Shown here piece after piece: positions 1-64,000 of a stretch of 64,000 bases of DNA. This DNA comes from Pseudomonas sp. Irchel s3h14. GTDB lineage: Bacteria > Pseudomonadota > Gammaproteobacteria > Pseudomonadales > Pseudomonadaceae. A model generated the notes under the pieces. That model was not told the DNA's origin and searched no databases. It saw only the letters and a list, made by a program, of their open reading frames with translations. How positions within the stretch are numbered: the first letter of the stretch is position 1; every line of letters starts with the position of its first letter. The position numbers were made by a program, and so were the translations under genes. The stretch lies in assembly GCF_900187425.1 (NCBI RefSeq), contig NZ_FYDJ01000002.1, positions 1 to 64,000 on the forward strand, read 5' to 3'.

Positions 1-60
1 CGACTCCTTCTGGGCTTCGATGACCTGAAGCAACTCGCTGTCGAAAACTGCGTAACTCAT
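1..60 (-). CDS. Unidentified protein, N-terminal 20 codons only (runs off left edge)
   Basis: Only the first 20 codons are in the window, beginning MSYAVFDSELLQVIEAQ, and I do not recognise the family. The gene is supported by an open frame to the edge and by a strong sigma70-like promoter about 40 bases upstream. The Shine-Dalgarno sequence before the ATG is weak. The opposite strand is also open here, so strand assignment rests mainly on the promoter. It diverges from nothing nearby; the next gene (mmsA/bauC) is on the same strand and ends upstream of this promoter. Confidence 0.55.
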   Translation of the reverse strand, partial: MSYAVFDSELLQVIEAQKES

Positions 61-107
61 TGTTTACCAAGGAGTTTTCCGTTTCGACTGCGCCGGAAGT
101 GGGGCGA

Positions 108-135
108 ATTATAGACTTCCAGAATCTTCCGTCAA
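108..135 (-). promoter_or_regulatory. Strong sigma70-like promoter for the gene at the left edge
   Basis: Read on the minus strand there is a -35 TTGACG (130-135), a 16-base spacer and a perfect -10 TATAAT (108-113). Transcription would start near position 100, giving a leader of about 40 bases before the ATG at 60. Confidence 0.7.
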
Positions 136-186
136 CACCTATTTTCACAATTCTGTCATATAGGTGAAAAAAGCCCCTGAAACGCA

Positions 187-212
187 AAGGCCGGCCCCAA
201 GGGGCCGGCCTT
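187..212. terminator. Perfect GC-rich hairpin after mmsA/bauC
   Basis: Two 12-base arms (AAGGCCGGCCCC and its complement) flank a two-base loop just after the stop of the dehydrogenase gene. The T-run is interrupted on both sides, so it is a probable rather than certain intrinsic terminator. Confidence 0.65.
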
Positions 213-224
213 CTTCCCTTCTAC

Positions 225-1718
225 TTACAAGCTAGGAAATGCGAACTGCGAAGCTTCATGGCTCGCCCGTTGTGGCCAGCGCTGGGTAATCGCCTTGCGA
301 CGGGTGTAGAAACGCACGCCATCCGGACCGTACGCATGCAAGTCGCCGAACAGCGAACGCTTCCAGCCGCCAAAGCTGTGATAAGCCACCGGTACCGGCA
401 GCGGTACGTTGACGCCGACCATACCGACTTCGATCTCGTCGCAGAACAACCGCGCCGCTTCCCCATCACGGGTAAAGATGCAGGTGCCGTTGCCATACTC
501 GTGATCGTTGATCAGCTGCATCGCCTCTTCCAGGCTGTTAACCCGGACGACACACAGCACCGGTCCGAAGATCTCTTCTTTATAGATACGCATCTCTGGC
601 GTGACGTTGTCGAACAGGCAGCCACCCAGGAAGAAACCTTCCTCATGACCGGCCACGCTCAGACCACGACCATCCACCACCAAGGTCGCACCAGAAGAAA
701 CACCGTCTTCTATATAGCCACTGACTTTGTCGCGAGCCTGACCGGAAACCAGCGGCCCCATGTCCAGACCACATGAAGTACCGGCACCGATTTTCAGCGC
801 CTTGATTTGCGGTACCAACTTGGCCACCAGCGCATCCGCCACCTGGTCACCGACGCACACAGCCACCGAGATCGCCATGCAACGTTCACCGCAAGAACCA
901 TAAGCCGCGCCCATCAGCGCGCTGACCGCGTTATCCAGATCCGCATCCGGCATCAACACCGCATGGTTCTTCGCGCCACCCAGTGCCTGAACGCGTTTGC
1001 CGCGCTTGGTGCCTTCGGCGTAAATGTATTCGGCAATCGGCGTCGAACCAACGAAGCTCAATGCTTTGACTTCCGGCGCTTCGATCAGCGCGTCCACCGC
1101 AGCCTTGTCGCCGTGAACCACACTCAGCACACCTTTAGGCAGGCCGGCTTCCAACAGCAATTGAGCGATCAACAGCGTGGAGCTTGGATCACGCTCGGAC
1201 GGTTTGAGGATGAAGCAGTTGCCGCAGACGATCGCCAGCGGATACATCCACAGCGGCACCATCGCCGGGAAGTTGAACGGCGTAATACCGGCCACCACGC
1301 CCAGCGGCTGGAAGTCCGACCAGGCATCAATGTTCGGGCCTACGTTACGGCTGTACTCGCCCTTGAGGATTTCCGGTGCCGCGCAAGCGAACTCAACGTT
1401 CTCGATACCGCGCTTCAATTCACCGGCAGCATCTTCCAGCGTCTTGCCGTGTTCTTCGCTAATCAGTTGAGCGATACGCGCTTCGTTCTGTTCCAGCAAT
1501 TGCTTGAAGCGGAACATCACCTGCGCACGCTTGGCCGGCGGAGTGTTACGCCAGGCCGGGAACGCAGCCTTGGCCGAGTCGATGGCTTTTTGAATGGTTT
1601 CGCGGCTGGCCAACGGCAGCTTGTGGATCGCCTGGCCGGTAGACGGGTTGAACACGTCAGCGGTGCGACCGTCTTCGGTCACCAGTTCGCCATTGATCAA
1701 ATGCGGGATAAGGCTCAT
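225..1718 (-). CDS. mmsA: CoA-acylating (methyl)malonate-semialdehyde dehydrogenase
   Basis: A 497-residue aldehyde dehydrogenase superfamily enzyme, the usual length for MmsA/BauC. Such enzymes oxidise methylmalonate or malonate semialdehyde with NAD+ and CoA to propionyl-CoA or acetyl-CoA in the cytoplasm. The catalytic cysteine lies in GERCMAIS (about residue 280), and the NAD-binding stretch contains FVGSTPIAEYIY. I chose the ATG at 1718 because CAGGAG precedes it; an upstream in-frame start would add 13 residues lacking a ribosome site. It lies 80 bases downstream of bauA, so the pair probably converts beta-alanine to malonate semialdehyde and then acetyl-CoA. Assignment to valine versus beta-alanine catabolism rests on this neighbour. 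P. aeruginosa calls the equivalent gene bauC. Confidence 0.92.
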   Translation of the reverse strand: MSLIPHLINGELVTEDGRTADVFNPSTGQAIHKLPLASRETIQKAIDSAKAAFPAWRNTPPAKRAQVMFRFKQLLEQNEARIAQLISEEHGKTLEDAAGELKRGIENVEFACAAPEILKGEYSRNVGPNIDAWSDFQPLGVVAGITPFNFPAMVPLWMYPLAIVCGNCFILKPSERDPSSTLLIAQLLLEAGLPKGVLSVVHGDKAAVDALIEAPEVKALSFVGSTPIAEYIYAEGTKRGKRVQALGGAKNHAVLMPDADLDNAVSALMGAAYGSCGERCMAISVAVCVGDQVADALVAKLVPQIKALKIGAGTSCGLDMGPLVSGQARDKVSGYIEDGVSSGATLVVDGRGLSVAGHEEGFFLGGCLFDNVTPEMRIYKEEIFGPVLCVVRVNSLEEAMQLINDHEYGNGTCIFTRDGEAARLFCDEIEVGMVGVNVPLPVPVAYHSFGGWKRSLFGDLHAYGPDGVRFYTRRKAITQRWPQRASHEASQFAFPSL

Positions 1719-1798
1719 GCGGGGCTCCTGAAAATTTGTCCACGAGACGCCCTTCAAGGGGCGCCCGTCTTTATATATAGAGAGAATAGAAGGGAAAA

Positions 1799-3148
1799 TC
1801 AGTCGATCTTGTTCAGCACTTCGCCGACCGCGTCGAACAGACGATCAAGGTCTTGCGGCTTGCTGTTGAAGGTTGGGCCGAACTGCAGGGTGTCGCCGCC
1901 GAAGCGCACATAGAACCCGGCTTTCCACAACGCCATACCGGCTTCGAACGGACGCACGATGGCGTCGCCGTCACGCGGCGCGATCTGGATCGCACCGGCC
2001 AGGCCGTAGTTACGAATATCGATGATGTTTTTCGAGCCCTTCAGACCGTGCAGCGCATTTTCGAAATGCGGTGCGACTTCGGCCACGCTCTGCACCAGAT
2101 TTTCCTTTTGCAGCAGGTCGAGTGCTGCCAGGCCAGCGGCGCAAGCCACCGGGTGCGCGGAATAGGTGTAGCCGTGCGGGAATTCCACCGCGTACTCAGG
2201 CGTCGCCTGGTTCATGAAGGTCTGGTAGATCTCGGAGCTGGCAATCACCGCGCCCATTGGGATCGCGCCGTTAGTGACTTGCTTGGCGATGCACATCAGG
2301 TCCGGGGTTACGCCGAAGCTGTCGGCGCCGAACATCGAGCCGGTACGGCCGAAACCGGTGATCACTTCGTCGAACACCAGCAGGATGTTGTGCTGATCGC
2401 AGATCTCGCGCAGACGTTTGAGGTAACCCTGCGGCGGAACCAGTACGCCAGCGGAGCCGGCCATTGGCTCGACGAACACTGCAGCGATGTTCGAAGCGTC
2501 ATGCAGCTCGATCAACTTGAGCAGTTCATCCGCCAGGGCGATGCCGCCCTCTTTCGGCATGCCACGGGAATAAGCATTGCTGGCCAGCAAGGTGTGCGGC
2601 AGGTGATCGACGTCCATCATCGCCTGACCGAACATTTTGCGGTTGCCGTTCACGCCGCCGAGGCTGGTGCCGGCGATGTTCACGCCGTGATAGCCACGGG
2701 CACGACCGATCATCTTGGTCTTGGTGGCCTGGCCTTTCAGGCGCCAGTAAGCACGCACCATCTTCACCGCCGTGTCAGCGCACTCGGAGCCCGAGTCAGT
2801 GAAGAACACATGATTCAGATTGCCCGGGGTCAGGTCGGTGATTTTCTCAGCCAGCTGGAACGACAGCGGATGGCCGTACTGGAAGCCCGGCGAGTAATCG
2901 AGGGTGCCCAATTGCTTGGCGACCGCCTCCTGAATTTCCTTACGGGTATGCCCGGCGCCGCAGGTCCACAAACCGGAGAGCGAGTCGTAAACCTTGCGGC
3001 CCTTGTCATCGATCAGCCAACTACCTTCAGCCGCCACGATCAGTCGCGGATCGCGCTGGAAATTACGGTTGGCGGTGTAGGGCATCCAGTGAGCATCGAG
3101 CTTGAGCTGGCTGGCCAGGGAAGTCGGGTTGTTTTCAGGCAAGTTCAT
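1799..3148 (-). CDS. bauA: Beta-alanine (omega-amino acid):pyruvate aminotransferase
   Basis: A 449-residue class III PLP-dependent aminotransferase. It would move the amino group of beta-alanine (and often other omega-amines) to pyruvate, giving malonate semialdehyde and alanine. The PLP lysine is K289 in CIAKQVTNGA; the class III block VFDEVITGFGRTG is intact. The ATG at 3148 is preceded by GAGG; the longer frame adds seven unlikely residues. It is followed by mmsA/bauC on the same strand and diverges from a LysR gene, the classic arrangement of a catabolic operon and its activator. The closest characterised relatives are the omega-transaminase of P. putida and BauA (PA0132). Confidence 0.93.
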   Translation of the reverse strand: MNLPENNPTSLASQLKLDAHWMPYTANRNFQRDPRLIVAAEGSWLIDDKGRKVYDSLSGLWTCGAGHTRKEIQEAVAKQLGTLDYSPGFQYGHPLSFQLAEKITDLTPGNLNHVFFTDSGSECADTAVKMVRAYWRLKGQATKTKMIGRARGYHGVNIAGTSLGGVNGNRKMFGQAMMDVDHLPHTLLASNAYSRGMPKEGGIALADELLKLIELHDASNIAAVFVEPMAGSAGVLVPPQGYLKRLREICDQHNILLVFDEVITGFGRTGSMFGADSFGVTPDLMCIAKQVTNGAIPMGAVIASSEIYQTFMNQATPEYAVEFPHGYTYSAHPVACAAGLAALDLLQKENLVQSVAEVAPHFENALHGLKGSKNIIDIRNYGLAGAIQIAPRDGDAIVRPFEAGMALWKAGFYVRFGGDTLQFGPTFNSKPQDLDRLFDAVGEVLNKID

Positions 3149-3272
3149 GGGCAAAACCTCGCAGGGCAATAAGCGGCATAGAGATCAAAAGCGTTCTTGC
3201 AGCTAAATTGCCACGGGGATAAAGTCTGTGAAATCCAACTCTTCTAACGTTCAGTCAGGTCATCACTAAACT

Positions 3273-4193
3273 ATGAGCAGCCGTCGCCCCGATCCGCTGG
3301 CGCAAGTCAGTGACTTTGATATCCGCCTGCTTCGGATCTTTCGCAGTGTGGTGGAATGCGGCGGCTTCTCCGCGGCGGAATCGGTGCTGGGGATCGGTCG
3401 CTCGGCCATCAGCCAGCAAATGAGCGATCTGGAACAGCGCCTCGGTCTGCGTTTATGCCAACGGGGTCGCGCCGGTTTTTCCCTGACCGAGGAAGGCCGC
3501 GAGGTTTACCAATCGGCCTTGCAGCTATTAAGTGCGCTGGAAAGTTTCCGCACCGAGGTCAACGGCCTGCACCAACATCTGCGCGGCGAATTGACCATCG
3601 GCCTGACCGACAACCTGGTCACCCTCCCCCATATGCGCATCACCCATGCCTTGGCGCAATTGAAGGAACGCGGTCCGGACGTGCAGATTCAGATCCGCAT
3701 GATCGCACCCAATGAAGTCGAACAAGGCGTGCTCGACGGTCGATTGCATGTCGGTGTGGTGCCGCAAGCCAGTGCGCTGTCGGGGCTGGAATATCAGCCG
3801 CTTTATAGCGAACGCTCGCTGCTGTATTGCGCGGTCGGTCATCCGTTGTTTTATGTCGACGATAAACAACTGGATGACGAGCGCCTCAATAGCCAGGACG
3901 CCATCGCGCCGACCTTCCGTTTGCCCGCGGAAATCCAGGCCCATTACCAGGCGCTCAATTGCACCGCCAGCGCCTCGGACCGTGAAGGCATGGCGTTCCT
4001 GATCCTCACCGGACGCTACATCGGCTACCTGCCGGACCACTACGCCAGCCTCTGGGTGCAGCAAGGCCGGTTGCGTGCGCTGAAACCAAAGGTGCGTTTT
4101 TACGACCTGAGCCTCGCATCGGTCACGCGCAAGGGCCGTCGCCCGCATTTGGTGCTGGAAAGCTTTTTGGAGAGCCTGGCTGCGACACGCTAG
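3273..4193 (+). CDS. LysR-family regulator, probable activator of bauA-mmsA
   Basis: A 306-residue LysR-type transcriptional regulator. The winged helix-turn-helix is at about residues 14-73 (LLRIFRSVVECGGFSAAESV, with ISQQMSDLEQRLG as recognition helix), and the remainder is a substrate-binding-like effector domain. It is divergent from bauA with 124 bases between starts, room for a shared operator. By position it probably responds to an intermediate of beta-alanine breakdown; the inducer cannot be read from the sequence. Confidence 0.85.
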   Translation: MSSRRPDPLAQVSDFDIRLLRIFRSVVECGGFSAAESVLGIGRSAISQQMSDLEQRLGLRLCQRGRAGFSLTEEGREVYQSALQLLSALESFRTEVNGLHQHLRGELTIGLTDNLVTLPHMRITHALAQLKERGPDVQIQIRMIAPNEVEQGVLDGRLHVGVVPQASALSGLEYQPLYSERSLLYCAVGHPLFYVDDKQLDDERLNSQDAIAPTFRLPAEIQAHYQALNCTASASDREGMAFLILTGRYIGYLPDHYASLWVQQGRLRALKPKVRFYDLSLASVTRKGRRPHLVLESFLESLAATR

Positions 4194-4278
4194 GTTTTAT
4201 CGCGTCAGGACTTGTCTGATGCCGGTGGGTGCGCTATCAACGCACTGGTTGCACCCACTCACTTGTTCGGAAGTGCCT

Positions 4279-4929
4279 ATGACCTTTGAAGTCCCCGCTC
4301 ACGGCGGCAAACCTGCCAGCCGCATTCGTCAGAAGAACGAAGAGACCATCATCAAAGCCGCCGAAGACGAGTTCGCCCGTCACGGGTTCAAAGGCACCAG
4401 TATGAACACCATCGCCCTGAATGCCGGGTTGCCCAAGGCGAACCTGCATTACTACTTCACCAACAAACTCGGTTTGTACGTGGCGGTGTTGAGCAACATC
4501 CTCCAGTTGTGGGACAGCACCTTCAACACCCTGACCGCTGAAGATGATCCGGCCGAAGCGCTGACGCGTTACATCCGCGCCAAGATGGAATTCTCCCGTC
4601 GCCAGCCGCAGGCCTCGCGGATCTTCGCGATGGAAGTGATCAGCGGCGGCGAGTGCCTGACCGAGTATTTCAATCAAGACTATCGCGCCTGGTTCCAGGG
4701 GCGGGCGGGCGTGTTCCAAGCGTGGATCGACGCCGGAAAAATGGACCCGGTCGACCCGGTGAACCTGATCTTCCTGTTGTGGGGCAGCACTCAGCATTAC
4801 GCCGATTTCGCCACGCAGATCTGCCGTGTCAGCGGGCGTACCAAACTCACCAAGCAGGACATGGAAGACGCCGGCAACAACCTGATCCGAATCATTCTCA
4901 AGGGCTGCGGCCTGACGCCAACGATCTAA
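4279..4929 (+). CDS. TetR-family regulator, RutR-like
   Basis: A 216-residue TetR/AcrR repressor. The N-terminal helix-turn-helix is around residues 20-65 (FKGTSMNTIALNAGLPKANL, then HYYFTNK). The C-terminal ligand domain (ANPQ-like spacing, FAMEVISGG, LWGSTQHYADF) resembles RutR, the uracil/thymine-responsive regulator of pyrimidine and purine use. Start 4279 was chosen because GGAAG precedes it; the longer frame lacks a ribosome site. Beta-alanine is a product of uracil degradation, so a RutR-like protein beside bauA fits, but that link is inference. Confidence 0.8.
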   Translation: MTFEVPAHGGKPASRIRQKNEETIIKAAEDEFARHGFKGTSMNTIALNAGLPKANLHYYFTNKLGLYVAVLSNILQLWDSTFNTLTAEDDPAEALTRYIRAKMEFSRRQPQASRIFAMEVISGGECLTEYFNQDYRAWFQGRAGVFQAWIDAGKMDPVDPVNLIFLLWGSTQHYADFATQICRVSGRTKLTKQDMEDAGNNLIRIILKGCGLTPTI

Positions 4930-4936
4930 GACACTT

Positions 4937-5518
4937 ATGCCTTTTACCCTCAGCGGTTTTTGCGAGTACCGCGAAGAGATTCGCAAAAGCCGCTTCATCA
5001 CTTTCGCCGCACCGATCAACAGCCCTGCTGAAGCCCAGGCGTTCATCGAACAGCACAGCGATTTGAATGCCTCGCACAATTGCTGGGCCTGGAAGCTTGG
5101 CGACCAATACCGCAGCACTGACGATGGCGAGCCCGGCGGCACCGCTGGCCGGCCGATTCTGGCGGCAATCGACGCGCAGGATTGCGATCAGGTCGCGGTG
5201 CTGGTGATTCGTTGGTATGGCGGCATTCAACTCGGCACCGGTGGCCTCGCCCGGGCGTATGGCGGCGGCGCCAACAAGTGCCTGCAAGCGGCGGCGAAGG
5301 TTGAGTTGATCAGTCGGGTGCCGGTGAGTTGCGCCTGTGCTTTTGCAGAGTTGCCGCTGGTGAAGCTTCGGGTGGCGGAACTGGGTGGATTGGTTGTGGA
5401 AGAAACGTTCACGGCCAACGGCGTAGAACTGCAATTGGCAGTCGGCGAAAGCCAGATCGATACCCTGCAAACGCAGCTGGCGGATCTGAGTCGCGGGCGC
5501 ATTTTGTTGCAGCACTAA
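4937..5518 (+). CDS. YigZ/IMPACT family protein
   Basis: A 193-residue protein of the IMPACT (UPF0029) family. The hallmark block is seen as DDGEPGGTAGRPIL followed by VLVIRWYGGIQLGTGGL. The C-terminal ferredoxin-like DUF1949 domain occupies roughly residues 135-190. Bacterial members (E. coli YigZ) have no settled function; the eukaryotic relative modulates Gcn2 signalling. It starts seven bases after the TetR gene and is probably cotranscribed with it. Confidence 0.88.
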   Translation: MPFTLSGFCEYREEIRKSRFITFAAPINSPAEAQAFIEQHSDLNASHNCWAWKLGDQYRSTDDGEPGGTAGRPILAAIDAQDCDQVAVLVIRWYGGIQLGTGGLARAYGGGANKCLQAAAKVELISRVPVSCACAFAELPLVKLRVAELGGLVVEETFTANGVELQLAVGESQIDTLQTQLADLSRGRILLQH

Positions 5519-5587
5519 TCGCACCAATAACGTTCGCAGCCCTTTCGTCGAACCTCTGCATTTGCCCACATCTACTGTGCACCCGGC

Positions 5588-5596
5588 TGTGGATAA
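5588..5596 (-). promoter_or_regulatory. DnaA box (perfect consensus)
   Basis: TGTGGATAA on the plus strand is TTATCCACA on the minus strand, the consensus DnaA box. A second perfect copy lies 202 bases away in the same orientation. Confidence 0.5.
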
Positions 5597-5789
5597 CCTG
5601 AGCACACCCGGCTGTAACCCTTCTGTCATGCGGCTTTGCGGGCTTTGCTCACTTTTCATCCAATCCGCCATCAAAAAATCTAAATCCGCGTAAAAACAAT
5701 CAGTTAGAGCGGTTTATCACCTTTAGAAGAAAGCCACACAGTGCTTATGCCCGAGCCTCAGGCTTGCGCACAAATACTGTGGAGCAATC

Positions 5790-5798
5790 TGTGGATAA
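5790..5798 (-). promoter_or_regulatory. DnaA box (perfect consensus)
   Basis: Second perfect TTATCCACA in the same orientation as the first. A related TGTGGAGCA (two mismatches) lies about 11 bases before it. Confidence 0.5.
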
Positions 5799-6049
5799 CC
5801 CGTTCATGGCTGTCGCCGCCCCATGTCCGGCGTGGCTTGTCGTCGGTTGCTCGTTTTTTGATCAAACACCCTGAGCAAAACCGGAGCCTGATCAACGGCG
5901 TTGCCCTCAAGTGGTGCCTGGTTCGGGATCGACATAGGGCAAGGCGTCGTCTTCCAAGCCTTTGCCTGTAACGCTTTTGAGTTTTCCTGACTCAATGGCC
6001 AGGAAATTGCTTTGTCCACAGGCATCACTTCAATCGACCCGAGCCTGTC

Positions 6050-7609
6050 ATGCCCAACCCCGTGCCGATCCCCGATCCAACACCTCGTCTGCAACTGCGC
6101 AGAATCAGCAAGCGCTACCCCGGTTGCCTGGCCAACGATGCCATCGACTTGAGCATAGCCCCTGGCGAAATCCATGCCCTGCTTGGCGAAAACGGCGCGG
6201 GCAAAAGTACGCTGATGAAGATCATCTACGGCGTCACCCACGCGGACTCGGGAGAGATGATCTGGCAAGGGCAACGCGTGACCCTGCGCAACCCGGCTCA
6301 GGCTCGGGGGCTGGGAATTGGCATGGTGTTCCAGCATTTCTCGCTGTTCGAGACACTGAGCGTGGCGCAGAACATTGCCCTGGCGATGGGCGCGGCGGCG
6401 GGTACACCGAAACAGCTTGAGCCAAAGATTCGTGAAGTCTCCCGGCGCTACGGCATGGCGCTGGAGCCGGAGCGACTTGTCCACAGCCTGTCGATCGGCG
6501 AACGCCAGCGGGTGGAAATCATTCGTTGCCTGATGCAGGACATCCGTCTGCTGATTCTCGATGAGCCGACCTCGGTGCTGACTCCGCAAGAGGCCGACGA
6601 ATTGTTCGTCACCCTGCGTCGACTGGCCGCCGAGGGCTGCAGCATTCTGTTTATCAGCCACAAACTCGGTGAAGTTCGCGCGCTGTGTCACAGCGCCACG
6701 GTGTTGCGCGGCGGTCGGGTGGCCGGGCATTGCGTGCCGGCCGAGTGTTCGGATCGGCAATTGGCGCAGTTGATGGTCGGCGAAGCCGCTGCGCTGATTA
6801 CGGATTATCCGAAAGTCACTGGCGCTAATGCATTCCTGAACGTGACGGGATTGTCCTGGCACAACCCGGACCCGTTCGGCTGCTCGCTGAATGACATTTA
6901 CCTGCAAGTGCGCAATGGCGAGATCGTCGGCATCGCCGGGGTCGCGGGCAATGGTCAGGATGAGTTGCTGGCCCTGCTCAGCGGCGAGGAACCTCTAAGC
7001 CGCAACGACGGCGCAACGATCAGTTTCGCCGGGCAACCGGTGGCGCATTTGCGGCCGGATGCACGGCGCAAACTGGGCCTGGCCTTCGTCCCCGCCGAAC
7101 GCCTCGGTCATGGCGCGGTACCGGACTTGAGCCTGGCGGACAACGCTCTGCTCACCGCCTTTCAACAAGGGCTGGTCAGCAACGGCCTGATCCAGCGCAA
7201 CAAGGTCGAAGCCTTGGCCGAAGAGATCATCCGTCGCTTCGGGGTGAAGACGCCCGACACCCAGACACCGGCCCGCAGCCTGTCCGGCGGCAACTTGCAG
7301 AAATTCATCCTCGGCCGGGAAATCCTGCAGCAACCGAAACTGCTGGTGGCCGCGCACCCGACCTGGGGCGTGGACGTCGGTGCTGCCGCGACCATTCACC
7401 GGGCGCTGATTGCCTTGCGCGACGCCGGCGCGGCGATCCTGGTGATCTCCGAAGACCTCGACGAACTGTTCCAGATCAGCGACCGCCTCGGCGCCTTGTG
7501 CGGTGGTCGATTGTCACCGCTCAAGCCCACGGTCGACACCCGCCTGATCGATGTCGGCGGCTGGATGGCCGGCCAGTTCGACGCTCCTCAATTACGTGCA
7601 ATGGTTTAA
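6050..7609 (+). CDS. Nucleoside-type ABC transporter, double ATP-binding subunit
   Basis: A 519-residue protein with two tandem ABC domains, the form used by sugar and nucleoside (BMP-family) importers. Domain 1 has Walker A GENGAGKST (residues 46-54), signature SIGERQRVEI and Walker B LLILDEPTSVLTP. Domain 2 (from about residue 265) has a degenerate Walker A (GVAGNGQDELL) but an intact LSGGNLQK signature, normal for this class. It would energise uptake of nucleosides or purine bases at the inner membrane. Two permease genes follow directly; the binding protein is 4 kb downstream, after an unrelated insert. Confidence 0.9.
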   Translation: MPNPVPIPDPTPRLQLRRISKRYPGCLANDAIDLSIAPGEIHALLGENGAGKSTLMKIIYGVTHADSGEMIWQGQRVTLRNPAQARGLGIGMVFQHFSLFETLSVAQNIALAMGAAAGTPKQLEPKIREVSRRYGMALEPERLVHSLSIGERQRVEIIRCLMQDIRLLILDEPTSVLTPQEADELFVTLRRLAAEGCSILFISHKLGEVRALCHSATVLRGGRVAGHCVPAECSDRQLAQLMVGEAAALITDYPKVTGANAFLNVTGLSWHNPDPFGCSLNDIYLQVRNGEIVGIAGVAGNGQDELLALLSGEEPLSRNDGATISFAGQPVAHLRPDARRKLGLAFVPAERLGHGAVPDLSLADNALLTAFQQGLVSNGLIQRNKVEALAEEIIRRFGVKTPDTQTPARSLSGGNLQKFILGREILQQPKLLVAAHPTWGVDVGAAATIHRALIALRDAGAAILVISEDLDELFQISDRLGALCGGRLSPLKPTVDTRLIDVGGWMAGQFDAPQLRAMV

Positions 7610-7620
7610 CGGAGTTTCAC

Positions 7621-8727
7621 ATGCTGCTTTCTCTCGAACCCCGTGGCCAGCAATCGCGCCTGATGTTGTGGTGCTCGCCGTTGCTGGCGGCTGTCCTGAC
7701 GTTGGGCTGTGGCTCGCTGCTGTTTATTGCGCTGGGGCATGACCCATTGCTGACTTTGCACACCTTGCTGATCGCCCCGGTCAGCGACCTTTATGGCGTC
7801 TCCGAACTGCTGGTCAAAGCGCTGCCGATTTTGCTCTGCGCGTTGGGGCTGGCGGTGGCGTACCAAGCACGAATCTGGAACATCGGCGCCGAAGGTCAGT
7901 TGCTGCTTGGCGCCCTGGCCGGCAGTGCGCTGGCGGTGAACATCATCGGCATGCAAAGTCGCTGGGCGCTGGTGCTGATCCTGCTCGTCGGCACCCTGGC
8001 CGGTGCCGCGTGGGCCGGGCTGACGGCGTGGTTGCGTACGCGATTCAACGCCAACGAAATCCTCACTAGCATCATGCTCAATTACATCGCCCTGAACCTG
8101 CTGCTGTTCTGTGTGCATGGGCCGCTAAAGGATCCGGCGGGGTTCAACTTTCCGGAGTCGGCGATGTTCGGTGATGCCAGCCGTTTGCCTCTGTTGATGG
8201 AGGATGGTCGGGTCCACGTGGGCGTGTATTTCGCCTTGTTCGCGTTGGTGGCGGTGTGGGTGTTGCTGCAGAAAAGCTTTATCGGGTTCCAGATCAAAGT
8301 GCTCGGGCTGGACAAGCGCGCGGCGGGGTTCGTTGGCTTTCGCGAGAAGCGACTGATCTGGCTGGCGCTGTTGATCAGCGGAGGGTTGGCGGGGCTGGCC
8401 GGCGTGTGTGAAGTCACCGGGCCGATCGGCCAGTTGGTGCCACAGGTCTCGCCCGGTTACGGCTATGCCGCGATCACCGTGGCGTTTCTCGGGCGACTCA
8501 ATCCCATCGGCATTCTGTTTTCCAGCCTGTTGATGGCGTTGCTGTACATCGGCGGCGAGAGCGCGCAGATGAGCATGAATCTGCCCCAGGCAATCACCCA
8601 ATTGTTCCAGGGAATGATGTTGTTTTTCCTGCTGGCCAGTGACGTGCTGATTCTCTACCGACCACGCTTGAACCTGCGCTGGACCCGTCGCGCACAAGCC
8701 ACCGCCGTACAAGCTGGAGCGCTGTGA
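7621..8727 (+). CDS. Nucleoside-type ABC transporter permease 1
   Basis: A 368-residue BPD_transp_2 family permease with about nine hydrophobic segments. The family block for nucleoside and sugar permeases is visible as YQARIWNIGAEGQLLLGA and FNANEILTSIMLNYIA. Start 7621 follows GGAG and lies 11 bases after the ATPase stop; the longer frame overlaps the ATPase gene and is not credible. It forms a heterodimeric channel with the next gene, whose start overlaps its stop codon. Confidence 0.9.
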   Translation: MLLSLEPRGQQSRLMLWCSPLLAAVLTLGCGSLLFIALGHDPLLTLHTLLIAPVSDLYGVSELLVKALPILLCALGLAVAYQARIWNIGAEGQLLLGALAGSALAVNIIGMQSRWALVLILLVGTLAGAAWAGLTAWLRTRFNANEILTSIMLNYIALNLLLFCVHGPLKDPAGFNFPESAMFGDASRLPLLMEDGRVHVGVYFALFALVAVWVLLQKSFIGFQIKVLGLDKRAAGFVGFREKRLIWLALLISGGLAGLAGVCEVTGPIGQLVPQVSPGYGYAAITVAFLGRLNPIGILFSSLLMALLYIGGESAQMSMNLPQAITQLFQGMMLFFLLASDVLILYRPRLNLRWTRRAQATAVQAGAL

Positions 8728-9653
8728 TGGATATCGATCTGCTGAGTAATATTTTCTACGCCATGGTCCGCTGCGGCACACCGTTGCTGCTGGTGGCGCT
8801 GGGTGAATTGATCTGTGAAAAGAGCGGCGTCCTCAACCTCGGCCAGGAAGGCATGATGCTGTTTGGTGCGGTGATCGGTTTTATCGTCGCGCTGAACAGC
8901 GGCAACCTGTGGCTCGGCGTGTTGCTGGCGATGCTTGCCGGGATGCTGTTGTCGTCCCTGTTTGCGCTGGTGGCGCTGGTGTTCAACGCCAATCAGGTGG
9001 CCACCGGGTTGGCGCTGACGATCTTCGGTGTGGGCCTGTCGACCTTTGTCGGCGCGGCGTGGGTCGGTAAACCGCTGGCCGGTTTCGAGCCGGTGGCGAT
9101 TCCTTATTTGAGTGAAATCCCGCTGATCGGACGGATGCTGTTTGCGCAGGATCTGCTGGTGTATGTGTCGTTCGTGCTGTTTGCGCTGGTGGCGTGGGTG
9201 ATTGTGAAAAGTCGCGTCGGGCTGATCATTCAGGCGGTCGGGGAAAACCCGGATGCCGCCAGTGCCATGGGCTTGCCGGTGTTGGGCGTGCGCACATTGG
9301 CGGTGCTGTTTGGCGGGGCGATGGCTGGATTGGCCGGGGTTTATTTGTCGCTGGCTTATACGCCGATGTGGGCGGAGAACATGAGCGCCGGCCGGGGCTG
9401 GATTGCCCTGGCACTGGTGGTGTTTGCCAGTTGGCGGGTGTGGCGATTGCTGCTGGGGGCGTATCTGTTCGGGCTCGCCAGCATCCTGCACCTGGTGGCG
9501 CAGGGGTTGGGGCTGGCGATTCCGTCGAGTCTGCTGGCGATGCTGCCGTATGTCGCGACCATTGTGGTGTTGGTGCTGCTGTCTCGGGATGCGGTGCGTA
9601 CGCGGTTGTTTGCGCCGGTGTCGTTGGGGAAGCCGTGGCAGGCCGGGCATTAG
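8727..9653 (+). CDS. Nucleoside-type ABC transporter permease 2
   Basis: A 308-residue BPD_transp_2 permease of about eight to nine membrane segments, with the matching signature CEKSGVLNLGQEGMMLFGA and FNANQVATGLALTIFG. Its ATG overlaps the stop of permease 1 (TGATG), showing translational coupling; a GTG one codon earlier is a possible alternative start. It ends 20 bases before a REP element that may stabilise the transcript end. Confidence 0.9.
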   Translation: MDIDLLSNIFYAMVRCGTPLLLVALGELICEKSGVLNLGQEGMMLFGAVIGFIVALNSGNLWLGVLLAMLAGMLLSSLFALVALVFNANQVATGLALTIFGVGLSTFVGAAWVGKPLAGFEPVAIPYLSEIPLIGRMLFAQDLLVYVSFVLFALVAWVIVKSRVGLIIQAVGENPDAASAMGLPVLGVRTLAVLFGGAMAGLAGVYLSLAYTPMWAENMSAGRGWIALALVVFASWRVWRLLLGAYLFGLASILHLVAQGLGLAIPSSLLAMLPYVATIVVLVLLSRDAVRTRLFAPVSLGKPWQAGH

Positions 9654-9672
9654 AGGCTGGCCGGGCGGGCCC

Positions 9673-9742
9673 CATCGCGAGCAAGCTCGGCTCCTACAGG
9701 TTTGGCGCTGCGCCTGTAGGAGCATGGCTTGCCAGCGATGGC
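9673..9742. repeat. REP element, GCTCCTACA type
   Basis: Inverted pair ATCGCGAGCAAGCTCGGCTC ... and its imperfect complement, with TGTAGGAGC at the second arm. It lies between the convergent permease and membrane-protein genes. The second arm is read as the last codons of the latter. Confidence 0.8.
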
Positions 9743-10134
9743 TGCCGAACTGGCAACCCCTGAGCTACGCCCCACGCCAATTCAAAGAACAGGAAAATCA
9801 CCAATAGCGAACTGGCGCCATGGAGCAAGGCATAGAGCTGCCAAGCCGAAAACAGAAATCTACCGACCGCGTCATACCGCCCAAACACTTGCTGCGGATC
9901 ACGAATCCGCAGCACCGCCCACACGCAGACAATTGACCCCAACAGATTGGCCATCAGCATGTGCATCGGCTCAAACGGCGGCAGTTCGCCAGACAAATTG
10001 AACACCTGACTCACACTCAACAAAACTCCATGCAACGCCGCAAAACTCCACGGCGTGACAAACGCCACCATGACGATCAAGTCATACCAGGCGCTACCCT
10101 TCACTAACCGGCGATATTGCGTTGAAGTCCACAT
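9694..10134 (-). CDS. Four-helix integral membrane protein, unknown function
   Basis: A 146-residue protein with four hydrophobic segments (about residues 17-40, 58-76, 92-110, 108-125) and a short cytoplasmic N-terminus. I do not recognise a named family. The last 13 or so residues (LASHAPTGAAPNL) are encoded by the REP element, so the ancestral stop may have been lost and the tail is probably not functional. It diverges from a MerR-family gene, and the MerR-type operator between them is oriented to drive this gene, which makes it the likeliest regulated target. Confidence 0.75.
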   Translation of the reverse strand: MWTSTQYRRLVKGSAWYDLIVMVAFVTPWSFAALHGVLLSVSQVFNLSGELPPFEPMHMLMANLLGSIVCVWAVLRIRDPQQVFGRYDAVGRFLFSAWQLYALLHGASSLLVIFLFFELAWGVAQGLPVRQPSLASHAPTGAAPNL

Positions 10135-10174
10135 CCGTTTTGCTCCATAAATTCAGGGAGCAACAAGGCTAAAG

Positions 10175-10192
10175 CCTGGAGTATGCTCCAGG
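10175..10192 (-). promoter_or_regulatory. MerR-type operator inside a divergent promoter
   Basis: A perfect inverted repeat with seven-base arms CCTGGAG / CTCCAGG around TATG. On the minus strand TTGACC (10190-10195) forms a -35 that overlaps the palindrome, with the -10 expected after a long spacer of about 19 bases near TTTAGCC. That layout is the hallmark of MerR-activated promoters, and it points toward the membrane protein gene. Confidence 0.7.
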
Positions 10193-10213
10193 GTCAAGCC
10201 CTCTCGAGATGTC

Positions 10214-10567
10214 ATGATGCGCATCGGTGAATTAGCCCAGGCCAGCGCCGTCAGCCGCGACACGCTGCGCTTCTACGAGCAACGCGGGTTGATTGCGGCG
10301 CAACGCAGCGCCAACGGTTATCGCGACTATCCGGCGGACATGGTGCAACTGGTGCAGTACATCAAGACCGCTCAGCGATTGGGCTTTACCCTCGGCGAGA
10401 TCGGCAACAGCGTCGCCGCGATATGGCAGTCGCCCGATCCGGACAGCGCCGTCACGCAGTTGCTGCAAGACAAACTCAAACTGATCGAAACCCGAATCGA
10501 CGAACTCGGCGCGCTGCGTCAGGAGTTGCAGCAACGGCTCGGCCAGCGTTGTCCATTGAATCCGTGA
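10214..10567 (+). CDS. MerR-family transcriptional regulator
   Basis: A 117-residue regulator with the MerR winged helix at residues 1-70 (IGELAQASAVSRDTLRFYEQ, then GYRDY) and a coiled-coil dimerisation helix at about 80-110. A start at 10217 is equally possible (consecutive ATGs). There is one Cys near the end (QRCPLNP) and no CueR- or MerR-like metal-binding pair, so an organic or oxidative-stress signal (AdhR/NmlR-like) is more plausible than a metal. The SDR gene follows 25 bases downstream. Confidence 0.85.
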   Translation: MMRIGELAQASAVSRDTLRFYEQRGLIAAQRSANGYRDYPADMVQLVQYIKTAQRLGFTLGEIGNSVAAIWQSPDPDSAVTQLLQDKLKLIETRIDELGALRQELQQRLGQRCPLNP

Positions 10568-10592
10568 TCCTCATTTATCAAGGAAGCCACTC

Positions 10593-11279
10593 ATGTCTAC
10601 GGCAAAAACCGCACTCATCATCGGCGCCTCCCGAGGCCTGGGCCTCGGTCTGGTGAAAACCCTGCTGGCCGACGGTTGGCAGGTCACCGCCACCGTGCGC
10701 AACCCGCAGAACGCCGAAGCCTTGCAGGCCTTGGGCAAGGTGCGGATCGAAAAACTCGACATGGACGATCAGCAGGCGGTCATCGCCCTGAGCCAGCAGC
10801 TCAAGGGCGAAGTGTTTGACCTGCTGTTCGTGAATGCCGGGGTCAAAGGCCCGGAAGTTCAGACGCCGGGCGGCGCGACGCTGGCAGAGGTCGGCCAACT
10901 GTTCTTCACCAATGCGGTGGCGCCGATCAATCTGGCCCAGCGTTTTGTCGGGCAGATTCGTCCGGATACCGGCGTGCTGGCGTTCATGAGTTCGGTGCTG
11001 GGCAGCGTAACCATGCCGGATGCGCCCGAGCTGGCGTTGTACAAGGCCAGTAAAGCGGCGCTGAACTCGATGACCAGCAGCTTCGTCACTCAGTTGGGCG
11101 AGCAGAAACTCACCGTGCTGTCGCTGCATCCGGGTTGGGTGAAGACCGACATGGGCGGTGAAGGTGCCGACATTGATGTCGACACCAGTACGCGTGGGTT
11201 GGTCGATCAGGTGAATGCGTATACCGGCAAGGGCGGGCATCATTTTGTGAATTACCGGGGTGAAACCATTCCCTGGTAA
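10593..11279 (+). CDS. Short-chain dehydrogenase/reductase
   Basis: A 228-residue SDR. The cofactor site is GASRGLGLG (about residues 11-19) with TVRN at the end of beta-2, which suggests NADP(H). VNAG is at about 80, and the catalytic set includes S (MSSVLGS) and YKASK. It resembles the small C-factor-like SDRs. It is preceded by a good ribosome site (AAGGAAG) and sits directly after the MerR gene, so the two may be cotranscribed. The substrate is unknown. Confidence 0.85.
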   Translation: MSTAKTALIIGASRGLGLGLVKTLLADGWQVTATVRNPQNAEALQALGKVRIEKLDMDDQQAVIALSQQLKGEVFDLLFVNAGVKGPEVQTPGGATLAEVGQLFFTNAVAPINLAQRFVGQIRPDTGVLAFMSSVLGSVTMPDAPELALYKASKAALNSMTSSFVTQLGEQKLTVLSLHPGWVKTDMGGEGADIDVDTSTRGLVDQVNAYTGKGGHHFVNYRGETIPW

Positions 11280-11294
11280 TCACCCCAGATCCAA

Positions 11295-11384
11295 TGTGGG
11301 AGCGGGCTTGCTCGCGAAGGGGCCGTGTCAGTCAATATCAATGTCGACTGACACACCGCTTTCGCGAGCAAGCCCGCTCCCACA
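11295..11384. repeat. REP pair, GTGGGAGCGGGCTTGCTCGCGA type
   Basis: Two inverted REPs: TGTGGGAGCGGGCTTGCTCG at the left and its complement at the right, with an inner hairpin around GTCAGTC/GACTGAC. It lies between the SDR and the deaminase gene. Confidence 0.9.
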
Positions 11385-11537
11385 GGGGATTTGTGTTGTC
11401 CTGTCGGGCGAGGCTTGCCTGCCGAGCGGTTTTGTTCGAAACTCCGCACCTCGTCCCCCGCGGCGACCCTGGATCAGCAGACAGGGTAATCACTGAGCTG
11501 GCTAACCTGAACCCAACTTTCAGAGGAGCCGGCCAAC

Positions 11538-12896
11538 ATGCCTGCGACCCGTACCTGGTTAAAAAATCCCCTCGCGATCTTCACTGCCAATGGCCTCGAT
11601 GCCCGTGGCGGCCTGGTGCTGCAAGACGGTTTGATCGTCGAAGTGCTCTCCGCCGGCCAGCAACCTTCCGCGCCTTGTGGACAAGTCTTCGATGCCCGCG
11701 AGCATGTGATCCTGCCGGGACTGATCAACACCCATCACCACTTCTATCAAACCCTGACCCGCGCTTGGGCACCGGTGGTCAATCAGCCGTTGTTCCCGTG
11801 GCTGAAAACCCTCTACCCGGTCTGGGCCCGCCTCACCCCTGAAAAACTCGCCCTCGCCAGCAAAGTCGCGTTGGCCGAGTTGCTGCTGTCTGGCTGCACC
11901 ACCGCGGCCGACCACCATTACCTGTTTCCGCAAGGCCTGGAAAATGCGATCGACGTGCAAGTCGAAAGCGTTCGCGAACTGGGCATGCGCGCCATGCTGA
12001 CGCGCGGTTCCATGAGCCTCGGTGAAAAGGACGGCGGCCTGCCGCCGCAGCAGACCGTGCAGGAAGGCGAAGTGATCCTCGCCGACAGCCAACGCTTGAT
12101 CGCCGAGTACCACGAGCGTGGCGATGGCGCGCAAATCCAGATCGCACTGGCGCCCTGCTCGCCGTTCTCGGTGACCCCGGAAATCATGTCCGCCAGCGCC
12201 GAACTGGCGAACAAACTCGACGTGCGCCTGCACACCCATCTGGCGGAAACCCTCGACGAAGAAGACTTCTGCCTGCAACGCTTCGGGTTGCGCACCGTGG
12301 ATTACCTGGACAGCGTCGGCTGGCTCGGCCCGCGCACCTGGCTCGCTCATGGCATCCACTTCAACCCGGATGAAATCGCTCGCCTCGGCGCCGCCGGCAC
12401 CGGTATTTGCCATTGCCCTAGTTCGAACATGCGCCTGGCTTCCGGCATTTGCCCGACCCTGGACCTGACCGCTGCCGGCGCGTTGCTGGGCTTGGGCGTG
12501 GACGGTTCGGCGTCCAACGATGCATCGAACATGATGCTGGAAACCCGTCAGGCGCTGTACATTCAGCGGCTGCGTTATGGCGCCGAAAAGATCACGCCGG
12601 AACTGGTTTTGGGGTGGGCGACCAAGGGTTCGGCGAGTTTGCTCGGGCGTACCGATATCGGTGAACTGGCGGTGGGCAAGCAGGCGGATCTGGCGCTGTT
12701 CAAGCTCGATGAGCTGCGGTTCTCCGGCAGTCATGATCCGGTGTCGGCGTTGCTGCTGTGCGGCGCTGATCGGGCGGATCGGGTGATGGTCGGCGGCAAG
12801 TGGCGGGTGATTGATGGGCAGGTTGAAGGGCTGGATTTGAAGGGGTTGATTGCGGATCACAGCCAGGCGGCTCGGCAGCTAATCGCCGGTACCTGA
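11538..12896 (+). CDS. 8-oxoguanine deaminase (amidohydrolase superfamily)
   Basis: A 452-residue amidohydrolase of the TrzA/AtzB-like group. Metal ligands are visible as H66 and H68 in NTHHHF, a later H in HTHLAET, H in LAHGIHF, and D in GVDGSASND. The long N-terminal sequence, LTRGSMSLG and CHCPSSNMRLASG fit the characterised 8-oxoguanine deaminase of P. aeruginosa (PA0142), which turns 8-oxoguanine into urate. Many databases still label it hydroxydechloroatrazine ethylaminohydrolase. The ribosome site AGAGGAGCC lies before the ATG. Its neighbours (BMP binding protein, adenine deaminase) support purine salvage. Confidence 0.88.
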   Translation: MPATRTWLKNPLAIFTANGLDARGGLVLQDGLIVEVLSAGQQPSAPCGQVFDAREHVILPGLINTHHHFYQTLTRAWAPVVNQPLFPWLKTLYPVWARLTPEKLALASKVALAELLLSGCTTAADHHYLFPQGLENAIDVQVESVRELGMRAMLTRGSMSLGEKDGGLPPQQTVQEGEVILADSQRLIAEYHERGDGAQIQIALAPCSPFSVTPEIMSASAELANKLDVRLHTHLAETLDEEDFCLQRFGLRTVDYLDSVGWLGPRTWLAHGIHFNPDEIARLGAAGTGICHCPSSNMRLASGICPTLDLTAAGALLGLGVDGSASNDASNMMLETRQALYIQRLRYGAEKITPELVLGWATKGSASLLGRTDIGELAVGKQADLALFKLDELRFSGSHDPVSALLLCGADRADRVMVGGKWRVIDGQVEGLDLKGLIADHSQAARQLIAGT

Positions 12897-12906
12897 TCCA
12901 CCACCT

Positions 12907-13013
12907 GATCGTTCCCACGCTCCGCGTGGGAATGCCTCAATGGACGCTCTGCGTCCGCTCTTGGGACGCGGAGCGTCCCGGGCTGCATTCCCACGCAGAG
13001 CGTGGGAACGATC
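12907..13013. repeat. Long REP pair, GATCGTTCCCACGC type
   Basis: A 107-base palindromic element bounded by GATCGTTCCCACGCTC and its complement, with an inner hairpin around GACGCTCTGCGTCC. Further copies of the family are at 16679, 24180, 37491 and 53879. Its right edge supplies the stop codon of the small minus-strand gene that follows. Confidence 0.9.
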
Positions 13014-13203
13014 AAAAGCCCAACAGCGACAACATGATGAACGTCGCAAACAGCACAAAGTGGGTCATGCCTTCGATGGCGTTGGTTTCGCCATCGTTGA
13101 GGTTGATCGCGCTGACGATCAGCGTGAGGAAGATCATCGCAGCGACGACGGCGGCGAGCAGGGCCAGCAGCAGAAACTTTTCTTGCTTGAGGAGTGTGAG
13201 CAT
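13012..13203 (-). CDS. Small membrane protein, 63 residues
   Basis: Two strongly hydrophobic segments (about residues 9-31 and 46-62) separated by a short polar loop (NLNDGETNAIEG). An AAGG-containing ribosome site lies before the ATG. I do not recognise the family. The stop codon falls inside the neighbouring REP-type repeat, so the natural C-terminus may have been altered. It lies antisense between two plus-strand purine genes. Confidence 0.6.
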   Translation of the reverse strand: MLTLLKQEKFLLLALLAAVVAAMIFLTLIVSAINLNDGETNAIEGMTHFVLFATFIMLSLLGF

Positions 13204-13444
13204 TGCGGGCCTTTTTGTCGTGTGAAGCGAAACCAGGGTGATGAGCTACTGACGGTGGGGCGGCGCTAACGTTTCGTTACACCTTAGCGCACCAGTGGAT
13301 GGCAACAGGTTCGGGGGGTGCACTTTTATTGGCCTTGCGGGCCTCATCGCGGGCAAGTCGTTACGCGGTTTCGCATTTGTTGTCTTGTTGGTCAGCAATT
13401 TGCATTGGCCTTGCCAACCTCACAACAACATGGAGTTCGAATTC

Positions 13445-14527
13445 ATGCACAAACGTCCGTTGAAGAAGCTGCTTTGCGCCGTTGCCGCGGCCATCGGTCT
13501 GAGCGCCAGCCTGACTGCCAGTGCCGCAGACCCGCTGAAAGTCGGCTTCGTCTACATCGGTCCGATTGGCGACCACGGCTGGACGTATCAGCATGAACAG
13601 GGGCGCAAGGCGCTGGCCGAAAAGTTCGGTAACCAGATCACCACCAACTATGTGGAAAACGTCGCTGAAGGCGCCGACGCCGAGCGGGTGATCCGCAACA
13701 TGGCCAAGGACAAGTACGACCTGATCTTCACCACGTCCTTCGGCTACATGAACCCGACCCTGAAAGTCGCCAAACAATTTCCCAAGGTGACCTTCGAACA
13801 CGCGACCGGCTACAAGCAGGACAAGAACCTCGGCACCTACCTGGCGCGCACCTATGAAGGGCGCTACGTCGGCGGTTTCCTCGCGGCGAAGATGACCAGG
13901 ACCAAGAAGATCGGTTACGTCGCGTCTTTCCCGATCCCGGAAGTGATCCGCGACATCAACGCCATTCAACTGGCCCTGAACAAGTACAACCCCGGCACCG
14001 AGATCAAAGTGGTGTGGGTCAACTCCTGGTTCGATCCGGGCAAAGAAGCCGATGCCGCCAACGCGTTGATCGATCAGGGCGTGGACGTGGTGTTCCAGCA
14101 CACCGACAGCCCGGCGCCGATCCAGGCGGCTGAACGTCGCGGCGTGTATGCCGTGGGCTACGCTTCGGACATGGCGCACTTCGGGCCGAAAGCGGTGCTG
14201 ACGTCGATCGTTAACGACTGGGGCCCGCACTACATTCAGGCGACCCAAAGCGTGCTCGACCACACGTGGAAGTCGCAGGATTACTGGGGTGGTTTGAAGG
14301 AAGGTACGGTTGAGTTGCCGATCAGCGATCTGGTGCCGGCACCGGTGAAAGCCGAGGCAGAGCAGATCATTGCCGACATCAAGAGCGGCGCATTCCACCC
14401 GTTCACCGGACCGATCAAGGATCAGGCAGGCGTCGAGAAAATCGCGGCGGGCGCGACGGCGAGCAATGCGGAGCTGGCATCAATGAACTACTACGTTGAA
14501 GGCATGAAGGCCGACATTCCGAAGTAA
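13445..14527 (+). CDS. BMP-family ABC transporter substrate-binding protein (nucleoside/purine)
   Basis: A 360-residue periplasmic binding protein of the basic membrane protein (Bmp/Med/PnrA) family, whose members bind purine nucleosides or bases. The signal peptide is clear: KRPLKK, then a hydrophobic core, then SASLTASAADP with cleavage after ASA. There is no lipobox. Family features include GDHGWTYQHEQGR and FTTSFGYMNP. Start 13445 is nine bases after GGAG; an ATG 15 bases earlier would place that motif inside the gene. It should work with the ATPase and permeases at 6050-9653. Confidence 0.9.
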   Translation: MHKRPLKKLLCAVAAAIGLSASLTASAADPLKVGFVYIGPIGDHGWTYQHEQGRKALAEKFGNQITTNYVENVAEGADAERVIRNMAKDKYDLIFTTSFGYMNPTLKVAKQFPKVTFEHATGYKQDKNLGTYLARTYEGRYVGGFLAAKMTRTKKIGYVASFPIPEVIRDINAIQLALNKYNPGTEIKVVWVNSWFDPGKEADAANALIDQGVDVVFQHTDSPAPIQAAERRGVYAVGYASDMAHFGPKAVLTSIVNDWGPHYIQATQSVLDHTWKSQDYWGGLKEGTVELPISDLVPAPVKAEAEQIIADIKSGAFHPFTGPIKDQAGVEKIAAGATASNAELASMNYYVEGMKADIPK

Positions 14528-14551
14528 CTCCCCGGGTCAACCACAGAACCC

Positions 14552-14641
14552 TGTGGGAGCGGGCTTGCTCGCGAAGGCGCTGGGTCAGTCAACAAAGATG
14601 TTGAATGTGCTGGCCCCTTCGCGAGCAAGCCCGCTCCCACA
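14552..14641. repeat. REP pair, GTGGGAGCGGGCTTGCTCGCGA type
   Basis: Inverted pair TGTGGGAGCGGGCTTGCTCG and its complement, 90 bases overall. It separates the binding protein and dioxygenase genes. Confidence 0.9.
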
Positions 14642-14671
14642 ATGGATTTTCAGCGTTCTTAAGGACTGCGC

Positions 14672-15637
14672 ATGAACCAACTTCCCATCATCGACGTCAG
14701 CCTGCTCTACAGCGATGACGCACATGCCTGGCAATCAGTCGCCACGCAAATCGATCACGCCTGCCGCGAGTGGGGCTTTTTTTATATCAAGGGTCACCCA
14801 ATCCCTGCTGCGCGTATTAACGCCGTGCTCGACCACGCCCAACGTTTCTTCGCCCTGCCCGCCGCCGAAAAACTCAAGATCGACATCACCCAAACCCGCC
14901 ACCACCGCGGTTATGGCGCCATCGCCACCGAACAACTTGACCCGAGCAAACCCAGCGACCTGAAAGAAACCTTCGATATGGGTCTGCACCTGCCGGCCGA
15001 TCACCCTGAAGTGTTGGCAGAAAAACCGCTGCGCGGCCCCAACCGTCATCCGTCGATGCCCGGCTGGGAATCGCTGATGGAGCAGCACTACGTCGACATG
15101 CAGGCCTTGGCCCTAACCCTGTTACGGGCCATGACCGTGGCGCTGGGCATTGAGCGCGACTTTTTCGACACCCGTTTCGTTGAGCCGGTCAGCGTGCTAC
15201 GGATGATTCATTACCCACCGCGCCACACCGCCAGTTCCGAAGAGCAACAAGGCGCCGGTGCCCACACCGATTACGGTTGTATCACCCTGCTGTATCAGGA
15301 TGCCGCCGGCGGCCTGCAAGTGCGAAACGTTAAAGGCGAGTGGATCGATGCACCGCCAATCGACGGCACGTTCGTGGTCAACCTCGGCGACATGATGGCG
15401 CGCTGGAGCAACGACCGTTACCTGTCGACGCCGCACCGGGTGATCAGCCCGCTGGGCGTGGACCGTTACTCGATGCCGTTCTTCGCCGAGCCGCACCCTG
15501 ACACGGTCATCGAATGCCTGCCCGGCTGTCAGGATGAACAGCACCCGGCACAGTATCCGGCCACCACCTGCGCCGAATTCCTGCTCTCGCGCTTCGCCGA
15601 TACCTACGCCTATCGACGGGAACAGGAAGCGCTGTGA
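14672..15637 (+). CDS. Fe(II)/2-oxoglutarate-dependent dioxygenase (isopenicillin N synthase-like)
   Basis: A 321-residue non-haem iron oxygenase. The N-terminal DIOX_N domain occupies about residues 4-125. The 2OG-FeII_Oxy domain has the iron triad H198-x-D200 (GAHTDYG) and H255 (STPHRV), plus the co-substrate pair R265/S267 (RYSMPF). The protein is complete. The substrate is unknown; annotations such as isopenicillin N synthase or ethylene-forming enzyme reflect only the fold. It lies in a run of purine salvage genes, directly before the deaminase, so a purine or oxidised-base substrate is possible. Confidence 0.85.
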   Translation: MNQLPIIDVSLLYSDDAHAWQSVATQIDHACREWGFFYIKGHPIPAARINAVLDHAQRFFALPAAEKLKIDITQTRHHRGYGAIATEQLDPSKPSDLKETFDMGLHLPADHPEVLAEKPLRGPNRHPSMPGWESLMEQHYVDMQALALTLLRAMTVALGIERDFFDTRFVEPVSVLRMIHYPPRHTASSEEQQGAGAHTDYGCITLLYQDAAGGLQVRNVKGEWIDAPPIDGTFVVNLGDMMARWSNDRYLSTPHRVISPLGVDRYSMPFFAEPHPDTVIECLPGCQDEQHPAQYPATTCAEFLLSRFADTYAYRREQEAL

Positions 15638-15710
15638 TGAACCGGCTGGTCAGGTTTTGCTAATTGTTTCCATGGGCATCTGTAGAATGCTCGCCATCTG
15701 CACCTGATGA

Positions 15711-16673
<963 letters not shown>

Positions 16674-16678
16674 TGACT

Positions 16679-16785
16679 GATCGTTCCCACGCTCTGCGTG
16701 GGAATGCCTCACCGGACGCTCTGCGTCCGCTCTTGGGACGCGGAGCGTCCCGGGCTGCATTCCCACGCGGAGCGTGGGAACGATC
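16679..16785. repeat. Long REP pair, GATCGTTCCCACGC type
   Basis: Near-identical second copy of the 107-base element at 12907, bounded by the same GATC termini. It lies between convergent genes. Confidence 0.9.
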
Positions 16786-16789
16786 ATCA

Positions 16790-18166
16790 TTAAGCGACTG
16801 CTTCGCTCAACTCCTCCAGTGTCTTGCCCCGGGTCTCCATCCCGAACACCCACACCACCCCTGCCGCAATCGCAAAACACATCGCCCCCAACGCAAACAC
16901 CCCGCCCTGCCCGGTCATCGGGAACACCAACCCGGTCACCATTGGCCCGAGCAACGAACCCACGCGGCCAATTGCCGACGCAAAACCCGAGCCCGTGGCC
17001 CGCGCCGATGTCGGGTACAACTCAGGCGTGTAGGTGTAAAGCACCGCCCACATGCCGAACAGGAAAAACTGCATCAGCAGCCCCGACGCAATCAACAGGC
17101 TGACGTTGCCGCCAAACACTGCGCTCTGACCATAAAGAAACGCCATCACCCCGCCGCCGAGCATTGTCACCACGCACACCGGTTTACGTCCCCAACGCTC
17201 CACCAGCCAGGCGGCCATCAGGAAACCGGGAATCCCGCCAAGGGAAATCAACACCGTGTAATACACCGACTGAGTCACGGCAAAACCCGACTGCTGCAGC
17301 AACGCACTGAGCCAGGACGTCAGGCCATAGAAACCCAGCAAGGCGAAGAACCAGACGCTCCAGATCATCATCGTGCGCTGGCGATAAAGCGGCGACCAGA
17401 TCTGCCGCAACGCGGAAAAGAAATGGCCCGGCGTACTCGCCACTCTCGGCAGGCGGATCGGCTCAGGCAGATCCGAACGTCCCAGAGATGCCCGGACCCG
17501 ATCTTCGATGCGCAGCAAGACCTTGTCTGCCACGTCATGGTGCCCGGCCTGTTCCAGCCAGCGCGGTGATTCGGGAATGAAAAAGCGAATCGCCAGGACA
17601 AACACCGCCGGCACCGCCAACACCAGGAAGATGTCCCGCCAGCCAATCACCGGAAGCAGGAAGTACGACAGTACCCCGGCGGCGACGAAGCCCAGCGGCC
17701 AGAAACCGTCCATCAACGCAATGTAACGCCCGCGCCGTTTGGCTGGAATCAGCTCCGAGAGCATCGACTGGGCGATGGGAAACTCCATGCCCATACCGAT
17801 CCCCAACAGGATTCGAAACAACGTCAGCGTTTCGACGGTCTGCGCCGTGGAGCACAGATAACTGGCGATCCCCCACAACACGATGCTCCACTGGAACACC
17901 GGTTTGCGCCCGAAGCGGTCGGCCAGCATGCCGGACAGCGACGCCCCCACGACCATGCCGAAAAAGCTCGAGCTGGCCAGCAACCCGGCCTGTGCCGTGC
18001 TCAGGCCGAACTCGGCTTTGATCGAGCCGAGCAGGAAAGTCATCATCGCCAGGTCCATGGAGTCGAAGAAAAACGCCAGGGCAATGATGATGAAAATGAT
18101 TCGGTGATAACCGCTGATGGGCAGCCGTTCCAGTCGTTCTGCCGCGCTGAAGCTTCGTGTTTCCAT
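16790..18166 (-). CDS. MFS transporter (sugar-porter/NiaP-like)
   Basis: A 458-residue major facilitator protein with 12 predicted helices. The conserved loop motif is GMLADRFGRKP, with a second copy VERWGRKP after helix 8, and the PESPRWL motif after helix 6 belongs to the sugar-porter and NiaP-like groups. The acidic pair in helix 1 (FFDSMDLAMM) is typical of the NiaP/YaaU type, which carry nicotinate or aromatic acids, but the substrate cannot be assigned. Start 18166 has GGGGGA seven bases upstream; an ATG five codons earlier is the alternative. Confidence 0.85.
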   Translation of the reverse strand: METRSFSAAERLERLPISGYHRIIFIIIALAFFFDSMDLAMMTFLLGSIKAEFGLSTAQAGLLASSSFFGMVVGASLSGMLADRFGRKPVFQWSIVLWGIASYLCSTAQTVETLTLFRILLGIGMGMEFPIAQSMLSELIPAKRRGRYIALMDGFWPLGFVAAGVLSYFLLPVIGWRDIFLVLAVPAVFVLAIRFFIPESPRWLEQAGHHDVADKVLLRIEDRVRASLGRSDLPEPIRLPRVASTPGHFFSALRQIWSPLYRQRTMMIWSVWFFALLGFYGLTSWLSALLQQSGFAVTQSVYYTVLISLGGIPGFLMAAWLVERWGRKPVCVVTMLGGGVMAFLYGQSAVFGGNVSLLIASGLLMQFFLFGMWAVLYTYTPELYPTSARATGSGFASAIGRVGSLLGPMVTGLVFPMTGQGGVFALGAMCFAIAAGVVWVFGMETRGKTLEELSEAVA

Positions 18167-18293
18167 GCCACATTCCCCCAATCCGAAAGTCCCCGGACGA
18201 GTGTGCGCGATAGCGGCTGGGGGTTACTGCTGGATGCGACCTGTTCGCAGCTCTGAACGACGTCCGAAGCTTCGGACGTCGATCTCGATGCGT

Positions 18294-19028
18294 CTACAAC
18301 GCCATTTCCAGCTCGGTTTCTTTGGCGAATCGATGGATTTCACGCTGCCCAGCGGCGGTGATCTGCAAGGCTCGAGAATCGTTGGGCAGGCTCAACCAAC
18401 CGGACTGCATGAACAATTGCAGCAACGCCGCACCCAGTGATCCGCCCATGTGTGGGCGTCTTTCGCTCCAGTCCGGACAAGCGCAGGCGACTCGGCTGTT
18501 GCGATGAGCCAGCGCCTGGATGAACACACCCCGCGTCGCCAATTGCGTGGCGCCCTTGTGGGTGATCATGACCCGCTGATCGAACTGTTCGATCCAGCCC
18601 GCATCCAGCAAACGCTGATAAAGATCGGCGGCAAGAGTGCCGCCCAAATGGTCGTCGCAAAGCCTGGCGCGCAAGAGTGACGAAGGCGCCGTCTGAGGTT
18701 TGGCGAGAGGGGGCGTGCGCTTGAAAACGTCCGGGACTTCCCGAGGCGTGCTGGCCAGGGTAGCGCTGGCCAGTGCCTCTATCGCGGCACCTACTTCAGG
18801 GGCGGCAAGACGGAAGAACCGCTTGCGGCCGCGAAATTCGACTTTCAACAGACCTCCGGCGGACAAACGCCCCAGATGCGCACTGGCCGAAGACGGTGAC
18901 AGGCCGGCCAACAAGGCCAGCTCTTCGGTTTGCCGCGCCGAGCCGTCCATCAAGGCCCACATCATTGCGCTGCGCTTTGGGTCAGCCAGCAACGTGGCGA
19001 TCTGGCTGATGCAAGGTGCATGTTCCAT
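18294..19028 (-). CDS. ArsR-type winged-helix regulator with C-terminal extension
   Basis: A 244-residue protein. The N-terminal 90 residues are an ArsR-like helix-turn-helix (IATLLADPKRSAMMWALMDG, LAGLSPSSASAHLGRL, then a basic wing FRGRKRFF). The remaining 150 residues contain a cysteine pair (ACACPDWSERRPHMGG) and further helical segments, as in the longer ArsR proteins of proteobacteria with an effector domain. There is no canonical ELCVCDL metal site in the DNA-binding helix. Start 19028 has GGGAG upstream. It may control the adjacent MFS gene on the same strand. Confidence 0.8.
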   Translation of the reverse strand: MEHAPCISQIATLLADPKRSAMMWALMDGSARQTEELALLAGLSPSSASAHLGRLSAGGLLKVEFRGRKRFFRLAAPEVGAAIEALASATLASTPREVPDVFKRTPPLAKPQTAPSSLLRARLCDDHLGGTLAADLYQRLLDAGWIEQFDQRVMITHKGATQLATRGVFIQALAHRNSRVACACPDWSERRPHMGGSLGAALLQLFMQSGWLSLPNDSRALQITAAGQREIHRFAKETELEMAL

Positions 19029-19345
19029 GTATTCACTCCCTGTTGAATCGTTTCGTCTACTGCTCAGAGACATCTTGACCAGTAATGTGTCGTCGGCCAA
19101 GGCGTGGAAACCGCCATAACCCGGGCAAAGCCGGTCAATCGCACAGGCCATTGCTTCGCAGGTTTCGCAAAGCCGCGGCGATTGACCATGGGGCCTGGCT
19201 GACTCGGACGTGGACTCGCCAATGCGAGATCGACGGTGCGTACATGAGGCGAGCGCTAGTATATGCGGGTTAACCGCCGGTTCCTGCCCTTGGGAAACCG
19301 TTGGTGGTGATAGTTCCTGAGTGAAATTTCGCTATTTGCCTGCGA
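19029..19345. other. 317-base intergenic region with an inverted repeat
   Basis: No gene was found. It holds the upstream region of the ArsR-like gene and the downstream end of the next LysR gene. A ten-base inverted repeat (GGTCAATCGC at 19133-19142, complement at 19178-19187) is the only clear structure. Confidence 0.5.
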
Positions 19346-20275
19346 CTAATGATCGGTACCCGATAACGTCGGAAATTGGCTACTCAAGCGGGCGCATCGG
19401 CTGGCGAGCATTTCCCGCAAAAGGTTCACCGGCTTACTCAATTGTGCGCGATGGGCGCACAGCAAATTCAGCGGTGCACGCTCACAGAGCAGTTCCGGCA
19501 TGAGCACTTTCAATCGACCGGCCAGCACATCGGCCGCGACATCGAGCCAGGATTTGTAGGCGATCCCGGCACCCGCCACGGCCCACAGCCGCACGACATC
19601 GGCATCATCGCTGAAACGATCGCCGCTGACGGTCAGGCTGACCTCGCGTTTGCCGTCGTGGAAACTCCAATGATCGTGGACCCGGCTGCCGAGCATGAAC
19701 AGCAGGCAGTTGTGCTGAGCCAGTTGCTCGAGTTGCCGTGGCTCGCCATGCCGGGCCAGGTAACTCGGGGCGGCACAGAGCACGCGGCGATTCTGCGGGG
19801 CGATGGGCAGCGCCACCAGGCTTGAGTCTTCCGGCTCGCCGTACCGCAGGGCGATGTCCACCGGTTGGCGGAACAGGTCAGCGATGCGGTCGCCCAGCAG
19901 CAAACGCACCGTAAGCTTCGGATGCTCTCGCTGAAACTCGTCCAGCCAGGGCAGCAGCAGGTTGCGGCCAAAGTCCGAAGGCGCCGAGAGCTGCAAAATA
20001 CCGCTGACCTGGTCCTGGCCGCTGGCCAATAAACGGCGGCCCTCATCGAGATTGCTCAAGGCAGCCCGAGCGTATTCGAGAAATCCCTCGCCTTCAGCTG
20101 TCAGCCGCAGGCTACGGGTAGAACGGGCGAGCAACCGGGCGCCGAGCTGCTGTTCGATGCGCTTCAACGCCGCACTGGCTACCGCGGCCGACATGTCCAT
20201 CCCCCGCGCCGCCGCTGACAGACTGCCCAGGTCCGCCGCCCGGACAAACAACTGCAAGTCATCGAAACGCAGCAT
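19346..20275 (-). CDS. LysR-family regulator
   Basis: A 309-residue LysR regulator of the CrgA/DsdC-like branch. The helix-turn-helix is at residues 3-62 (FDDLQLFVRAADLGSLSAAA, then VASAALKRIEQQLGARLL). It is divergent from the monooxygenase and quinone-reductase-like pair, with about 120 bases between starts, and probably regulates them in response to a redox or electrophile signal. That role is inference from position. Confidence 0.85.
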   Translation of the reverse strand: MLRFDDLQLFVRAADLGSLSAAARGMDMSAAVASAALKRIEQQLGARLLARSTRSLRLTAEGEGFLEYARAALSNLDEGRRLLASGQDQVSGILQLSAPSDFGRNLLLPWLDEFQREHPKLTVRLLLGDRIADLFRQPVDIALRYGEPEDSSLVALPIAPQNRRVLCAAPSYLARHGEPRQLEQLAQHNCLLFMLGSRVHDHWSFHDGKREVSLTVSGDRFSDDADVVRLWAVAGAGIAYKSWLDVAADVLAGRLKVLMPELLCERAPLNLLCAHRAQLSKPVNLLREMLASRCARLSSQFPTLSGTDH

Positions 20276-20394
20276 TTTCCAGCCTCGATTATCAAAAAAA
20301 TATTGAAAGAGACTGCTCTTTTAGCGGGTTTTATCTTGCAGAGAAATAGCCAATCATCCGTCCCATCGAATTCATCCCGTTCCCGGAGCCGAAC

Positions 20395-20688
20395 ATGTCC
20401 CAGCCTTTTACCGCCATCGCCACCCTCATCGCCAAAGCCGGCCAGCAGGATGCCCTCGAACAGCACCTGCGTGCGCTGCTGGAACCGACCCGCGCCGAGG
20501 CCGGTTGCGGTCAATACGACTTGCACCAGGACCTAGCAAATCCTCATGCCTTCTACATGATCGAAAAATGGAGCAGTGACGAAGCCCTGCAAGCCCATGA
20601 CGCCAGCGCACATGTCCAGAACTTCCGCGCCAAGGCTGGCGACTTTCTCGAACATTTCGACCTCAAGCGCCTGCGCTCCATCGTCTGA
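20395..20688 (+). CDS. Antibiotic biosynthesis monooxygenase (ABM/YgiN-like)
   Basis: A 97-residue dimeric alpha-beta barrel protein. Family features are ATLIAKAGQQDALEQ, GCGQYDLHQD, FYMIEKW and the final HxxS-type segment. Relatives include the quinol monooxygenase YgiN. The next gene resembles a quinone oxidoreductase, so the two may form a quinone redox couple. The ribosome site CGGAG precedes the ATG. Confidence 0.85.
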   Translation: MSQPFTAIATLIAKAGQQDALEQHLRALLEPTRAEAGCGQYDLHQDLANPHAFYMIEKWSSDEALQAHDASAHVQNFRAKAGDFLEHFDLKRLRSIV

Positions 20689-20722
20689 TTTCTTCCTTCT
20701 TTATTACTTTTCAGGAGCTCCA

Positions 20723-21736
20723 ATGAAAGCCATTGCCTACTACGCCTCCTTGCCAATCAGCGACTCAAACGCTCTGCAAGACATCGAACTGCCAGAACCG
20801 GTTGCCGGCCCGCGTGACCTGTTGGTGGAAGTCAAAGCCATCTCGGTTAACCCGGTGGACACCAAGGTGCGCCAAAACGTCCAGCCTGAAGCGGGCACGC
20901 CGAAAGTGCTGGGCTGGGACGTGGCCGGTGTGGTCAAGGCTGTCGGCAGTGAAGTCACGCTGTTCAAGGCCGGCGACAAAGTGTTCTACGCCGGCTCCAT
21001 CGCCCGCGCGGGCGGCAACAGCGAACTGCACGTGGTCGATGAGAGGATCGTCGGCCATATGCCGAAAACCCTTGGGTTCGCCGAAGCCGCCGCTCTGCCG
21101 CTGACCGCTATCACGGCGTGGGAATTGCTCTTCGAACGCCTGCAAGTGCGTGAAGGCAAAACCGATGAAGGCCAGAGCCTTTTGATTGTCGGTGCCGCTG
21201 GCGGTGTGGGGTCGATTCTTACGCAACTGGCCAGCCAACTGACCGGGCTGAAAGTCATCGGCACCGCTTCCCGCCCGCAAACCCAGAGCTGGGTTCGTGA
21301 GCTGGGTGCCGACCTGGTGATTGATCACAGCCAGCCGTTGAGCGAAGAACTCAAACGCGCGGGTGTCGATCAGGTGACTCACGTCGCCAGCCTGACCCAG
21401 ACCGATCACCACCTGGATCAGTTGGTCGAGGCTTTGGCGCCGCAAGGCAAACTGGCCCTGATCGATGATCCGAAGGCGCTGGACGTGACCAAGCTCAAGC
21501 GCAAGAGCCTGTCGCTGCACTGGGAGTTCATGTACACCCGCTCGCTGTTCGAAACCGCAGACATGATCGAGCAGCACAAATTGCTTAACCGCGTGGCTGA
21601 GCTGATCGACGCCGGGACGCTGAAAACTACGGTGGGTGAACACTTCGGCACCATCAACGCGGCCAACCTGCGTCGTGCCCACGAACTTCTGGAGAGCGGC
21701 AAATCCAGGGGCAAGATTGTGCTTGAAGGATTCTGA
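20723..21736 (+). CDS. Zinc-type alcohol dehydrogenase / quinone oxidoreductase family protein
   Basis: A 337-residue medium-chain dehydrogenase/reductase. The N-terminal GroES-like domain includes VNPVDTKVRQN and LGWDVAGVV. The Rossmann domain has GAAGGVGSI at about residue 155. The structural and catalytic zinc ligands of true alcohol dehydrogenases are absent, which fits the NADPH:quinone reductase/ZADH group. AGGAG lies just before the ATG. It follows the ABM gene by 34 bases and is probably cotranscribed. Confidence 0.87.
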   Translation: MKAIAYYASLPISDSNALQDIELPEPVAGPRDLLVEVKAISVNPVDTKVRQNVQPEAGTPKVLGWDVAGVVKAVGSEVTLFKAGDKVFYAGSIARAGGNSELHVVDERIVGHMPKTLGFAEAAALPLTAITAWELLFERLQVREGKTDEGQSLLIVGAAGGVGSILTQLASQLTGLKVIGTASRPQTQSWVRELGADLVIDHSQPLSEELKRAGVDQVTHVASLTQTDHHLDQLVEALAPQGKLALIDDPKALDVTKLKRKSLSLHWEFMYTRSLFETADMIEQHKLLNRVAELIDAGTLKTTVGEHFGTINAANLRRAHELLESGKSRGKIVLEGF

Positions 21737-21751
21737 AACACATTGACAGAC

Positions 21752-21775
21752 GTGTCGTCCGGTAAAGGACGACAC
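21752..21775 (+). terminator. Hairpin after the quinone-reductase-like gene
   Basis: Nine-base arms GTGTCGTCC / GGACGACAC with a six-base loop, 15 bases after the stop codon. No U-run follows, so it may be a stabilising stem rather than a classic terminator. Confidence 0.5.
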
Positions 21776-21872
21776 CGTCAGTCAGAGAGTTGACCGTTGT
21801 CATAATTGCGATCGTATTCGGGTCTACAATCGAAACCTCTGCGATGCAATCTTTTACATAAGGAGGTCAGCA

Positions 21873-22043
21873 ATGAAGATCCTGATAAAAGAAGTGGCTA
21901 AATCCCAGTGGCAGGTCCGCCTGGACCAACATGCTGTGACGTTCCGTAGCGAAGCCGAAGCCCGCGCCTTCACCCGAACCCTTGAAGCGCGCCTGCACGC
22001 CCCTCATCAATTTCCCGACCAGCAGCAACGCGCGGCTGGCTGA
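21873..22043 (+). CDS. Small hypothetical protein, 56 residues
   Basis: This short frame starts MKILIKEVAKSQWQVRLDQH and runs 57 codons to a TGA. It is supported by a near-perfect ribosome site (AAGGAGGTC, seven bases before the ATG), by Pseudomonas-like codon use and by its isolated intergenic position. A possible -35 TTGACC lies at 21790 and a TACAAT at 21825. The protein is basic, with a likely beta strand (WQVRLDQHAVTFRS) then a helix (EAEARAFTRTLEARL). I do not recognise the family. It converges with the Bcr/CflA gene, ending eight bases before that gene's stop codon. Confidence 0.7.
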   Translation: MKILIKEVAKSQWQVRLDQHAVTFRSEAEARAFTRTLEARLHAPHQFPDQQQRAAG

Positions 22044-22051
22044 GTCCACCC

Positions 22052-23248
22052 TCAGACCTGGGCTTGCGCCAGCGCCCGGGCTTTTTGCAAACGCCGGGTG
22101 AGCATCGCCACGCTCACCACCAGAATTCCGCACAGGCTGATGACCATGGCCATCGGCATGGCGCTGCCGTCGTGTAAAACGCCCACCAGTGCTGCTGCCC
22201 CGGCGGCAACGCTGAATTGCAGGCAACCGAGCATTGCCGACGCACTGCCGGCGCGAGCGCCCTGCCCGTTCATGGCGCAGGCCGAGGCGTTGGGCAGGAT
22301 GCAACCGAGGCTGGCGATGCAGACAAACAGCGGAATCAGCAACGGCCATAGCTGCGCGGTGTGCAGCGAACTGACGGCCAGCAGCGCCAGACCGGCGCCG
22401 ACGTAGATCCACACGGTGCGCGACAGCAGAAACGCCGGGCCACGCTTGGCCAGCAGTCGCGCGTTGAGCTGCGCCACCAGAATGAAACCTGCCGCGTTGG
22501 TACCGAACAGCCAGCCGAAATGCTCGGGCGGCACGCCATACAGCTTGATGAAGACGAATGGTGAACCGGCGATGTAGGCAAACATCCCGGCGATGGCGAT
22601 GCCACCGGTCAACGCGTGGCCGAGGAACACCCGGTCCGACAACAGTCGACCGTACTGACGCAACGCGCCGGACAACGGTTGACGCGGCACATGGGCCGGC
22701 AGACTTTCCGGCAACCCCAGCGCCACAGCCAACCCTGCCAGCGCACTGAAACCGGTCAGCACGAGAAAGATCGACTGCCAGCCCGTGGTGTTGACCAACA
22801 GCCCGCCCAGCATCGGCGCAAGAATCGGCGCCAGGCCCATCACCAGCATCAGCTGCGAAAAGACCTTCGCCGAACCCACCGCATCGCATTTATCACTGAC
22901 AATCGCCCTCGCGATCACCATCCCCGCGCACCCGCCCAACGCCTGAACGAAACGTGCGCCGATCAGCCATTCGAGGTTCGGCGCATAGGCACAGGCCAGA
23001 GAGGCTGCGGTGAACAGCCCGACACCGGTCAGCAAGGGAATGCGTCGCCCGAAGCGATCCGCCACCGGGCCGTAAGCCAGTTGACCGATGGACAATCCAA
23101 GGAAATACGCCGCCAGGGTCAGCTGAACGTGTTTTTCATCGGTGGCGAAGGCGAGCGCCATCGCCGGGAAAGCCGGCAGATAGAAATCGATCGCCAGCGG
23201 ACCGAAGGCGCTCAAGGCGCCAAGAATCAAAATGGTACGGAAATTCAT
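22052..23248 (-). CDS. Bcr/CflA-family multidrug efflux MFS transporter
   Basis: A 398-residue, 12-helix drug:H+ antiporter. Bcr/CflA signatures are present: AIDFYLPAFPAMA in helix 1, GQLAYGPVADRFGRR in the first loop and RFVQALGGCAGMV in helix 4. It would export drugs across the inner membrane. The start at 23248 is well placed and no regulator lies next to it. The C-terminal basic tail (RRLQKARALAQAQV) is normal. Confidence 0.9.
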   Translation of the reverse strand: MNFRTILILGALSAFGPLAIDFYLPAFPAMALAFATDEKHVQLTLAAYFLGLSIGQLAYGPVADRFGRRIPLLTGVGLFTAASLACAYAPNLEWLIGARFVQALGGCAGMVIARAIVSDKCDAVGSAKVFSQLMLVMGLAPILAPMLGGLLVNTTGWQSIFLVLTGFSALAGLAVALGLPESLPAHVPRQPLSGALRQYGRLLSDRVFLGHALTGGIAIAGMFAYIAGSPFVFIKLYGVPPEHFGWLFGTNAAGFILVAQLNARLLAKRGPAFLLSRTVWIYVGAGLALLAVSSLHTAQLWPLLIPLFVCIASLGCILPNASACAMNGQGARAGSASAMLGCLQFSVAAGAAALVGVLHDGSAMPMAMVISLCGILVVSVAMLTRRLQKARALAQAQV

Positions 23249-23342
23249 CAGGCATCCAGTTGGACAGGGGTCGGCAGCCCCACAGTCTAGCCGCGCATGG
23301 ACGCCTTGAACATTCCGTTAGGTCGCTAACTATTAAAAACCC

Positions 23343-23428
23343 TGTAGGAGCTGAGCTTGCTCGCGATGGCGGCTTTACGTCTTGTGTTGTCTGTCAGTTC
23401 GCTATCGCGAGCAAGCTCGGCTCCTACA
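23343..23428. repeat. REP pair, TGTAGGAGC type
   Basis: Inverted pair TGTAGGAGCTGAGCTTGCTC and its near-complement, 86 bases, between two minus-strand genes. Confidence 0.9.
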
Positions 23429-23437
23429 AAGATGGAC

Positions 23438-23635
23438 TCAGGCAACCTTGGCCTCGTAGCCTTCTTCGGTGATCACCGCGATTACCTGATCCGCCGACAA
23501 GGCACTCTCGACGCCGACTTCTTTCGCGGCCAGATCGATACGCACGCTGGCCGCAGGATCCTTGGCTTGCAGCGCCTGAGTGATGGCTTTGACGCAGTGA
23601 CCGCAGGACATGCCTTGAACGTTGAACACTTGCAT
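23438..23635 (-). CDS. copZ: Copper chaperone, heavy-metal-associated domain
   Basis: A 65-residue single HMA-domain protein. The metal site is GMSCGHC with C11 and C14. It carries Cu(I) in the cytoplasm, delivering it to the P-type ATPase encoded nearby. A CueR-type promoter lies directly upstream on the same strand, so it should be induced by copper together with cueA. Confidence 0.93.
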   Translation of the reverse strand: MQVFNVQGMSCGHCVKAITQALQAKDPAASVRIDLAAKEVGVESALSADQVIAVITEEGYEAKVA

Positions 23636-23671
23636 GGGATGACTCCTTGAGTGAGGTTGCGTGCAGTCTCG

Positions 23672-23695
23672 AGCTTGCCATCATGGCAAGGTCAA
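23672..23695 (-). promoter_or_regulatory. CueR-type operator/promoter of copZ
   Basis: On the minus strand a TTGACC -35 (23690-23695) overlaps the dyad ACCTTGCC-ATGAT-GGCAAGCT. The arms match the CueR consensus (ACCTTGCC/GGCAAGGT) with one mismatch. The same motif precedes cueA. Confidence 0.85.
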
Positions 23696-23782
23696 GTTCT
23701 GAAGTGAGCTGCCGGGCTGGCAATCAGCGTCGCGCTCGGCCAAGCTGCGTCCATCAATGACTCGACATCAGGAGATTCAGCC

Positions 23783-24166
23783 ATGCGCTGGTCAGCTCTC
23801 AGCCTGTTTGGCTTTCTCAGCCTATTTGCCGCGACACCTTCGGTTCAAGCCGCCGGGGAGGACTATGGCGTACTGATCATTTCCCGCGAGCGCCTGGAAG
23901 TTGCGACCTCCTGCGAGATCGGCGTGTACATTCACGATCAGCTGTCGGCGCGGTTATTCCAGGAACAAAGCACCTCGTTCAACCTGCCGCCGGGCAATGT
24001 CTCCTTGCGCCTGAAGCTGCTGCCGGGGCAGGCGTCGGGTTGCAACCCGGGCATGCTCGCTCCGGGTTCGCAGAACATCACGCTCAAGGCCGGTGACGTG
24101 CTGAAGTTCCGGATTGCGATGACGCAGGAAGGGATGTACCTCAAGCCTGCCGCCCTGGACTATTGA
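23783..24166 (+). CDS. Small exported protein of unknown function in the copper cluster
   Basis: A 127-residue protein with a signal peptide: a hydrophobic core (LSLFGFLSLFAATP) then SVQAAGE, with likely cleavage after VQA, leaving a mature protein of about 103 residues. The mature part is beta-rich with exactly two cysteines (TSCEIG and SGCNPG), which could form a disulfide. It lacks CxxC, Met-rich or His-rich copper motifs. The ribosome site AGGAGATT lies before the ATG. It sits between copZ and cueA, but no CueR site precedes it. I do not recognise the family. Confidence 0.75.
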   Translation: MRWSALSLFGFLSLFAATPSVQAAGEDYGVLIISRERLEVATSCEIGVYIHDQLSARLFQEQSTSFNLPPGNVSLRLKLLPGQASGCNPGMLAPGSQNITLKAGDVLKFRIAMTQEGMYLKPAALDY

Positions 24167-24179
24167 GTCGCCTGTTGAT

Positions 24180-24210
24180 GATCGTTCCCACGCTCTGCGT
24201 GGGAACGATC
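24180..24210. repeat. Single short REP hairpin, GATCGTTCCCACGC type
   Basis: A 31-base palindrome made of one half of the long element, with GATC at both ends. It follows the exported-protein gene and may act as its terminator. Confidence 0.85.
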
Positions 24211-24242
24211 AGGTGCCGGTCTTTTGATCTGAGACATGGCGC

Positions 24243-24266
24243 TTGACCTTGCCAGCATGGCAAGGT
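24243..24266 (+). promoter_or_regulatory. CueR-type operator/promoter of cueA
   Basis: TTGACC (24243-24248) overlaps the dyad ACCTTGCC-AGCAT-GGCAAGGT (24246-24266), whose arms are perfectly symmetrical. The long -35/-10 spacer expected of MerR-family promoters places the -10 near 24268-24273. Confidence 0.88.
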
Positions 24267-24302
24267 TGATCCTGTAGTCATCTTCTACAGGGAGCGTGAC
24301 CG

Positions 24303-26696
24303 ATGTCCGAATCCACCACTTTCGATCTGCCGATTGCCGGCATGACTTGCGCCAGTTGCGCCGGGCGTGTCGAGCGTGCCTTGAGCAAAGTCATCGGCGC
24401 CTCTGCCGTCAGCGTCAACCTGGCCACCGAACAGGCCCGGGTGCAAGCGCCCAGCGACAGCCTGCCAGCCTTGATGGACGCCGTGCAGCAGGCGGGTTAC
24501 AGCGTACCGCAGCAAAGTCTGGAATTGAGCATCGATGGCATGACCTGCGCCTCCTGCGTCGGCCGGGTCGAACGAGCGCTGGCCAAGGTGCCGGGGGTCA
24601 AGAGCGTCAGCGTCAACCTGGCCAACGAACGTGCTCACCTTGAACTGCTCGGCCAGATCGATCCGCAAACCTTGATCGGCGCAGTGACCAAGGCGGGCTA
24701 TAGCGCGAGTGTCTGGGAAGTCGAACACCCGCAAACCGATAATCAACAACAACGCCTGCACCGCGAGCGTTGGGCCTTGATCATGGCGATCGTCCTCGCC
24801 TCGCCGCTGGTGCTGCCAATGCTGCTGCAACCGTTCGGTGTGCACTGGATGCTCCCGGCCTGGGTGCAATTCGCGTTGGCCACGCCGGTGCAATTCATCT
24901 TCGGTGCGCGGTTTTACGTCGCTGCCTGGAAAGCCGTGCGCGCCGGTGCCGGCAACATGGATTTGCTGGTCGCGTTGGGCACCAGCGCCGGTTATGGCTT
25001 GAGTCTCTATGAATGGGCCACCGCCGCCGGGCGCATGCCGCACCTGTATTTCGAAGCCTCGGCGGTGGTGATTGCCTTGGTGCTGCTGGGCAAATACCTG
25101 GAAAGCCGCGCCAAACGCCAGACCGCCAGCGCCATTCGCGCCCTCGAAGCCTTGCGCCCGGAACGGGCGATTCAGGTGATCGACGGTCGCGAGCAGGACG
25201 TCGCCATCAGCGCCTTGCGTTTGAATGATCTGGTCATGGTCAAACCCGGCGAACGCTTCCCGGTGGACGGTGAAGTGGTCGAAGGTCAGAGCCACGCCGA
25301 CGAAGCGCTGATCAGCGGAGAAAGCCTGCCGGTGCCCAAACAACCCGGCGACAAGGTCACCGGCGGCGCGATCAATGGCGAAGGCCGGTTGCTCGTTCGT
25401 ACCCTGGCTTTGGGCGCGGAAACCGTGCTGGCGCGCATCATCCGCCTGGTCGAAGACGCTCAAGCAGCGAAGGCCCCGATCCAGAAACTGGTGGATAAAG
25501 TCAGCCAGGTGTTCGTGCCAACGGTCCTGCTGATTGCGTTGGCCACCTTGATCGGCTGGTGGTTGTACGGCGCGCCGATGGAAACGGCGCTGATCAATGC
25601 CGTGGCGGTATTGGTGATCGCTTGCCCGTGCGCGCTCGGGCTGGCCACACCGACAGCGATCATGGCCGGCACCGGCGTGGCGGCGCGCCACGGGATTCTG
25701 ATCAAGGACGCCGAAGCGTTGGAGCGTGCCCATGAAGTCAGTGCAGTGGTGTTCGACAAGACTGGCACGCTGACCTCAGGTGCCCCACGCATCGCTCATT
25801 TGAGCGCCATCAACAATGACGAAGCGGCCCTGCTGCAAATGGCCGGCGCCCTGCAACGCGGCAGCGAACACCCACTGGCCAAGTCCGTTCTGGATGCTTG
25901 CGCCGACCGTGGCTTGACCGTGGCCGATGTCAGCGACAGTCAATCGCTGACCGGCCGTGGCATCGCCGGCACTCTCGACGGTCGTCGATTGGCGTTGGGT
26001 AATCGTCGTCTCCTGGAAGAGAGCGGCTTGAGCGCAGGTGAATGGGCGGACTCCGCCACCGCGTGGGAAACCGAAGGCCGGACCCTGTCCTGGCTGATCG
26101 AGCAAAGCCCCGAGACACGAGTATTGGGCCTCTTCGCTTTCGGCGACACCCTCAAACCCGGCGCGCTGCAAGCCGTGCAACAACTCAACGCACGCAACAT
26201 CAGCAGTCACCTGCTGACCGGCGATAATCGCGGCAGCGCCAAAGTGGTCGCCGAGGCGCTGGGCATCAAGGATGTCCACGCCGAAGTGCTGCCGGCGGAC
26301 AAAGCCGCCACCGTCGCGGAACTGAAAAAAACCGGCGTGGTAGCGATGGTCGGCGACGGCATCAACGACGCACCCGCCCTGGCCGCCGCCGACATAGGCA
26401 TCGCCATGGGCGGTGGCACCGACGTTGCGATGCACGCGGCCGGGATCACCCTGATGCGCGGCGACCCACGGCTGGTGCCGGCGGCGCTGGAGATCAGTCG
26501 CAAGACCTACGCGAAGATTCGTCAGAACCTGTTCTGGGCCTTCGTCTACAACCTGATCGGCATTCCGCTGGCAGCGTTCGGCTTCCTCAACCCGGTACTG
26601 GCCGGTGCGGCCATGGCGTTGTCGAGCGTCAGCGTGGTGAGCAATGCGTTACTGTTGAAAACCTGGAAACCCAAGGATCTGGAGGACAACCGATGA
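24303..26696 (+). CDS. cueA: Cu(I)-exporting P-type ATPase
   Basis: A 797-residue P1B-1 ATPase. Two N-terminal HMA domains each carry GMTCASC (about residues 14-20 and 80-86). The transmembrane metal site is CPCALG (about 441). Phosphorylation occurs at DKTGT (about 484), followed by SEHPLA and the hinge [11 protein letters not shown]. It pumps Cu(I) from cytoplasm to periplasm. The upstream CueR operator and the overlapping cueR gene show copper-responsive control. Also named copA; the length and two HMA domains match Pseudomonas CueA. Confidence 0.95.
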
Positions 26697-27106
26697 ACAT
26701 CGGCCAAGCGGCCCGCCAAAGCGGCCTGAGCGCGAAGATGATCCGTTATTACGAATCCATCGGCTTGCTCAAGGCCGCCCATCGTACCGACAGCGGCTAT
26801 CGGGTGTACGGCGACGACGACCTGCATACCCTGGCGTTCATCAAGCGCTCCCGGGACCTGGGGTTCTCACTGGAAGAAGTCGGCAAACTGCTGACCCTCT
26901 GGCAGGACCGCCAGCGAGCCAGCGCCGACGTGAAGGCCCTGGCCCGTCAGCACATCGACGAGCTGAACCAGAAAATCCGCGAACTCGGCCAACTGCGCGA
27001 CACCCTGCAGGACCTGGTCGAACACTGCCACGGTGATCACCGTCCCGACTGCCCGATCCTCAAGAACCTGGAGTCGGGCTGTTGCGCCCGACCCGCTCGC
27101 CCCTGA
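26693..27106 (+). CDS. cueR: Copper-responsive MerR-family activator
   Basis: A 137-residue MerR regulator. The N-terminal winged helix runs from residue 1 ([20 protein letters not shown]) to about 70, followed by a dimerisation helix. The Cu(I) pair is in [13 protein letters not shown] near residue 112, with the two cysteines spaced as in CueR. The C-terminus has an additional CC. Its ATG overlaps the cueA stop (ATGA). It would activate the two promoters described at copZ and cueA. Confidence 0.92.
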
Positions 27107-28274
27107 TTGCCAGCCCCTTCACCACCAACAACGTGGTGAGGGGAATCCCGTGGAACAACAGCACCACGGCACCCGGCGTCCACCACGAATAGAACGGCGC
27201 GGCGATCAGCATGCCGACGCCGAACCCGGTCATTTGCAACAACGTCAGGAAGCTGAAAATCGGCAGACGCAGGCTGTCCGGCTCACGTTGCAGGCGCGAC
27301 ATCAGGCCGACTTCCGAGAAACCGTCGCCCAACCCCGCCGGCAACGAGAACAACAGCAAGCCGTAGAGCGTTTGCTGCTGAAACATCAGGATGAAGCCGC
27401 AGGACATCAGCAACACACCAAAGAAAAATCGTCGCTCCAGGTTCACGTTGTCCGAACCTTTCAGCCGGCTGGCGATGCGCGCGCCGATGAGTTTTCCGCA
27501 GGCCCAGACCGCCAACATCAGGCCCAGCGTGGTGCTGGCTGACTCGGGCGTCAGCAGTCTGGAAATAATCGGAAAACCCACGTTGTGCGCGGCACTGCCA
27601 AGGGTGTCAGCCATCGCCACGGCGAGCATAGCCGCCACCACCGGTGTGCTGCGCAGTCCCTGGAGCAAGACCGCCCACTCACCACGCTCGTGGCTGGGTT
27701 CATCACTGGGCGCAGGTTTTGAGAAGCGCAGCGGCAAGATGAACAACGCGGCCAGCAGATAAGTGACGACGTTCAATGCAAGCACCGTTTCAAAGCCGAA
27801 TGCTGCCACCAATAGCCCTGACACCAGACTTCCGCCGACCATGGCGGCCGACGACGCCGAGGTGATCCAGGCGTTGGTCTTGAGCAGGTGTTCGCTTTCG
27901 ATCAAGTGCGGCAACTGACTGTTCAGGCCGATCGCGAACATCGAGTTGCCGAATCCCAGACCGAATGCAATTAACGGTAAAAGTAGTACTTGTTGGGCGA
28001 CCGGCAGCACCAGCAGCAGGCCCAGCAGCCCGGCGCGCAACAGGTCGAAGGCAATCAGCGGCAGGCGCCCGGCCCAGCGGCGATAAAACGTCGTACCGAT
28101 TAGGCTGGCGAATACTCCACCGGCCACGCGGCTGGCGAGGAAGATGCCGACGCTCATGGCGCTGTTGCTGAGCAGGTAGACGTAGGTGGCCAGGGCGACC
28201 ATGTTGAGGAAGGCGCCGAAGTCCGAGACCAGACGGGCGGTGATGATCAGTTGGGCGTTGCGGGTGGCGTTCAC
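27060..28274 (-). CDS. MFS transporter, unknown substrate
   Basis: A 404-residue major facilitator protein with about 11-12 helices, lacking a strong loop 2-3 motif (TTFYRRWAGRLP). It resembles the MFS_3/EntS-like group. I chose GTG at 28274 because AAGGA precedes it; the longer frame begins with TTG. The gene converges on cueR, and the last 16 or so codons of each overlap (47 bases), so the C-terminal [14 protein letters not shown] may have been shaped by that. The substrate cannot be inferred. Confidence 0.8.
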   Translation of the reverse strand: MNATRNAQLIITARLVSDFGAFLNMVALATYVYLLSNSAMSVGIFLASRVAGGVFASLIGTTFYRRWAGRLPLIAFDLLRAGLLGLLLVLPVAQQVLLLPLIAFGLGFGNSMFAIGLNSQLPHLIESEHLLKTNAWITSASSAAMVGGSLVSGLLVAAFGFETVLALNVVTYLLAALFILPLRFSKPAPSDEPSHERGEWAVLLQGLRSTPVVAAMLAVAMADTLGSAAHNVGFPIISRLLTPESASTTLGLMLAVWACGKLIGARIASRLKGSDNVNLERRFFFGVLLMSCGFILMFQQQTLYGLLLFSLPAGLGDGFSEVGLMSRLQREPDSLRLPIFSFLTLLQMTGFGVGMLIAAPFYSWWTPGAVVLLFHGIPLTTLLVVKGLAIRGERVGRNSPTPGS

Positions 28275-28336
28275 ATTCAGTCCTTGAGTGTGGGGAGTCC
28301 GGGAAATCTCAAAACTCAATTACACCGAAAATCCAA

Positions 28337-28441
28337 TGTGGGAGCGGCGGTGCGACGATTCGACTTGCTCGCGAATGCGATAGATCAGTCGACATTGATG
28401 TTGAATGACACACCGCATTCGCGAGCAAGCCCGCTCCCACA
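28337..28441. repeat. REP pair with a 16-base insertion in one arm
   Basis: The right arm is the normal CGAGCAAGCCCGCTCCCACA. In the left arm, TGTGGGAGCGG is separated from CTTGCTCGCG by about 16 extra bases (CGGTGCGACGATTCGA), a variant of the usual unit. Confidence 0.85.
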
Positions 28442-28483
28442 CTGGTACTCCAGCGTTTGGAGGTCAGGTGGCTGGCATCTACA

Positions 28484-28509
28484 AAAAACCCGGCAGAAGC
28501 CGGGTTTTT
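28484..28509 (-). terminator. Intrinsic terminator of the RIO kinase gene
   Basis: The stem GCCGGGTTTTT pairs with AAAAACCCGGC around a four-base loop. On the minus strand it is followed by a T-run, just after the kinase stop codon. Confidence 0.85.
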
Positions 28510-28519
28510 CGTTAACCGA

Positions 28520-29413
28520 TCACTGCATCCAAGGCGGAGGCGGCTCTTCGGCTTTGCTCGGTGGCGCGTCGTCAGCAGCGCGGATCGCTTGCTTGCGCTC
28601 TTCATCAAGGCGTGCCGCCTCGATCTCGCGCATGATCCCGCCAACATCGGCCAACTCTTCCGGCTCATCGAACTCGCCGGTCAAGACGCTGGCCGGGTGC
28701 AAGGTGCCGGCTTCGAACAGGGCCCACATTTCCTTGGCGTACTTGGTCTTTTTCAACTCCGGCGCAAACCGCCCGAAGTAGGACGCCATGTTGCCGACAT
28801 CCCGCTCCAGCATGCTGAACGCGTGGTTGTTGCCCGCTGCGTCGACCGCTTGCGGCAGATCGATGATCACCGGGCCGGTCGGGGTCAGCAATACGTTGAA
28901 CTCCGACAGGTCACCGTGCACCAGACCGGTACACAACATCAGCACGATCTGCGAAATCAGAAACGCGTGATACTCGCGTGCCTGATCCGGTTCCAGCACC
29001 ACGTCGTTCAGACGCGGCGCGGCATCACCGTACTCATCGGCCACCAGTTCCATCAACAGCACGCCTTCAAGGAAGTCGTAAGGCTGAGGAACCCGCACGC
29101 CAGCACCGGCCAGACGGAACAACGCCGCCACTTCGGCATTCTGCCAGGCGTCTTCGGTTTCTTTCTTGCCGAACTTGGAGCCCTTGGCCATCGCTCGAGC
29201 CTGACGGCTGTTGCGCACCTTGCGGCCTTCCTGATACTCGGCCGCCTGACGGAAACTGCGTTTATTCGCCTCCTTGTAGACCTTCGCGCAACGTAACTCG
29301 TTGCCGCAGCGCACCACATAAACAGCTGCTTCTTTACCACTCATGAGTGGGCGCAGCACCTCGTCGACCAGACCGTCCTCGATCAGGGGTTCAATGCGTT
29401 TTGGAGTCTTCAT
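28520..29413 (-). CDS. RIO-type serine protein kinase
   Basis: A 297-residue RIO1-like kinase. Conserved elements: the glycine-poor nucleotide loop around GKEAAVYVV, the ATP-anchoring lysine in CAKVYK (about 44), the catalytic HGDLSEFN (H166, D168, N173) and the metal-binding DLPQAV (D185). The final 35 residues are acidic and proline-rich. Bacterial RIO kinases have no settled role. It stands alone with its own terminator. Confidence 0.9.
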   Translation of the reverse strand: MKTPKRIEPLIEDGLVDEVLRPLMSGKEAAVYVVRCGNELRCAKVYKEANKRSFRQAAEYQEGRKVRNSRQARAMAKGSKFGKKETEDAWQNAEVAALFRLAGAGVRVPQPYDFLEGVLLMELVADEYGDAAPRLNDVVLEPDQAREYHAFLISQIVLMLCTGLVHGDLSEFNVLLTPTGPVIIDLPQAVDAAGNNHAFSMLERDVGNMASYFGRFAPELKKTKYAKEMWALFEAGTLHPASVLTGEFDEPEELADVGGIMREIEAARLDEERKQAIRAADDAPPSKAEEPPPPWMQ

Positions 29414-29813
29414 CAGCTTTTATTGGGGGTCCTTTATTACCAAACACGCGAAAGTCATTCGTTATACGGCAATCCACTCATTCGGGGGAGGGGTTGCCGA
29501 CCTATGAACGTTCCTGTGACCGTCGAGAAGCACACAATGTGCCGGTTTAATCAGTCAGCAACCGCCGCTCGTCATCGGCGCCACAGATCATAGCTGACCC
29601 TGCGCCACTTGTTGCTGAAGGGCTAAGCGGGTATTTGCGACAGAAGCTGACATCTCGATTCATACCCTTCGTAGGATTTTTCTTAACAGACCTCAATTTC
29701 CACCTCGGCCAGCCGAAGTCATCAGTGACAAAGTGATTTGTCCGACAATCGTTCTGCCAATATCCGCGAGTCATCTGCACTGCGTGGGCCTACAAGAAAA
29801 ATCTGGAGCGCGG
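29414..29813. other. 400-base intergenic region, no gene seen
   Basis: Contains the divergent upstream regions of the RIO kinase and the chemoreceptor. It is AT-rich around 29660-29720 (TCTTAACAGACCTC). I found no convincing coding frame, RNA gene or repeat; short frames on either strand lack ribosome sites. Confidence 0.4.
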
Positions 29814-31760
29814 ATGAACATCAAACAGAAGTTGACCTGGGCGTTTGCAATCATCGCCTGCTTGCCGGTGGTGCTGGTCGCTACCCTGGTTGTGCTGAAC
29901 TTGCGCAGTGATGCCAAGGACAGTTTCGTTGACGGCAGTGGCCGCGAAATTCGTCAGGTCAGCAACGCCATGCAACTGTTCTTTGACGGCATCAGCCAGA
30001 ACGTGGATTACCTGGCGACCCAACCACTGATCAAGAATTCCGACGACAGCCTCAAGACGTACATGAGCGCCAACGCCGAAAGCATTCCTCAAGGCGAGAT
30101 GGACAAGAAGGTCTTCGGCCTCCTTCAGGACCTGGGTAACAGTCACCCGTCCTACGCCTATGCCATTCTCGGCACCGCGGCGGGCGGTTATGTGTCCTGG
30201 CCGGACGATGCCAAACTGAACAATTACGACCCGCGCCAGCGCCCCTGGTACAAAGCTGCCCAGGCCAAACCGGGCAAACCGTTCCGCACCGAGGCCTATT
30301 ACTGGGCCCAGGACGACGCGACGTACGTCAGTACCGTGCGCACCATCGATAACAAGTTGGGCACCAATGGCGGTGTGGTCAGCATCGACGTGACGCTCAA
30401 GCAGCTCACTGAAATCGTCAAGCAGATCAAGCTCGGTGAAACCGGCTACCTGATGCTGCTGGAAAACACCGGCACCGTGCTGGTCGATCCGAAGCAACCG
30501 GAACACAACTTCAAAGCCTTGAGCAGCCTCGGCGAGGGCTACGCGCAACTGGCCAAGGCCGGTAAAGGGCTGGTGGAAGTCGAGCTGAACGGCGAACGCT
30601 ACATGGCCAACGTCTGGCCGTCGGAGCAACTGGGCTGGACCTTCATCGGCCTGATCAAGCAGACCGACGTGATGAGTTCGGCCACTCAGCTGACCTGGCT
30701 GATCGCGATCATCGCCGCCGTGCTGGCCGTGTTCTTCGCCATCGTCGGCGCCAGTTTCGCCAGCCTTATCGTGCGACCGATCCGCAGCGTGGCCAGCGGT
30801 CTGGAAGGCATCGCCCAAGGTGAAGGCGACTTGACCAAGAACCTGCAAATCCGTGGCAGCGACGAAACCGCGCAACTGGCCAACTGGTTCAACCAGTTCT
30901 TGGCAGCGATTCGTAACCTGATCCAGAGCATCGGCGGCGCCGCGACCAAGATCCTCGCCACCTCCAAGAGTTCGACCCAGGTCTCCAGCGACATGGCCGA
31001 AGCCGCCGGGCGTCAGCGTGAAGCGGTGGACATGGTTTCCACGGCGTTCCACGAAATGGTCGCCACCGCCAACGAAGTCGCGCGCTCTTGCAGCCAGGCG
31101 GCGGAATCGGCCGACAGCGGCCAGCGCCAGGCACGTGAAGGTCAGCAGCAGATTGATGCGGCCGTGACCAGCGTTGATCGCTTGAGCCAGGAAATCGAAC
31201 AGTCGGCCCAGTCGATGCAACAGCTTGAGCGCGACAGCAACGACATTCAGTCAATCCTCGGGACCATTCGCTCGATTGCCGAACAGACCAACCTGCTGGC
31301 GCTGAACGCCGCTATCGAAGCAGCGCGGGCCGGTGAACAGGGTCGTGGGTTTGCAGTGGTCGCCGATGAAGTTCGGGCACTGGCCAAGCGGACTGCCGAT
31401 TCCACGGCGGAAATCGATGGTTTGCTGGGCAACCTCGCCAAACGCACCAGTCAGGTGACTCAGCAAATGCACGCCAGCCTGGAAGTGTCCCAGCAATCGG
31501 TGACGCGGATCGGTGAAGCACGCAGCAGTTTCGGGCTGATTCGTGAGTCGGTGGACGTGATCCGCGACATGAACACCCAGATCGCTACCGCGGCGGAAGA
31601 ACAGCATCAGGTGGCTGAAGACATCAATCGGCACATCAGTCAGATTCATGGTGATGCGCAATTGGTGGCGGAACTGGCGAACTCGGCGCGGCTGGATTCG
31701 CAGAGTCTGGCGGGGTTGTCGAATGAGCTGGATGGGTTGGTGCGCCGCTTCAGAACCTGA
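29814..31760 (+). CDS. Methyl-accepting chemotaxis protein, dCache amino-acid type
   Basis: A 648-residue chemoreceptor. TM1 is at about residues 9-30, a periplasmic dCache domain at 32-275, TM2 at about 296-320, then HAMP and a cytoplasmic signalling domain with the hairpin tip [20 protein letters not shown]. The ligand domain carries the amino-acid motif YDPRQRPWY with later Y and D (VSIDV) at spacings like PctA. That predicts recognition of amino acids. Start 29814 follows GGAGCGCGG. It probably couples to the main chemotaxis pathway through CheW/CheA. Confidence 0.9.
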
Positions 31761-31790
31761 TCCTGAATCCCGGTGGCCGCTCCGCGGCCA

Positions 31791-31877
31791 ATCGCGGGCA
31801 AGCCTTGCTCCTACGGATTTGTGTCGTACCCCATATCGGTGTCACACAAATCCGTAGGAGCAAGGCTTGCCCGCGAT
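31791..31877. repeat. Long perfect REP inverted repeat
   Basis: Arms of 34 bases (ATCGCGGGCAAGCCTTGCTC... and the exact complement) flank a loop of about 19 bases. This is a third subtype (CAAGGCTTGCCCGCGAT). It sits between convergent genes and may end transcription of both. Confidence 0.9.
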
Positions 31878-31884
31878 GAGGCCG

Positions 31885-32676
31885 TCACTGTTTGAAGAGT
31901 TCTCCGGGAGTAAACCCGAACAGATTCTTGAACGCCGCAATAAACGCCGAAGTCGAGTCATACCCGCAAGACAGCGCGGCATTCGTCACGCTGTCCCCCT
32001 CCTCCAGCAAACTCAACGACGACAGCAACCGCATCCGCTGTCGCCACCCTCGAAAGCTCAACCCGGTTTCCCGCTGAAAGAGCCGCATCAAGGTCTTCTC
32101 CGAGGTGCCCAACCGCTCGGCCCACGCCTGCAAGGTCACATTGCGCTCAGGGCTTTCGATCAGCTCGTTGCACAACCCCAGCAACCGTTCATGGCGCGGT
32201 AACGGTAGCGAGAAGCCGACCTCCGGCAGATGCGCCAACTGATCCAGCAGCACACTCACCAGCCGCGATTCCTGGCTGTCGCCCTGTGGATATTCAACCG
32301 GCAGCAAACAAAAACTCTTGATCAGCTCCCGGGCCAACGGCGTCACTTCCAGCACCCGGCAACGCCCGTCCGCCCATTCACAATCCTCGCGGCGCACATA
32401 GAGGCTGCGCATCTCGGCGCGCATCGAGGTCACCACCTGGTGTTCGAGATCCGCCGGAATCCAGATGCCCCACTGCGGCGGCGCATAGAAACTGCCCTCG
32501 GCGGTATGCACGCCGAGAACACCGCTGATCGCGTAGGAGAACTGCACCCAATCGTGTCGATGCGGCGGCGTCCATGAACCGGCGTTGAGGCTTTCCGCAC
32601 GGGCATACAGCGGACGCGGCAGCACCGTCAGCGTCGGAATCGTCCGTTCGAGAGAAAGTTGTCCGTTAGTCGGCAT
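31885..32676 (-). CDS. AraC-family regulator (cupin N-terminus)
   Basis: A 263-residue AraC/XylS regulator. An N-terminal cupin (HRHDWVQFSYAISGV, then IPADLEHQV) occupies about residues 30-110. The C-terminal double helix-turn-helix contains LQAWAERLGTSEKTLMRLFQ and AALSCGYDSTSAFIAAFKNL. It diverges from a BASS-type transporter gene, a common regulator/exporter pairing, and probably controls it. Confidence 0.87.
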   Translation of the reverse strand: MPTNGQLSLERTIPTLTVLPRPLYARAESLNAGSWTPPHRHDWVQFSYAISGVLGVHTAEGSFYAPPQWGIWIPADLEHQVVTSMRAEMRSLYVRREDCEWADGRCRVLEVTPLARELIKSFCLLPVEYPQGDSQESRLVSVLLDQLAHLPEVGFSLPLPRHERLLGLCNELIESPERNVTLQAWAERLGTSEKTLMRLFQRETGLSFRGWRQRMRLLSSLSLLEEGDSVTNAALSCGYDSTSAFIAAFKNLFGFTPGELFKQ

Positions 32677-32760
32677 TGATTGGCCTTATGTCGCAAGACG
32701 GCTGATGGAGCCGACGTTAGGCTAAGTCACCAATTCTTACAAATGTATTCGGTGCCTGTT

Positions 32761-33789
32761 ATGCATGCCTTCAAACACCTCAAACGCGTGGTCACCGACT
32801 GGTTCTTGTGTGGCATGTTGATCGCCACGCTGCTGGCGTATTTCTTCCCGACCTTTGGTGCCACCGGCGGCGGAATGCACGCTGAATACGTGATCAACAT
32901 CGGCGTGTTCCTGGTGTTCTTCCTGCACGGGGTCAACCTGTCCAGCGAGCAGATCACTCACGGTCTGAAAAACTGGAAGCTGCACGTGATGGTTCAGGGA
33001 TTCACCTTCGCGGTGTTTCCGCTGATCTGGCTGCTGAGCGACACGCTGTTGGGTTCGCACATTCCGTCGCTGCTGATGCTGGGCTTCCTGTACCTCTGCG
33101 CCCTGCCCTCGACCATCTCCTCGTCCGTGGCCCTGACCGGCAGCGCGGGCGGCAACGTACCGGCGGCGATTCTCAACGCGAGCCTGTCCAGCGTGCTGGG
33201 GATTTTCCTGACGCCGTTACTGGTGAGTTTCGTGGTCGGCAGCGGCGCGGGCGGCATCGATCTGGGCGCCACCCTGCTCGACCTCTGCGCCATGTTGCTG
33301 TTGCCGCTGGTACTCGGCCAATTGGTTCGGCCGTTCCTCGGCAAGTTCTTCGCCCGCCACAAGCGCTACACCAACATCGCCGACAAGTTGGTGATCCTGT
33401 TGCTGGTGTACGCGGCGTTCTGCAATTCGATGGTCTCGGGGATGTGGCAAAAGCAGGGCAACAGCGTGATCCTCACGGCACTGATCGGCAGTGCGATCCT
33501 GCTGGCGATCATCCTGTGGATGACCACCCGCACCGCTCGCGCATTGAAATTCAGCCCGGCCGATGAAATCGCCGCGGTGTTTTGCGCCAGCAAGAAATCA
33601 CTGGCCGCCGGTGCGCCAATGGCGGCGCTGATCTTCGGCGCCAACCCGGGGCTTGGACTGATCCTGTTGCCGATCATGATCTACCACCCGTTGCAGCTGA
33701 TCGTCTGCTCGGTCATGGCCGAGAGTTACGCCAACCGCAATCGGCAGCTGGCCCAGCAGAAAAGCGCCGCCGTCCTCAGCGCTCGATAA
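32761..33789 (+). CDS. Bile acid:sodium symporter family protein (YfeH-like)
   Basis: A 342-residue BASS-family protein with about nine to ten hydrophobic helices. Family features are FFLHGVNLSSEQI, LYLCALPSTISSSVALT, NASLSSVLGIFLTP and FCASKKSLAAGAPMAALIF. Prokaryotic members carry organic anions and are not restricted to bile acids. Start 32761 is a judgement, with an ATG at 32743 possible; neither has a strong ribosome site. It is divergent from the AraC gene, and its last 14 bases overlap the thiolase gene. Confidence 0.85.
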   Translation: MHAFKHLKRVVTDWFLCGMLIATLLAYFFPTFGATGGGMHAEYVINIGVFLVFFLHGVNLSSEQITHGLKNWKLHVMVQGFTFAVFPLIWLLSDTLLGSHIPSLLMLGFLYLCALPSTISSSVALTGSAGGNVPAAILNASLSSVLGIFLTPLLVSFVVGSGAGGIDLGATLLDLCAMLLLPLVLGQLVRPFLGKFFARHKRYTNIADKLVILLLVYAAFCNSMVSGMWQKQGNSVILTALIGSAILLAIILWMTTRTARALKFSPADEIAAVFCASKKSLAAGAPMAALIFGANPGLGLILLPIMIYHPLQLIVCSVMAESYANRNRQLAQQKSAAVLSAR

Positions 33790-35053
33790 TCGCTGTCACC
33801 CCTTGGCCACCAGCCGCGCACATCGAGATCAAGCCTCGCCCCTTGCCCGCCGCATCCAGCAACTTCGCCAAATTGGCGACGATGCGCCCGCCGGTAGCCG
33901 CAAATGGATGTCCCGCCGCCAGTGAACTGCCTTTGACATTGAGGCGGCTACGGTCGATGGAGCCCAGTGGCGCATCGAGACCGAGGCGGGTTTTGCAATA
34001 TTCCGGATCCTCCCAGGCCTTCAGCGTGCAGAGTACCTGCGCGGCGAAGGCTTCGTGGATTTCGTAGTAATCGAAGTCCTGCAAGGTCAGGCCATTGCGC
34101 GCCAGCAAACGTGGCACCGCATACACCGGCGCCATCAACAATCCTTCCGCACCGCTGACGAAATCCACCGCCGCCACCTCGCCATCGCGCAAATAGGCAA
34201 GGATCGGCAGACCACGTTCCTTGGCCCATTCTTCACTGCCCATCAGCACCAGCGATGCGCCATCGGTGAGCGGCGTCGAGTTGCCCGCCGTCAGGGTGCC
34301 CTTGGCGCTTTTCTCGAAGGCCGGTTTCAGTGAGGCGAGTTTCTCCAGGGTCAGATCCTGGCGCAGGTTGTTGTCGCGGGTCAGGCCGAGGAACGGTGTC
34401 ATCAAATCGTTGTGCCAGCCTTCGGTGTAGGACGCGGCCATTTTCTGGTGACTGTCCAACGCCAGTTGGTCCTGTTCGTCGCGCGGAATGTTCCAGGCCT
34501 GGGCCATCAACTCGCAGTACTCGCCCATCGACAGACCGGTGCGCGACTCGCTGATGCTTGGAAAGTCGGGTATCAAGTGGCGGGGACGCAGTTGCAGGAA
34601 GGTTTTCAGTTTGTCGGCGGTGCTTCGGGCGCGGTTGGCCTGCAGGAGGATCTTGCGCAGGCTTTCGTTGACACCGATCGGCACGTCCGAGGCTGTGTCG
34701 ACGCCACCTGCAATGCCACATTCGATCTGACCCAGGGCGATTTTGTTCGCCACCAACAATGTTGCCTCCAGCCCCGTGCCGCAGGCTTGCTGGATGTCGT
34801 AGGCCGGCGTCATCGGCGACAACCGCGAGCCCAGCACGCACTCGCGGGTCAGGCTCATATCCCGGGAGTGCTTGGCCACCGCCCCCGCCGCCACTTCGCC
34901 CAGGCGCAAACCGTGCAGGTTGTAGCGTTCGATCAGGCCTTCGAGCGCGGCGGTAAGCATCGCCTGATTACTGGCGGTGGCGTACGGCCCGTTGGAACGG
35001 GCGAAGGGGATACGGTTACCACCAATAATTGCAACGCGGCGCAGTTGAGTCAT
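33776..35053 (-). CDS. Acetyl-CoA C-acyltransferase (thiolase, FadI-like)
   Basis: A 425-residue thiolase. The nucleophilic cysteine is in QQACGTGLEA (about residue 90); the other active-site blocks are HEAFAAQV, GHPFAATGGR and CAAGGQG. At about 425 residues it is closer to FadI than to the 390-residue FadA/PhaA forms. It is divergent from the FabG/MaoC pair, and together they cover thiolysis, ketoacyl reduction and hydration steps of fatty acid metabolism. The operon's chain-length preference cannot be read. Confidence 0.88.
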   Translation of the reverse strand: MTQLRRVAIIGGNRIPFARSNGPYATASNQAMLTAALEGLIERYNLHGLRLGEVAAGAVAKHSRDMSLTRECVLGSRLSPMTPAYDIQQACGTGLEATLLVANKIALGQIECGIAGGVDTASDVPIGVNESLRKILLQANRARSTADKLKTFLQLRPRHLIPDFPSISESRTGLSMGEYCELMAQAWNIPRDEQDQLALDSHQKMAASYTEGWHNDLMTPFLGLTRDNNLRQDLTLEKLASLKPAFEKSAKGTLTAGNSTPLTDGASLVLMGSEEWAKERGLPILAYLRDGEVAAVDFVSGAEGLLMAPVYAVPRLLARNGLTLQDFDYYEIHEAFAAQVLCTLKAWEDPEYCKTRLGLDAPLGSIDRSRLNVKGSSLAAGHPFAATGGRIVANLAKLLDAAGKGRGLISMCAAGGQGVTAIIER

Positions 35054-35096
35054 GAAAAGCTCCTGATGAAATATTCATTTTGAAAACCACCCCCCT

Positions 35097-35187
35097 TGTA
35101 GGAGCCGAGCTTGCTCGCGATAGCGGTGTGTCAGCTACATTGATGTCGACAGATACACCGCCATCGCGAGCAAGCTCAGCTCCTACA
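35097..35187. repeat. REP pair, TGTAGGAGC type
   Basis: Inverted pair TGTAGGAGCCGAGCTTGCTC and its near-complement, 91 bases, in the divergent region between thiolase and FabG-like genes. Confidence 0.9.
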
Positions 35188-35277
35188 GTGATCAAGCGTA
35201 GGCCTTATCTCGTGGATCGAACGACTGATTGCCATTCATGGTCCACACTTTTAACCCCAGCTGCTGGAGCGCGTTCC

Positions 35278-36630
35278 ATGTCTGACCGTTATATCGACTT
35301 CGCCAATTCGTCCATCGGCCATCGTTTGGTCGGGGCCCTGGGTCTGCCGTCGCCGGTTCGTCTGGAGCGCTGGCAAGCAGGCCGGCTGCGGCCTGTCGAG
35401 GGGGCGCTGTTGTTAGGCGGTGGCCCGTTGACGGAGAAAATCAGCACCTTCGCCAACCGCCTGACCGACGCGATTTACAGCTACGGCACCGAGCCTTCGC
35501 TGGCCACTGCGTGGATTCCCGGCCACGGCCCCAAACTCAAAGCCGTGGTGTTCGACGCCAGCGACCTGGTGCAGACCGATCAACTCAAACAGCTGCGCGA
35601 GTTCTTCCAGCCGCTGATAAAAAACCTCGATCACAGCGCGCACCTGGTGATTCTGGGGCGCGCGCCGGAGACCTTGAGCGATCCGTTCGCCGCCAGTGCC
35701 CAGCGAGCACTGGAAGGCTTCAGCCGTTCGCTGGCCAAGGAACTGCGCAGTGGCGGCACCTTGCAGCTGATTTATGTCGGCGAAGGGGCGGAGGATCAAC
35801 TGGAAGGCCCGCTGAGGTTTTTCCTCTCGCCAAAAAGTGCATTCGTTTCCGGGCAAGTGATTCGCTTGAATGCCTGCGACACGCAGGTGACGGACTGGAC
35901 TCGTCCATTGTCTGGCCGCACGGCACTGGTCACGGGTGCTGCACGCGGCATCGGTGCCTCCATCGCCGAAACCCTGGCCCGCGATGGGGCCGACGTGATC
36001 CTGCTCGACGTAGCACCGGCCAAGACTGACCTCGAAGCCCTCGCCGCACGCCTCGGCGGACGCAGCATCACCCTCGACATTTGCGCCGAAGACGCCGCCG
36101 CGCAGTTGATCGAGCAACTGCCCGACGGTATCGACATCGTGGTCCACAACGCTGGTATCACTCGGGATAAAACCCTGGCCAACATGACCCCGGAATTCTG
36201 GGACTCGGTGTTGGCGGTCAACCTCAATGCGCCACAAGTGCTGACCAAGGCACTGCTCGACAGCGGCACCCTGCACGACAACGGCCGGGTGATCCTGCTG
36301 GCGTCGATCAGCGGCATCGCCGGCAATCGCGGGCAAACCAATTACGCAGCCAGCAAGGCCGGGCTGATCGGGCTGGCCCAAGCCTGGGCGCCGCTGCTGA
36401 ACGAGCGCGGCATCAGCATCAATGCGGTAGCACCCGGTTTCATCGAAACCCAGATGACCGCGCACCTGCCGTTCGGCGTGCGTGAGGCCGGGCGGCGCAT
36501 GAGTTCGCTGGGCCAGGGTGGTCTGCCGCAAGACGTCGCCGAAGCGGTGGCGTGGCTGGCTCAACCGGGTACCGGCGCGTTCACCGGTCAAGCCCTGCGA
36601 GTGTGCGGACAAAGTGTTTTGGGGGCTTAG
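35278..36630 (+). CDS. High-molecular-weight FabG-like 3-oxoacyl reductase
   Basis: A 450-residue two-part protein, about 200 residues longer than ordinary FabG. The N-terminal half (1-205) is a degenerate Rossmann-like domain lacking a glycine motif. The C-terminal half is a complete SDR: TGAARGIGAS (about 220), HNAGITRDKTLANM, and the catalytic S (ASISG) and YAASK. This matches the FabG4/HMwFabG group that reduces 3-oxoacyl-CoA, often NADH-dependent. Start 35278 was chosen over the longer frame through the REP. The MaoC-like gene follows within three bases. Confidence 0.87.
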   Translation: MSDRYIDFANSSIGHRLVGALGLPSPVRLERWQAGRLRPVEGALLLGGGPLTEKISTFANRLTDAIYSYGTEPSLATAWIPGHGPKLKAVVFDASDLVQTDQLKQLREFFQPLIKNLDHSAHLVILGRAPETLSDPFAASAQRALEGFSRSLAKELRSGGTLQLIYVGEGAEDQLEGPLRFFLSPKSAFVSGQVIRLNACDTQVTDWTRPLSGRTALVTGAARGIGASIAETLARDGADVILLDVAPAKTDLEALAARLGGRSITLDICAEDAAAQLIEQLPDGIDIVVHNAGITRDKTLANMTPEFWDSVLAVNLNAPQVLTKALLDSGTLHDNGRVILLASISGIAGNRGQTNYAASKAGLIGLAQAWAPLLNERGISINAVAPGFIETQMTAHLPFGVREAGRRMSSLGQGGLPQDVAEAVAWLAQPGTGAFTGQALRVCGQSVLGA

Positions 36631-36632
36631 GC

Positions 36633-37487
36633 ATGATCATCGATTGGCACATACTCAACCGCGAACCAAGCCTGTCGGGACTGTACGTGCGGGCCGCGAC
36701 GCGACGCAAAATCACCGGCACCACCCTGCCCGACTCGGGTTTGCGCTGCTGGATCAATGTCGATCCGAAGCGCCTGGCGGACTATCGCAAGGTCTGCGGT
36801 TTTGCCGAAAACGGTTTGTTGCCGCCAACCTATCCACACATCCTCGCGTTCGCCTTGCAGATGCAATTGCTGACGGCCAAGGAGTTTCCATTTCCGCTGC
36901 TGGGGTTAATTCACCTGAGCAACCGCATTCGCATCTTTCGACCAATGGGCGGCGTGAATCGCGTGCGGGTCAGCGTTCAGGTGCAAAACCTTCAACCCCA
37001 TGAAAAGGGCGCGACGTTCGACCTGGTGACGACACTCGACGATCAACTGGGGGCGTTGTGGGAAGCTGAAAGCCAGATGTTGTGCCGCGGGGTCAAACTC
37101 GAAGGCGAACCCGTAGAAGAAGTATTGGCATCGTCGCTGGAAATGTCGGAAGTCGCCTGCTGGAAAGCGCCGTCGGACATTGGGCGGCAGTACGCCAAAG
37201 TGTCCGGCGACTACAACCCGATTCACCTGAGTGCCGTCAGCGCCAAACTCTTCGGTTTCCCGAAGGCCATCGCCCATGGGTTGTGGAACAAGGCGCGCAC
37301 CCTGGCGGCGCTTGCCGATCATCTGCCGGCGGCGAATGTCGAGATTGCGGTGCAATTTCGCAAACCGGTGCGGTTGCCCAGTGAGGTGACGTTGCTGGCC
37401 AGTGCGGCAGGGTCGAGCGGGGATTTGCTGTTGGTGGGTGCGGGGGATCTTGAGCATATGGCGGGCCATTGGCGGCCGGTTGCCTGA
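36633..37487 (+). CDS. MaoC-like hot-dog dehydratase/hydratase
   Basis: A 284-residue protein with two hot-dog folds. The second half carries the hydratase-2 motif YAKVSGDYNPIHLS (D and H catalytic) and AIAHGLW. The first half is a degenerate FAS1-like hot dog. It would hydrate enoyl-CoA. Start 36633 (MIIDWHI) follows GGGGG and lies two bases after the FabG-like stop, so the two are cotranscribed. Confidence 0.85.
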   Translation: MIIDWHILNREPSLSGLYVRAATRRKITGTTLPDSGLRCWINVDPKRLADYRKVCGFAENGLLPPTYPHILAFALQMQLLTAKEFPFPLLGLIHLSNRIRIFRPMGGVNRVRVSVQVQNLQPHEKGATFDLVTTLDDQLGALWEAESQMLCRGVKLEGEPVEEVLASSLEMSEVACWKAPSDIGRQYAKVSGDYNPIHLSAVSAKLFGFPKAIAHGLWNKARTLAALADHLPAANVEIAVQFRKPVRLPSEVTLLASAAGSSGDLLLVGAGDLEHMAGHWRPVA

Positions 37488-37490
37488 CCC

Positions 37491-37571
37491 GACCGTTCCT
37501 GCACTCTGCGTTCGGCTCTTGGGACGCAGAGCGTCCCTGGCTGCATTCCCACGCAGAGCGTGGGAACGATC
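37491..37571. repeat. Degraded long REP element, GATCGTTCCCACGC type
   Basis: The right arm (ATTCCCACGCAGAGCGTGGG) is intact, while the left arm has several changes (GACCGTTCCTGCACTCTGCG) and is shortened. It lies between the MaoC-like and receiver genes. Confidence 0.85.
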
Positions 37572-37573
37572 AA

Positions 37574-37987
37574 TCACTGACTCACTAAATCCATGCGAGG
37601 CTGCGGAAACAAATTATTCAACGTCTCCAACAACCGCACGTGATAAATCGGCTTGCGAAACAGGTCGAGCACCTGCAACCGCAACATGTCACTGACATCC
37701 TCCATGTCCGCATGCCCCGACGTCACAATCACCGGCAAATGCTGGCGGGACGTATGTTCACGCAACCGCTTGATCAACGACATGCCACTCTCCTCCGGCA
37801 TCCGCAGATCCGTGATCACCAACGCAATATCAGGGTGGCGCGTCAGATGTTGCAGCGCGAGTTTGACCGAGGTGGCGGTAAAGCAATTGAAGCCCTCGCC
37901 CTCCAGCAACTCCGCCAACTCCAGCAACGCATCCTCCTCATCATCGACCAGAAGTAGCTGTTGGCGTGGAAGTGAGGGAGCGTTCAT
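37574..37987 (-). CDS. Receiver-only response regulator of the Tad locus
   Basis: A 137-residue single CheY-like receiver with no output domain. The phospho-acceptor Asp is in VITDLRMP, the acidic pair in LLVDDEEDA, the switch S in VTSGHAD and the Lys in FRKPI. Start 37987 is preceded by AGGTG; the longer frame is poor. It lies just after flp on the same strand, 80 bases away, so it may be a phosphate sink or protein-interaction switch tied to the PprA-like kinase. Confidence 0.85.
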   Translation of the reverse strand: MNAPSLPRQQLLLVDDEEDALLELAELLEGEGFNCFTATSVKLALQHLTRHPDIALVITDLRMPEESGMSLIKRLREHTSRQHLPVIVTSGHADMEDVSDMLRLQVLDLFRKPIYHVRLLETLNNLFPQPRMDLVSQ

Positions 37988-38067
37988 GGGCAACACCTGC
38001 AATGGACTAAGCGCTGACGTTAGAAGCCCTTTGGAGCATTGGCAAGCTACCGGTGCGTCTTCTCGCG

Positions 38068-38268
38068 TCAATCGATGGCGGCTTTGATGGTGCCGAACAG
38101 GGTTGTTATCGAGGTTCCCATCCCTGCACTGAGGCCGGCAATCACCACCGCGACCATGGCGGCAACAATCGCGTACTCAATACCTGAGGCACCCTCGGTA
38201 TCTTTGGCCAGGCCTTTGTAAAAAGCGATTTCGGATTTGATCTTCTGAGCAATCTTGGTAAAGGACAT
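38068..38268 (-). CDS. flp: Flp-type (type IVb) pilin
   Basis: A 66-residue prepilin. The processing site fits the Flp rule G/xxxxEY: G then ASGI then EY, followed by a hydrophobic helix (AIVAAMVAVVIAGLSAG). The leader is about 25 residues. Cleavage would be done by the FppA-like peptidase at 45242. Start 38268 follows CAGGAG. It is divergent from the rcpC-tad genes, and it is the structural subunit of the pilus. Confidence 0.93.
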   Translation of the reverse strand: MSFTKIAQKIKSEIAFYKGLAKDTEGASGIEYAIVAAMVAVVIAGLSAGMGTSITTLFGTIKAAID

Positions 38269-38592
38269 GGCAGTTCTCCTGAAAGACGGCGGGTGTTGCA
38301 CGGTCGCAACATGATTCCCCTTTGCCAGCATCAGCATTGTCGGCATTCCCCGTACCCACAACTGTAAGAACGAATTATCACTAAAGTATTAATTGCTTCG
38401 TTGACGTCAAAAAAGTCACGTTTTCGCCCTGACTACTTACTTTCGTTAGTTATTTTCAGGCCCGTAATGGCTTTTTGCTCTAGCTGAGCTACCGTCAAAT
38501 AGCGAAATAGTTCCATGTTCATAGCTGCCTGATTGCGAAGTTGTCTCGTAGGATGCGACGAGGTCTCAAGCAGCAGGAAAGGGAGAGCCGTC
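38269..38592. promoter_or_regulatory. Divergent flp / rcpC control region
   Basis: A 324-base AT-rich region between flp and rcpC. It contains the ten-base palindrome TTGACGTCAA at 38401-38410 and a TACTTTC half-site at 38438-38444 that recurs in a palindrome upstream of pprB. The response regulator PprB is the expected activator. No gene is supported here; a minus frame at 38433-38645 lacks a ribosome site and overlaps rcpC. Confidence 0.55.
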
Positions 38593-39540
38593 ATGAACAG
38601 TCGTATCACTCTGGGCCTGGCCGGTTTGTTTCTGGTGGGCGCCATTGTTGCCGGTTACTGGGGCCTCACGCTAAGCCGCCAACCCGCTCCCGAGTCTGTC
38701 GTGCAACCCGAGATCGTCACGCCTGCACCCATCGCCCAGACGCTGCCCCCCGTGGACGACCCCACCCGCCAACCGGTGGTGGTGTTGCTGCATGATGTGC
38801 CACCGTTCGTGCCGATCAGCGCCGCCGACGTGACCCTGGAAAAACTCCGTACCGTCCCGGCCGGCAGCCTGAGCCGCCTCGATCAAGCGATTGGCCGAAC
38901 GCCCTGGCGCGCCCTCAGCGCCGGCACCTGGCTCAATGATGAAAGCTTTGAAGCCGGCGGCAGACTGGCGCGGATGATTCGTCCCGATGAACGCGCCCTC
39001 GCCGTCGCAGTGGATGAAGTGATCAATGCCGGAGGGCAACTGACACCCGGGGACTATGTCGATGTGCTGCTGTTTCTGCGCATGGACAACAACAACCTTC
39101 AGCCGTCGGCGCAACTGGTGGTGCCGGCCTTGCGGGTACTCGGGGTGGGCGAACAGATGGGGTTGACCAACGACGGTCAACCCGCAAGCCCGGCCCGCAG
39201 CATCGAAGAAAAACTCAGGCAGGAACAATTGCGCGCCAGCGCCCGCAGCGTCTTGCTTGCCGTCCCCGAACAACTATTGAGCCGCCTGATGTTGGCGGCC
39301 CAGGCTGGCGTGCTGCGCCTGGCCGTACGCAGCGCCGATGAAAAACGTCTGGCTCGTTACTGGGCCGGTAAAAGCGATTCATCGGCCAAACTTGCCAGTG
39401 CCAACCGCGAGTTGATCCAGTTCAGCCAACTGGCCATGACGCCCCCACCCAAACCTGTCGTCACCAACGGCAGCACAGCACCGCGCAAGTCGAGCGTGGT
39501 AGTCATCCGCGGCAACGAAATCACCCAACAACCCCCCTGA
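38593..39540 (+). CDS. rcpC: Tad pilus assembly protein RcpC/CpaB
   Basis: A 315-residue CpaB/RcpC protein. An N-terminal signal anchor (LGLAGLFLVGAIVAGYWGL) is followed by an SAF domain (VVVLLHDVPPFVPISAADVT, about residues 57-130) and the RcpC/CpaB C-terminal domain with GDYVDVLLF. In other Tad systems it stabilises and associates with the secretin in the periplasm. Start 38593 has GGGAGAG upstream. A secretin gene would normally follow but is not present. Confidence 0.9.
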   Translation: MNSRITLGLAGLFLVGAIVAGYWGLTLSRQPAPESVVQPEIVTPAPIAQTLPPVDDPTRQPVVVLLHDVPPFVPISAADVTLEKLRTVPAGSLSRLDQAIGRTPWRALSAGTWLNDESFEAGGRLARMIRPDERALAVAVDEVINAGGQLTPGDYVDVLLFLRMDNNNLQPSAQLVVPALRVLGVGEQMGLTNDGQPASPARSIEEKLRQEQLRASARSVLLAVPEQLLSRLMLAAQAGVLRLAVRSADEKRLARYWAGKSDSSAKLASANRELIQFSQLAMTPPPKPVVTNGSTAPRKSSVVVIRGNEITQQPP

Positions 39541-39561
39541 ATCGAGCAAGGACGCATCAAA

Positions 39562-39651
39562 ATGCGCAGTCGTTCCATGCCCCTGTTTGAAGCGCAACTA
39601 TGACCCGAACTGGTATCACCTGAACTGCCTCGAAAACTGCAACTTCGATAA
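39562..39651 (+). pseudogene. rcpA: Probable remnant of the secretin gene rcpA
   Basis: After rcpC a Shine-Dalgarno AAGGA (39549-39553) precedes an ATG at 39562, giving MRSRSMPLFEAQL then TGA. In the same frame after the TGA come PELVSPELPRKLQLR and a TAA at 39651, reminiscent of the tail of an outer-membrane secretin. Canonical Tad loci carry a 400-500-residue secretin exactly here. The simplest reading is an internal deletion leaving the first 13 and last 15 codons. Because it is so short the identity is inference. Confidence 0.4.
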
Positions 39652-39669
39652 ACGCAGCGGATTATCGCA

Positions 39670-40866
39670 ATGAGCCAGAGCCAGAACCTGAGCCAGACCT
39701 TCCTCGCGATCACGCGCAACAGCACCGACCTTGAGTGGCTGCAAGGCGCCCTCGCCCCGTTGGGCCAAGTGGTCAGCGCCGGCGGTGGCAGCCTCGACGA
39801 ATTGCTGGCGCTGGTGGACGTGACCTTCGCCAGTCTGGTGTTCATCGGTCTGGACCGCGAACACGTGGTGGCCCAAAGCGCACTGATCGAAGGTGCCCTG
39901 GAAGCCAAACCGATGCTGGCGATCGTCGCGCTGGGCGATGGCATGGACAACCAACTCGTACTCAACGCCATGCGCGCCGGCGCACGGGATTTCGTGGCCT
40001 ATGGTTCGCGCTCCAGTGAAGTCGCGGGGTTGGTGCGACGGCTGAGCAAACGCCTGCCACCCGTGGCCCCGAACACCCAACTGGGCAGCCTGACGGTGCT
40101 CTACGGTGTGCAGATCAACGCCGACGGCGCGCTGCTCGCCACGCACATGGCGCAAGTGGTGCAGAAGAGCGGACAGCAAACGCTGTTGCTGGACCTTGGC
40201 CTGCCGCGCGGTGACAGCCTGGCCTTGCTCGGGCTGGAGAGTTCGTTCCACTTCGGCGATGCACTCCGGCACTTGCGGCGCCTCGACGCGACGCTGATCG
40301 ACAGCGCGTTCACCAACTGCGCCGCCGGGTTGCGGATCCTCGCCTACGCCCACCACGATGAGCCGCTGGAACACACCAGCACCGCCGAGTTGTACATGCT
40401 GCTCAGCGCCCTGCGCCAACACTTCCAGCACATCGTGGTGAACCTGACGGGTCAGCCGGACAGCGAAGCGCTACGCACCTTCGTCACCCATTGCGACAAG
40501 TTGCTGTGGTACACCGATCAGAACGTACTCGACTGCCGTCGCAACCTGGCGGTACTCAACCTGTGGCGCGAAAAAGGCATGAAGCTCGATCACGCCAGAC
40601 TGCTGGTGGACCGCTACCTGCGCAACGTCGCACCGGACTCCGACACCCTGAGCAAAAGCTTCGGCATGGAGATCATCGCGACCCTCGTCTACAGCCCGGA
40701 AGTGCGGCTTAACGCCAAGAACCAAGGTGTGACGTTGTTTGAACTGGCCCCCCGCGAAGGCCTGACTCAAAGCCTGCGCGCCCTCGGTGATCGGTTGGCC
40801 AAGCGCTCCGAGGGCCTGGCCAAACCCAAGTCTGGCTGGTTCAACCGGTTGAGGGGTGCGCAATGA
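39670..40866 (+). CDS. tadZ: Tad pilus localisation ATPase-like protein TadZ/CpaE
   Basis: A 398-residue TadZ/CpaE protein with an N-terminal receiver-like domain (about 10-120; GDGMDNQLVLNAMRAGARDF) and a ParA/MinD-like C-terminal domain. The usual Walker A (KGGxGKT) is replaced by VQINADGALLATHM, so ATP binding is doubtful, but the following strand LLLDLGLPRGD and the later FELAPRE tail are conserved. It normally marks the pole where the pilus machine assembles. Its ATG follows the rcpA scar by 18 bases. Confidence 0.85.
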   Translation: MSQSQNLSQTFLAITRNSTDLEWLQGALAPLGQVVSAGGGSLDELLALVDVTFASLVFIGLDREHVVAQSALIEGALEAKPMLAIVALGDGMDNQLVLNAMRAGARDFVAYGSRSSEVAGLVRRLSKRLPPVAPNTQLGSLTVLYGVQINADGALLATHMAQVVQKSGQQTLLLDLGLPRGDSLALLGLESSFHFGDALRHLRRLDATLIDSAFTNCAAGLRILAYAHHDEPLEHTSTAELYMLLSALRQHFQHIVVNLTGQPDSEALRTFVTHCDKLLWYTDQNVLDCRRNLAVLNLWREKGMKLDHARLLVDRYLRNVAPDSDTLSKSFGMEIIATLVYSPEVRLNAKNQGVTLFELAPREGLTQSLRALGDRLAKRSEGLAKPKSGWFNRLRGAQ

Positions 40867-42143
40867 GCGGTGAAAAACTCTTTGGTGCCCCTGTGCGCAC
40901 CACCACTGGCAACACCGACCACGAAGGTCTGAAACTGGTGCTGCACCGCTACATCATCGACGCCATCGAGGAGTCCGGCCAAAACCTGCTGGAGGGTTCA
41001 CGGCAGGTGCTCTCGCAGTTCGTCATCGACAAGGTTGCCGAGTACATCGCCCGGCTGCACCTGGCGATTTCCCGCTATGAAATGGAGCGTCTGGCCGAAG
41101 AAATCGTCGATGAACTCACCGGTTTCGGCCCCTTGGAAGTGCTGCTGCGAGACCCGGCGGTGACGGAGATCCTGGTCAACGGCCCGCACCGGGTGTTCAT
41201 TGAACGCGACGGCGTACTGCATCAAAGCGACTTGCGCTTCATCGATGCGCATCACATCGAACGGGTCATGCAACGGATTCTCGCGCCCCTCGGTCGACGG
41301 CTCGATGAGTCGTCGCCAATGGTCGACGCACGACTGCCCGACGGCAGCCGGGTCAACGCGATCATTCCACCGATTGCGCTCGATGGTCCCTGCCTGTCGA
41401 TACGTAAATTTCGCAAGGACATGCTCAAAAGCTCGGACCTGATGGCGATGCAAACCATCGACCAGGCGATCTTCGACTTTCTTCAGGAGGCCGTGGGCAA
41501 GCGCTGCAACATCCTGATCAGCGGCGGCACCGGCACCGGCAAGACCACGCTGTTGAACATTCTCAGCCAGTTGATCAACCCTCACGAGCGACTCGTCACC
41601 ATCGAAGACGTCGCCGAACTGCACCTGGGGCACCCTCACGTGGTGCGCCTGGAAACCCGACCGCCGAATGCCGAAGGCCACGGCGAAGTGAAAGCCAGTG
41701 ACCTGATTCGCAACGCCCTGCGGATGCGCCCGGACCGAATCATCCTCGGCGAGATTCGTGGCGTCGAAGTGGTGGACGTACTCACCGCAATGAACACCGG
41801 CCACGACGGCTCCATGAGCACCGTGCACGCCAACAACGCCCAGGATGCGCTGTTGCGCCTGGAGACACTGGTGGGCCTGACGGGCCGCACCATCGCCGAA
41901 CGTACCTTGCGGCAAATGATCTGCGCCGCACTGGACGTAGTGATCCAGCTGAAGCGCATGCCCGACGGCCGCCGTTGCGTCAGCGAAGTGGTGGAGGTGA
42001 TCGGCTTGCGTGATGACGTGTATGTCACCAACACGTTGTTCCGGCTCGACCAGCGCAGCGGCATCGGATTCATGCGCGAGGCGGTCAACCCCGCCGGCGA
42101 CAAACTGCGCCGTGAGTTGGCGCTCTCTCCCTCTGCGTATTGA
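40863..42143 (+). CDS. tadA: Tad pilus assembly ATPase TadA/CpaF
   Basis: A 426-residue type II/IV secretion ATPase. Walker A is GGTGTGKTT (about residues 221-229), Asp box VTIEDVAEL, Walker B DRIILGEIRG, and the His box GHDGSMSTVHANN. It energises Flp pilus extension and retraction at the inner membrane. Its ATG overlaps tadZ by four bases, showing coupling. Confidence 0.94.
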   Translation: MSGEKLFGAPVRTTTGNTDHEGLKLVLHRYIIDAIEESGQNLLEGSRQVLSQFVIDKVAEYIARLHLAISRYEMERLAEEIVDELTGFGPLEVLLRDPAVTEILVNGPHRVFIERDGVLHQSDLRFIDAHHIERVMQRILAPLGRRLDESSPMVDARLPDGSRVNAIIPPIALDGPCLSIRKFRKDMLKSSDLMAMQTIDQAIFDFLQEAVGKRCNILISGGTGTGKTTLLNILSQLINPHERLVTIEDVAELHLGHPHVVRLETRPPNAEGHGEVKASDLIRNALRMRPDRIILGEIRGVEVVDVLTAMNTGHDGSMSTVHANNAQDALLRLETLVGLTGRTIAERTLRQMICAALDVVIQLKRMPDGRRCVSEVVEVIGLRDDVYVTNTLFRLDQRSGIGFMREAVNPAGDKLRRELALSPSAY

Positions 42144-42153
42144 AGGCCACGGC

Positions 42154-43038
42154 ATGCTCAAACCGGTGCTGCTCATCCTCGTTTGCCTGGTCTTGCTCGG
42201 ACTGTCGATCCGCTTGTTTTATCGCGGTTTGCGCCAGACCGGCACCGAGCGGGTACTGGGACGCCTGACCCAGGGGCAACCGCAGCCGGTACTGACGAAA
42301 ACCTCCTGGGCGGGTCTGGATCGGGCCTTTCTGCGGGCTGGCCTTGGGCGTCCCACCGAGCGTCTGGGGGTATGGCTGCTGCTCTGGGCCTTTGGCATCT
42401 TGCTCGGATTTGCTACCGGTGGCTGGGGTGGCTTGCTGGCTCTGTTACTGCTACCGCCGCTGATGCTGCGTCTGTATGTCAATTGGCGTTATCAACGCCG
42501 ACTCCAGCGCATGATCGAACAACTGCCACCAATGCTCGATCACACCGTGCGCAGTCTGAAGTCCGGGCGCACCCTGGCCGATGCGGTGCTGGGCGCCATC
42601 GACACCGCTGAAGACCCGCTGAAAAACGCCATGGGGCGGGTTCAGCGCAACGTGCAGTTGGGGGTCAGCCTGCCGGATGCCGCGGCAGACCTCGCTGAGC
42701 TGTATGAGAAAGACGAACTTCGCCTGTTCGCGCTCGGTTTGAAGGTCAATCACCGCTATGGCGGCAATGCCAGCGAATTGCTGGAAAACCTGATCAAGAT
42801 GATCCGGGAGCGCGAGCAGGCTGCGCGCCAGCTCAGGGCCATGACCGGTGAAACCCGGGTGACCGCGTGGGTCCTGGGCTGTTTGCCGATTGGTCTGGCC
42901 GGCTATTTCCTCGCGACTAACCCTCATTACTTGCTCGCCATGTGGCACGACGATTCGGGGCAAATCATGCTCGCGTCCGCGTTCGGCTTGCAGGTGGTCG
43001 GTAGCCTGGCGCTCTGGCACATGTTGCGCAGCGTATGA
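42154..43038 (+). CDS. tadB: Tad pilus inner-membrane platform protein TadB
   Basis: A 294-residue T2SSF-domain protein. Helices lie at about residues 4-20, 69-105, 243-262 and 274-290, with the cytoplasmic T2SF domain at about 120-240 (QLPPMLDHTVRSLKSGRTL, VNHRYGGNASELLENL). Start 42154 follows AAGG ten bases after the tadA stop; the longer frame overlaps tadA. It forms the platform together with TadC. Confidence 0.92.
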   Translation: MLKPVLLILVCLVLLGLSIRLFYRGLRQTGTERVLGRLTQGQPQPVLTKTSWAGLDRAFLRAGLGRPTERLGVWLLLWAFGILLGFATGGWGGLLALLLLPPLMLRLYVNWRYQRRLQRMIEQLPPMLDHTVRSLKSGRTLADAVLGAIDTAEDPLKNAMGRVQRNVQLGVSLPDAAADLAELYEKDELRLFALGLKVNHRYGGNASELLENLIKMIREREQAARQLRAMTGETRVTAWVLGCLPIGLAGYFLATNPHYLLAMWHDDSGQIMLASAFGLQVVGSLALWHMLRSV

Positions 43039-43925
43039 AAGTGCCTTTGCTGATCTGCGCATTGCTGTTTCTGGGGGCAGTCTTGTTGCTGCTCAGCGGT
43101 TTGCTGGAACACCGTCGGCGGGTTCGCCAGGTGGCGCAACGACTCGACGGCAAACTGGCGAGCGACCACCGTGTGGATCAGTGGCTGCAGGTGCTGGGCA
43201 GCAGCCGGATCGGTCAGCGCTCGGTCAACCTGGATAACGAAACCCAGGCATTGCTTAACCGTCTCGGCTGGCGCAGCGCCCGGCGACGTTCACTGTTCGC
43301 GGCGTTCCAGGTAGGCGCTCCGGTGCTGGCACTGGCCCTGACCTTGCTGATCCAGGGCGTGTTCTTCCCTCATGCAGACAACCACTGGATGGCCCCGGTG
43401 CTCGCCACCTGCATCGGCTATCTGTTGCCCAAAAGGTTGCTGGCCGCTGCCGCGCAGCGTCGGCAAAAACAACTGGCGAGCGAGATTTCCACCTTCATTC
43501 CGCTGCTGCGCATCCTGTTCGAATCGGGCATGGCGGTGGAGCAGTCGCTGCGAGTGTTGAGCAATGAAGGCAAACAATTATTGCCGGCCCTGACCCATGA
43601 ATTGCGTCTGGTATTGGCCCGGGTCGATTCCGGCCTGGAACTGGGCGAAGAACTGAACAAAGCCACCCGATTGCTGGCCGTCGACGAGTTCACCGACACC
43701 TGCGTCATCCTTGAGCAGTTGATCCATCAGGGGGGCGGTGCGATGAAATCCCTGCTGACCCTCAAGCAATTGCTCGATGACCGGCGCCTGACGCGTCTGC
43801 AGGAATACATCTCCAAGCTGTCCGCCAAAATGTCCGTCGTGATGATGCTGTTTCTCTTCCCGGCGTTATTGATCGTACTGGCCGGCCCGGGCTTCACCGC
43901 CCTGTCCCATGCCTTTGGTTCTTAG
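43035..43925 (+). CDS. tadC: Tad pilus inner-membrane platform protein TadC
   Basis: A 296-residue T2SSF protein with an N-terminal helix (LLICALLFLGAVLLLLSGLL), a central pair of helices near 95-140, the T2SF domain, and a final helix at about 265-290. Its ATG overlaps the tadB stop (ATGA). In other systems tadD follows, but no TPR-type gene is found here. Confidence 0.92.
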   Translation: MKVPLLICALLFLGAVLLLLSGLLEHRRRVRQVAQRLDGKLASDHRVDQWLQVLGSSRIGQRSVNLDNETQALLNRLGWRSARRRSLFAAFQVGAPVLALALTLLIQGVFFPHADNHWMAPVLATCIGYLLPKRLLAAAAQRRQKQLASEISTFIPLLRILFESGMAVEQSLRVLSNEGKQLLPALTHELRLVLARVDSGLELGEELNKATRLLAVDEFTDTCVILEQLIHQGGGAMKSLLTLKQLLDDRRLTRLQEYISKLSAKMSVVMMLFLFPALLIVLAGPGFTALSHAFGS

Positions 43926-43936
43926 AGGGATCGTTA

Positions 43937-44062
43937 TTGAAAAGCTATCAGCATGAGATCCCGGAGTACTTTGATCAGTATGAGAGCGGGCAAGTGGGCG
44001 GTGGGACGGGGGGTAGTCTTGATCCGGGAATTGGACGCTTGGGGCTAGCGTTTTTTGGCTGA
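43937..44062 (+). CDS. Possible 41-residue glycine-rich peptide after tadC
   Basis: An open frame with a TTG start eight bases after GAGGG, eleven bases beyond the tadC stop. It begins with a polar acidic segment (SYQHEIPEYFDQYESG), continues GGGTGGS and ends GRLGLAFFG. I do not recognise it. The non-ATG start, shortness and lack of any known homologue make it weak; it could be a remnant. Confidence 0.25.
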   Translation: MKSYQHEIPEYFDQYESGQVGGGTGGSLDPGIGRLGLAFFG

Positions 44063-44126
44063 CTTTTTTCGGGCCGGCATTCCGGGTAATGCCAGTCAGT
44101 TAAGCAATTTCAGCCGCGACACTCTT

Positions 44127-44272
44127 TGTAGCAGCTGCCGAGCCCGCGAGGCTGCGTTCGGCTGCGTAGCAGTCGTGAGTCCGGCTGACGCGGTATGCCT
44201 GACGTACCGCAATGACTGATTTGCGACTGCTACGCAGCCGAACGCAGCCTCGCAGGCTCGGCAGCTGCTACA
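44127..44272. repeat. 146-base inverted repeat, distinct from the REP families
   Basis: Arms of about 48 bases: TGTAGCAGCTGCCGAGCCCG on the left, then GCTGCGTTCGGCTGCG, with near-complement on the right ending CGGCAGCTGCTACA. The one or two mismatches are compensated by a long loop. It is a separate family from the GATCGTTCCC and GAGCGGGCTT elements in the window, and occurs once here. Confidence 0.85.
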
Positions 44273-44345
44273 GATCGCGTTACGGCTTAACACATTCCAG
44301 GCGCTTGTAAAAAAGTGAATCGCGGTCGATACCGCCAACAAAAAC

Positions 44346-45128
44346 CTAATGCGCAGTCACCCCCTGACGCAATCCAGAATGACTGGGTAACAAAGCCAGC
44401 GCCAACTGCGTCCGATTATGCATATGGGTCAACCGCAAAACCTGCGACACATAAAGCTTCACCGTGTTCTCGGTAATCCCCAACTCACAGGCAATCTGAT
44501 AATTCGTCTGCCCCTTCCCCACCAGCCGCGCCACCTCCAACTGCCTTGGCGACAGCTGACTGAAAATCGCCGGAATCTCAACCCGATCCACAGCGATGAC
44601 ATCTTCATCAGTGGAAACCGATAACCGCGGCCCACGCCGAACCTTATCCAGATCCTGATACAGATCATCGATCGACTCGGCAAGATACTGCAGCTTCTGA
44701 TCCAGATGCCCCAGCTGCACATTCTTCTGCCGTTCCTGCAAAACCACTGCCTGACGCGCAATCCCTTCGAGCAACTCACCCAGATTAATCGGCTTCTGGT
44801 AGTAATCGGCAAACCCGGCCCGCAAAGCCTTGATCACATCCTGCTTGTCCGCACGCCCAGTGAGCATGATTGCTTCAAACACACGGTGCTTGCCGGATAA
44901 CCGTTGCAGCTCCTGAACCAGTTGAATCCCGTCCAGACCGGGCATGTGCAAATCGCAAAGCACCAGGCCGATCGCTTCGTCTTCATTGAAACGCTCGACG
45001 GCCTGTTTGCCAGTCTCGCAAGAAACGCAACGGTAACCGCTGCCTTCAAGAAACTCACAGAGCTCTGCGGCAATCAACGGCTGGTCGTCGACCACAAGGA
45101 TTTTTACTGCCGAAGAAAGCTTGTTCAC
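44346..45128 (-). CDS. pprB: Response regulator PprB (NarL/LuxR-type), activator of Tad genes
   Basis: A 260-residue regulator. The receiver is at about residues 8-120 (LVVDDQP, phospho-acceptor D in VLCDLHMP, T in MLTGRAD, K in YYQKPI). A linker of about 80 residues follows, then a LuxR helix-turn-helix (LSPRQLEVARLVGKGQTNYQ). The start codon is GTG with AGGGAG upstream. P. aeruginosa PprB activates flp-tad and related adhesion genes; the neighbouring kinase resembles its partner PprA. Confidence 0.9.
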   Translation of the reverse strand: MNKLSSAVKILVVDDQPLIAAELCEFLEGSGYRCVSCETGKQAVERFNEDEAIGLVLCDLHMPGLDGIQLVQELQRLSGKHRVFEAIMLTGRADKQDVIKALRAGFADYYQKPINLGELLEGIARQAVVLQERQKNVQLGHLDQKLQYLAESIDDLYQDLDKVRRGPRLSVSTDEDVIAVDRVEIPAIFSQLSPRQLEVARLVGKGQTNYQIACELGITENTVKLYVSQVLRLTHMHNRTQLALALLPSHSGLRQGVTAH

Positions 45129-45199
45129 GTGCGACTCCCTGCAAGGTCAAAGTTGACCATTCCTCTACTGACAGCCACAGGCTGTACAACTTCTGAATT

Positions 45200-45217
45200 G
45201 AAAGTAGACGTACTTTC
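45200..45217 (-). promoter_or_regulatory. Palindrome upstream of pprB
   Basis: Perfect seven-base arms GAAAGTA / TACTTTC around GACG, 72 bases before the pprB start and 25 bases after the peptidase stop. A TACTTTC half-site also occurs in the flp/rcpC control region, so it is a candidate regulator site, possibly for PprB itself. Confidence 0.45.
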
Positions 45218-45241
45218 CGACTCTGTATATAGAACTGTCGA

Positions 45242-45712
45242 CTAGTGAAACCAGGCGAGTGTGAGCAACAGACCCACCAACACGAAGGGTGCAAAGGGCT
45301 GTTTCTTTGACATTCCAGGCCCCAGATATCGAAGATGATTTCTAAGCCCTTGGCCCATATGAAGCCAGACTCTTGGCGCCAGCAGCAGCCACAGCACACT
45401 GGCCAATCCGGCACCGATGAACACGCCAAGCAGGTGCATGCCGTCCATCGCCAGGCCCAGGCCGGTCATCAGTTTCACATCGCCTGCGCCCAAGCGTCTC
45501 AGCGCATAACCGGGCAAGGTAAAGGCCAGCGCCAGCAAAAAAGCCCAACCGCCCTGCACCGCCTCGGCCCCCAGCCAGGTAGTGCCCGTCCACAGGAGAT
45601 ACGCCAGCGCCAACACCGCTGCGCCAAGGGTCAGGCCATTGGCGATGTGTCGTTCTCGAGCATCCTGTGCTGCGCATAGCGTCAGCCAGATCAGTAATAC
45701 AAAGCTCTGCAT
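45242..45712 (-). CDS. fppA: Prepilin peptidase, FppA-type (A24)
   Basis: A 156-residue type IV prepilin peptidase lacking the N-terminal methyltransferase domain, as in Flp-dedicated peptidases. Six hydrophobic helices are predicted. Catalytic aspartates are D17 (QDARERH) and D78 in the GAGDVKLMTG motif. It processes Flp and the TadE-like pseudopilins at the inner membrane. It precedes pprB on the same strand with 113 bases between, so pprB probably has its own promoter as well. Confidence 0.9.
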   Translation of the reverse strand: MQSFVLLIWLTLCAAQDARERHIANGLTLGAAVLALAYLLWTGTTWLGAEAVQGGWAFLLALAFTLPGYALRRLGAGDVKLMTGLGLAMDGMHLLGVFIGAGLASVLWLLLAPRVWLHMGQGLRNHLRYLGPGMSKKQPFAPFVLVGLLLTLAWFH

Positions 45713-45787
45713 CCGGTAAAAAACGTCCGTTTTGGCTGAATGATTCTATGCTGATATCACGTCGTGAATATCAGGGTAGTCGCAGTC

Positions 45788-46228
45788 ATGAAAATAGGCC
45801 TCCCCCGTAAGCAAAAAGGCGCTGTAGCGATTGAGTTCGCTTTGGTTTTTCTCATCTTTTTCGCCGTGTTCTATGGAATCGTCACTTACAGCTTGCCGCT
45901 GTTGCTGATGCAATCGTTCACCCAGTCGACCGCCGAAGCGGTGCGCCGAAGCGTGGCGCTGGACCCGAGCACCCCCGGGTACGACACCGCGGTAAAAACC
46001 ATTGCCACGACAGAACTGAGCCGACAGCTGGCCTGGATTCCTGCCGCTCTGAATTTCAATGTCGCCACCGACGCCAGCGCCACCTACGTAGGCGGCGTGT
46101 TGAAGGTCAGCATCAACTACCCCACCAGCAAACTGCAGCAGGTCATCCCGTTTCTGAATTTGCCGGGAATTGGCCAAGTGCCCAATCTGCCGGCAAACCT
46201 CAAAGCCAGTTCGAGCCTGCAATTTTGA
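45788..46228 (+). CDS. tadE: TadE-like minor pilin
   Basis: A 146-residue TadE-type pseudopilin. A basic leader (RKQK) then GAVAIEFALVFLIFFAVFYG shows the TadE processing site (after G, with E at +5). The mature part is mostly polar. It is needed with TadG for pilus biogenesis in other systems. Start 45788 (MKIGLPRK) was chosen; a GTG at 45764 adds eight residues. The kinase gene follows with overlapping start (TTGA). Confidence 0.87.
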   Translation: MKIGLPRKQKGAVAIEFALVFLIFFAVFYGIVTYSLPLLLMQSFTQSTAEAVRRSVALDPSTPGYDTAVKTIATTELSRQLAWIPAALNFNVATDASATYVGGVLKVSINYPTSKLQQVIPFLNLPGIGQVPNLPANLKASSSLQF

Positions 46229-48978
46229 GTTCCGCAGACAAACTCTTCGGGCGCCTGCTTAACCGCCATCCGCCTCAGCCAGTGGACACGCCAGACACCC
46301 TGAGCGTGCAAAGTGTCGGTTTGCAGATGCATCTGGATGCCGAAGGTCGAGTGACTCACCTGACCGGCCCGCTGCGGCATGTGCTGGCCCAGCAGACACC
46401 CGCTGCGCAAGCACCGCATTTGCTCGATTTCCTCATGCCTCACAGCGGCCTCGCCGTTGAAGGCTCGCCCGTCGACTGGCAGGGACAGAGTCTGGACCTG
46501 GACTTTTACAGCCTCAACGGACAACCCCTGCACCTGCGTGGCTGGGTCCAGCCATTGGCCGATGCCTGGCTGTTGCAGTTGCTGGACATCGGCGACTTGT
46601 TGCTCGATCGCCGGCAATCACGCAGCCGCGAGCAATGCCAATTACTCGCAGCGCAGATCGGCGAACAGTTGCGCCGGTGCAACCTGACGCGCCTGCCCGA
46701 GGTGTTGGTGGAACAGCTGCAAGGCCTGGCCCAGCGTTTCCACATGCCATGCATTGCGGTGGCGTTACTCGATGAACAGGAAGAAGGCTGGCAGATTCAC
46801 CAGCATTACACGGCCTTCGATGCGCCCCACCTGTGGCAAAACGCTCAGCGCCTGCGCACCGGGCTCGACAGCCTGAACGGCTCTGCGCCGCAATGCCTGA
46901 CGCCCGCTGAACATCCCCGCTTGCAAGGCATCTTCGGTAATGCCGAAGGGTTCGCGGTGCCCTATCACGATGCTCAGGGTGTGGTCGCCTGGTTGCTGTG
47001 TGGCCTTTATCCGGTGCAACAACATGCACCCGACCTGAATGATCGCGACTGGTTACAACTGACCGCCGCGCTGGCAGGCCCGTTGCTTGAGCGCTTGCGC
47101 GAGCACCGGCACCATCTGCAACTGGAACGGCTGGAGTCGCTGCAAGCCTTGCTCGGCACCGGATGGTGGGAGGTGTTCAGCGACAGTCGCGAGGTGCAAT
47201 TGGCGCCGTCGTTGGCCAGTCACCTGAACCTTGCGATCGATCGTTTGCCGCTGCACGACTGGCTTGAGCGGGTGCACCCCGCCGACCGGGAAGAGCTGAG
47301 CAGTCGTCTGCAAGCCTTGCAAGACGACGGTACCCCGCTGCTGCTGTGCGTGCGTTTGGCACAAACGCCGAACTGGTATCGCCTGCAAGGCCAGGTCCTG
47401 GGCATCGGTAAAAGCCGGCGGTTGGTGGGCTTCATGCTCGACATCAGCGACATCAAAAACCAGGAGCAAAACGCCGCAGCGGCCCATGCCCGACTGGATA
47501 ATCTGATCGCCAGCTCGCCGGCGGTGATCTACGTGCAGCGCTATGTCGAAGGTGCGCTGCAACCGACGTTTTTCAGTGACAGCCTACTGCCGCTGCTCGG
47601 CTGGACACTGGCTGATTGCGCGACGGGGACCTTGGTTGAAAGGGTCCACCCTGAGGACCGCGATCGGTACTTCGAACGTACCCGGCATTTGCTGCGTGAA
47701 GGTTCGGTGCGCGCCCGCTATCGGCTGCGCGACAGTCGCGGCGAATACCATTGGCTACTCGATGAAGCCAAGCTACTGCGCGACGACCTTGGTTTGCCGG
47801 TGGAAGCCGTCGGCCTGTGGCTGGACGTCACCGAAGCAACCCTGGCCGCCGAACAGGTGAAGCAGAGTGAAGAACGTTACCGGATCCTGGTGGAAGACTC
47901 TCCGGCGATGATCTGCCGCTACCGCCCGGACCTGACCCTGACCTTCGGCAACCGTCCGCTGGCGACTTACCTGGAGTGCCAGCCCGAACAACTGCCCGGG
48001 GTGAATCTGGGCAGCTGGATGTCGCAGGAACAGCGCAAAGCGTTTCTCCAGCGGCTCAGCCGACTCAGCCCGGAATTCCCGGTCAGCACCGCGGAAATCA
48101 ACCTGCAACTGCCGGGACGGGAACATGCCTGGTGGGTGTGGTCGGATCGCGGGGTGTTCGATGAGCACGGTCATTTGCTGGAGATTCAGGCGGTGGGTCG
48201 CGACAACACCGAGGTCCGCCGCGCCCAGCAGCAGCTCACCCAAAGTGCAAAAATGGCCACCCTCGGTGAAATGGCCACAGGGCTGGCCCATGAAATCAAT
48301 CAGCCGTTGAATGTGATGCGCATGGCCATCGTCAACGTGCTCAAGCGTCTGAGCAACGGCGATGCGCAGATCGACTACCTGACCGACAAGCTCAACCGCA
48401 TCGATGCACAGGTCCAGCGCGCCGCGCGGGTGGTGGATCACATGCGGGTATTTGGCCGCCGCTCGGAGATCGAGCAACATCCGTTTAATCCGGCGCAAGC
48501 CATCGAAGGCACGCTGTCGTTGCTGGCCGAAGGGATGCGCGGCAAAGGGGTCGACCTGCGGGTCAACGAGACAGGGTTTGAAGTGAAAGTGCGCGGTTAC
48601 GTCGATCAGCTCGAACAGGTGTTGATCAATCTGATGGTCAACGCGCGGGATGCGTTGCTAGGCAAACGCGAGGCCGATCGCGAGTTCAAACCGTGGATCT
48701 CGGTGTACGCCGAACGTGATGAGTATTCGGTGCGACTGTGGGTCGAGGACAACGGCGGCGGTATCGATCCGCGGTTGCTGGAGCGGATTTTCGAGCCGTT
48801 CTTCACCACCAAACCCGTGGGTGTCGGCACCGGGCTCGGGTTGTCGGTGAGTTACGGCATCGTCGAGAACATGGGCGGAAAACTGAGCGTTAGAAACTCG
48901 ATCGAGGGCGCACGGTTTTGTATCGAACTGCCGATTGCCGCCGACGATCAGATCACCAGCGTCGCTCGTCCTGAGTGA
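46225..48978 (+). CDS. pprA: PprA-like multi-PAS sensor histidine kinase
   Basis: A 917-residue kinase without a clear transmembrane segment. Domains: N-terminal PAS-like (20-120), a GAF-like region (about 150-290), and three PAS domains (about 300-410, 415-545, 550-665, with DLTLTFGNRPL in the third). The HisKA box has the phospho-acceptor H689 (GLAHEINQPLN), and HATPase_c spans about 740-905 with VNARDAL, DNGGGID and GTGLGLSVSYG. The start is TTG at 46225, overlapping tadE. The likely partner is PprB. Confidence 0.85.
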   Translation: MSSADKLFGRLLNRHPPQPVDTPDTLSVQSVGLQMHLDAEGRVTHLTGPLRHVLAQQTPAAQAPHLLDFLMPHSGLAVEGSPVDWQGQSLDLDFYSLNGQPLHLRGWVQPLADAWLLQLLDIGDLLLDRRQSRSREQCQLLAAQIGEQLRRCNLTRLPEVLVEQLQGLAQRFHMPCIAVALLDEQEEGWQIHQHYTAFDAPHLWQNAQRLRTGLDSLNGSAPQCLTPAEHPRLQGIFGNAEGFAVPYHDAQGVVAWLLCGLYPVQQHAPDLNDRDWLQLTAALAGPLLERLREHRHHLQLERLESLQALLGTGWWEVFSDSREVQLAPSLASHLNLAIDRLPLHDWLERVHPADREELSSRLQALQDDGTPLLLCVRLAQTPNWYRLQGQVLGIGKSRRLVGFMLDISDIKNQEQNAAAAHARLDNLIASSPAVIYVQRYVEGALQPTFFSDSLLPLLGWTLADCATGTLVERVHPEDRDRYFERTRHLLREGSVRARYRLRDSRGEYHWLLDEAKLLRDDLGLPVEAVGLWLDVTEATLAAEQVKQSEERYRILVEDSPAMICRYRPDLTLTFGNRPLATYLECQPEQLPGVNLGSWMSQEQRKAFLQRLSRLSPEFPVSTAEINLQLPGREHAWWVWSDRGVFDEHGHLLEIQAVGRDNTEVRRAQQQLTQSAKMATLGEMATGLAHEINQPLNVMRMAIVNVLKRLSNGDAQIDYLTDKLNRIDAQVQRAARVVDHMRVFGRRSEIEQHPFNPAQAIEGTLSLLAEGMRGKGVDLRVNETGFEVKVRGYVDQLEQVLINLMVNARDALLGKREADREFKPWISVYAERDEYSVRLWVEDNGGGIDPRLLERIFEPFFTTKPVGVGTGLGLSVSYGIVENMGGKLSVRNSIEGARFCIELPIAADDQITSVARPE

Positions 48979-50930
48979 CAACTGAGGTTGGCGCCGACAT
49001 CGACCTTGTTCAGATCGATCCCCAGGCTGAGCAGCAGTGTGTTGATCAAGGTGTCGAGTAACGGGCTGAGCACGCTGTTGATCGCATTGACCAACAATGT
49101 TGTGACCGTGCTGAGGATCGCCCCCAGACCACCGACCAGACTGCCCGTCGGGCCGTACATGTCGACCTTGATGTTGGTCGCCGTGTCGGTAAGGCTGCTG
49201 ACGATATTGCTGGTGGAATAGGAATAGTAGAACGGTGGCTGGTTGATCTCTGGCAGGCTGGTGGCCGGCGGTGCGGAATAGACGTGCGGCATGTTGGCGC
49301 TCTGTGCCACGGTGGTGTCGGCCATGATACTGATGCCGCCGCCGACGCCCGGAATCCGTGGGTCGCAGGAGATGGGCAGGAACAGAATCCTCATACAGGT
49401 TTTCACCCCGATATCGATCACCTTCAACGGCTGTACCTCTACCGCCGGTGGCGTGGTGTTGCTGCCGAAAGCGGTGGCTGGATCGATCTTGCCGATCTTC
49501 AGATTTACCAGCGAAGTGCTGGTGTTGGTGGTCAGGGTTTTGTTGGTGGTACTGACGCAACTGTAGGCAGTGACATAGCTGTTGGCGCTGGCAACGTCCA
49601 GCGCCACGTCGATACGTATCGGTGGCGGCAGCACGATGATGTCGGGAGTCTGACAGGGCACGAGCAAGGCACAGGTCAGTGAGTTGAGCACTCCCACCAG
49701 GTTGAGATTGAGCAAAGCGTTGAGTGTGTTGGTCAGCGGGCCTGCGAGATCAGCCGCCGCATTGATCAGCGCCACGATGGTATTGAGCACCGGCAAGTCG
49801 ATCGACAGCAATGTCCTGATCTGGGCAGTTCGCACATAGATGCGGTTGGGCCCCAATGGAGCCAGCGCGGCGTTTTTCGGATTGCCGATGGCCGAGAGCT
49901 GTGGCGGTTCCAGCACCTGTACTCGAGCAGTGATTTGCGCCAGCCCCGCGAGGTTGATCGGCAGGGTCGCCACCAGGCCGTTTTTCTTGTTGGCCAGTTG
50001 CACGACCGCTTCGATCAGGTCGAACACTTTCAGGTTGGTCCCCAGCGCCGTCACGGTGCTGCCAGCCTCGACGTGCAGCACGTTGCCGAGTACGACGGTG
50101 GTTGCGCCTGCCGCGACCTTCAGCGCTTGAAGACTCGCAATGGTTGCGGTCGCACCGAGTGTGCCGCCGGGGTCCAGTACATTGACGGCGGTCTGGATCA
50201 GCTGGCTGACGGCAATCGTATTGCCCAATACCTGGTCATACCCGGCAGCGCTGAGGTTAAGGTCGACCTTCAATCGGTCAAGGTAGCCGAGCAGGTTGAT
50301 ATCAGTGCTCACCAGTCCGTTCCAGCCCGCCGCGTTGATGTTCAGGTTGCCTCCGAGCAAACCACCGAACAGCGCGTTGAGCGTGGCCGATTTGCTGGTG
50401 TCGACGCTCAGCGTCGTGCTGCGCAGGGTCAGCGAAGCCAGCGGTGGCGGTAATGCGGCGACAGCGCTGGCCGTCAGGTTGATGGTCGCCGCGCGTGGAG
50501 CACCCCCAAACAGGGCGCCGACACCGCCGGCGACACTCTGCGGGACCGAATGGCTGGCGATCACCCGAATGGCTTCGCTCTTGCTCGGGTCGGCGCCAAA
50601 TACCCGAAGGTTATTGGCATCCAGGGTCAAGGCGCCGCAAGCGACCAGCAGAGTGTGATTGGGGTCAGGAAGGGTGAAGCCGTTACGGTTTGCGCTGGCG
50701 GTCGCATAGACGGTAGCGGAGTTGCCAGCGGCGCAATCCCCCCCTCGGGTGGAAGCTTCAAGTGCGGCCATGTCCGCTACGCGCTGCAGGTCACGTTTTT
50801 TCAGGTACAAACGACCGCTGTCGACCACTACCAGCAAGAACATCAGGGCCATGCCCAATGTCAGCGCCGCCATCAAACCGATCGCCCCCCGTTGCCGGGA
50901 CGGACTGCGAAACTGCAAACGGGGAGACAT
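48948..50930 (-). CDS. tadG: TadG-like pilus assembly protein
   Basis: A 660-residue protein. The N-terminal TadE/TadG-like anchor (RQRGAIGLMAALTLGMALMF) is followed by DUF2134-type RRVADMAALEA... features: KKRDLQRVADMAALEAS. The bulk is a low-complexity, Ala/Leu/Asn-rich beta region from 160 to 640 with several cysteines near the end. TadG is secreted or surface-linked in other Tad systems. Its last 31 bases overlap the end of the kinase gene, tail to tail. Confidence 0.87.
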   Translation of the reverse strand: MSPRLQFRSPSRQRGAIGLMAALTLGMALMFLLVVVDSGRLYLKKRDLQRVADMAALEASTRGGDCAAGNSATVYATASANRNGFTLPDPNHTLLVACGALTLDANNLRVFGADPSKSEAIRVIASHSVPQSVAGGVGALFGGAPRAATINLTASAVAALPPPLASLTLRSTTLSVDTSKSATLNALFGGLLGGNLNINAAGWNGLVSTDINLLGYLDRLKVDLNLSAAGYDQVLGNTIAVSQLIQTAVNVLDPGGTLGATATIASLQALKVAAGATTVVLGNVLHVEAGSTVTALGTNLKVFDLIEAVVQLANKKNGLVATLPINLAGLAQITARVQVLEPPQLSAIGNPKNAALAPLGPNRIYVRTAQIRTLLSIDLPVLNTIVALINAAADLAGPLTNTLNALLNLNLVGVLNSLTCALLVPCQTPDIIVLPPPIRIDVALDVASANSYVTAYSCVSTTNKTLTTNTSTSLVNLKIGKIDPATAFGSNTTPPAVEVQPLKVIDIGVKTCMRILFLPISCDPRIPGVGGGISIMADTTVAQSANMPHVYSAPPATSLPEINQPPFYYSYSTSNIVSSLTDTATNIKVDMYGPTGSLVGGLGAILSTVTTLLVNAINSVLSPLLDTLINTLLLSLGIDLNKVDVGANLSCHSGRATLVI

Positions 50931-51040
50931 CGCACACTCCTTTGCCGGTGCACAGCCGAGGGCTACCTCCTTGGGTGAACAGCAGTGTAGACAAGACTTG
51001 GCCGGAATGCTGGCAACATGCCAGCCAAAACAACAAAAAA

Positions 51041-51114
51041 CCCTGTAGGTGCACGGCTTGCCGGCGATGGCGATCTCAAGGACGCCATCGCCGGCAAGCC
51101 GTGCTCCTACAGGG
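51041..51114. repeat. REP pair, CCTGTAGGTGCACGGCTTGC type
   Basis: Inverted pair CCCTGTAGGTGCACGGCTTG and GCAAGCCGTGCTCCTACAGG around an inner GGCGATGG/CCATCGCC hairpin, 74 bases, downstream of the DUF4136 operon. Confidence 0.88.
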
Positions 51115-51125
51115 TTGGGTGGTGT

Positions 51126-51683
51126 TTATTTGGGTGGGTAGTTGGCGAGAATTCGCCCGACCGTTTCGCGTACCGCCGTGCTGCGATCTGACGGGTTCGT
51201 TGTGCGGCTGAGTATCTGCTCGTCACTGCCGCGCCACACCAGTTTGCCGTCCCTGCCGTCGAGCAGGTCGATCTGGATGATCGCCACTTTGTAGCTGACG
51301 TTACGGGTTTCGTTGTACATCGGCCCGCCCCAGTAGCCGTTCCATGGATTACCCCAAGCGCCGCCGTAGTTGGTGGTTACTTGTTGCTGGCGCTGCTCGA
51401 CGATCAGATAGGTCTGCACGCTCAAATCGCCCTTTTGGCCACCCGCAGCCGGACGCAGGCCACGCTGATCCAGCTGATCGGTCACCGATTGACGGATGCG
51501 TTGCTCAGTCAGGTCGCTCTTGATCCGAGGGTCATCGGGGCGATATTGCAGGGCGGGTTCTTTCCAGCTCCAGCTGCGATAGGCGGCGAAGTCGCGGCTG
51601 GCATCGAAGTCATGATTGACCTGGCTGCCGGCGCAGGCAGTGAGCAGCACGGCCACAGCCAGTAAAGCGAGACGGCGGAACAT
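51126..51683 (-). CDS. DUF4136 lipoprotein 1
   Basis: A 185-residue lipoprotein: signal LALLAVAVLLTAC with lipobox LTAC, cysteine followed by AGSQ (outer membrane by the +2 rule). The DUF4136 domain covers most of the mature part ([42 protein letters not shown]). Function unknown. It is the last gene of a probable four-gene operon and a paralogue of the preceding gene. Confidence 0.85.
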   Translation of the reverse strand: MFRRLALLAVAVLLTACAGSQVNHDFDASRDFAAYRSWSWKEPALQYRPDDPRIKSDLTEQRIRQSVTDQLDQRGLRPAAGGQKGDLSVQTYLIVEQRQQQVTTNYGGAWGNPWNGYWGGPMYNETRNVSYKVAIIQIDLLDGRDGKLVWRGSDEQILSRTTNPSDRSTAVRETVGRILANYPPK

Positions 51684-51737
51684 GATATTTCTCCGGTTGA
51701 AGACATGAACCTGCGCAATGCTTCTTACCTACAGAAG

Positions 51738-52352
51738 CTAACTAGGAGGATACGCCGACATCGCTTTTTCTACAGCCTCCCGTATCGCATCGGCACGCTC
51801 GCTCTGACTGCCCCGGTTGCTGGTTTCGGCGCTAGCACTCCATACCGGTTGACCGCTCTGAGCGTCAAACAAATCAACCCGCACCACCACGACCTGTTCC
51901 TGATAAGTCCTAACGATCGGCACGCTGTTGTACATGCCGTAACCGCTGCCGTAGCGGTTGTAGCCGCCATAACCGCCGCCGTAATAACCATAGTCGTCCC
52001 GAACCTGACGCAGGCGGGTTTCCAGGTGCAGGTCGGCGCTGACAAACAGGTCGGCCGGGCGGTTATCGTGCAGCGGGCGCAAGCCACGTTGATCGAGCGC
52101 ATTGCTGACGGCTTCGGCGACCTGCGCCGAATCCGCCCAGGCGCTGCCCGGTGGCAGCTGCCCGTTGAGCCAGGCCCAGCTGCGGTAACGCCCGTAGTCG
52201 CGCGAAGGGGCCGGGTAGGCGCTGCGGTCAAAGGTGTTGGCCGCCTGAGGCGGCGCGGGTGGCAAGGGGTTGGATGACGCCACATAAGGGTTGCTGCCCT
52301 GACAGGCCGCCAACCCGAGACAGATCACCAATAACCCCGAACGACTGTTCAT
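51738..52352 (-). CDS. DUF4136 lipoprotein 2
   Basis: A 204-residue lipoprotein with lipobox LAAC, cysteine followed by QGSN. The DUF4136 domain repeats the pattern of its neighbour ([39 protein letters not shown]). A Gly/Tyr-rich stretch ([16 protein letters not shown], about 125-145) is distinctive. It lies 12 bases after cmoM and 54 bases before lipoprotein 1, so they are cotranscribed. Function unknown. Confidence 0.85.
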
Positions 52353-52364
52353 TTCGCGCTCCGA

Positions 52365-53114
52365 TCAGACCGGCCGACAGATCCAGTGCAAGTAGCGCCC
52401 AAGCCCGGCAAAGCTTGGGTGACGACGGTGGGCCAGCTCCATTTCCAGCAAATCCGCTAGTTCGACGCGGGCCTGGAATTCCACCGGCATGTAGTCGTGA
52501 AAAACTCGCACCCCGCTCTGGGTTTCGACCTGCCACATTCCCTCAAGTTGCGCCGCCAGTTCCCGTGGATCAAGGGGCTGCTGCGGGGTCAGGCTCTGTT
52601 TCTCGCCGGCCATGTCGTTCTTGCGCATCTTGCGGAAATGGCCTTTGAGCAAGTTGCGATAGATCAACGCATCGCGGTTGTAGAAGGCCAGAGACAACCA
52701 GCCATCTGGTTTGGTCAATTGGTGCAGCACCGGCAGGATCGCGTGAGGTTCGGCCAGCCATTCCAGCACGGCGTGGCACAGCACCAGGTCGTAGGGTTCG
52801 GTGAGTTGGCCGAGCAGATCCTGCCACGGCGCCTGAATGAACGTCGCTGTTTGCCCGGCGTCGGCAAAGCGTTGGCGGGCGCCTTCGAGCATCGGCTCGG
52901 CGGGCTCGGCCAGCGTGACGTCATGGCCGCGCTGGGCCAGCCACAACGACATGTGGCCCAGACCAGCACCGATATCCAGTACGCGCAAAGGTCGGTCCGG
53001 CAGGGTTTCGGCCAGGTCGGCCTGAAGCACCGCCAGACGGATCGCGCCTTTGGCACCGCCGTAGATTTTTTCGGCGAAGCGGGTCGCCAGTTGATCGAAA
53101 TGACGGTCGCTCAT
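52365..53114 (-). CDS. cmoM: tRNA 5-carboxymethoxyuridine methyltransferase
   Basis: A 249-residue SAM-dependent methyltransferase. The SAM site is VLDIGAGLGHMSLW (about residues 44-57). The start (RHFDQLATRFAEKIYGGAKG), LCHAVLEWLAEP and GVRVFHDYMP match CmoM (formerly SmtA) of E. coli closely. It methylates cmo5U at position 34 of some tRNAs. Its ATG overlaps the mazG-like stop (ATGA). Confidence 0.9.
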   Translation of the reverse strand: MSDRHFDQLATRFAEKIYGGAKGAIRLAVLQADLAETLPDRPLRVLDIGAGLGHMSLWLAQRGHDVTLAEPAEPMLEGARQRFADAGQTATFIQAPWQDLLGQLTEPYDLVLCHAVLEWLAEPHAILPVLHQLTKPDGWLSLAFYNRDALIYRNLLKGHFRKMRKNDMAGEKQSLTPQQPLDPRELAAQLEGMWQVETQSGVRVFHDYMPVEFQARVELADLLEMELAHRRHPSFAGLGRYLHWICRPV

Positions 53115-53416
53115 CAGCTGAACCTCCGTTCGCTGTCCGCGAGTTTGCTGCGCACCACTTCATTCATGTCCAACCCCAACTCGCTGCACAGCAGCAGTAG
53201 ATAGAGCACGATGTCGCCGATTTCCTGCCCGGCATGGGCGAGCTTGTCCGCTGGCAACTGGCGCGACTGGTCTTCGGTCAGCCACTGGAAAATCTCCACC
53301 AGCTCGGACATTTCCACGCTCGCGGCCATGGCCAGGTTTTTCGGGCTGTGAAATTGCTGCCAGTCATTGCGGTCACGGATGGCGTGCAGGCGTTCGGTCA
53401 GTTCAACAAGGTTCAT
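53114..53416 (-). CDS. MazG-like nucleotide pyrophosphohydrolase
   Basis: A 100-residue MazG-like protein. The metal-binding pattern is ASVEMSELVEIFQW and, further on, QEIGDIVLYLLLL. Members hydrolyse noncanonical NTPs or related nucleotides. Start 53416 follows CAGGAGAG; the longer frame runs through the upstream region and the REP element and is not credible. First gene of the operon with cmoM and the DUF4136 pair. Confidence 0.85.
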   Translation of the reverse strand: MNLVELTERLHAIRDRNDWQQFHSPKNLAMAASVEMSELVEIFQWLTEDQSRQLPADKLAHAGQEIGDIVLYLLLLCSELGLDMNEVVRSKLADSERRFS

Positions 53417-53578
53417 CGGGCTCTCCTGAAGGCGTATAGCTTCGGGGGGATAAGGAATGAAGGCAAGCGGCAACCGCTGCAAAACCACTATGCTTGGAGG
53501 GAACTCGGAACCCTGCTCGATAGCCCAAGGCTCAAGTCCGGCAACCACGCCACCACTTTCATCAAGGACGCTTACAAC

Positions 53579-53872
53579 ATGCAGGTAGAAAGTTTTTTCG
53601 AATGGCTCGGCCAGGCACTCGGTTCGGTTATCCGCTTCATCGTCGACAGCCTCAGCGGCTTGTTCAATCTGCTGAGCCACGCCGGCAGCAACTTTGTTGA
53701 AGGGCTGTCCCGGGCGCTGGGCATGGACGCGTCGATCATCAGCATCATTGCGCTGATTTTGGGGTTGATGCTGTTGTGGTCGGCGATTCGGGCGTTCATG
53801 AATGCGTCGATCATCATGGGGATTATCTGGTTGCTGCTGGGGTTGTGGTTGTTGAGCTGGATAATCCACTAG
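53579..53872 (+). CDS. Small membrane protein, unknown
   Basis: A 97-residue protein. An amphipathic N-terminal region (SFFEWLGQALGSVIRFIVDS) is followed by two hydrophobic segments (about 51-70 and 75-95) ending WIIH. AAGGA lies 11 bases before the ATG. I do not recognise a named family. It is divergent from the mazG-like gene. Confidence 0.7.
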   Translation: MQVESFFEWLGQALGSVIRFIVDSLSGLFNLLSHAGSNFVEGLSRALGMDASIISIIALILGLMLLWSAIRAFMNASIIMGIIWLLLGLWLLSWIIH

Positions 53873-53878
53873 CAACCT

Positions 53879-53987
53879 GATCGTTCCCACGCTCTGCGTG
53901 GGAATGCAGCCCGGGACGCTCCGCGTCCCTGACGGCGTGACGCAGAGCGTCACAGGAGGCATTCCCACGCAGAGCATGGGAACGATC
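53879..53987. repeat. Long REP pair, GATCGTTCCCACGC type
   Basis: A 109-base copy; the inner hairpin differs from the other copies (CGTCCCTGACGGCGTGACG). GATC at both ends, between the small membrane protein and MATE genes. Confidence 0.9.
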
Positions 53988-54031
53988 ACCGCAAACTGTC
54001 GCTACAATGCCCGCTCCCCCAAGGAGCCTGC

Positions 54032-55381
54032 ATGTCCAACCTGATCGCCGACTGGCGCGACCGCCCTACCCATCGTCGAGTGTGGGCGCTCGCCGCGCCG
54101 ATGATTCTCTCGAACATTTCCGTACCGCTGGTGGCGCTGGTCGACAGTACCGTCATCGGCCACTTGCCCCACGCCCATCAGTTGGGCGCCGTCGCGGTCG
54201 GGGCCAGCCTGTATACCTTTCTCGCCTGGGCCATGGGTTTTCTGCGCATGGGCACCACCGGGTTCGCCGCACAGGCCGCCGGGCGTGGGGACGGCGCGGC
54301 ATTGCGGCAGATCTTGCTGCAGGGCTTGTTGCTGGCCATGGGCCTGGCCATTGTCCTGGGAATACTGGGTGTGCCGTTGAGCGGGGTTGCGCTGCATTTC
54401 ATGCAGCCATCGGCGGAGCTGGATCAGCTGACCCGCGAATTTTTCCACACGCGCCTGTTCGGTCTGCCGGCGGCGCTGGCCAGTTATGCGCTGGTCGGCT
54501 GGTTCCTCGGCACTCAGAACGCACGCGCGCCGCTGGCCATTCTGCTCAGCACCAACCTGGTGAACATCGCGCTGAACCTGTGGTTCGTCCTCGGGCTGGA
54601 ATGGGGCGTGGTCGGTGCGGCCCGAGCATCGGTGATCGCCGAATGGACCGGCGCGCTGATCGGCCTGCTGATGACCCGCAACGCCCTGCGCGCCTATCCC
54701 GGCCACATCGCCTGGGCCGCGCTGGCGCTGTGGCAGAGCTGGCGACCGCTATTGGCAGTCAACCGCGACATCTTCATCCGCAGCCTGGCGCTGCAATCGG
54801 TATTTTTCCTGATCACCGTGCAAGGCGCGCGACTGGGTGATGCCACCGTCGCCGCCAACGCGCTGCTGCTCAACGGTTTGCTGCTGACCGCCCATGCGCT
54901 GGACGGCCTGGCCCACGCCGTGGAAGCCCTTTGTGGGCATGCCATCGGTGCTCGTGATCGAGAGGCCCTGCGCCGCTCATTGGTGGTGGCCTGCGGTTGG
55001 TCGTTGCTGGCGAGCCTGGGTTTTGCCGTGCTGTTCCTGTTCGCCGGGCATCTGTTTATCGAGATGCAGACCGACATTCAGAGCGTGCGCGACACGGCGT
55101 TCATCTACCTGCCCTACCTCGCCGCGCTGCCGCTGATCGCGGTGGGGAGTTACCTGCTCGACGGGTTGTTTATCGGCGCCACCCGCGCCCGGGAAATGCG
55201 CAACGGCATGCTGCTGACGGTGGTTTTGTTGCTGCCGTTCGCTTGGGCGCTGCAAGGTTTTGGCAACCATGGACTGTGGATAACCTTTCTATTGTTCATG
55301 TTGCTGCGCAGCCTGACCCTCGGCGCGTTTGCCTGGTACCTGCACAAAAACGACGGCTGGTTCGCAGGCAAAGCTCACTGA
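54032..55381 (+). CDS. dinF: MATE-family exporter (DinF-like)
   Basis: A 449-residue MATE protein with 12 predicted helices. The first half has APMILSNISVPLVALVDSTV, and both halves show the duplicated family pattern (AALASYALVGWFLGTQNAR; LIAVGSYLLDGLFIGATRAR). It resembles DinF, a drug and metabolite:cation antiporter. Here it is not next to lexA, so the SOS link of E. coli dinF is not implied. Confidence 0.87.
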   Translation: MSNLIADWRDRPTHRRVWALAAPMILSNISVPLVALVDSTVIGHLPHAHQLGAVAVGASLYTFLAWAMGFLRMGTTGFAAQAAGRGDGAALRQILLQGLLLAMGLAIVLGILGVPLSGVALHFMQPSAELDQLTREFFHTRLFGLPAALASYALVGWFLGTQNARAPLAILLSTNLVNIALNLWFVLGLEWGVVGAARASVIAEWTGALIGLLMTRNALRAYPGHIAWAALALWQSWRPLLAVNRDIFIRSLALQSVFFLITVQGARLGDATVAANALLLNGLLLTAHALDGLAHAVEALCGHAIGARDREALRRSLVVACGWSLLASLGFAVLFLFAGHLFIEMQTDIQSVRDTAFIYLPYLAALPLIAVGSYLLDGLFIGATRAREMRNGMLLTVVLLLPFAWALQGFGNHGLWITFLLFMLLRSLTLGAFAWYLHKNDGWFAGKAH

Positions 55382-55420
55382 GTCGGCGCTGCTTTGAAGC
55401 GCAGCGGCAGATCACCGTGT

Positions 55421-56203
55421 TCAGGGTTGATCGTTCTGCCACCGGTTGCGCAGGCTATCGAGACGCTCCTGCTGGGTGAGTCCCGGCAACGCGTGCCCAG
55501 GCAAAGCGCCGGGGTACTGCAAACGTAGCCATAACCAGTCATCGAGTACCGGACGCTCGGTAAAATCCAGCGCCAGCCCTTCCTGCACGTGGGACCACAG
55601 CGTGTTGTAGTCCGTCCCGGTGGATCGACTCCAGTGCCAGGCATGTTGCTCCAGCAGGCAGGTTTGCAGTTTTTCCTGCTGACGAGGACTGAGGTTTTCT
55701 TCAATCGCCAAAGGGCTGACGGCAAGCCCCGGATTGACCAGTTGCTGCCAGCCCTGACTGCCGATCGCGCGGTCAGCCCACGTCCCGCCGAACCAGCGCA
55801 AATGGCTGATAGGACCCAGCCAGCGACTCAGCTCCTGCGCATCGCAGGCATCGAACAAGTAACTGGCGGTGTGTGGGTTGTAGTAACTCAACAAGGCTCG
55901 GTGATGCACACCAACAGTGACCGTGAGCATGCGGCGCAGATGCTCCAGCAACTGCGACGACGACGCTTCACTGGCGATCAGCAAGCCACGCCAGAGGGGC
56001 ACTTCGCTGTGGCACAACCCGGCCAGCGCTGGGCATGTCCGAAGGTCGATCAGGGCCGGGCCGTGTTCACGCAACGCATGCCACTCAGTGCCTTCGAACA
56101 ACCAGAACCACCGGGCTTGCGCAAACTGCTGTTGCAGCATCGCCCCCGCCTGTGGCGCACCCGGCACATCCAGCAATAGCCATTGCGGGGTCGCGACGAT
56201 CAT
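55421..56203 (-). CDS. DUF4123 type VI secretion chaperone/adaptor
   Basis: A 260-residue DUF4123 protein. Start 56203 overlaps the vgrG stop (ATGA), the usual coupling; the longer frame adds 31 residues inside vgrG. The domain begins WLLLDVPGAPQ and includes RWFWLFEGTEW and PLWRGLLIASE, with the remainder less conserved. Such proteins load effectors onto VgrG. No effector gene follows: the MATE gene's stop lies 39 bases downstream on the other strand. Confidence 0.8.
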   Translation of the reverse strand: MIVATPQWLLLDVPGAPQAGAMLQQQFAQARWFWLFEGTEWHALREHGPALIDLRTCPALAGLCHSEVPLWRGLLIASEASSSQLLEHLRRMLTVTVGVHHRALLSYYNPHTASYLFDACDAQELSRWLGPISHLRWFGGTWADRAIGSQGWQQLVNPGLAVSPLAIEENLSPRQQEKLQTCLLEQHAWHWSRSTGTDYNTLWSHVQEGLALDFTERPVLDDWLWLRLQYPGALPGHALPGLTQQERLDSLRNRWQNDQP

Positions 56204-57543
56204 GCCGCACCGCTCTGGCCAAATCGCTTCGCCGCCCGGCAGGTGCAGAGGGCCTGCGTGCAATGGTTGAAACTGCCACCACCGGGCAGCAGACATAGCA
56301 ACATCAATGGTTCGCTCGATTGCAGAAGCTCCAGCAAGCCCTCGACATCATCTGTCGCGGATGTGCGCTGCGGGTCGACCTCCTCAGCCTCTTCAACGGA
56401 CGAAGGGACGTGAAGAAACCCGGTAATCAGCGGCTGATCCGGATCCCCCTCGATAAAGCTCACCACCACCTCGGTCCCCTCACTCAGCTGGGTGACTGCC
56501 GCGTCGCCCAGTTCAGCGGCCACCGGCAGCCAACTGTGGCTGGGCACCGCGCCCTCGCCCTGATAGAGCCAGTCAAATTGCACGGCAACCGGTCTGGACG
56601 GATCGGGGCATGACTCATCAATGTTGACCACCCAGGCCCGTTGCAGGCTGTGCATCCTGGGTTTCACTGCGCAATGAGGCGCTACAAAAGGCACCTGCCA
56701 GTGAATCGCGCGGATCTGGTTGCTGTAGGACGCCGCTAAATCCTGGCTGCCCTGATGCTCAACGTGGGTCAACAGCCAGAGATGGTTCCAGTCGGCGATC
56801 GGATGACCGGACAGCGGCATCAACTGACCGCTGCGCAGCGTCGTCAGGTCCGTGCGACCTTCGGCAATCTGCGCGGTTCGTTGTCCCTCTCGGGCTGCAT
56901 CAGCGCAACCCTGAACCTTGAACTGACGCACAGCCGATTGCTCGCTCTCGACCTGGAAGAGCGTATTTTCGCCGAGGCGAAATTGCTCCTGCCCCTCGCC
57001 AAAGACCACGCAATGCCCGCGCTCGCCGTGTTCGAAATGGTACTGAAGCCGTTCCTGGGCACACAGACGCTGGATAAATTGCAGGTCTGATTCCCGGTAC
57101 TGCGTACAGAATTCACGGGCCGGGTAATCGCCACTCAGCTCAAAGCGCCGACTCTTGCCGGCAATACCGTGCTCCTTGAGCACCTGACTGAGGATTTGCG
57201 GTACCGAGCGCGCGCTGAAAATTCGCTGACTGAAGCGCAGGGAAAGGCACTCCAGCTTAGGCCCCAGACGTACGCGACAGTGCCTGACAGTCAAGTCATG
57301 ATCACGCTGGACGAGTTCATGCAATTGTCCGTGGAAGCCGTTTCCCGCAGGCCCGACATGCAAAAAGGCCGGACGGTACAACAGGCTTGCAAGGTCGAGT
57401 GTCGGGTCATCGATCAGCAGATCCACGTCGAACACAAAAGGCTCGCTGATGGCTTCTCTACCGGTAAAGGCCAAGACCTCAAAGGGGTCGGGCAGACCCT
57501 CTACATCCAGACGAAATGACGGCTCGTTGACTGGATCGAACAT
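56200..57543 (-). CDS. vgrG: VgrG type VI secretion spike protein (short form)
   Basis: A 447-residue VgrG. The gp27-like part covers about residues 10-300 (FEVLAFTGREAISEPFVFDV, QYRESDLQFIQRLCAQERLQ, RAIHWQVPFVAPH). The gp5-like OB fold follows (RAWVVNIDESCPDPSRPVAVQF, then SYNEGDPDQPLITG as FIEGDPDQPLITGFLH). It ends about 80 residues later in a Leu/Cys-rich tail rather than a long beta-helix. The start ATG has a weak ribosome site. There is no T6SS core gene in the window. Confidence 0.82.
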   Translation of the reverse strand: MFDPVNEPSFRLDVEGLPDPFEVLAFTGREAISEPFVFDVDLLIDDPTLDLASLLYRPAFLHVGPAGNGFHGQLHELVQRDHDLTVRHCRVRLGPKLECLSLRFSQRIFSARSVPQILSQVLKEHGIAGKSRRFELSGDYPAREFCTQYRESDLQFIQRLCAQERLQYHFEHGERGHCVVFGEGQEQFRLGENTLFQVESEQSAVRQFKVQGCADAAREGQRTAQIAEGRTDLTTLRSGQLMPLSGHPIADWNHLWLLTHVEHQGSQDLAASYSNQIRAIHWQVPFVAPHCAVKPRMHSLQRAWVVNIDESCPDPSRPVAVQFDWLYQGEGAVPSHSWLPVAAELGDAAVTQLSEGTEVVVSFIEGDPDQPLITGFLHVPSSVEEAEEVDPQRTSATDDVEGLLELLQSSEPLMLLCLLPGGGSFNHCTQALCTCRAAKRFGQSGAA

Positions 57544-57715
57544 CGGCGATTCTCTACAGGAGGGGCGGCCGGGGATTCTCTCCGAGAGAGTTGGCCGAGT
57601 AGAGTGCCGAAGTACAACTTAGGAAATGACCTACGCGAAAAGAAGACCACATCGCTTGGATGACCAAGAATGTAAGTCATTTCGCTTGAAATCAGAGAGG
57701 CATCCCACCAAGCCA

Positions 57716-57750
57716 TCTGAAATTTCCGCTACGTGCGGAACATTTTCAGA
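57716..57750 (-). terminator. Hairpin between speA and vgrG
   Basis: An imperfect stem: TCTGAAATTTCCGC pairs with GCGGAACATTTTCAGA around TACGT. It lies 27 bases after the speA stop, but no T-run follows on the minus strand, so it may only be a stabilising structure. Confidence 0.4.
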
Positions 57751-57776
57751 CAACCTGATGAGAGCCGTGCCTTACC

Positions 57777-59690
57777 TCAAGAAGACAGGTAAGAGGAACG
57801 GGTCAGACCCAGACGCAGCGCGTCGAGGAACTGGGTACGCTCGGCGGCGGTGATGCGGGCACTGGCACATTTGTCGCGGTAGTGGGTCATCAACTCTTCC
57901 GGCGACAAGTGCACGTAACGCAGCATGTCTTCGATGGTGTCGTGGGTTTCGATACCCGCGTGGTACACGCTGCCGTCAGCGTTCTGGTAGATGTTCACCG
58001 AGTCGGTGTCACCGAACAGGTTGTGCATGTCGCCGAGAATTTCCTGGTAGGCGCCGACCAGGAAGATACCCAGCAGGTAGTCCTCACCGTCGTTCAAACC
58101 GTGAACCGGCAGGCTGGTTTCGATGCTCTGCTCGTCGACGTATTGCTTGATCTTGCCGTCGGAGTCGCAAGTCAGATCTTGCAGCACGGCACGGCGCAGC
58201 GGCTCTTCGTCGAGACGGTGCAGCGGCAGTATCGGCAGGACCTGGCCGATGGCCCAAGTGTCCGGCAGGCTCTGGAATACCGAGAAGTTGCAGATGTACT
58301 TGTCGGCCAGCTTGTCGTTGAGTTCGTCGAGCACCTGACGGTGCGAACGCTGACGAGCCTTCAACGAGTTGTGCAGGCGACGGCACACGGCGAAGTAGCA
58401 TTGCTCGGCCAGGGCTTTCTCGGCCAGGGTCAGCTTGCCGTCGGCGTACTGGGTCGCGATGTCGCTCATGTAGTGAGTGGCGCGCCAGTAGGTTTCGGTG
58501 ACCATCTCGATGTCGGTCGGGCCCAGCAGGTCAACCAGCCACTGCACGGTTTCCGGCAGTTCTTCCTTGTTGTCGATCTGCGGCACGTCGTCGTTGTGCT
58601 TCTCGACGTCGGTCACCTGGACCACCAGCATGGCGTGGTGAGCGGTCAGCGAGCGGCCGCTTTCGGAGAAGATGTTCGGGTGCGGCAGGTTCTGCGCATC
58701 GCAGAACTCCTTGAGCATCCCGACCACAACACCGGCGTAATCGTCCATGTCGTAGTTGATCGAGCTGGCGTTACGCGAGTGCGTACCGTCGTAGTCCACG
58801 CCCAAACCGCCACCGACGTCGATGTGATCTACCGGCAGGCCGAGGTTGCGCAGTTCGCCATAGTAACGAATCGCTTCCTTGAAACCGTGCTGGTAGTCCG
58901 CCAGATTGGCGATCTGCGAGCCCATGTGGAAGTGCAGCAGGCGAATACCCTGGTCCAGGCCAGCCGCGCGGAAACGCTCGACCACTGACAGCAGTTGCGC
59001 CGCCGACAGACCGAACTTGGATTTCTCGCCACCGGTGTCGGCCCACTTGCTCGACGCCAGGGACGACAGACGCACGCGCAGGCCAACCTGAGGTTTGACC
59101 TTGAGCGAGGCGGCTTCTTCGATCACCAGCGCGACTTCGGATTCTTTCTCGATCACGATGAACACGTTGTGGCCGAGCTTTTGGCCCATCAGCGCCAGAC
59201 GAATGAATTCGCGATCCTTGTAGCCGTTGCAGACGATGGTGCCGCCCTTCGGCGCCAGGGCCAGCACGGCCAGCAGCTCAGGCTTGGAGCCGGCTTCAAG
59301 ACCAATCGACACGTCTTGGGTGGCAATGATGTTCTCGATCACCGCTTCTTGCTGGTTAACCTTGATCGGGTACAGCGCGGTGTACTTGCTCTGGTATTCC
59401 AGACGCTCGATGTTGGCGTCGAACGCGCCGGTCAGCTGACGCACGCGGTCTTGCAGAATGTCAGGGAAACGCACCAGCAACGGCAAGGACAGGCCGCTTT
59501 TACGCAGCTGGTCGACTTGCTCGAACAGGTCGATAGGCGAACTGGTCGGACCGTTCGGACGAACTTCGACGCGACCGGCGTCATTGATCGCGAAGTACCC
59601 GGCCCCCCAATGGCGAATCCCGTAAACACTGCGGCTGTCCGCAACTGTCCATTGGCTGCCATCGTCTTTGCGTGTGCGTCGTACGGACAT
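57777..59690 (-). CDS. speA: Biosynthetic arginine decarboxylase
   Basis: A 637-residue PLP-dependent decarboxylase of the alanine-racemase fold, usual length for SpeA. The PLP lysine is K110 in YPIKVNQQ. Other family features are [20 protein letters not shown] and CDSDGKI near the C-terminus. It converts arginine to agmatine in polyamine synthesis. It begins a block whose order (speA, sui1, nudix, DUF2333, gcbA) matches P. aeruginosa PA4839-PA4843. Confidence 0.95.
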
Positions 59691-59826
59691 TGAAGTCCCC
59701 TATAAAGAAGTCATAGAGCGTCGCCTGGGTTCAGGCCGGCGCAGTCTAAAGAATGAAAATGACGGTTCGTCAACGAGGGGATAGACCTCGCTGACCGCAG
59801 TGAGTTTAGAAACCGGTCAGAACAGG

Positions 59827-59904
59827 CTCTGTGAAAACCATGTAGACGACGCCAGACCTGAATCGGATCAGGGCTGGATCAAGCCGAGGGTGGTTTTCAC
59901 AGAG
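59827..59904. repeat. 14-base inverted repeat after sui1
   Basis: CTCTGTGAAAACCA at 59827-59840 and its exact complement at 59891-59904, 50 bases apart. It lies between the speA start region and the sui1 stop. The inner bases do not pair further. It could be an attenuation structure or the ends of a small mobile element. Confidence 0.6.
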
Positions 59905-59908
59905 GCTG

Positions 59909-60280
59909 CTAGCCGCCGGACTTCTTCGCTTTGAAACCGTGTTTGATCAGCTCGGCCAAGAGTAGCTCGACATGATCGCCCTGGATTTCAATGATTCCGT
60001 CTTTCAACGCACCACCGGTCCCGCAACGTTTCTTCAACGTGGTCGCCAGGTCCTTGAGTGCGTCTTCGGCCAACGGCACGCCGGTGATGGTGGTCACCGT
60101 CTTGCCGCCACGGCCCTTGCTTTCGCGACGCACGCGAGCGATGCCGTCGCCGGCCGGGATAACGGTCTGTTTGCAGATGCAGGCATCCACCGGTTGACTG
60201 CAATCCGGGCAATGACGACCTGCGTCGGTGGAAAATACCAGGCCACCAAGGGCGGCGAAGGATGCGGCTTTTTTGGCCAC
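59909..60280 (-). CDS. yciH: SUI1-family translation factor (YciH)
   Basis: A 123-residue protein of the eIF1/SUI1 family. The N-terminus carries a zinc-ribbon-like CPDC...CICK (residues 24-36), and the SUI1 domain follows (RESKGRGGKTVTTITGVPL, then LKKRCGTGGALKDG and IEIQGDH). E. coli YciH can discriminate initiation complexes in vitro. The start is GTG at 60280 preceded by AAGAGGA; the longer frame extends without a ribosome site. Confidence 0.9.
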   Translation of the reverse strand: MAKKAASFAALGGLVFSTDAGRHCPDCSQPVDACICKQTVIPAGDGIARVRRESKGRGGKTVTTITGVPLAEDALKDLATTLKKRCGTGGALKDGIIEIQGDHVELLLAELIKHGFKAKKSGG

Positions 60281-60386
60281 CGGCAATCCTCTTGGGAGGA
60301 CAAAGACTGGTCGCAGCACTTGGGCAAGGCTATCGACCGCGAAGCCCCACTCAGGCAGGGGCAGCGCTACTGAAACGGTACAACCT

Positions 60387-60489
60387 TGTAGGAGCTGAGC
60401 TTGCTCGCGATGGACGTCAACGAAAACGCGCGACATCAGACAGCACGTGTCGTCCATGCGCTCTTTCGCGAGCAAGCTTTGCTCCTACA
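60387..60489. repeat. REP pair, TGTAGGAGC type
   Basis: Inverted pair TGTAGGAGCTGAGCTTGCTC and CGAGCAAGCTTTGCTCCTAC, 103 bases, between the Nudix and sui1 genes. Confidence 0.88.
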
Positions 60490-60547
60490 AAAGGTCGCGC
60501 AGTGTAACGGCAAAAAGCCGACTTGCTAAGAGCCAATCGGCGCCAAT

Positions 60548-61105
60548 TTATGCCTCTTTTGCGACGTCATTCGCCCGAGAACCAAGATACCGCTTCAATG
60601 CGGCCAGAGAGTCCGGGCAATAAGGCTTTTGCTGGATTTCCAGCAGGACTTGATCAACGGGGATAAAGCGCGCTTCAAGGACTTCTTCGGGCTGCAGGAT
60701 CAACGGGCCGTCCCACACCGCCGAAAACGCCGAACACCAGAGCCGATTACCGGTGTCTTCGAAGAAAAAGTGATCATGGGCGGTCAGTTCCACGCCGCTC
60801 ACACCCAGCTCTTCTTCCAGTTCGCGGGCAGCCGATTCGGCGTAGGTTTCGGTAGCGAGCACCATCCCCCCCGCCGCCACGTCCCAGAAACCTGGATAAA
60901 TGGCTTTGCTCAGCGTGCGTCGATGCACGCAGAGTTCACCGGCGGAATTGAACAGCATGATGTAAGTGCCGCGTCCGATCAGCCCGCGTTCACGCAGGTC
61001 GGAGCGGACCAGGGCGCCGAGCAGGTTGTCCTGCTCGTCAACCCAGGCGATCTGTTCGGCATCCGAGGCCGCGCGGTGCGCGACCTCTCTGGCGCTATCG
61101 ACCAT
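60548..61105 (-). CDS. Nudix hydrolase (YfcD-like)
   Basis: A 185-residue Nudix protein. The Nudix box (GxxxxxExxxxxxxREUxEExGU) is at residues 80-102 with RELEEELGV. The N-terminal region EQIAWVDEQDNLLGAL and HRRTLSKAIYPGFWD match the YfcD/isopentenyl-isomerase-like group. The substrate is unknown. It lies three bases after the DUF2333 gene and is cotranscribed. Confidence 0.88.
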   Translation of the reverse strand: MVDSAREVAHRAASDAEQIAWVDEQDNLLGALVRSDLRERGLIGRGTYIMLFNSAGELCVHRRTLSKAIYPGFWDVAAGGMVLATETYAESAARELEEELGVSGVELTAHDHFFFEDTGNRLWCSAFSAVWDGPLILQPEEVLEARFIPVDQVLLEIQQKPYCPDSLAALKRYLGSRANDVAKEA

Positions 61106-61108
61106 GAC

Positions 61109-62176
61109 TCAGCCCTGATTGAGCAATTGACGCAAATCGATCACTGCAGCGTTGGCCCGGGAAATGTAGTTGGCCATGACCAGCGAGTGGTTGGCCAGCA
61201 CCCCGAAGCCGCTGCCATTAAGGATCATAGGACTCCAGACCGGTTCCTGCGAGGCTTCCAGTTCACGAATGATCTGACGCACGCTGACCGTGGCGTTCTT
61301 CTTGGCCAGCACATCGGCGAAGTCGACTTCGATGGCGCGCAGCAGATGGGACAAGGCCCACGCCTGACCGCGGGCTTCGTAGAACACATTGTCGATCTGC
61401 ATCCACGGGGTTTCGACGATTTCTTCGTCAACCTGCGGCACCTGACCCGGTGCGACGACTTCGGTTTTCAGCGCAGTGTTGAGTTTGACCCGGCCAACGC
61501 TGGCCGACAGCCGTTGCGACAGTGAACCCAGACGAGTCCCCACATCGCCCAGCCAGTTGTTCAGATTGTCAGCGCGGGCGTAGAACAGCGCGTTTTTCTG
61601 CGACGGATCGGACAGGCGCGCCTGATAACGGCTCAGGGAGTTCATGCCTTCCTGGTACTCGGACTCACTGGAGGGCAGCACCCAGCTTTTATTGTCGAAG
61701 TTGAAACGCGGCTCGGCCTTGGCCAGATCGGAGTCTTCGGCAGATTGCGACTGCGAACGGGCGAAGTCTTTACGCAAGGCACGTGTCAAGTCTCGGACCT
61801 GGACCAGCACGCCATATTCCCAGCTCGGCGTGTTATCCATCCACAGGCCTGGCGGGAAACGGTCGTTGGAAATATAGCCACCCGGTTTGGTCAGCAAAGT
61901 ACCGGCGACGGTCTTCAGGGTTTCGACCGTGGTGTAGCCGATGACCATTTGCTTGCCTTCTTTCTCGGCGGCCATCTGGGCATTCTGCTGAACCGGGAAC
62001 AGCGCAGGTTCCTGGCTCCAGTACCAGCCCAGCGCAATAGCCACCAGCAAGTAAAGGCCAATCAGAGTGGCCAGCGCCCGGCTGAACAACAGGCCACCCA
62101 AGTAACTACGGGTGGCCGATTTCGGTTCAGCGGCACGTTCAGGCGCGCTGCCCGCGCGGTTCTTCCAGTCCAGCAT
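61109..62176 (-). CDS. DUF2333 inner-membrane protein
   Basis: A 355-residue protein. One helix at about residues 32-52 (ALATLIGLYLLVAIALGWYW) anchors a large periplasmic domain; conserved blocks include GGYISNDRFPPGLWMDN and WALSHLLRAIEVDF. DUF2333 has no known function. First gene of a small operon with the Nudix gene, and divergent from gcbA. Confidence 0.88.
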   Translation of the reverse strand: MLDWKNRAGSAPERAAEPKSATRSYLGGLLFSRALATLIGLYLLVAIALGWYWSQEPALFPVQQNAQMAAEKEGKQMVIGYTTVETLKTVAGTLLTKPGGYISNDRFPPGLWMDNTPSWEYGVLVQVRDLTRALRKDFARSQSQSAEDSDLAKAEPRFNFDNKSWVLPSSESEYQEGMNSLSRYQARLSDPSQKNALFYARADNLNNWLGDVGTRLGSLSQRLSASVGRVKLNTALKTEVVAPGQVPQVDEEIVETPWMQIDNVFYEARGQAWALSHLLRAIEVDFADVLAKKNATVSVRQIIRELEASQEPVWSPMILNGSGFGVLANHSLVMANYISRANAAVIDLRQLLNQG

Positions 62177-62462
62177 GGCGATATCCTTTCAATCACTTGA
62201 GTTCATCGGTTCGACCACAACCCTATCTCATCGTGCCTCGTTTGCCGCGCATTAAATCCTGCGTAAACACTACCCGCACAATGACCATGATCGACGGCCA
62301 CTATAAATGAAGCACAGCTTCGATCCTATGCGACCAGTCGGTCAGGAACTGAATCAGGTCGCTTTGCAGTTAATTGACGTACGACACTCATGCAATCGAA
62401 AAGAGGTGCTAGCATAGAGCCACCAGTCGATCTCAGCATGCACCCTAACTAGTAGTCAGGAT

Positions 62463-64000
62463 ATGACCGAGCCAGAAGACCCCAGCCGCGAGCGCCTCAA
62501 GCACCACTTTGCCCAGCGGGTAATTCATCAGGCACGTCAAATTCTTGAGATATGGCAGCGCCTGCAACGCAGCGAGTGGTCCACCACCGACTTATCGGAA
62601 CTGAGCGAGGCCAACCTGCGCCTGCTGCGTTTCGCCGAGCGCTTCGAACAACCTGAACACTCGCAGCTGGCACGCCACATCGGTCAGTCGCTGGAGGCTG
62701 TCGACGCCAATCGCGGACGCCTGAGCAGCGGACTGATCACTGACCTCAATCGTTTGATGCAGCGCCTGTCACGCACCGGTTTGCGCCATGGCGATCAGTT
62801 GGAGCAGACCTTTCTGCCGCCGCTGCGCAAGCCGGTTTACGTGATGCTGCAGGATTACGACCGCGCCGAGCGTCTGGCCAAGCAGCTGGAATTTTTTGGG
62901 CTCAGCGCTCAAGCCCTCGACAGCGTAGCGGCGTTCCGCTCTTCGATGGTCGAGCGCTTGCCTGCGGCGATCGTCATGGACGTGGATTTCAGTGGTGCCG
63001 GCATCGGCCTGAAACTGGCCGCCGAAGCCCAGGAAGGCCTCGATCATCAATTGCCGCTGTTGTTCTTCAGCCTGCACGAAACCGATACCCCGACCCGTCT
63101 CGCCGCCGTGCGTGCCGGCGGCCAGGAGTTCCTGACCGGCACCCTCGAAGCCTCGAGCCTGCTGGAGAAAATCGAAGTCCTGACCTGCGTCGCCCAGTAC
63201 GAACCTTATAAAGTGCTGATCATCGACGACTCCCGCGCCCAGGCCTTGCACACAGAGCGCCTGCTCAATAGCGCCGGGATCGTCACGCGGACCTTGATCG
63301 AGCCGATCCAGGCCATGGCCGAGCTCGCGGATTTCCAGCCAGACCTGATTATCCTCGACATGTACATGCCGGCCTGCACCGGCACTGAACTGGCCAAAGT
63401 GATCCGCCATAACGACCGTTATGTCAGCGTACCGATCATTTACTTGTCGGCCGAAGACGATCTGGACAAGCAGCTCGACGCCATGAGCGAGGGCGGCGAC
63501 GACTTCCTGACCAAACCGATCAAGCCCCGGCACCTGATCACCACCGTGCGAAACCGCGCGGCGCGGGCACGCAATCTCAAGGCGCGGATGGTCCGCGACA
63601 GCCTCACCGGGCTGTACAACCACACCCACATTCTGCAATTGCTTGAAGACTGTTCGTTCCGCGCCCGTCGCGAGAACAAGCCGCTGAGCTTTGCGATGCT
63701 CGACATCGACCACTTCAAACGGGTCAACGACAGCCACGGCCACCCCATGGGCGATCGAGTGATCAAGAGCCTGGCGCTGTTTCTCAAGCAACGCTTGCGC
63801 AAGACCGATTTCATCGGCCGTTACGGCGGTGAAGAGTTCGCGATCGTCATGCCGGACACCGATCTCGAATCGGCCCATAAAGTGCTCGACGAAATCCGTC
63901 GACGTTTTGCCGAGATTCACTACCCGGCTCAACCGCAGGATCTCTGGTGCACGTTCAGCGCCGGGGTGGTGGAGCTGTGTGAACACTCCGACAGCCTGAT
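62463..64000 (+). CDS. gcbA: Diguanylate cyclase GcbA, two receivers plus GGDEF (runs off right edge)
   Basis: The first 512 codons are visible. A helical N-terminus (1-110) is followed by a degenerate receiver (about 125-235), a canonical receiver (about 245-360; IIDDSR, phospho-acceptor in ILDMYMP, SAED, TKPI) and a GGDEF domain from about 375 with active site GGEEF and the I-site RKTD five residues before it. It makes cyclic di-GMP. Start 62463 follows CAGGAT. The position after the DUF2333 gene matches gcbA of P. fluorescens and PA4843, a regulator of surface attachment and biofilm dispersal. Confidence 0.92.
   Translation, partial: MTEPEDPSRERLKHHFAQRVIHQARQILEIWQRLQRSEWSTTDLSELSEANLRLLRFAERFEQPEHSQLARHIGQSLEAVDANRGRLSSGLITDLNRLMQRLSRTGLRHGDQLEQTFLPPLRKPVYVMLQDYDRAERLAKQLEFFGLSAQALDSVAAFRSSMVERLPAAIVMDVDFSGAGIGLKLAAEAQEGLDHQLPLLFFSLHETDTPTRLAAVRAGGQEFLTGTLEASSLLEKIEVLTCVAQYEPYKVLIIDDSRAQALHTERLLNSAGIVTRTLIEPIQAMAELADFQPDLIILDMYMPACTGTELAKVIRHNDRYVSVPIIYLSAEDDLDKQLDAMSEGGDDFLTKPIKPRHLITTVRNRAARARNLKARMVRDSLTGLYNHTHILQLLEDCSFRARRENKPLSFAMLDIDHFKRVNDSHGHPMGDRVIKSLALFLKQRLRKTDFIGRYGGEEFAIVMPDTDLESAHKVLDEIRRRFAEIHYPAQPQDLWCTFSAGVVELCEHSDSL

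What the first reader, a model, noticed from the sequence alone, without database searches (positions are those of the whole stretch)
39541..39669. Secretin gene rcpA appears deleted from the Tad locus, leaving a scar
rcpC is followed at normal spacing by a good ribosome site (AAGGA) and ATG, but only 13 codons (MRSRSMPLFEAQL) before a stop. In the same frame, 15 more codons (PELVSPELPRKLQLR) lead to a second stop, 18 bases before tadZ. Secretins normally sit exactly here in Pseudomonas Tad loci. All inner-membrane parts (tadZ, A, B, C), the pilin, peptidase and regulators remain. If correct, the pilus would lack its outer-membrane pore and may be inactive, or may use another secretin.
Basis: partly seen in the sequence, partly recalled or inferred. 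Interest (0 to 1): 0.72.

Follow-up and report, generated by a model that had tools for sequence, protein, structure and literature searches.

The report
One outer-membrane gate for two pili
This Pseudomonas has lost the outer-membrane pore genes from one Tad pilus gene cluster but keeps an intact set beside a second Tad cluster elsewhere in its genome, and the same loss recurs in relatives that carry such a set elsewhere, so the two pili likely share a single exit gate.

Summary
The deletion is real. Against close relatives, 39562-39673 is codons 1-9 of rcpA plus its last 26 codons, with about 1,160 bp missing. The locus is not simply gateless. Contig C21 of this genome holds a second Tad locus (Tad-2) with intact rcpA-tadD-DUF3613 at its end. 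In 91 Tad-1 loci the three genes are kept together (64) or lost or damaged together (27), needing at least 9-12 changes on the tree. Of 80 named relatives, all 20 scarred ones carry the module elsewhere; 19 of 20 have Tad-2, against 0 of 60 intact ones. The 20th keeps the module alone after Tad-2 was excised. Two genomes show the reverse: module at Tad-1, none at Tad-2. Scarred Tad-1 genes stay under purifying selection. Most likely one secretin-pilotin-DUF3613 module serves both Tad machines in trans. The genomic pattern is shown; the shared use is inferred.

The parts
38068..38361 (-). flp pilin ORF (97 aa as listed; a shorter start is likely)
   Evidence: Pfam Flp_Fap PF04964, 35.1 bits, above cut-off
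38593..39540 (+). rcpC, inner-membrane/periplasmic alignment-complex protein; its C-terminal VIRG tail is kept
   Evidence: Pfam RcpC PF16976; matches PDB 9gzr RcpC; VIRG-type core visible in all 27 scarred loci
39562..39588 (+). 5' remnant of rcpA (codons 1-9, MRSRSMPLF)
   Evidence: identical to the RcpA start in L038, L039, L041
39589..39592 (+). rcpA deletion junction (about 1,160 bp missing)
   Evidence: alignment with L041
39593..39673 (+). 3' remnant of rcpA (last 26 codons and stop, overlapping the tadZ start)
   Evidence: tblastn 81% to L038 RcpA residues 398-423; translation
39670..40866 (+). tadZ
   Evidence: Pfam TadZ_N
40863..42143 (+). tadA ATPase
   Evidence: Pfam T2SSE; dN/dS 0.10 among the four A-type scarred loci
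42127..43038 (+). tadB
   Evidence: ORF; 94-96% identical to tadB of L037-L041
43035..43925 (+). tadC
   Evidence: Pfam T2SSF
43926..43936 (+). left flank of the tadD deletion; all of tadD and the first 65 codons of the DUF3613 gene are missing at 43936/43937
   Evidence: alignment with L041, both flanks conserved
43937..44017 (+). 3' remnant of the DUF3613 gene (LKSYQHEIPEYFDQYESGQVGG...)
   Evidence: matches the C-terminal end of the DUF3613 protein after tadD in L038 and L041
44346..45128 (-). pprB-like response regulator
   Evidence: Pfam Response_reg + GerE; the name pprB follows its position and P. aeruginosa
45242..45712 (-). prepilin peptidase
   Evidence: Pfam Peptidase_A24
45764..46228 (+). 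TadE/TadF-like minor pilin
   Evidence: Pfam TadE
46225..48978 (+). pprA-like PAS histidine kinase
   Evidence: Pfam HATPase_c, HisKA, PAS
48948..50930 (-). tadG-like protein
   Evidence: Pfam Tad PF13400

Best explanation
The window's Tad-1 locus has lost rcpA, tadD and most of a DUF3613 gene by two deletions, and its pilus likely exits through the intact RcpA-TadD-DUF3613 gate encoded beside a second Tad locus (Tad-2) on contig C21 of the same genome. Shown: the scars, the intact module on C21, joint loss of the three genes in relatives, and its tight link to having the module elsewhere. Inferred: RcpA2 (piloted by TadD2) forms the outer-membrane ring onto which either inner-membrane machine docks, through RcpC in Tad-1 and CpaB in Tad-2. 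Inferred from trees: Tad-2 once had a distant native secretin and its own TPR lipoprotein, swapped these in two lineages for the Tad-1-type module, and the redundant Tad-1 copy was then lost repeatedly. Inferred too: DUF3613 is a third working part of this type of gate.
For: (1) Own genome: three Pfam-secretin proteins, namely PilQ, a 310-aa secretin-like protein and RcpA2; only RcpA2 is Tad-type, and it is followed by tadD2 and DUF3613. (2) Joint fate: of 91 Tad-1 loci, 64 keep all three genes; 26 have none of them at full length and one (L108) holds damaged pieces of all three. (3) Repeated loss: fewest 12 changes on the tree, 9 forced by starred branches; several different scar architectures. 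(4) Link: of 80 named genomes, all 20 scarred ones encode rcpA-tadD-DUF3613 elsewhere and 19 of 20 have Tad-2; 0 of 60 intact ones have Tad-2. Independent pairs 8 to 0 with 1 tie, sign test p 0.008. (5) No gateless genome seen: 167 of 167 TadZ-bearing genomes in the genus sample also have an RcpA match at E up to 1e-30. (6) Orphan case: in G275 and G300 an excision of about 11.6 kb removed flp to tadC of Tad-2 but left rcpA2-tadD2-DUF3613, while Tad-1 is scarred; between these two genomes rcpA2 has dN/dS 0.19. (7) Reverse case: in G244 and G256 the only RcpA match lies beside tadZ, and their Tad-2 has neither native secretin nor module. (8) Four scarred sets keep dN/dS 0.04-0.27 in five Tad-1 genes, close to five intact sets (0.04-0.24). 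(9) RcpC keeps a VIRG-type tail core in 27 of 27 scarred loci (printed tails); the C-terminal hairpin of P. aeruginosa RcpC is modelled to dock on RcpA and is needed for aggregation (PMC12307814, passages). (10) Tad-2 lost its native secretin in two clades (AU p 0.0002 against one native clade), with the cpaB-tadG gap 44-122 nt in 20 loci versus 1,835-2,279 nt in 11 native ones.
Against: There are no expression or protein data: that RcpA2 serves Tad-1 is inferred. tadD2 in the orphan lineage is only moderately constrained (dN/dS 0.49, p 0.003 against neutrality). The window's own scar group has somewhat higher ratios (tadA 0.10, tadZ 0.16, rcpC 0.27) and is not shown to be one clade, so part of its divergence may predate the loss; the window's RcpC tail differs at two otherwise common positions, so relaxation in this strain is possible. 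G070 keeps both modules. The stricter tail pattern (VIRG-type core followed by N, S or T) misses 2 of 27 scarred and 11 of 64 intact loci. The placing of displaced RcpAs among Tad-1 RcpAs rests on branches of 82-92% and a very long outgroup branch. Ten of the 91 loci were picked because of their search results, the 80 named ones are the best TadZ matches, and L204 is the same sequence as L091, so raw counts are not a random sample. In the genus searches only six candidates per genome were scored, so a second weak secretin or a Tad-2 could be missed there; in the named genomes all candidates were scored.
Confidence: 0.85

Rival explanations
1. Tad-1 is dead or dying: once rcpA and tadD were deleted the inner-membrane genes were left as slowly decaying relics, and RcpA2 serves Tad-2 only.
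For: The local secretin and pilotin genes are gone; the window's scar group shows slightly raised dN/dS in some genes.
Against: No internal stops in the matched stretches of the five Tad-1 genes in the 27 scarred loci (stretches cover at least 55% of a gene). Three scarred sets with dS about 0.2-0.3 keep tadA at 0.04-0.06 and tadZ at 0.05-0.07; the window's set (dS about 0.1) has 0.10 and 0.16. The orphan module is kept after Tad-2 was excised. Among the named genomes loss occurs only where another module exists.
Confidence: 0.1
2. Tad-1 exports its pilus through another secretin, such as PilQ of the type IVa pilus.
For: PilQ is present in the genome.
Against: A PilQ bypass would not predict that rcpA loss follows the presence of RcpA2; the RcpC tail, part of the hairpin that in P. 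aeruginosa docks on the RcpA N-domain, is kept. PilQ was not searched for in the relatives.
Confidence: 0.03
3. Assembly collapse or sequencing error at the rcpA site.
For: A draft assembly of 46 contigs.
Against: The same scar type in three other assemblies including a complete chromosome, different scars in other genomes, and simultaneous loss of tadD about 4 kb away.
Confidence: 0.01

Closest known systems
Pseudomonas aeruginosa Tad (flp-tad-rcp) locus, PA4293-PA4306
   Same: Same gene order around rcpC-[rcpA]-tadZ-A-B-C-[tadD], with pprA/pprB regulators nearby (PMC3510237, table passage). RcpA2 and TadD2 match the solved RcpA-TadD complex 8odn.
   Different: Here rcpA, tadD and most of the gene after tadD are missing from the locus and an intact set lies beside a second Tad locus.
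Sinorhizobium meliloti flp-2 cluster and Locus 3 (PMC10934763; passages, and part 1 of the Discussion section)
   Same: A Tad cluster without secretin genes, with a separate locus holding a secretin and a TPR protein; the authors conclude that flp-2 makes pili.
   Different: There the separate locus is proposed to serve flp-2 and flp-1 has its own secretin. Here one module is the only Tad-type gate found for two machines, and it occurs at either locus.
Myxococcus Kil system (PMC8460266, passages)
   Same: Tad-like machine whose proteins come from two gene clusters.
   Different: One machine split in two, not two machines sharing one pore.
Secretin co-option in T3SS and filamentous phages (PMC6668835, passages)
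   Same: Secretins pass between machines over evolution.
   Different: That paper reports the Tad secretin as one clade with little transfer between system types; here the swap is between two Tad systems, repeated within one genus, as a three-gene module.

Membership tests
Tad / type IVc pilus system (window locus, Tad-1) | TadA ATPase, TadB/TadC platform, TadZ, Flp pilin, prepilin peptidase, RcpC | tested here: met
   Pfam hits and tblastn
Tad / type IVc pilus system (window locus, Tad-1) | own RcpA/CpaC secretin and TadD pilotin in the locus | tested here: not met
   only remnants at 39562-39673; tadD absent
Tad secretin RcpA (protein on C21) | Secretin domain plus pilus N-terminal domain, match to solved RcpA, conserved GLSQ-type tail | tested here: met
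   PF00263, PF13629; 8odn E 4e-130; tails
TadD pilotin (protein on C21) | TPR lipoprotein matching solved TadD | tested here: met
   8odn chain B E 1.4e-42; TPR models are below Pfam cut-offs; lipobox seen by eye only
TadD pilotin (protein on C21) | binds the RcpA C-terminus and is needed for secretin assembly | not testable with these tools
   shown for P. aeruginosa in PMC10499894 (section 11 read)
Shared gate (one secretin for two Tad machines) | both machines depend on the same RcpA in vivo | not testable with these tools
   inferred from comparative data only
DUF3613 as part of the gate module | present with Tad-1-type rcpA-tadD wherever examined, absent otherwise | tested here: met
   64 of 64 intact Tad-1 loci; 20 of 20 displaced modules and 19 of 19 (six genomes in both); none at full length in 27 scarred loci, though L108 has two pieces spanning profile positions 16-88; 0 of 11 native Tad-2. 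Pfam match PF12266

The most novel reading that the evidence does not exclude
In these Pseudomonas a single exchangeable outer-membrane gate (RcpA-TadD-DUF3613) serves two different Tad pilus machines in one cell. The gate behaves as a separable module that moves between loci, displaced Tad-2's own secretin twice, and can outlive the machine it sits beside; DUF3613 is an unrecognised third part of it.
Probability: 0.72. Interest if true: 0.8.

Novelty: new variant of a known kind. Interest (0 to 1): 0.74.

Why it matters
If true, two extracellular machines compete for, or take turns at, one outer-membrane pore, so inner-membrane machines and gates are interchangeable parts within one cell. The relatives supply natural knock-outs: gate lost here, gate lost there, one machine excised with the gate kept. 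They make machine-gate specificity directly testable. The finding also warns that pipelines calling a Tad locus complete or broken by its local secretin would misjudge these genomes, and it gives the uncharacterised DUF3613 family a testable role.

Tried and rejected
Assembly error: rejected, because the same and other scars occur in other assemblies, one complete. 'Naturally adjacent rcpC-tadZ': rejected, since 60 of 80 named relatives have a full rcpA there. A single ancestral loss: rejected by tree and scars. A single swap of the Tad-2 secretin: rejected by AU test. Literature: the listings (titles and starts of abstracts; one search found no paper) showed no report of two Tad systems sharing a secretin; one search was about a phage that borrows a secretin and gave nothing used here; one search listed four papers with DUF3613 (listing only), none titled on pili; led to PMC3510237, whose table lists PA4298 as hypothetical (passage). 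Only open-licence papers are held, so absence there is weak. Not tried: structure prediction or fold search; a search for PilQ in the relatives; promoter analysis of the module. Not resolved: G007's module lies on its own 4.1-kb contig and its Tad-2 contig ends just after tadC; the Tad-1 locus of G102 and, under those handles, of G114 and G233 was not fetched; G123 has Tad-2 but no RcpA match at E 1e-30.

Full report
Observation. rcpC (38593-39540) is followed by an ATG and eight more codons (39562-39588) identical to the first nine rcpA codons of close relatives L038, L039 and L041. After a four-base junction at 39589-39592 the last 26 rcpA codons follow (39593-39670), and their stop overlaps the tadZ start. 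About 1,160 bp are missing compared with L038, L039 and L041. Flp pilin, RcpC, TadZ, TadA, TadB, TadC, prepilin peptidase, TadE/F- and TadG-like proteins and both regulators remain.

The gate elsewhere in the genome. Of three Pfam-secretin proteins in the genome, one is PilQ (TIGR02515, 541 bits), one is a 310-aa secretin-like protein below the NCBIfam cut-offs, and one, RcpA2 on contig C21 (15188-16420, minus), matches the solved RcpA of P. aeruginosa (8odn, E 4e-130). It is followed by tadD2 (8odn chain B, E 1.4e-42) and a DUF3613 gene. The three genes run towards the end of a second Tad locus (Tad-2: flp, tadV, an AAA ATPase, cpaB, tadG, tadE, cpaE, cpaF, tadB, tadC).

Relatives. I took the 80 best named TadZ loci, the window, and ten further loci from unnamed genus genomes that I chose because of their search results. 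One of the ten, L204, is the same sequence as L091, so there are 90 distinct ones. In these 91 loci rcpA, tadD and DUF3613 are all present in 64. In 26 none is present at full length (short remnants remain in some), and in L108 all three persist only as damaged pieces. Scars differ in length and architecture. On a quick tree of the five Tad-1 proteins the loss needs at least 12 changes, 9 of them forced by starred branches.

What loss goes with. RcpA was searched in all 80 named genomes. Each of the 20 scarred or decayed genomes has a full-length RcpA away from tadZ, followed by tadD and a full-length DUF3613. Each of the 60 intact ones has one full match, which is its Tad-1 copy; one, G318, has a second partial match at 41%. 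The Tad-2 marker CpaE is found in 19 of 20 scarred and 0 of 60 intact genomes. Over phylogenetically independent pairs among the 91 loci, loss at Tad-1 goes with a module elsewhere 8 to 0, with 1 tie (sign test p 0.008). In the genus sample of 298 genomes (the own one included), 167 have TadZ and all 167 have an RcpA match at E up to 1e-30. Fifteen have both Tad-1 and Tad-2: 12 have a single RcpA away from Tad-1, 11 of them near the Tad-2 cpaE and one (G007) on a separate small contig; 2 (G244, G256) have a single RcpA at Tad-1; and 1 (G070) has both. For G102, G114 and G233 I rely on search places, not on a fetched Tad-1 locus under that handle. Only six candidates per genome were scored in the genus searches.

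Two natural experiments. In G300 (P. laurylsulfativorans, L048/L221) and G275 (L016/L185) no Tad-2 CpaE is found, Tad-1 is scarred, and the module stands alone. Alignment with the related genome G302 shows that about 11.6 kb from flp to tadC of Tad-2 was excised while the module and adjoining sequence on both sides remain. Between these two genomes rcpA2 has dN/dS 0.19 (p 3e-10 against neutrality), tadD2 0.49 (p 0.003), and Tad-1 rcpC and tadZ 0.18 and 0.02. In the opposite direction, G244 and G256 have Tad-2 with neither native secretin nor module, and keep an RcpA at Tad-1; the whole Tad-1 module was fetched for G244 only. In the Tad-2 tree they sit inside a clade whose other members carry the module away from Tad-1.

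Origin. Eleven Tad-2 loci from genomes without Tad-1 carry a native secretin between cpaB and tadG (31-40% to RcpA2; tail GHDL plus N, R or K) and a TPR lipoprotein after tadC (Pfam TPR and secretin domains checked for one). The 20 other fetched Tad-2 loci lack that secretin, with a cpaB-tadG gap of 44-122 nt against 1,835-2,279 nt; none matches the native TPR gene, although in L190 the contig ends just after tadC. The displaced RcpAs form two clades, placed among Tad-1 RcpAs with moderate support and a very long outgroup branch. Native-type Tad-2 loci are rejected as a single clade (AU p 0.0002), so the native secretin was replaced at least twice.

Is scarred Tad-1 alive? None of the 27 scarred loci has an internal stop in the matched stretches of the five genes. 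Pairwise dN/dS in four scarred sets is 0.04-0.27 per gene, against 0.04-0.24 in five intact sets. The window's set is at the higher end (tadA 0.10, rcpC 0.27). A VIRG-type core near the RcpC C-terminus is seen in all 27 scarred tails printed; a stricter pattern that also asks for N, S or T after it misses 2 of 27 scarred and 11 of 64 intact loci, and the window has two departures from the common tail. CpaB of Tad-2 ends in a similar core. In P. aeruginosa the RcpC C-terminal hairpin completes the RcpA N-domain sheet in the model and is needed for aggregation, although a construct without it still co-purified with the RcpA N-domain (PMC12307814, passages). RcpA's last four residues bind TadD and are essential for assembly (PMC10499894, section 11).

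Reading. I conclude that a three-gene gate module, RcpA-TadD-DUF3613, likely serves both Tad machines in trans. The genomic pattern is shown; the shared use, and any role of DUF3613 in the gate, are inferred. The nearest precedent I read is S. meliloti flp-2, a Tad cluster without its own secretin that makes pili, thought to use a separate secretin-TPR locus (PMC10934763, passages and part 1 of the Discussion). I found no report of two Tad systems sharing one gate in the searches named in Tried and rejected.

Noticed in passing
window 44109-44290: A 67-nt inverted repeat (88% complementary, 48 nt between arms) lies between the tadD scar and the pprB-like gene; the stretch of relative L041 that was searched has none. 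It may be a REP-type element (recalled, not tested).
   Followed up: partly
C21 of the own genome (L004:6071-6340) and window 43937-44017: A DUF3613 gene (PF12266) travels with Tad-1-type rcpA-tadD in every case examined and is absent from the 11 native Tad-2 loci; a candidate third gate component.
   Followed up: yes
L108, about 6513-7001 and 11218-12942: A decaying intermediate: a 125-aa rcpA piece, a tadD piece and DUF3613 pieces in one long open frame, in a genome that carries the module at Tad-2.
   Followed up: partly
G290:C1:2037811-2039027 (L214): cpaE of Tad-2 is split into two frames in this genome without Tad-1; possibly a decaying Tad-2.
   Followed up: no
G318:C99:20683-21396: The genome of L038 has a second secretin, 41% identical to RcpA2 over 240 residues, although no Tad-2 CpaE was found; origin not examined.
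   Followed up: no
window 37574-38071: A receiver-only response regulator gene on the minus strand beside the flp pilin gene.
   Followed up: no
L095 and L109, tadB: Internal stop in the matched tadB stretch in two intact Tad-1 loci; not checked for frameshift or start choice.
   Followed up: no
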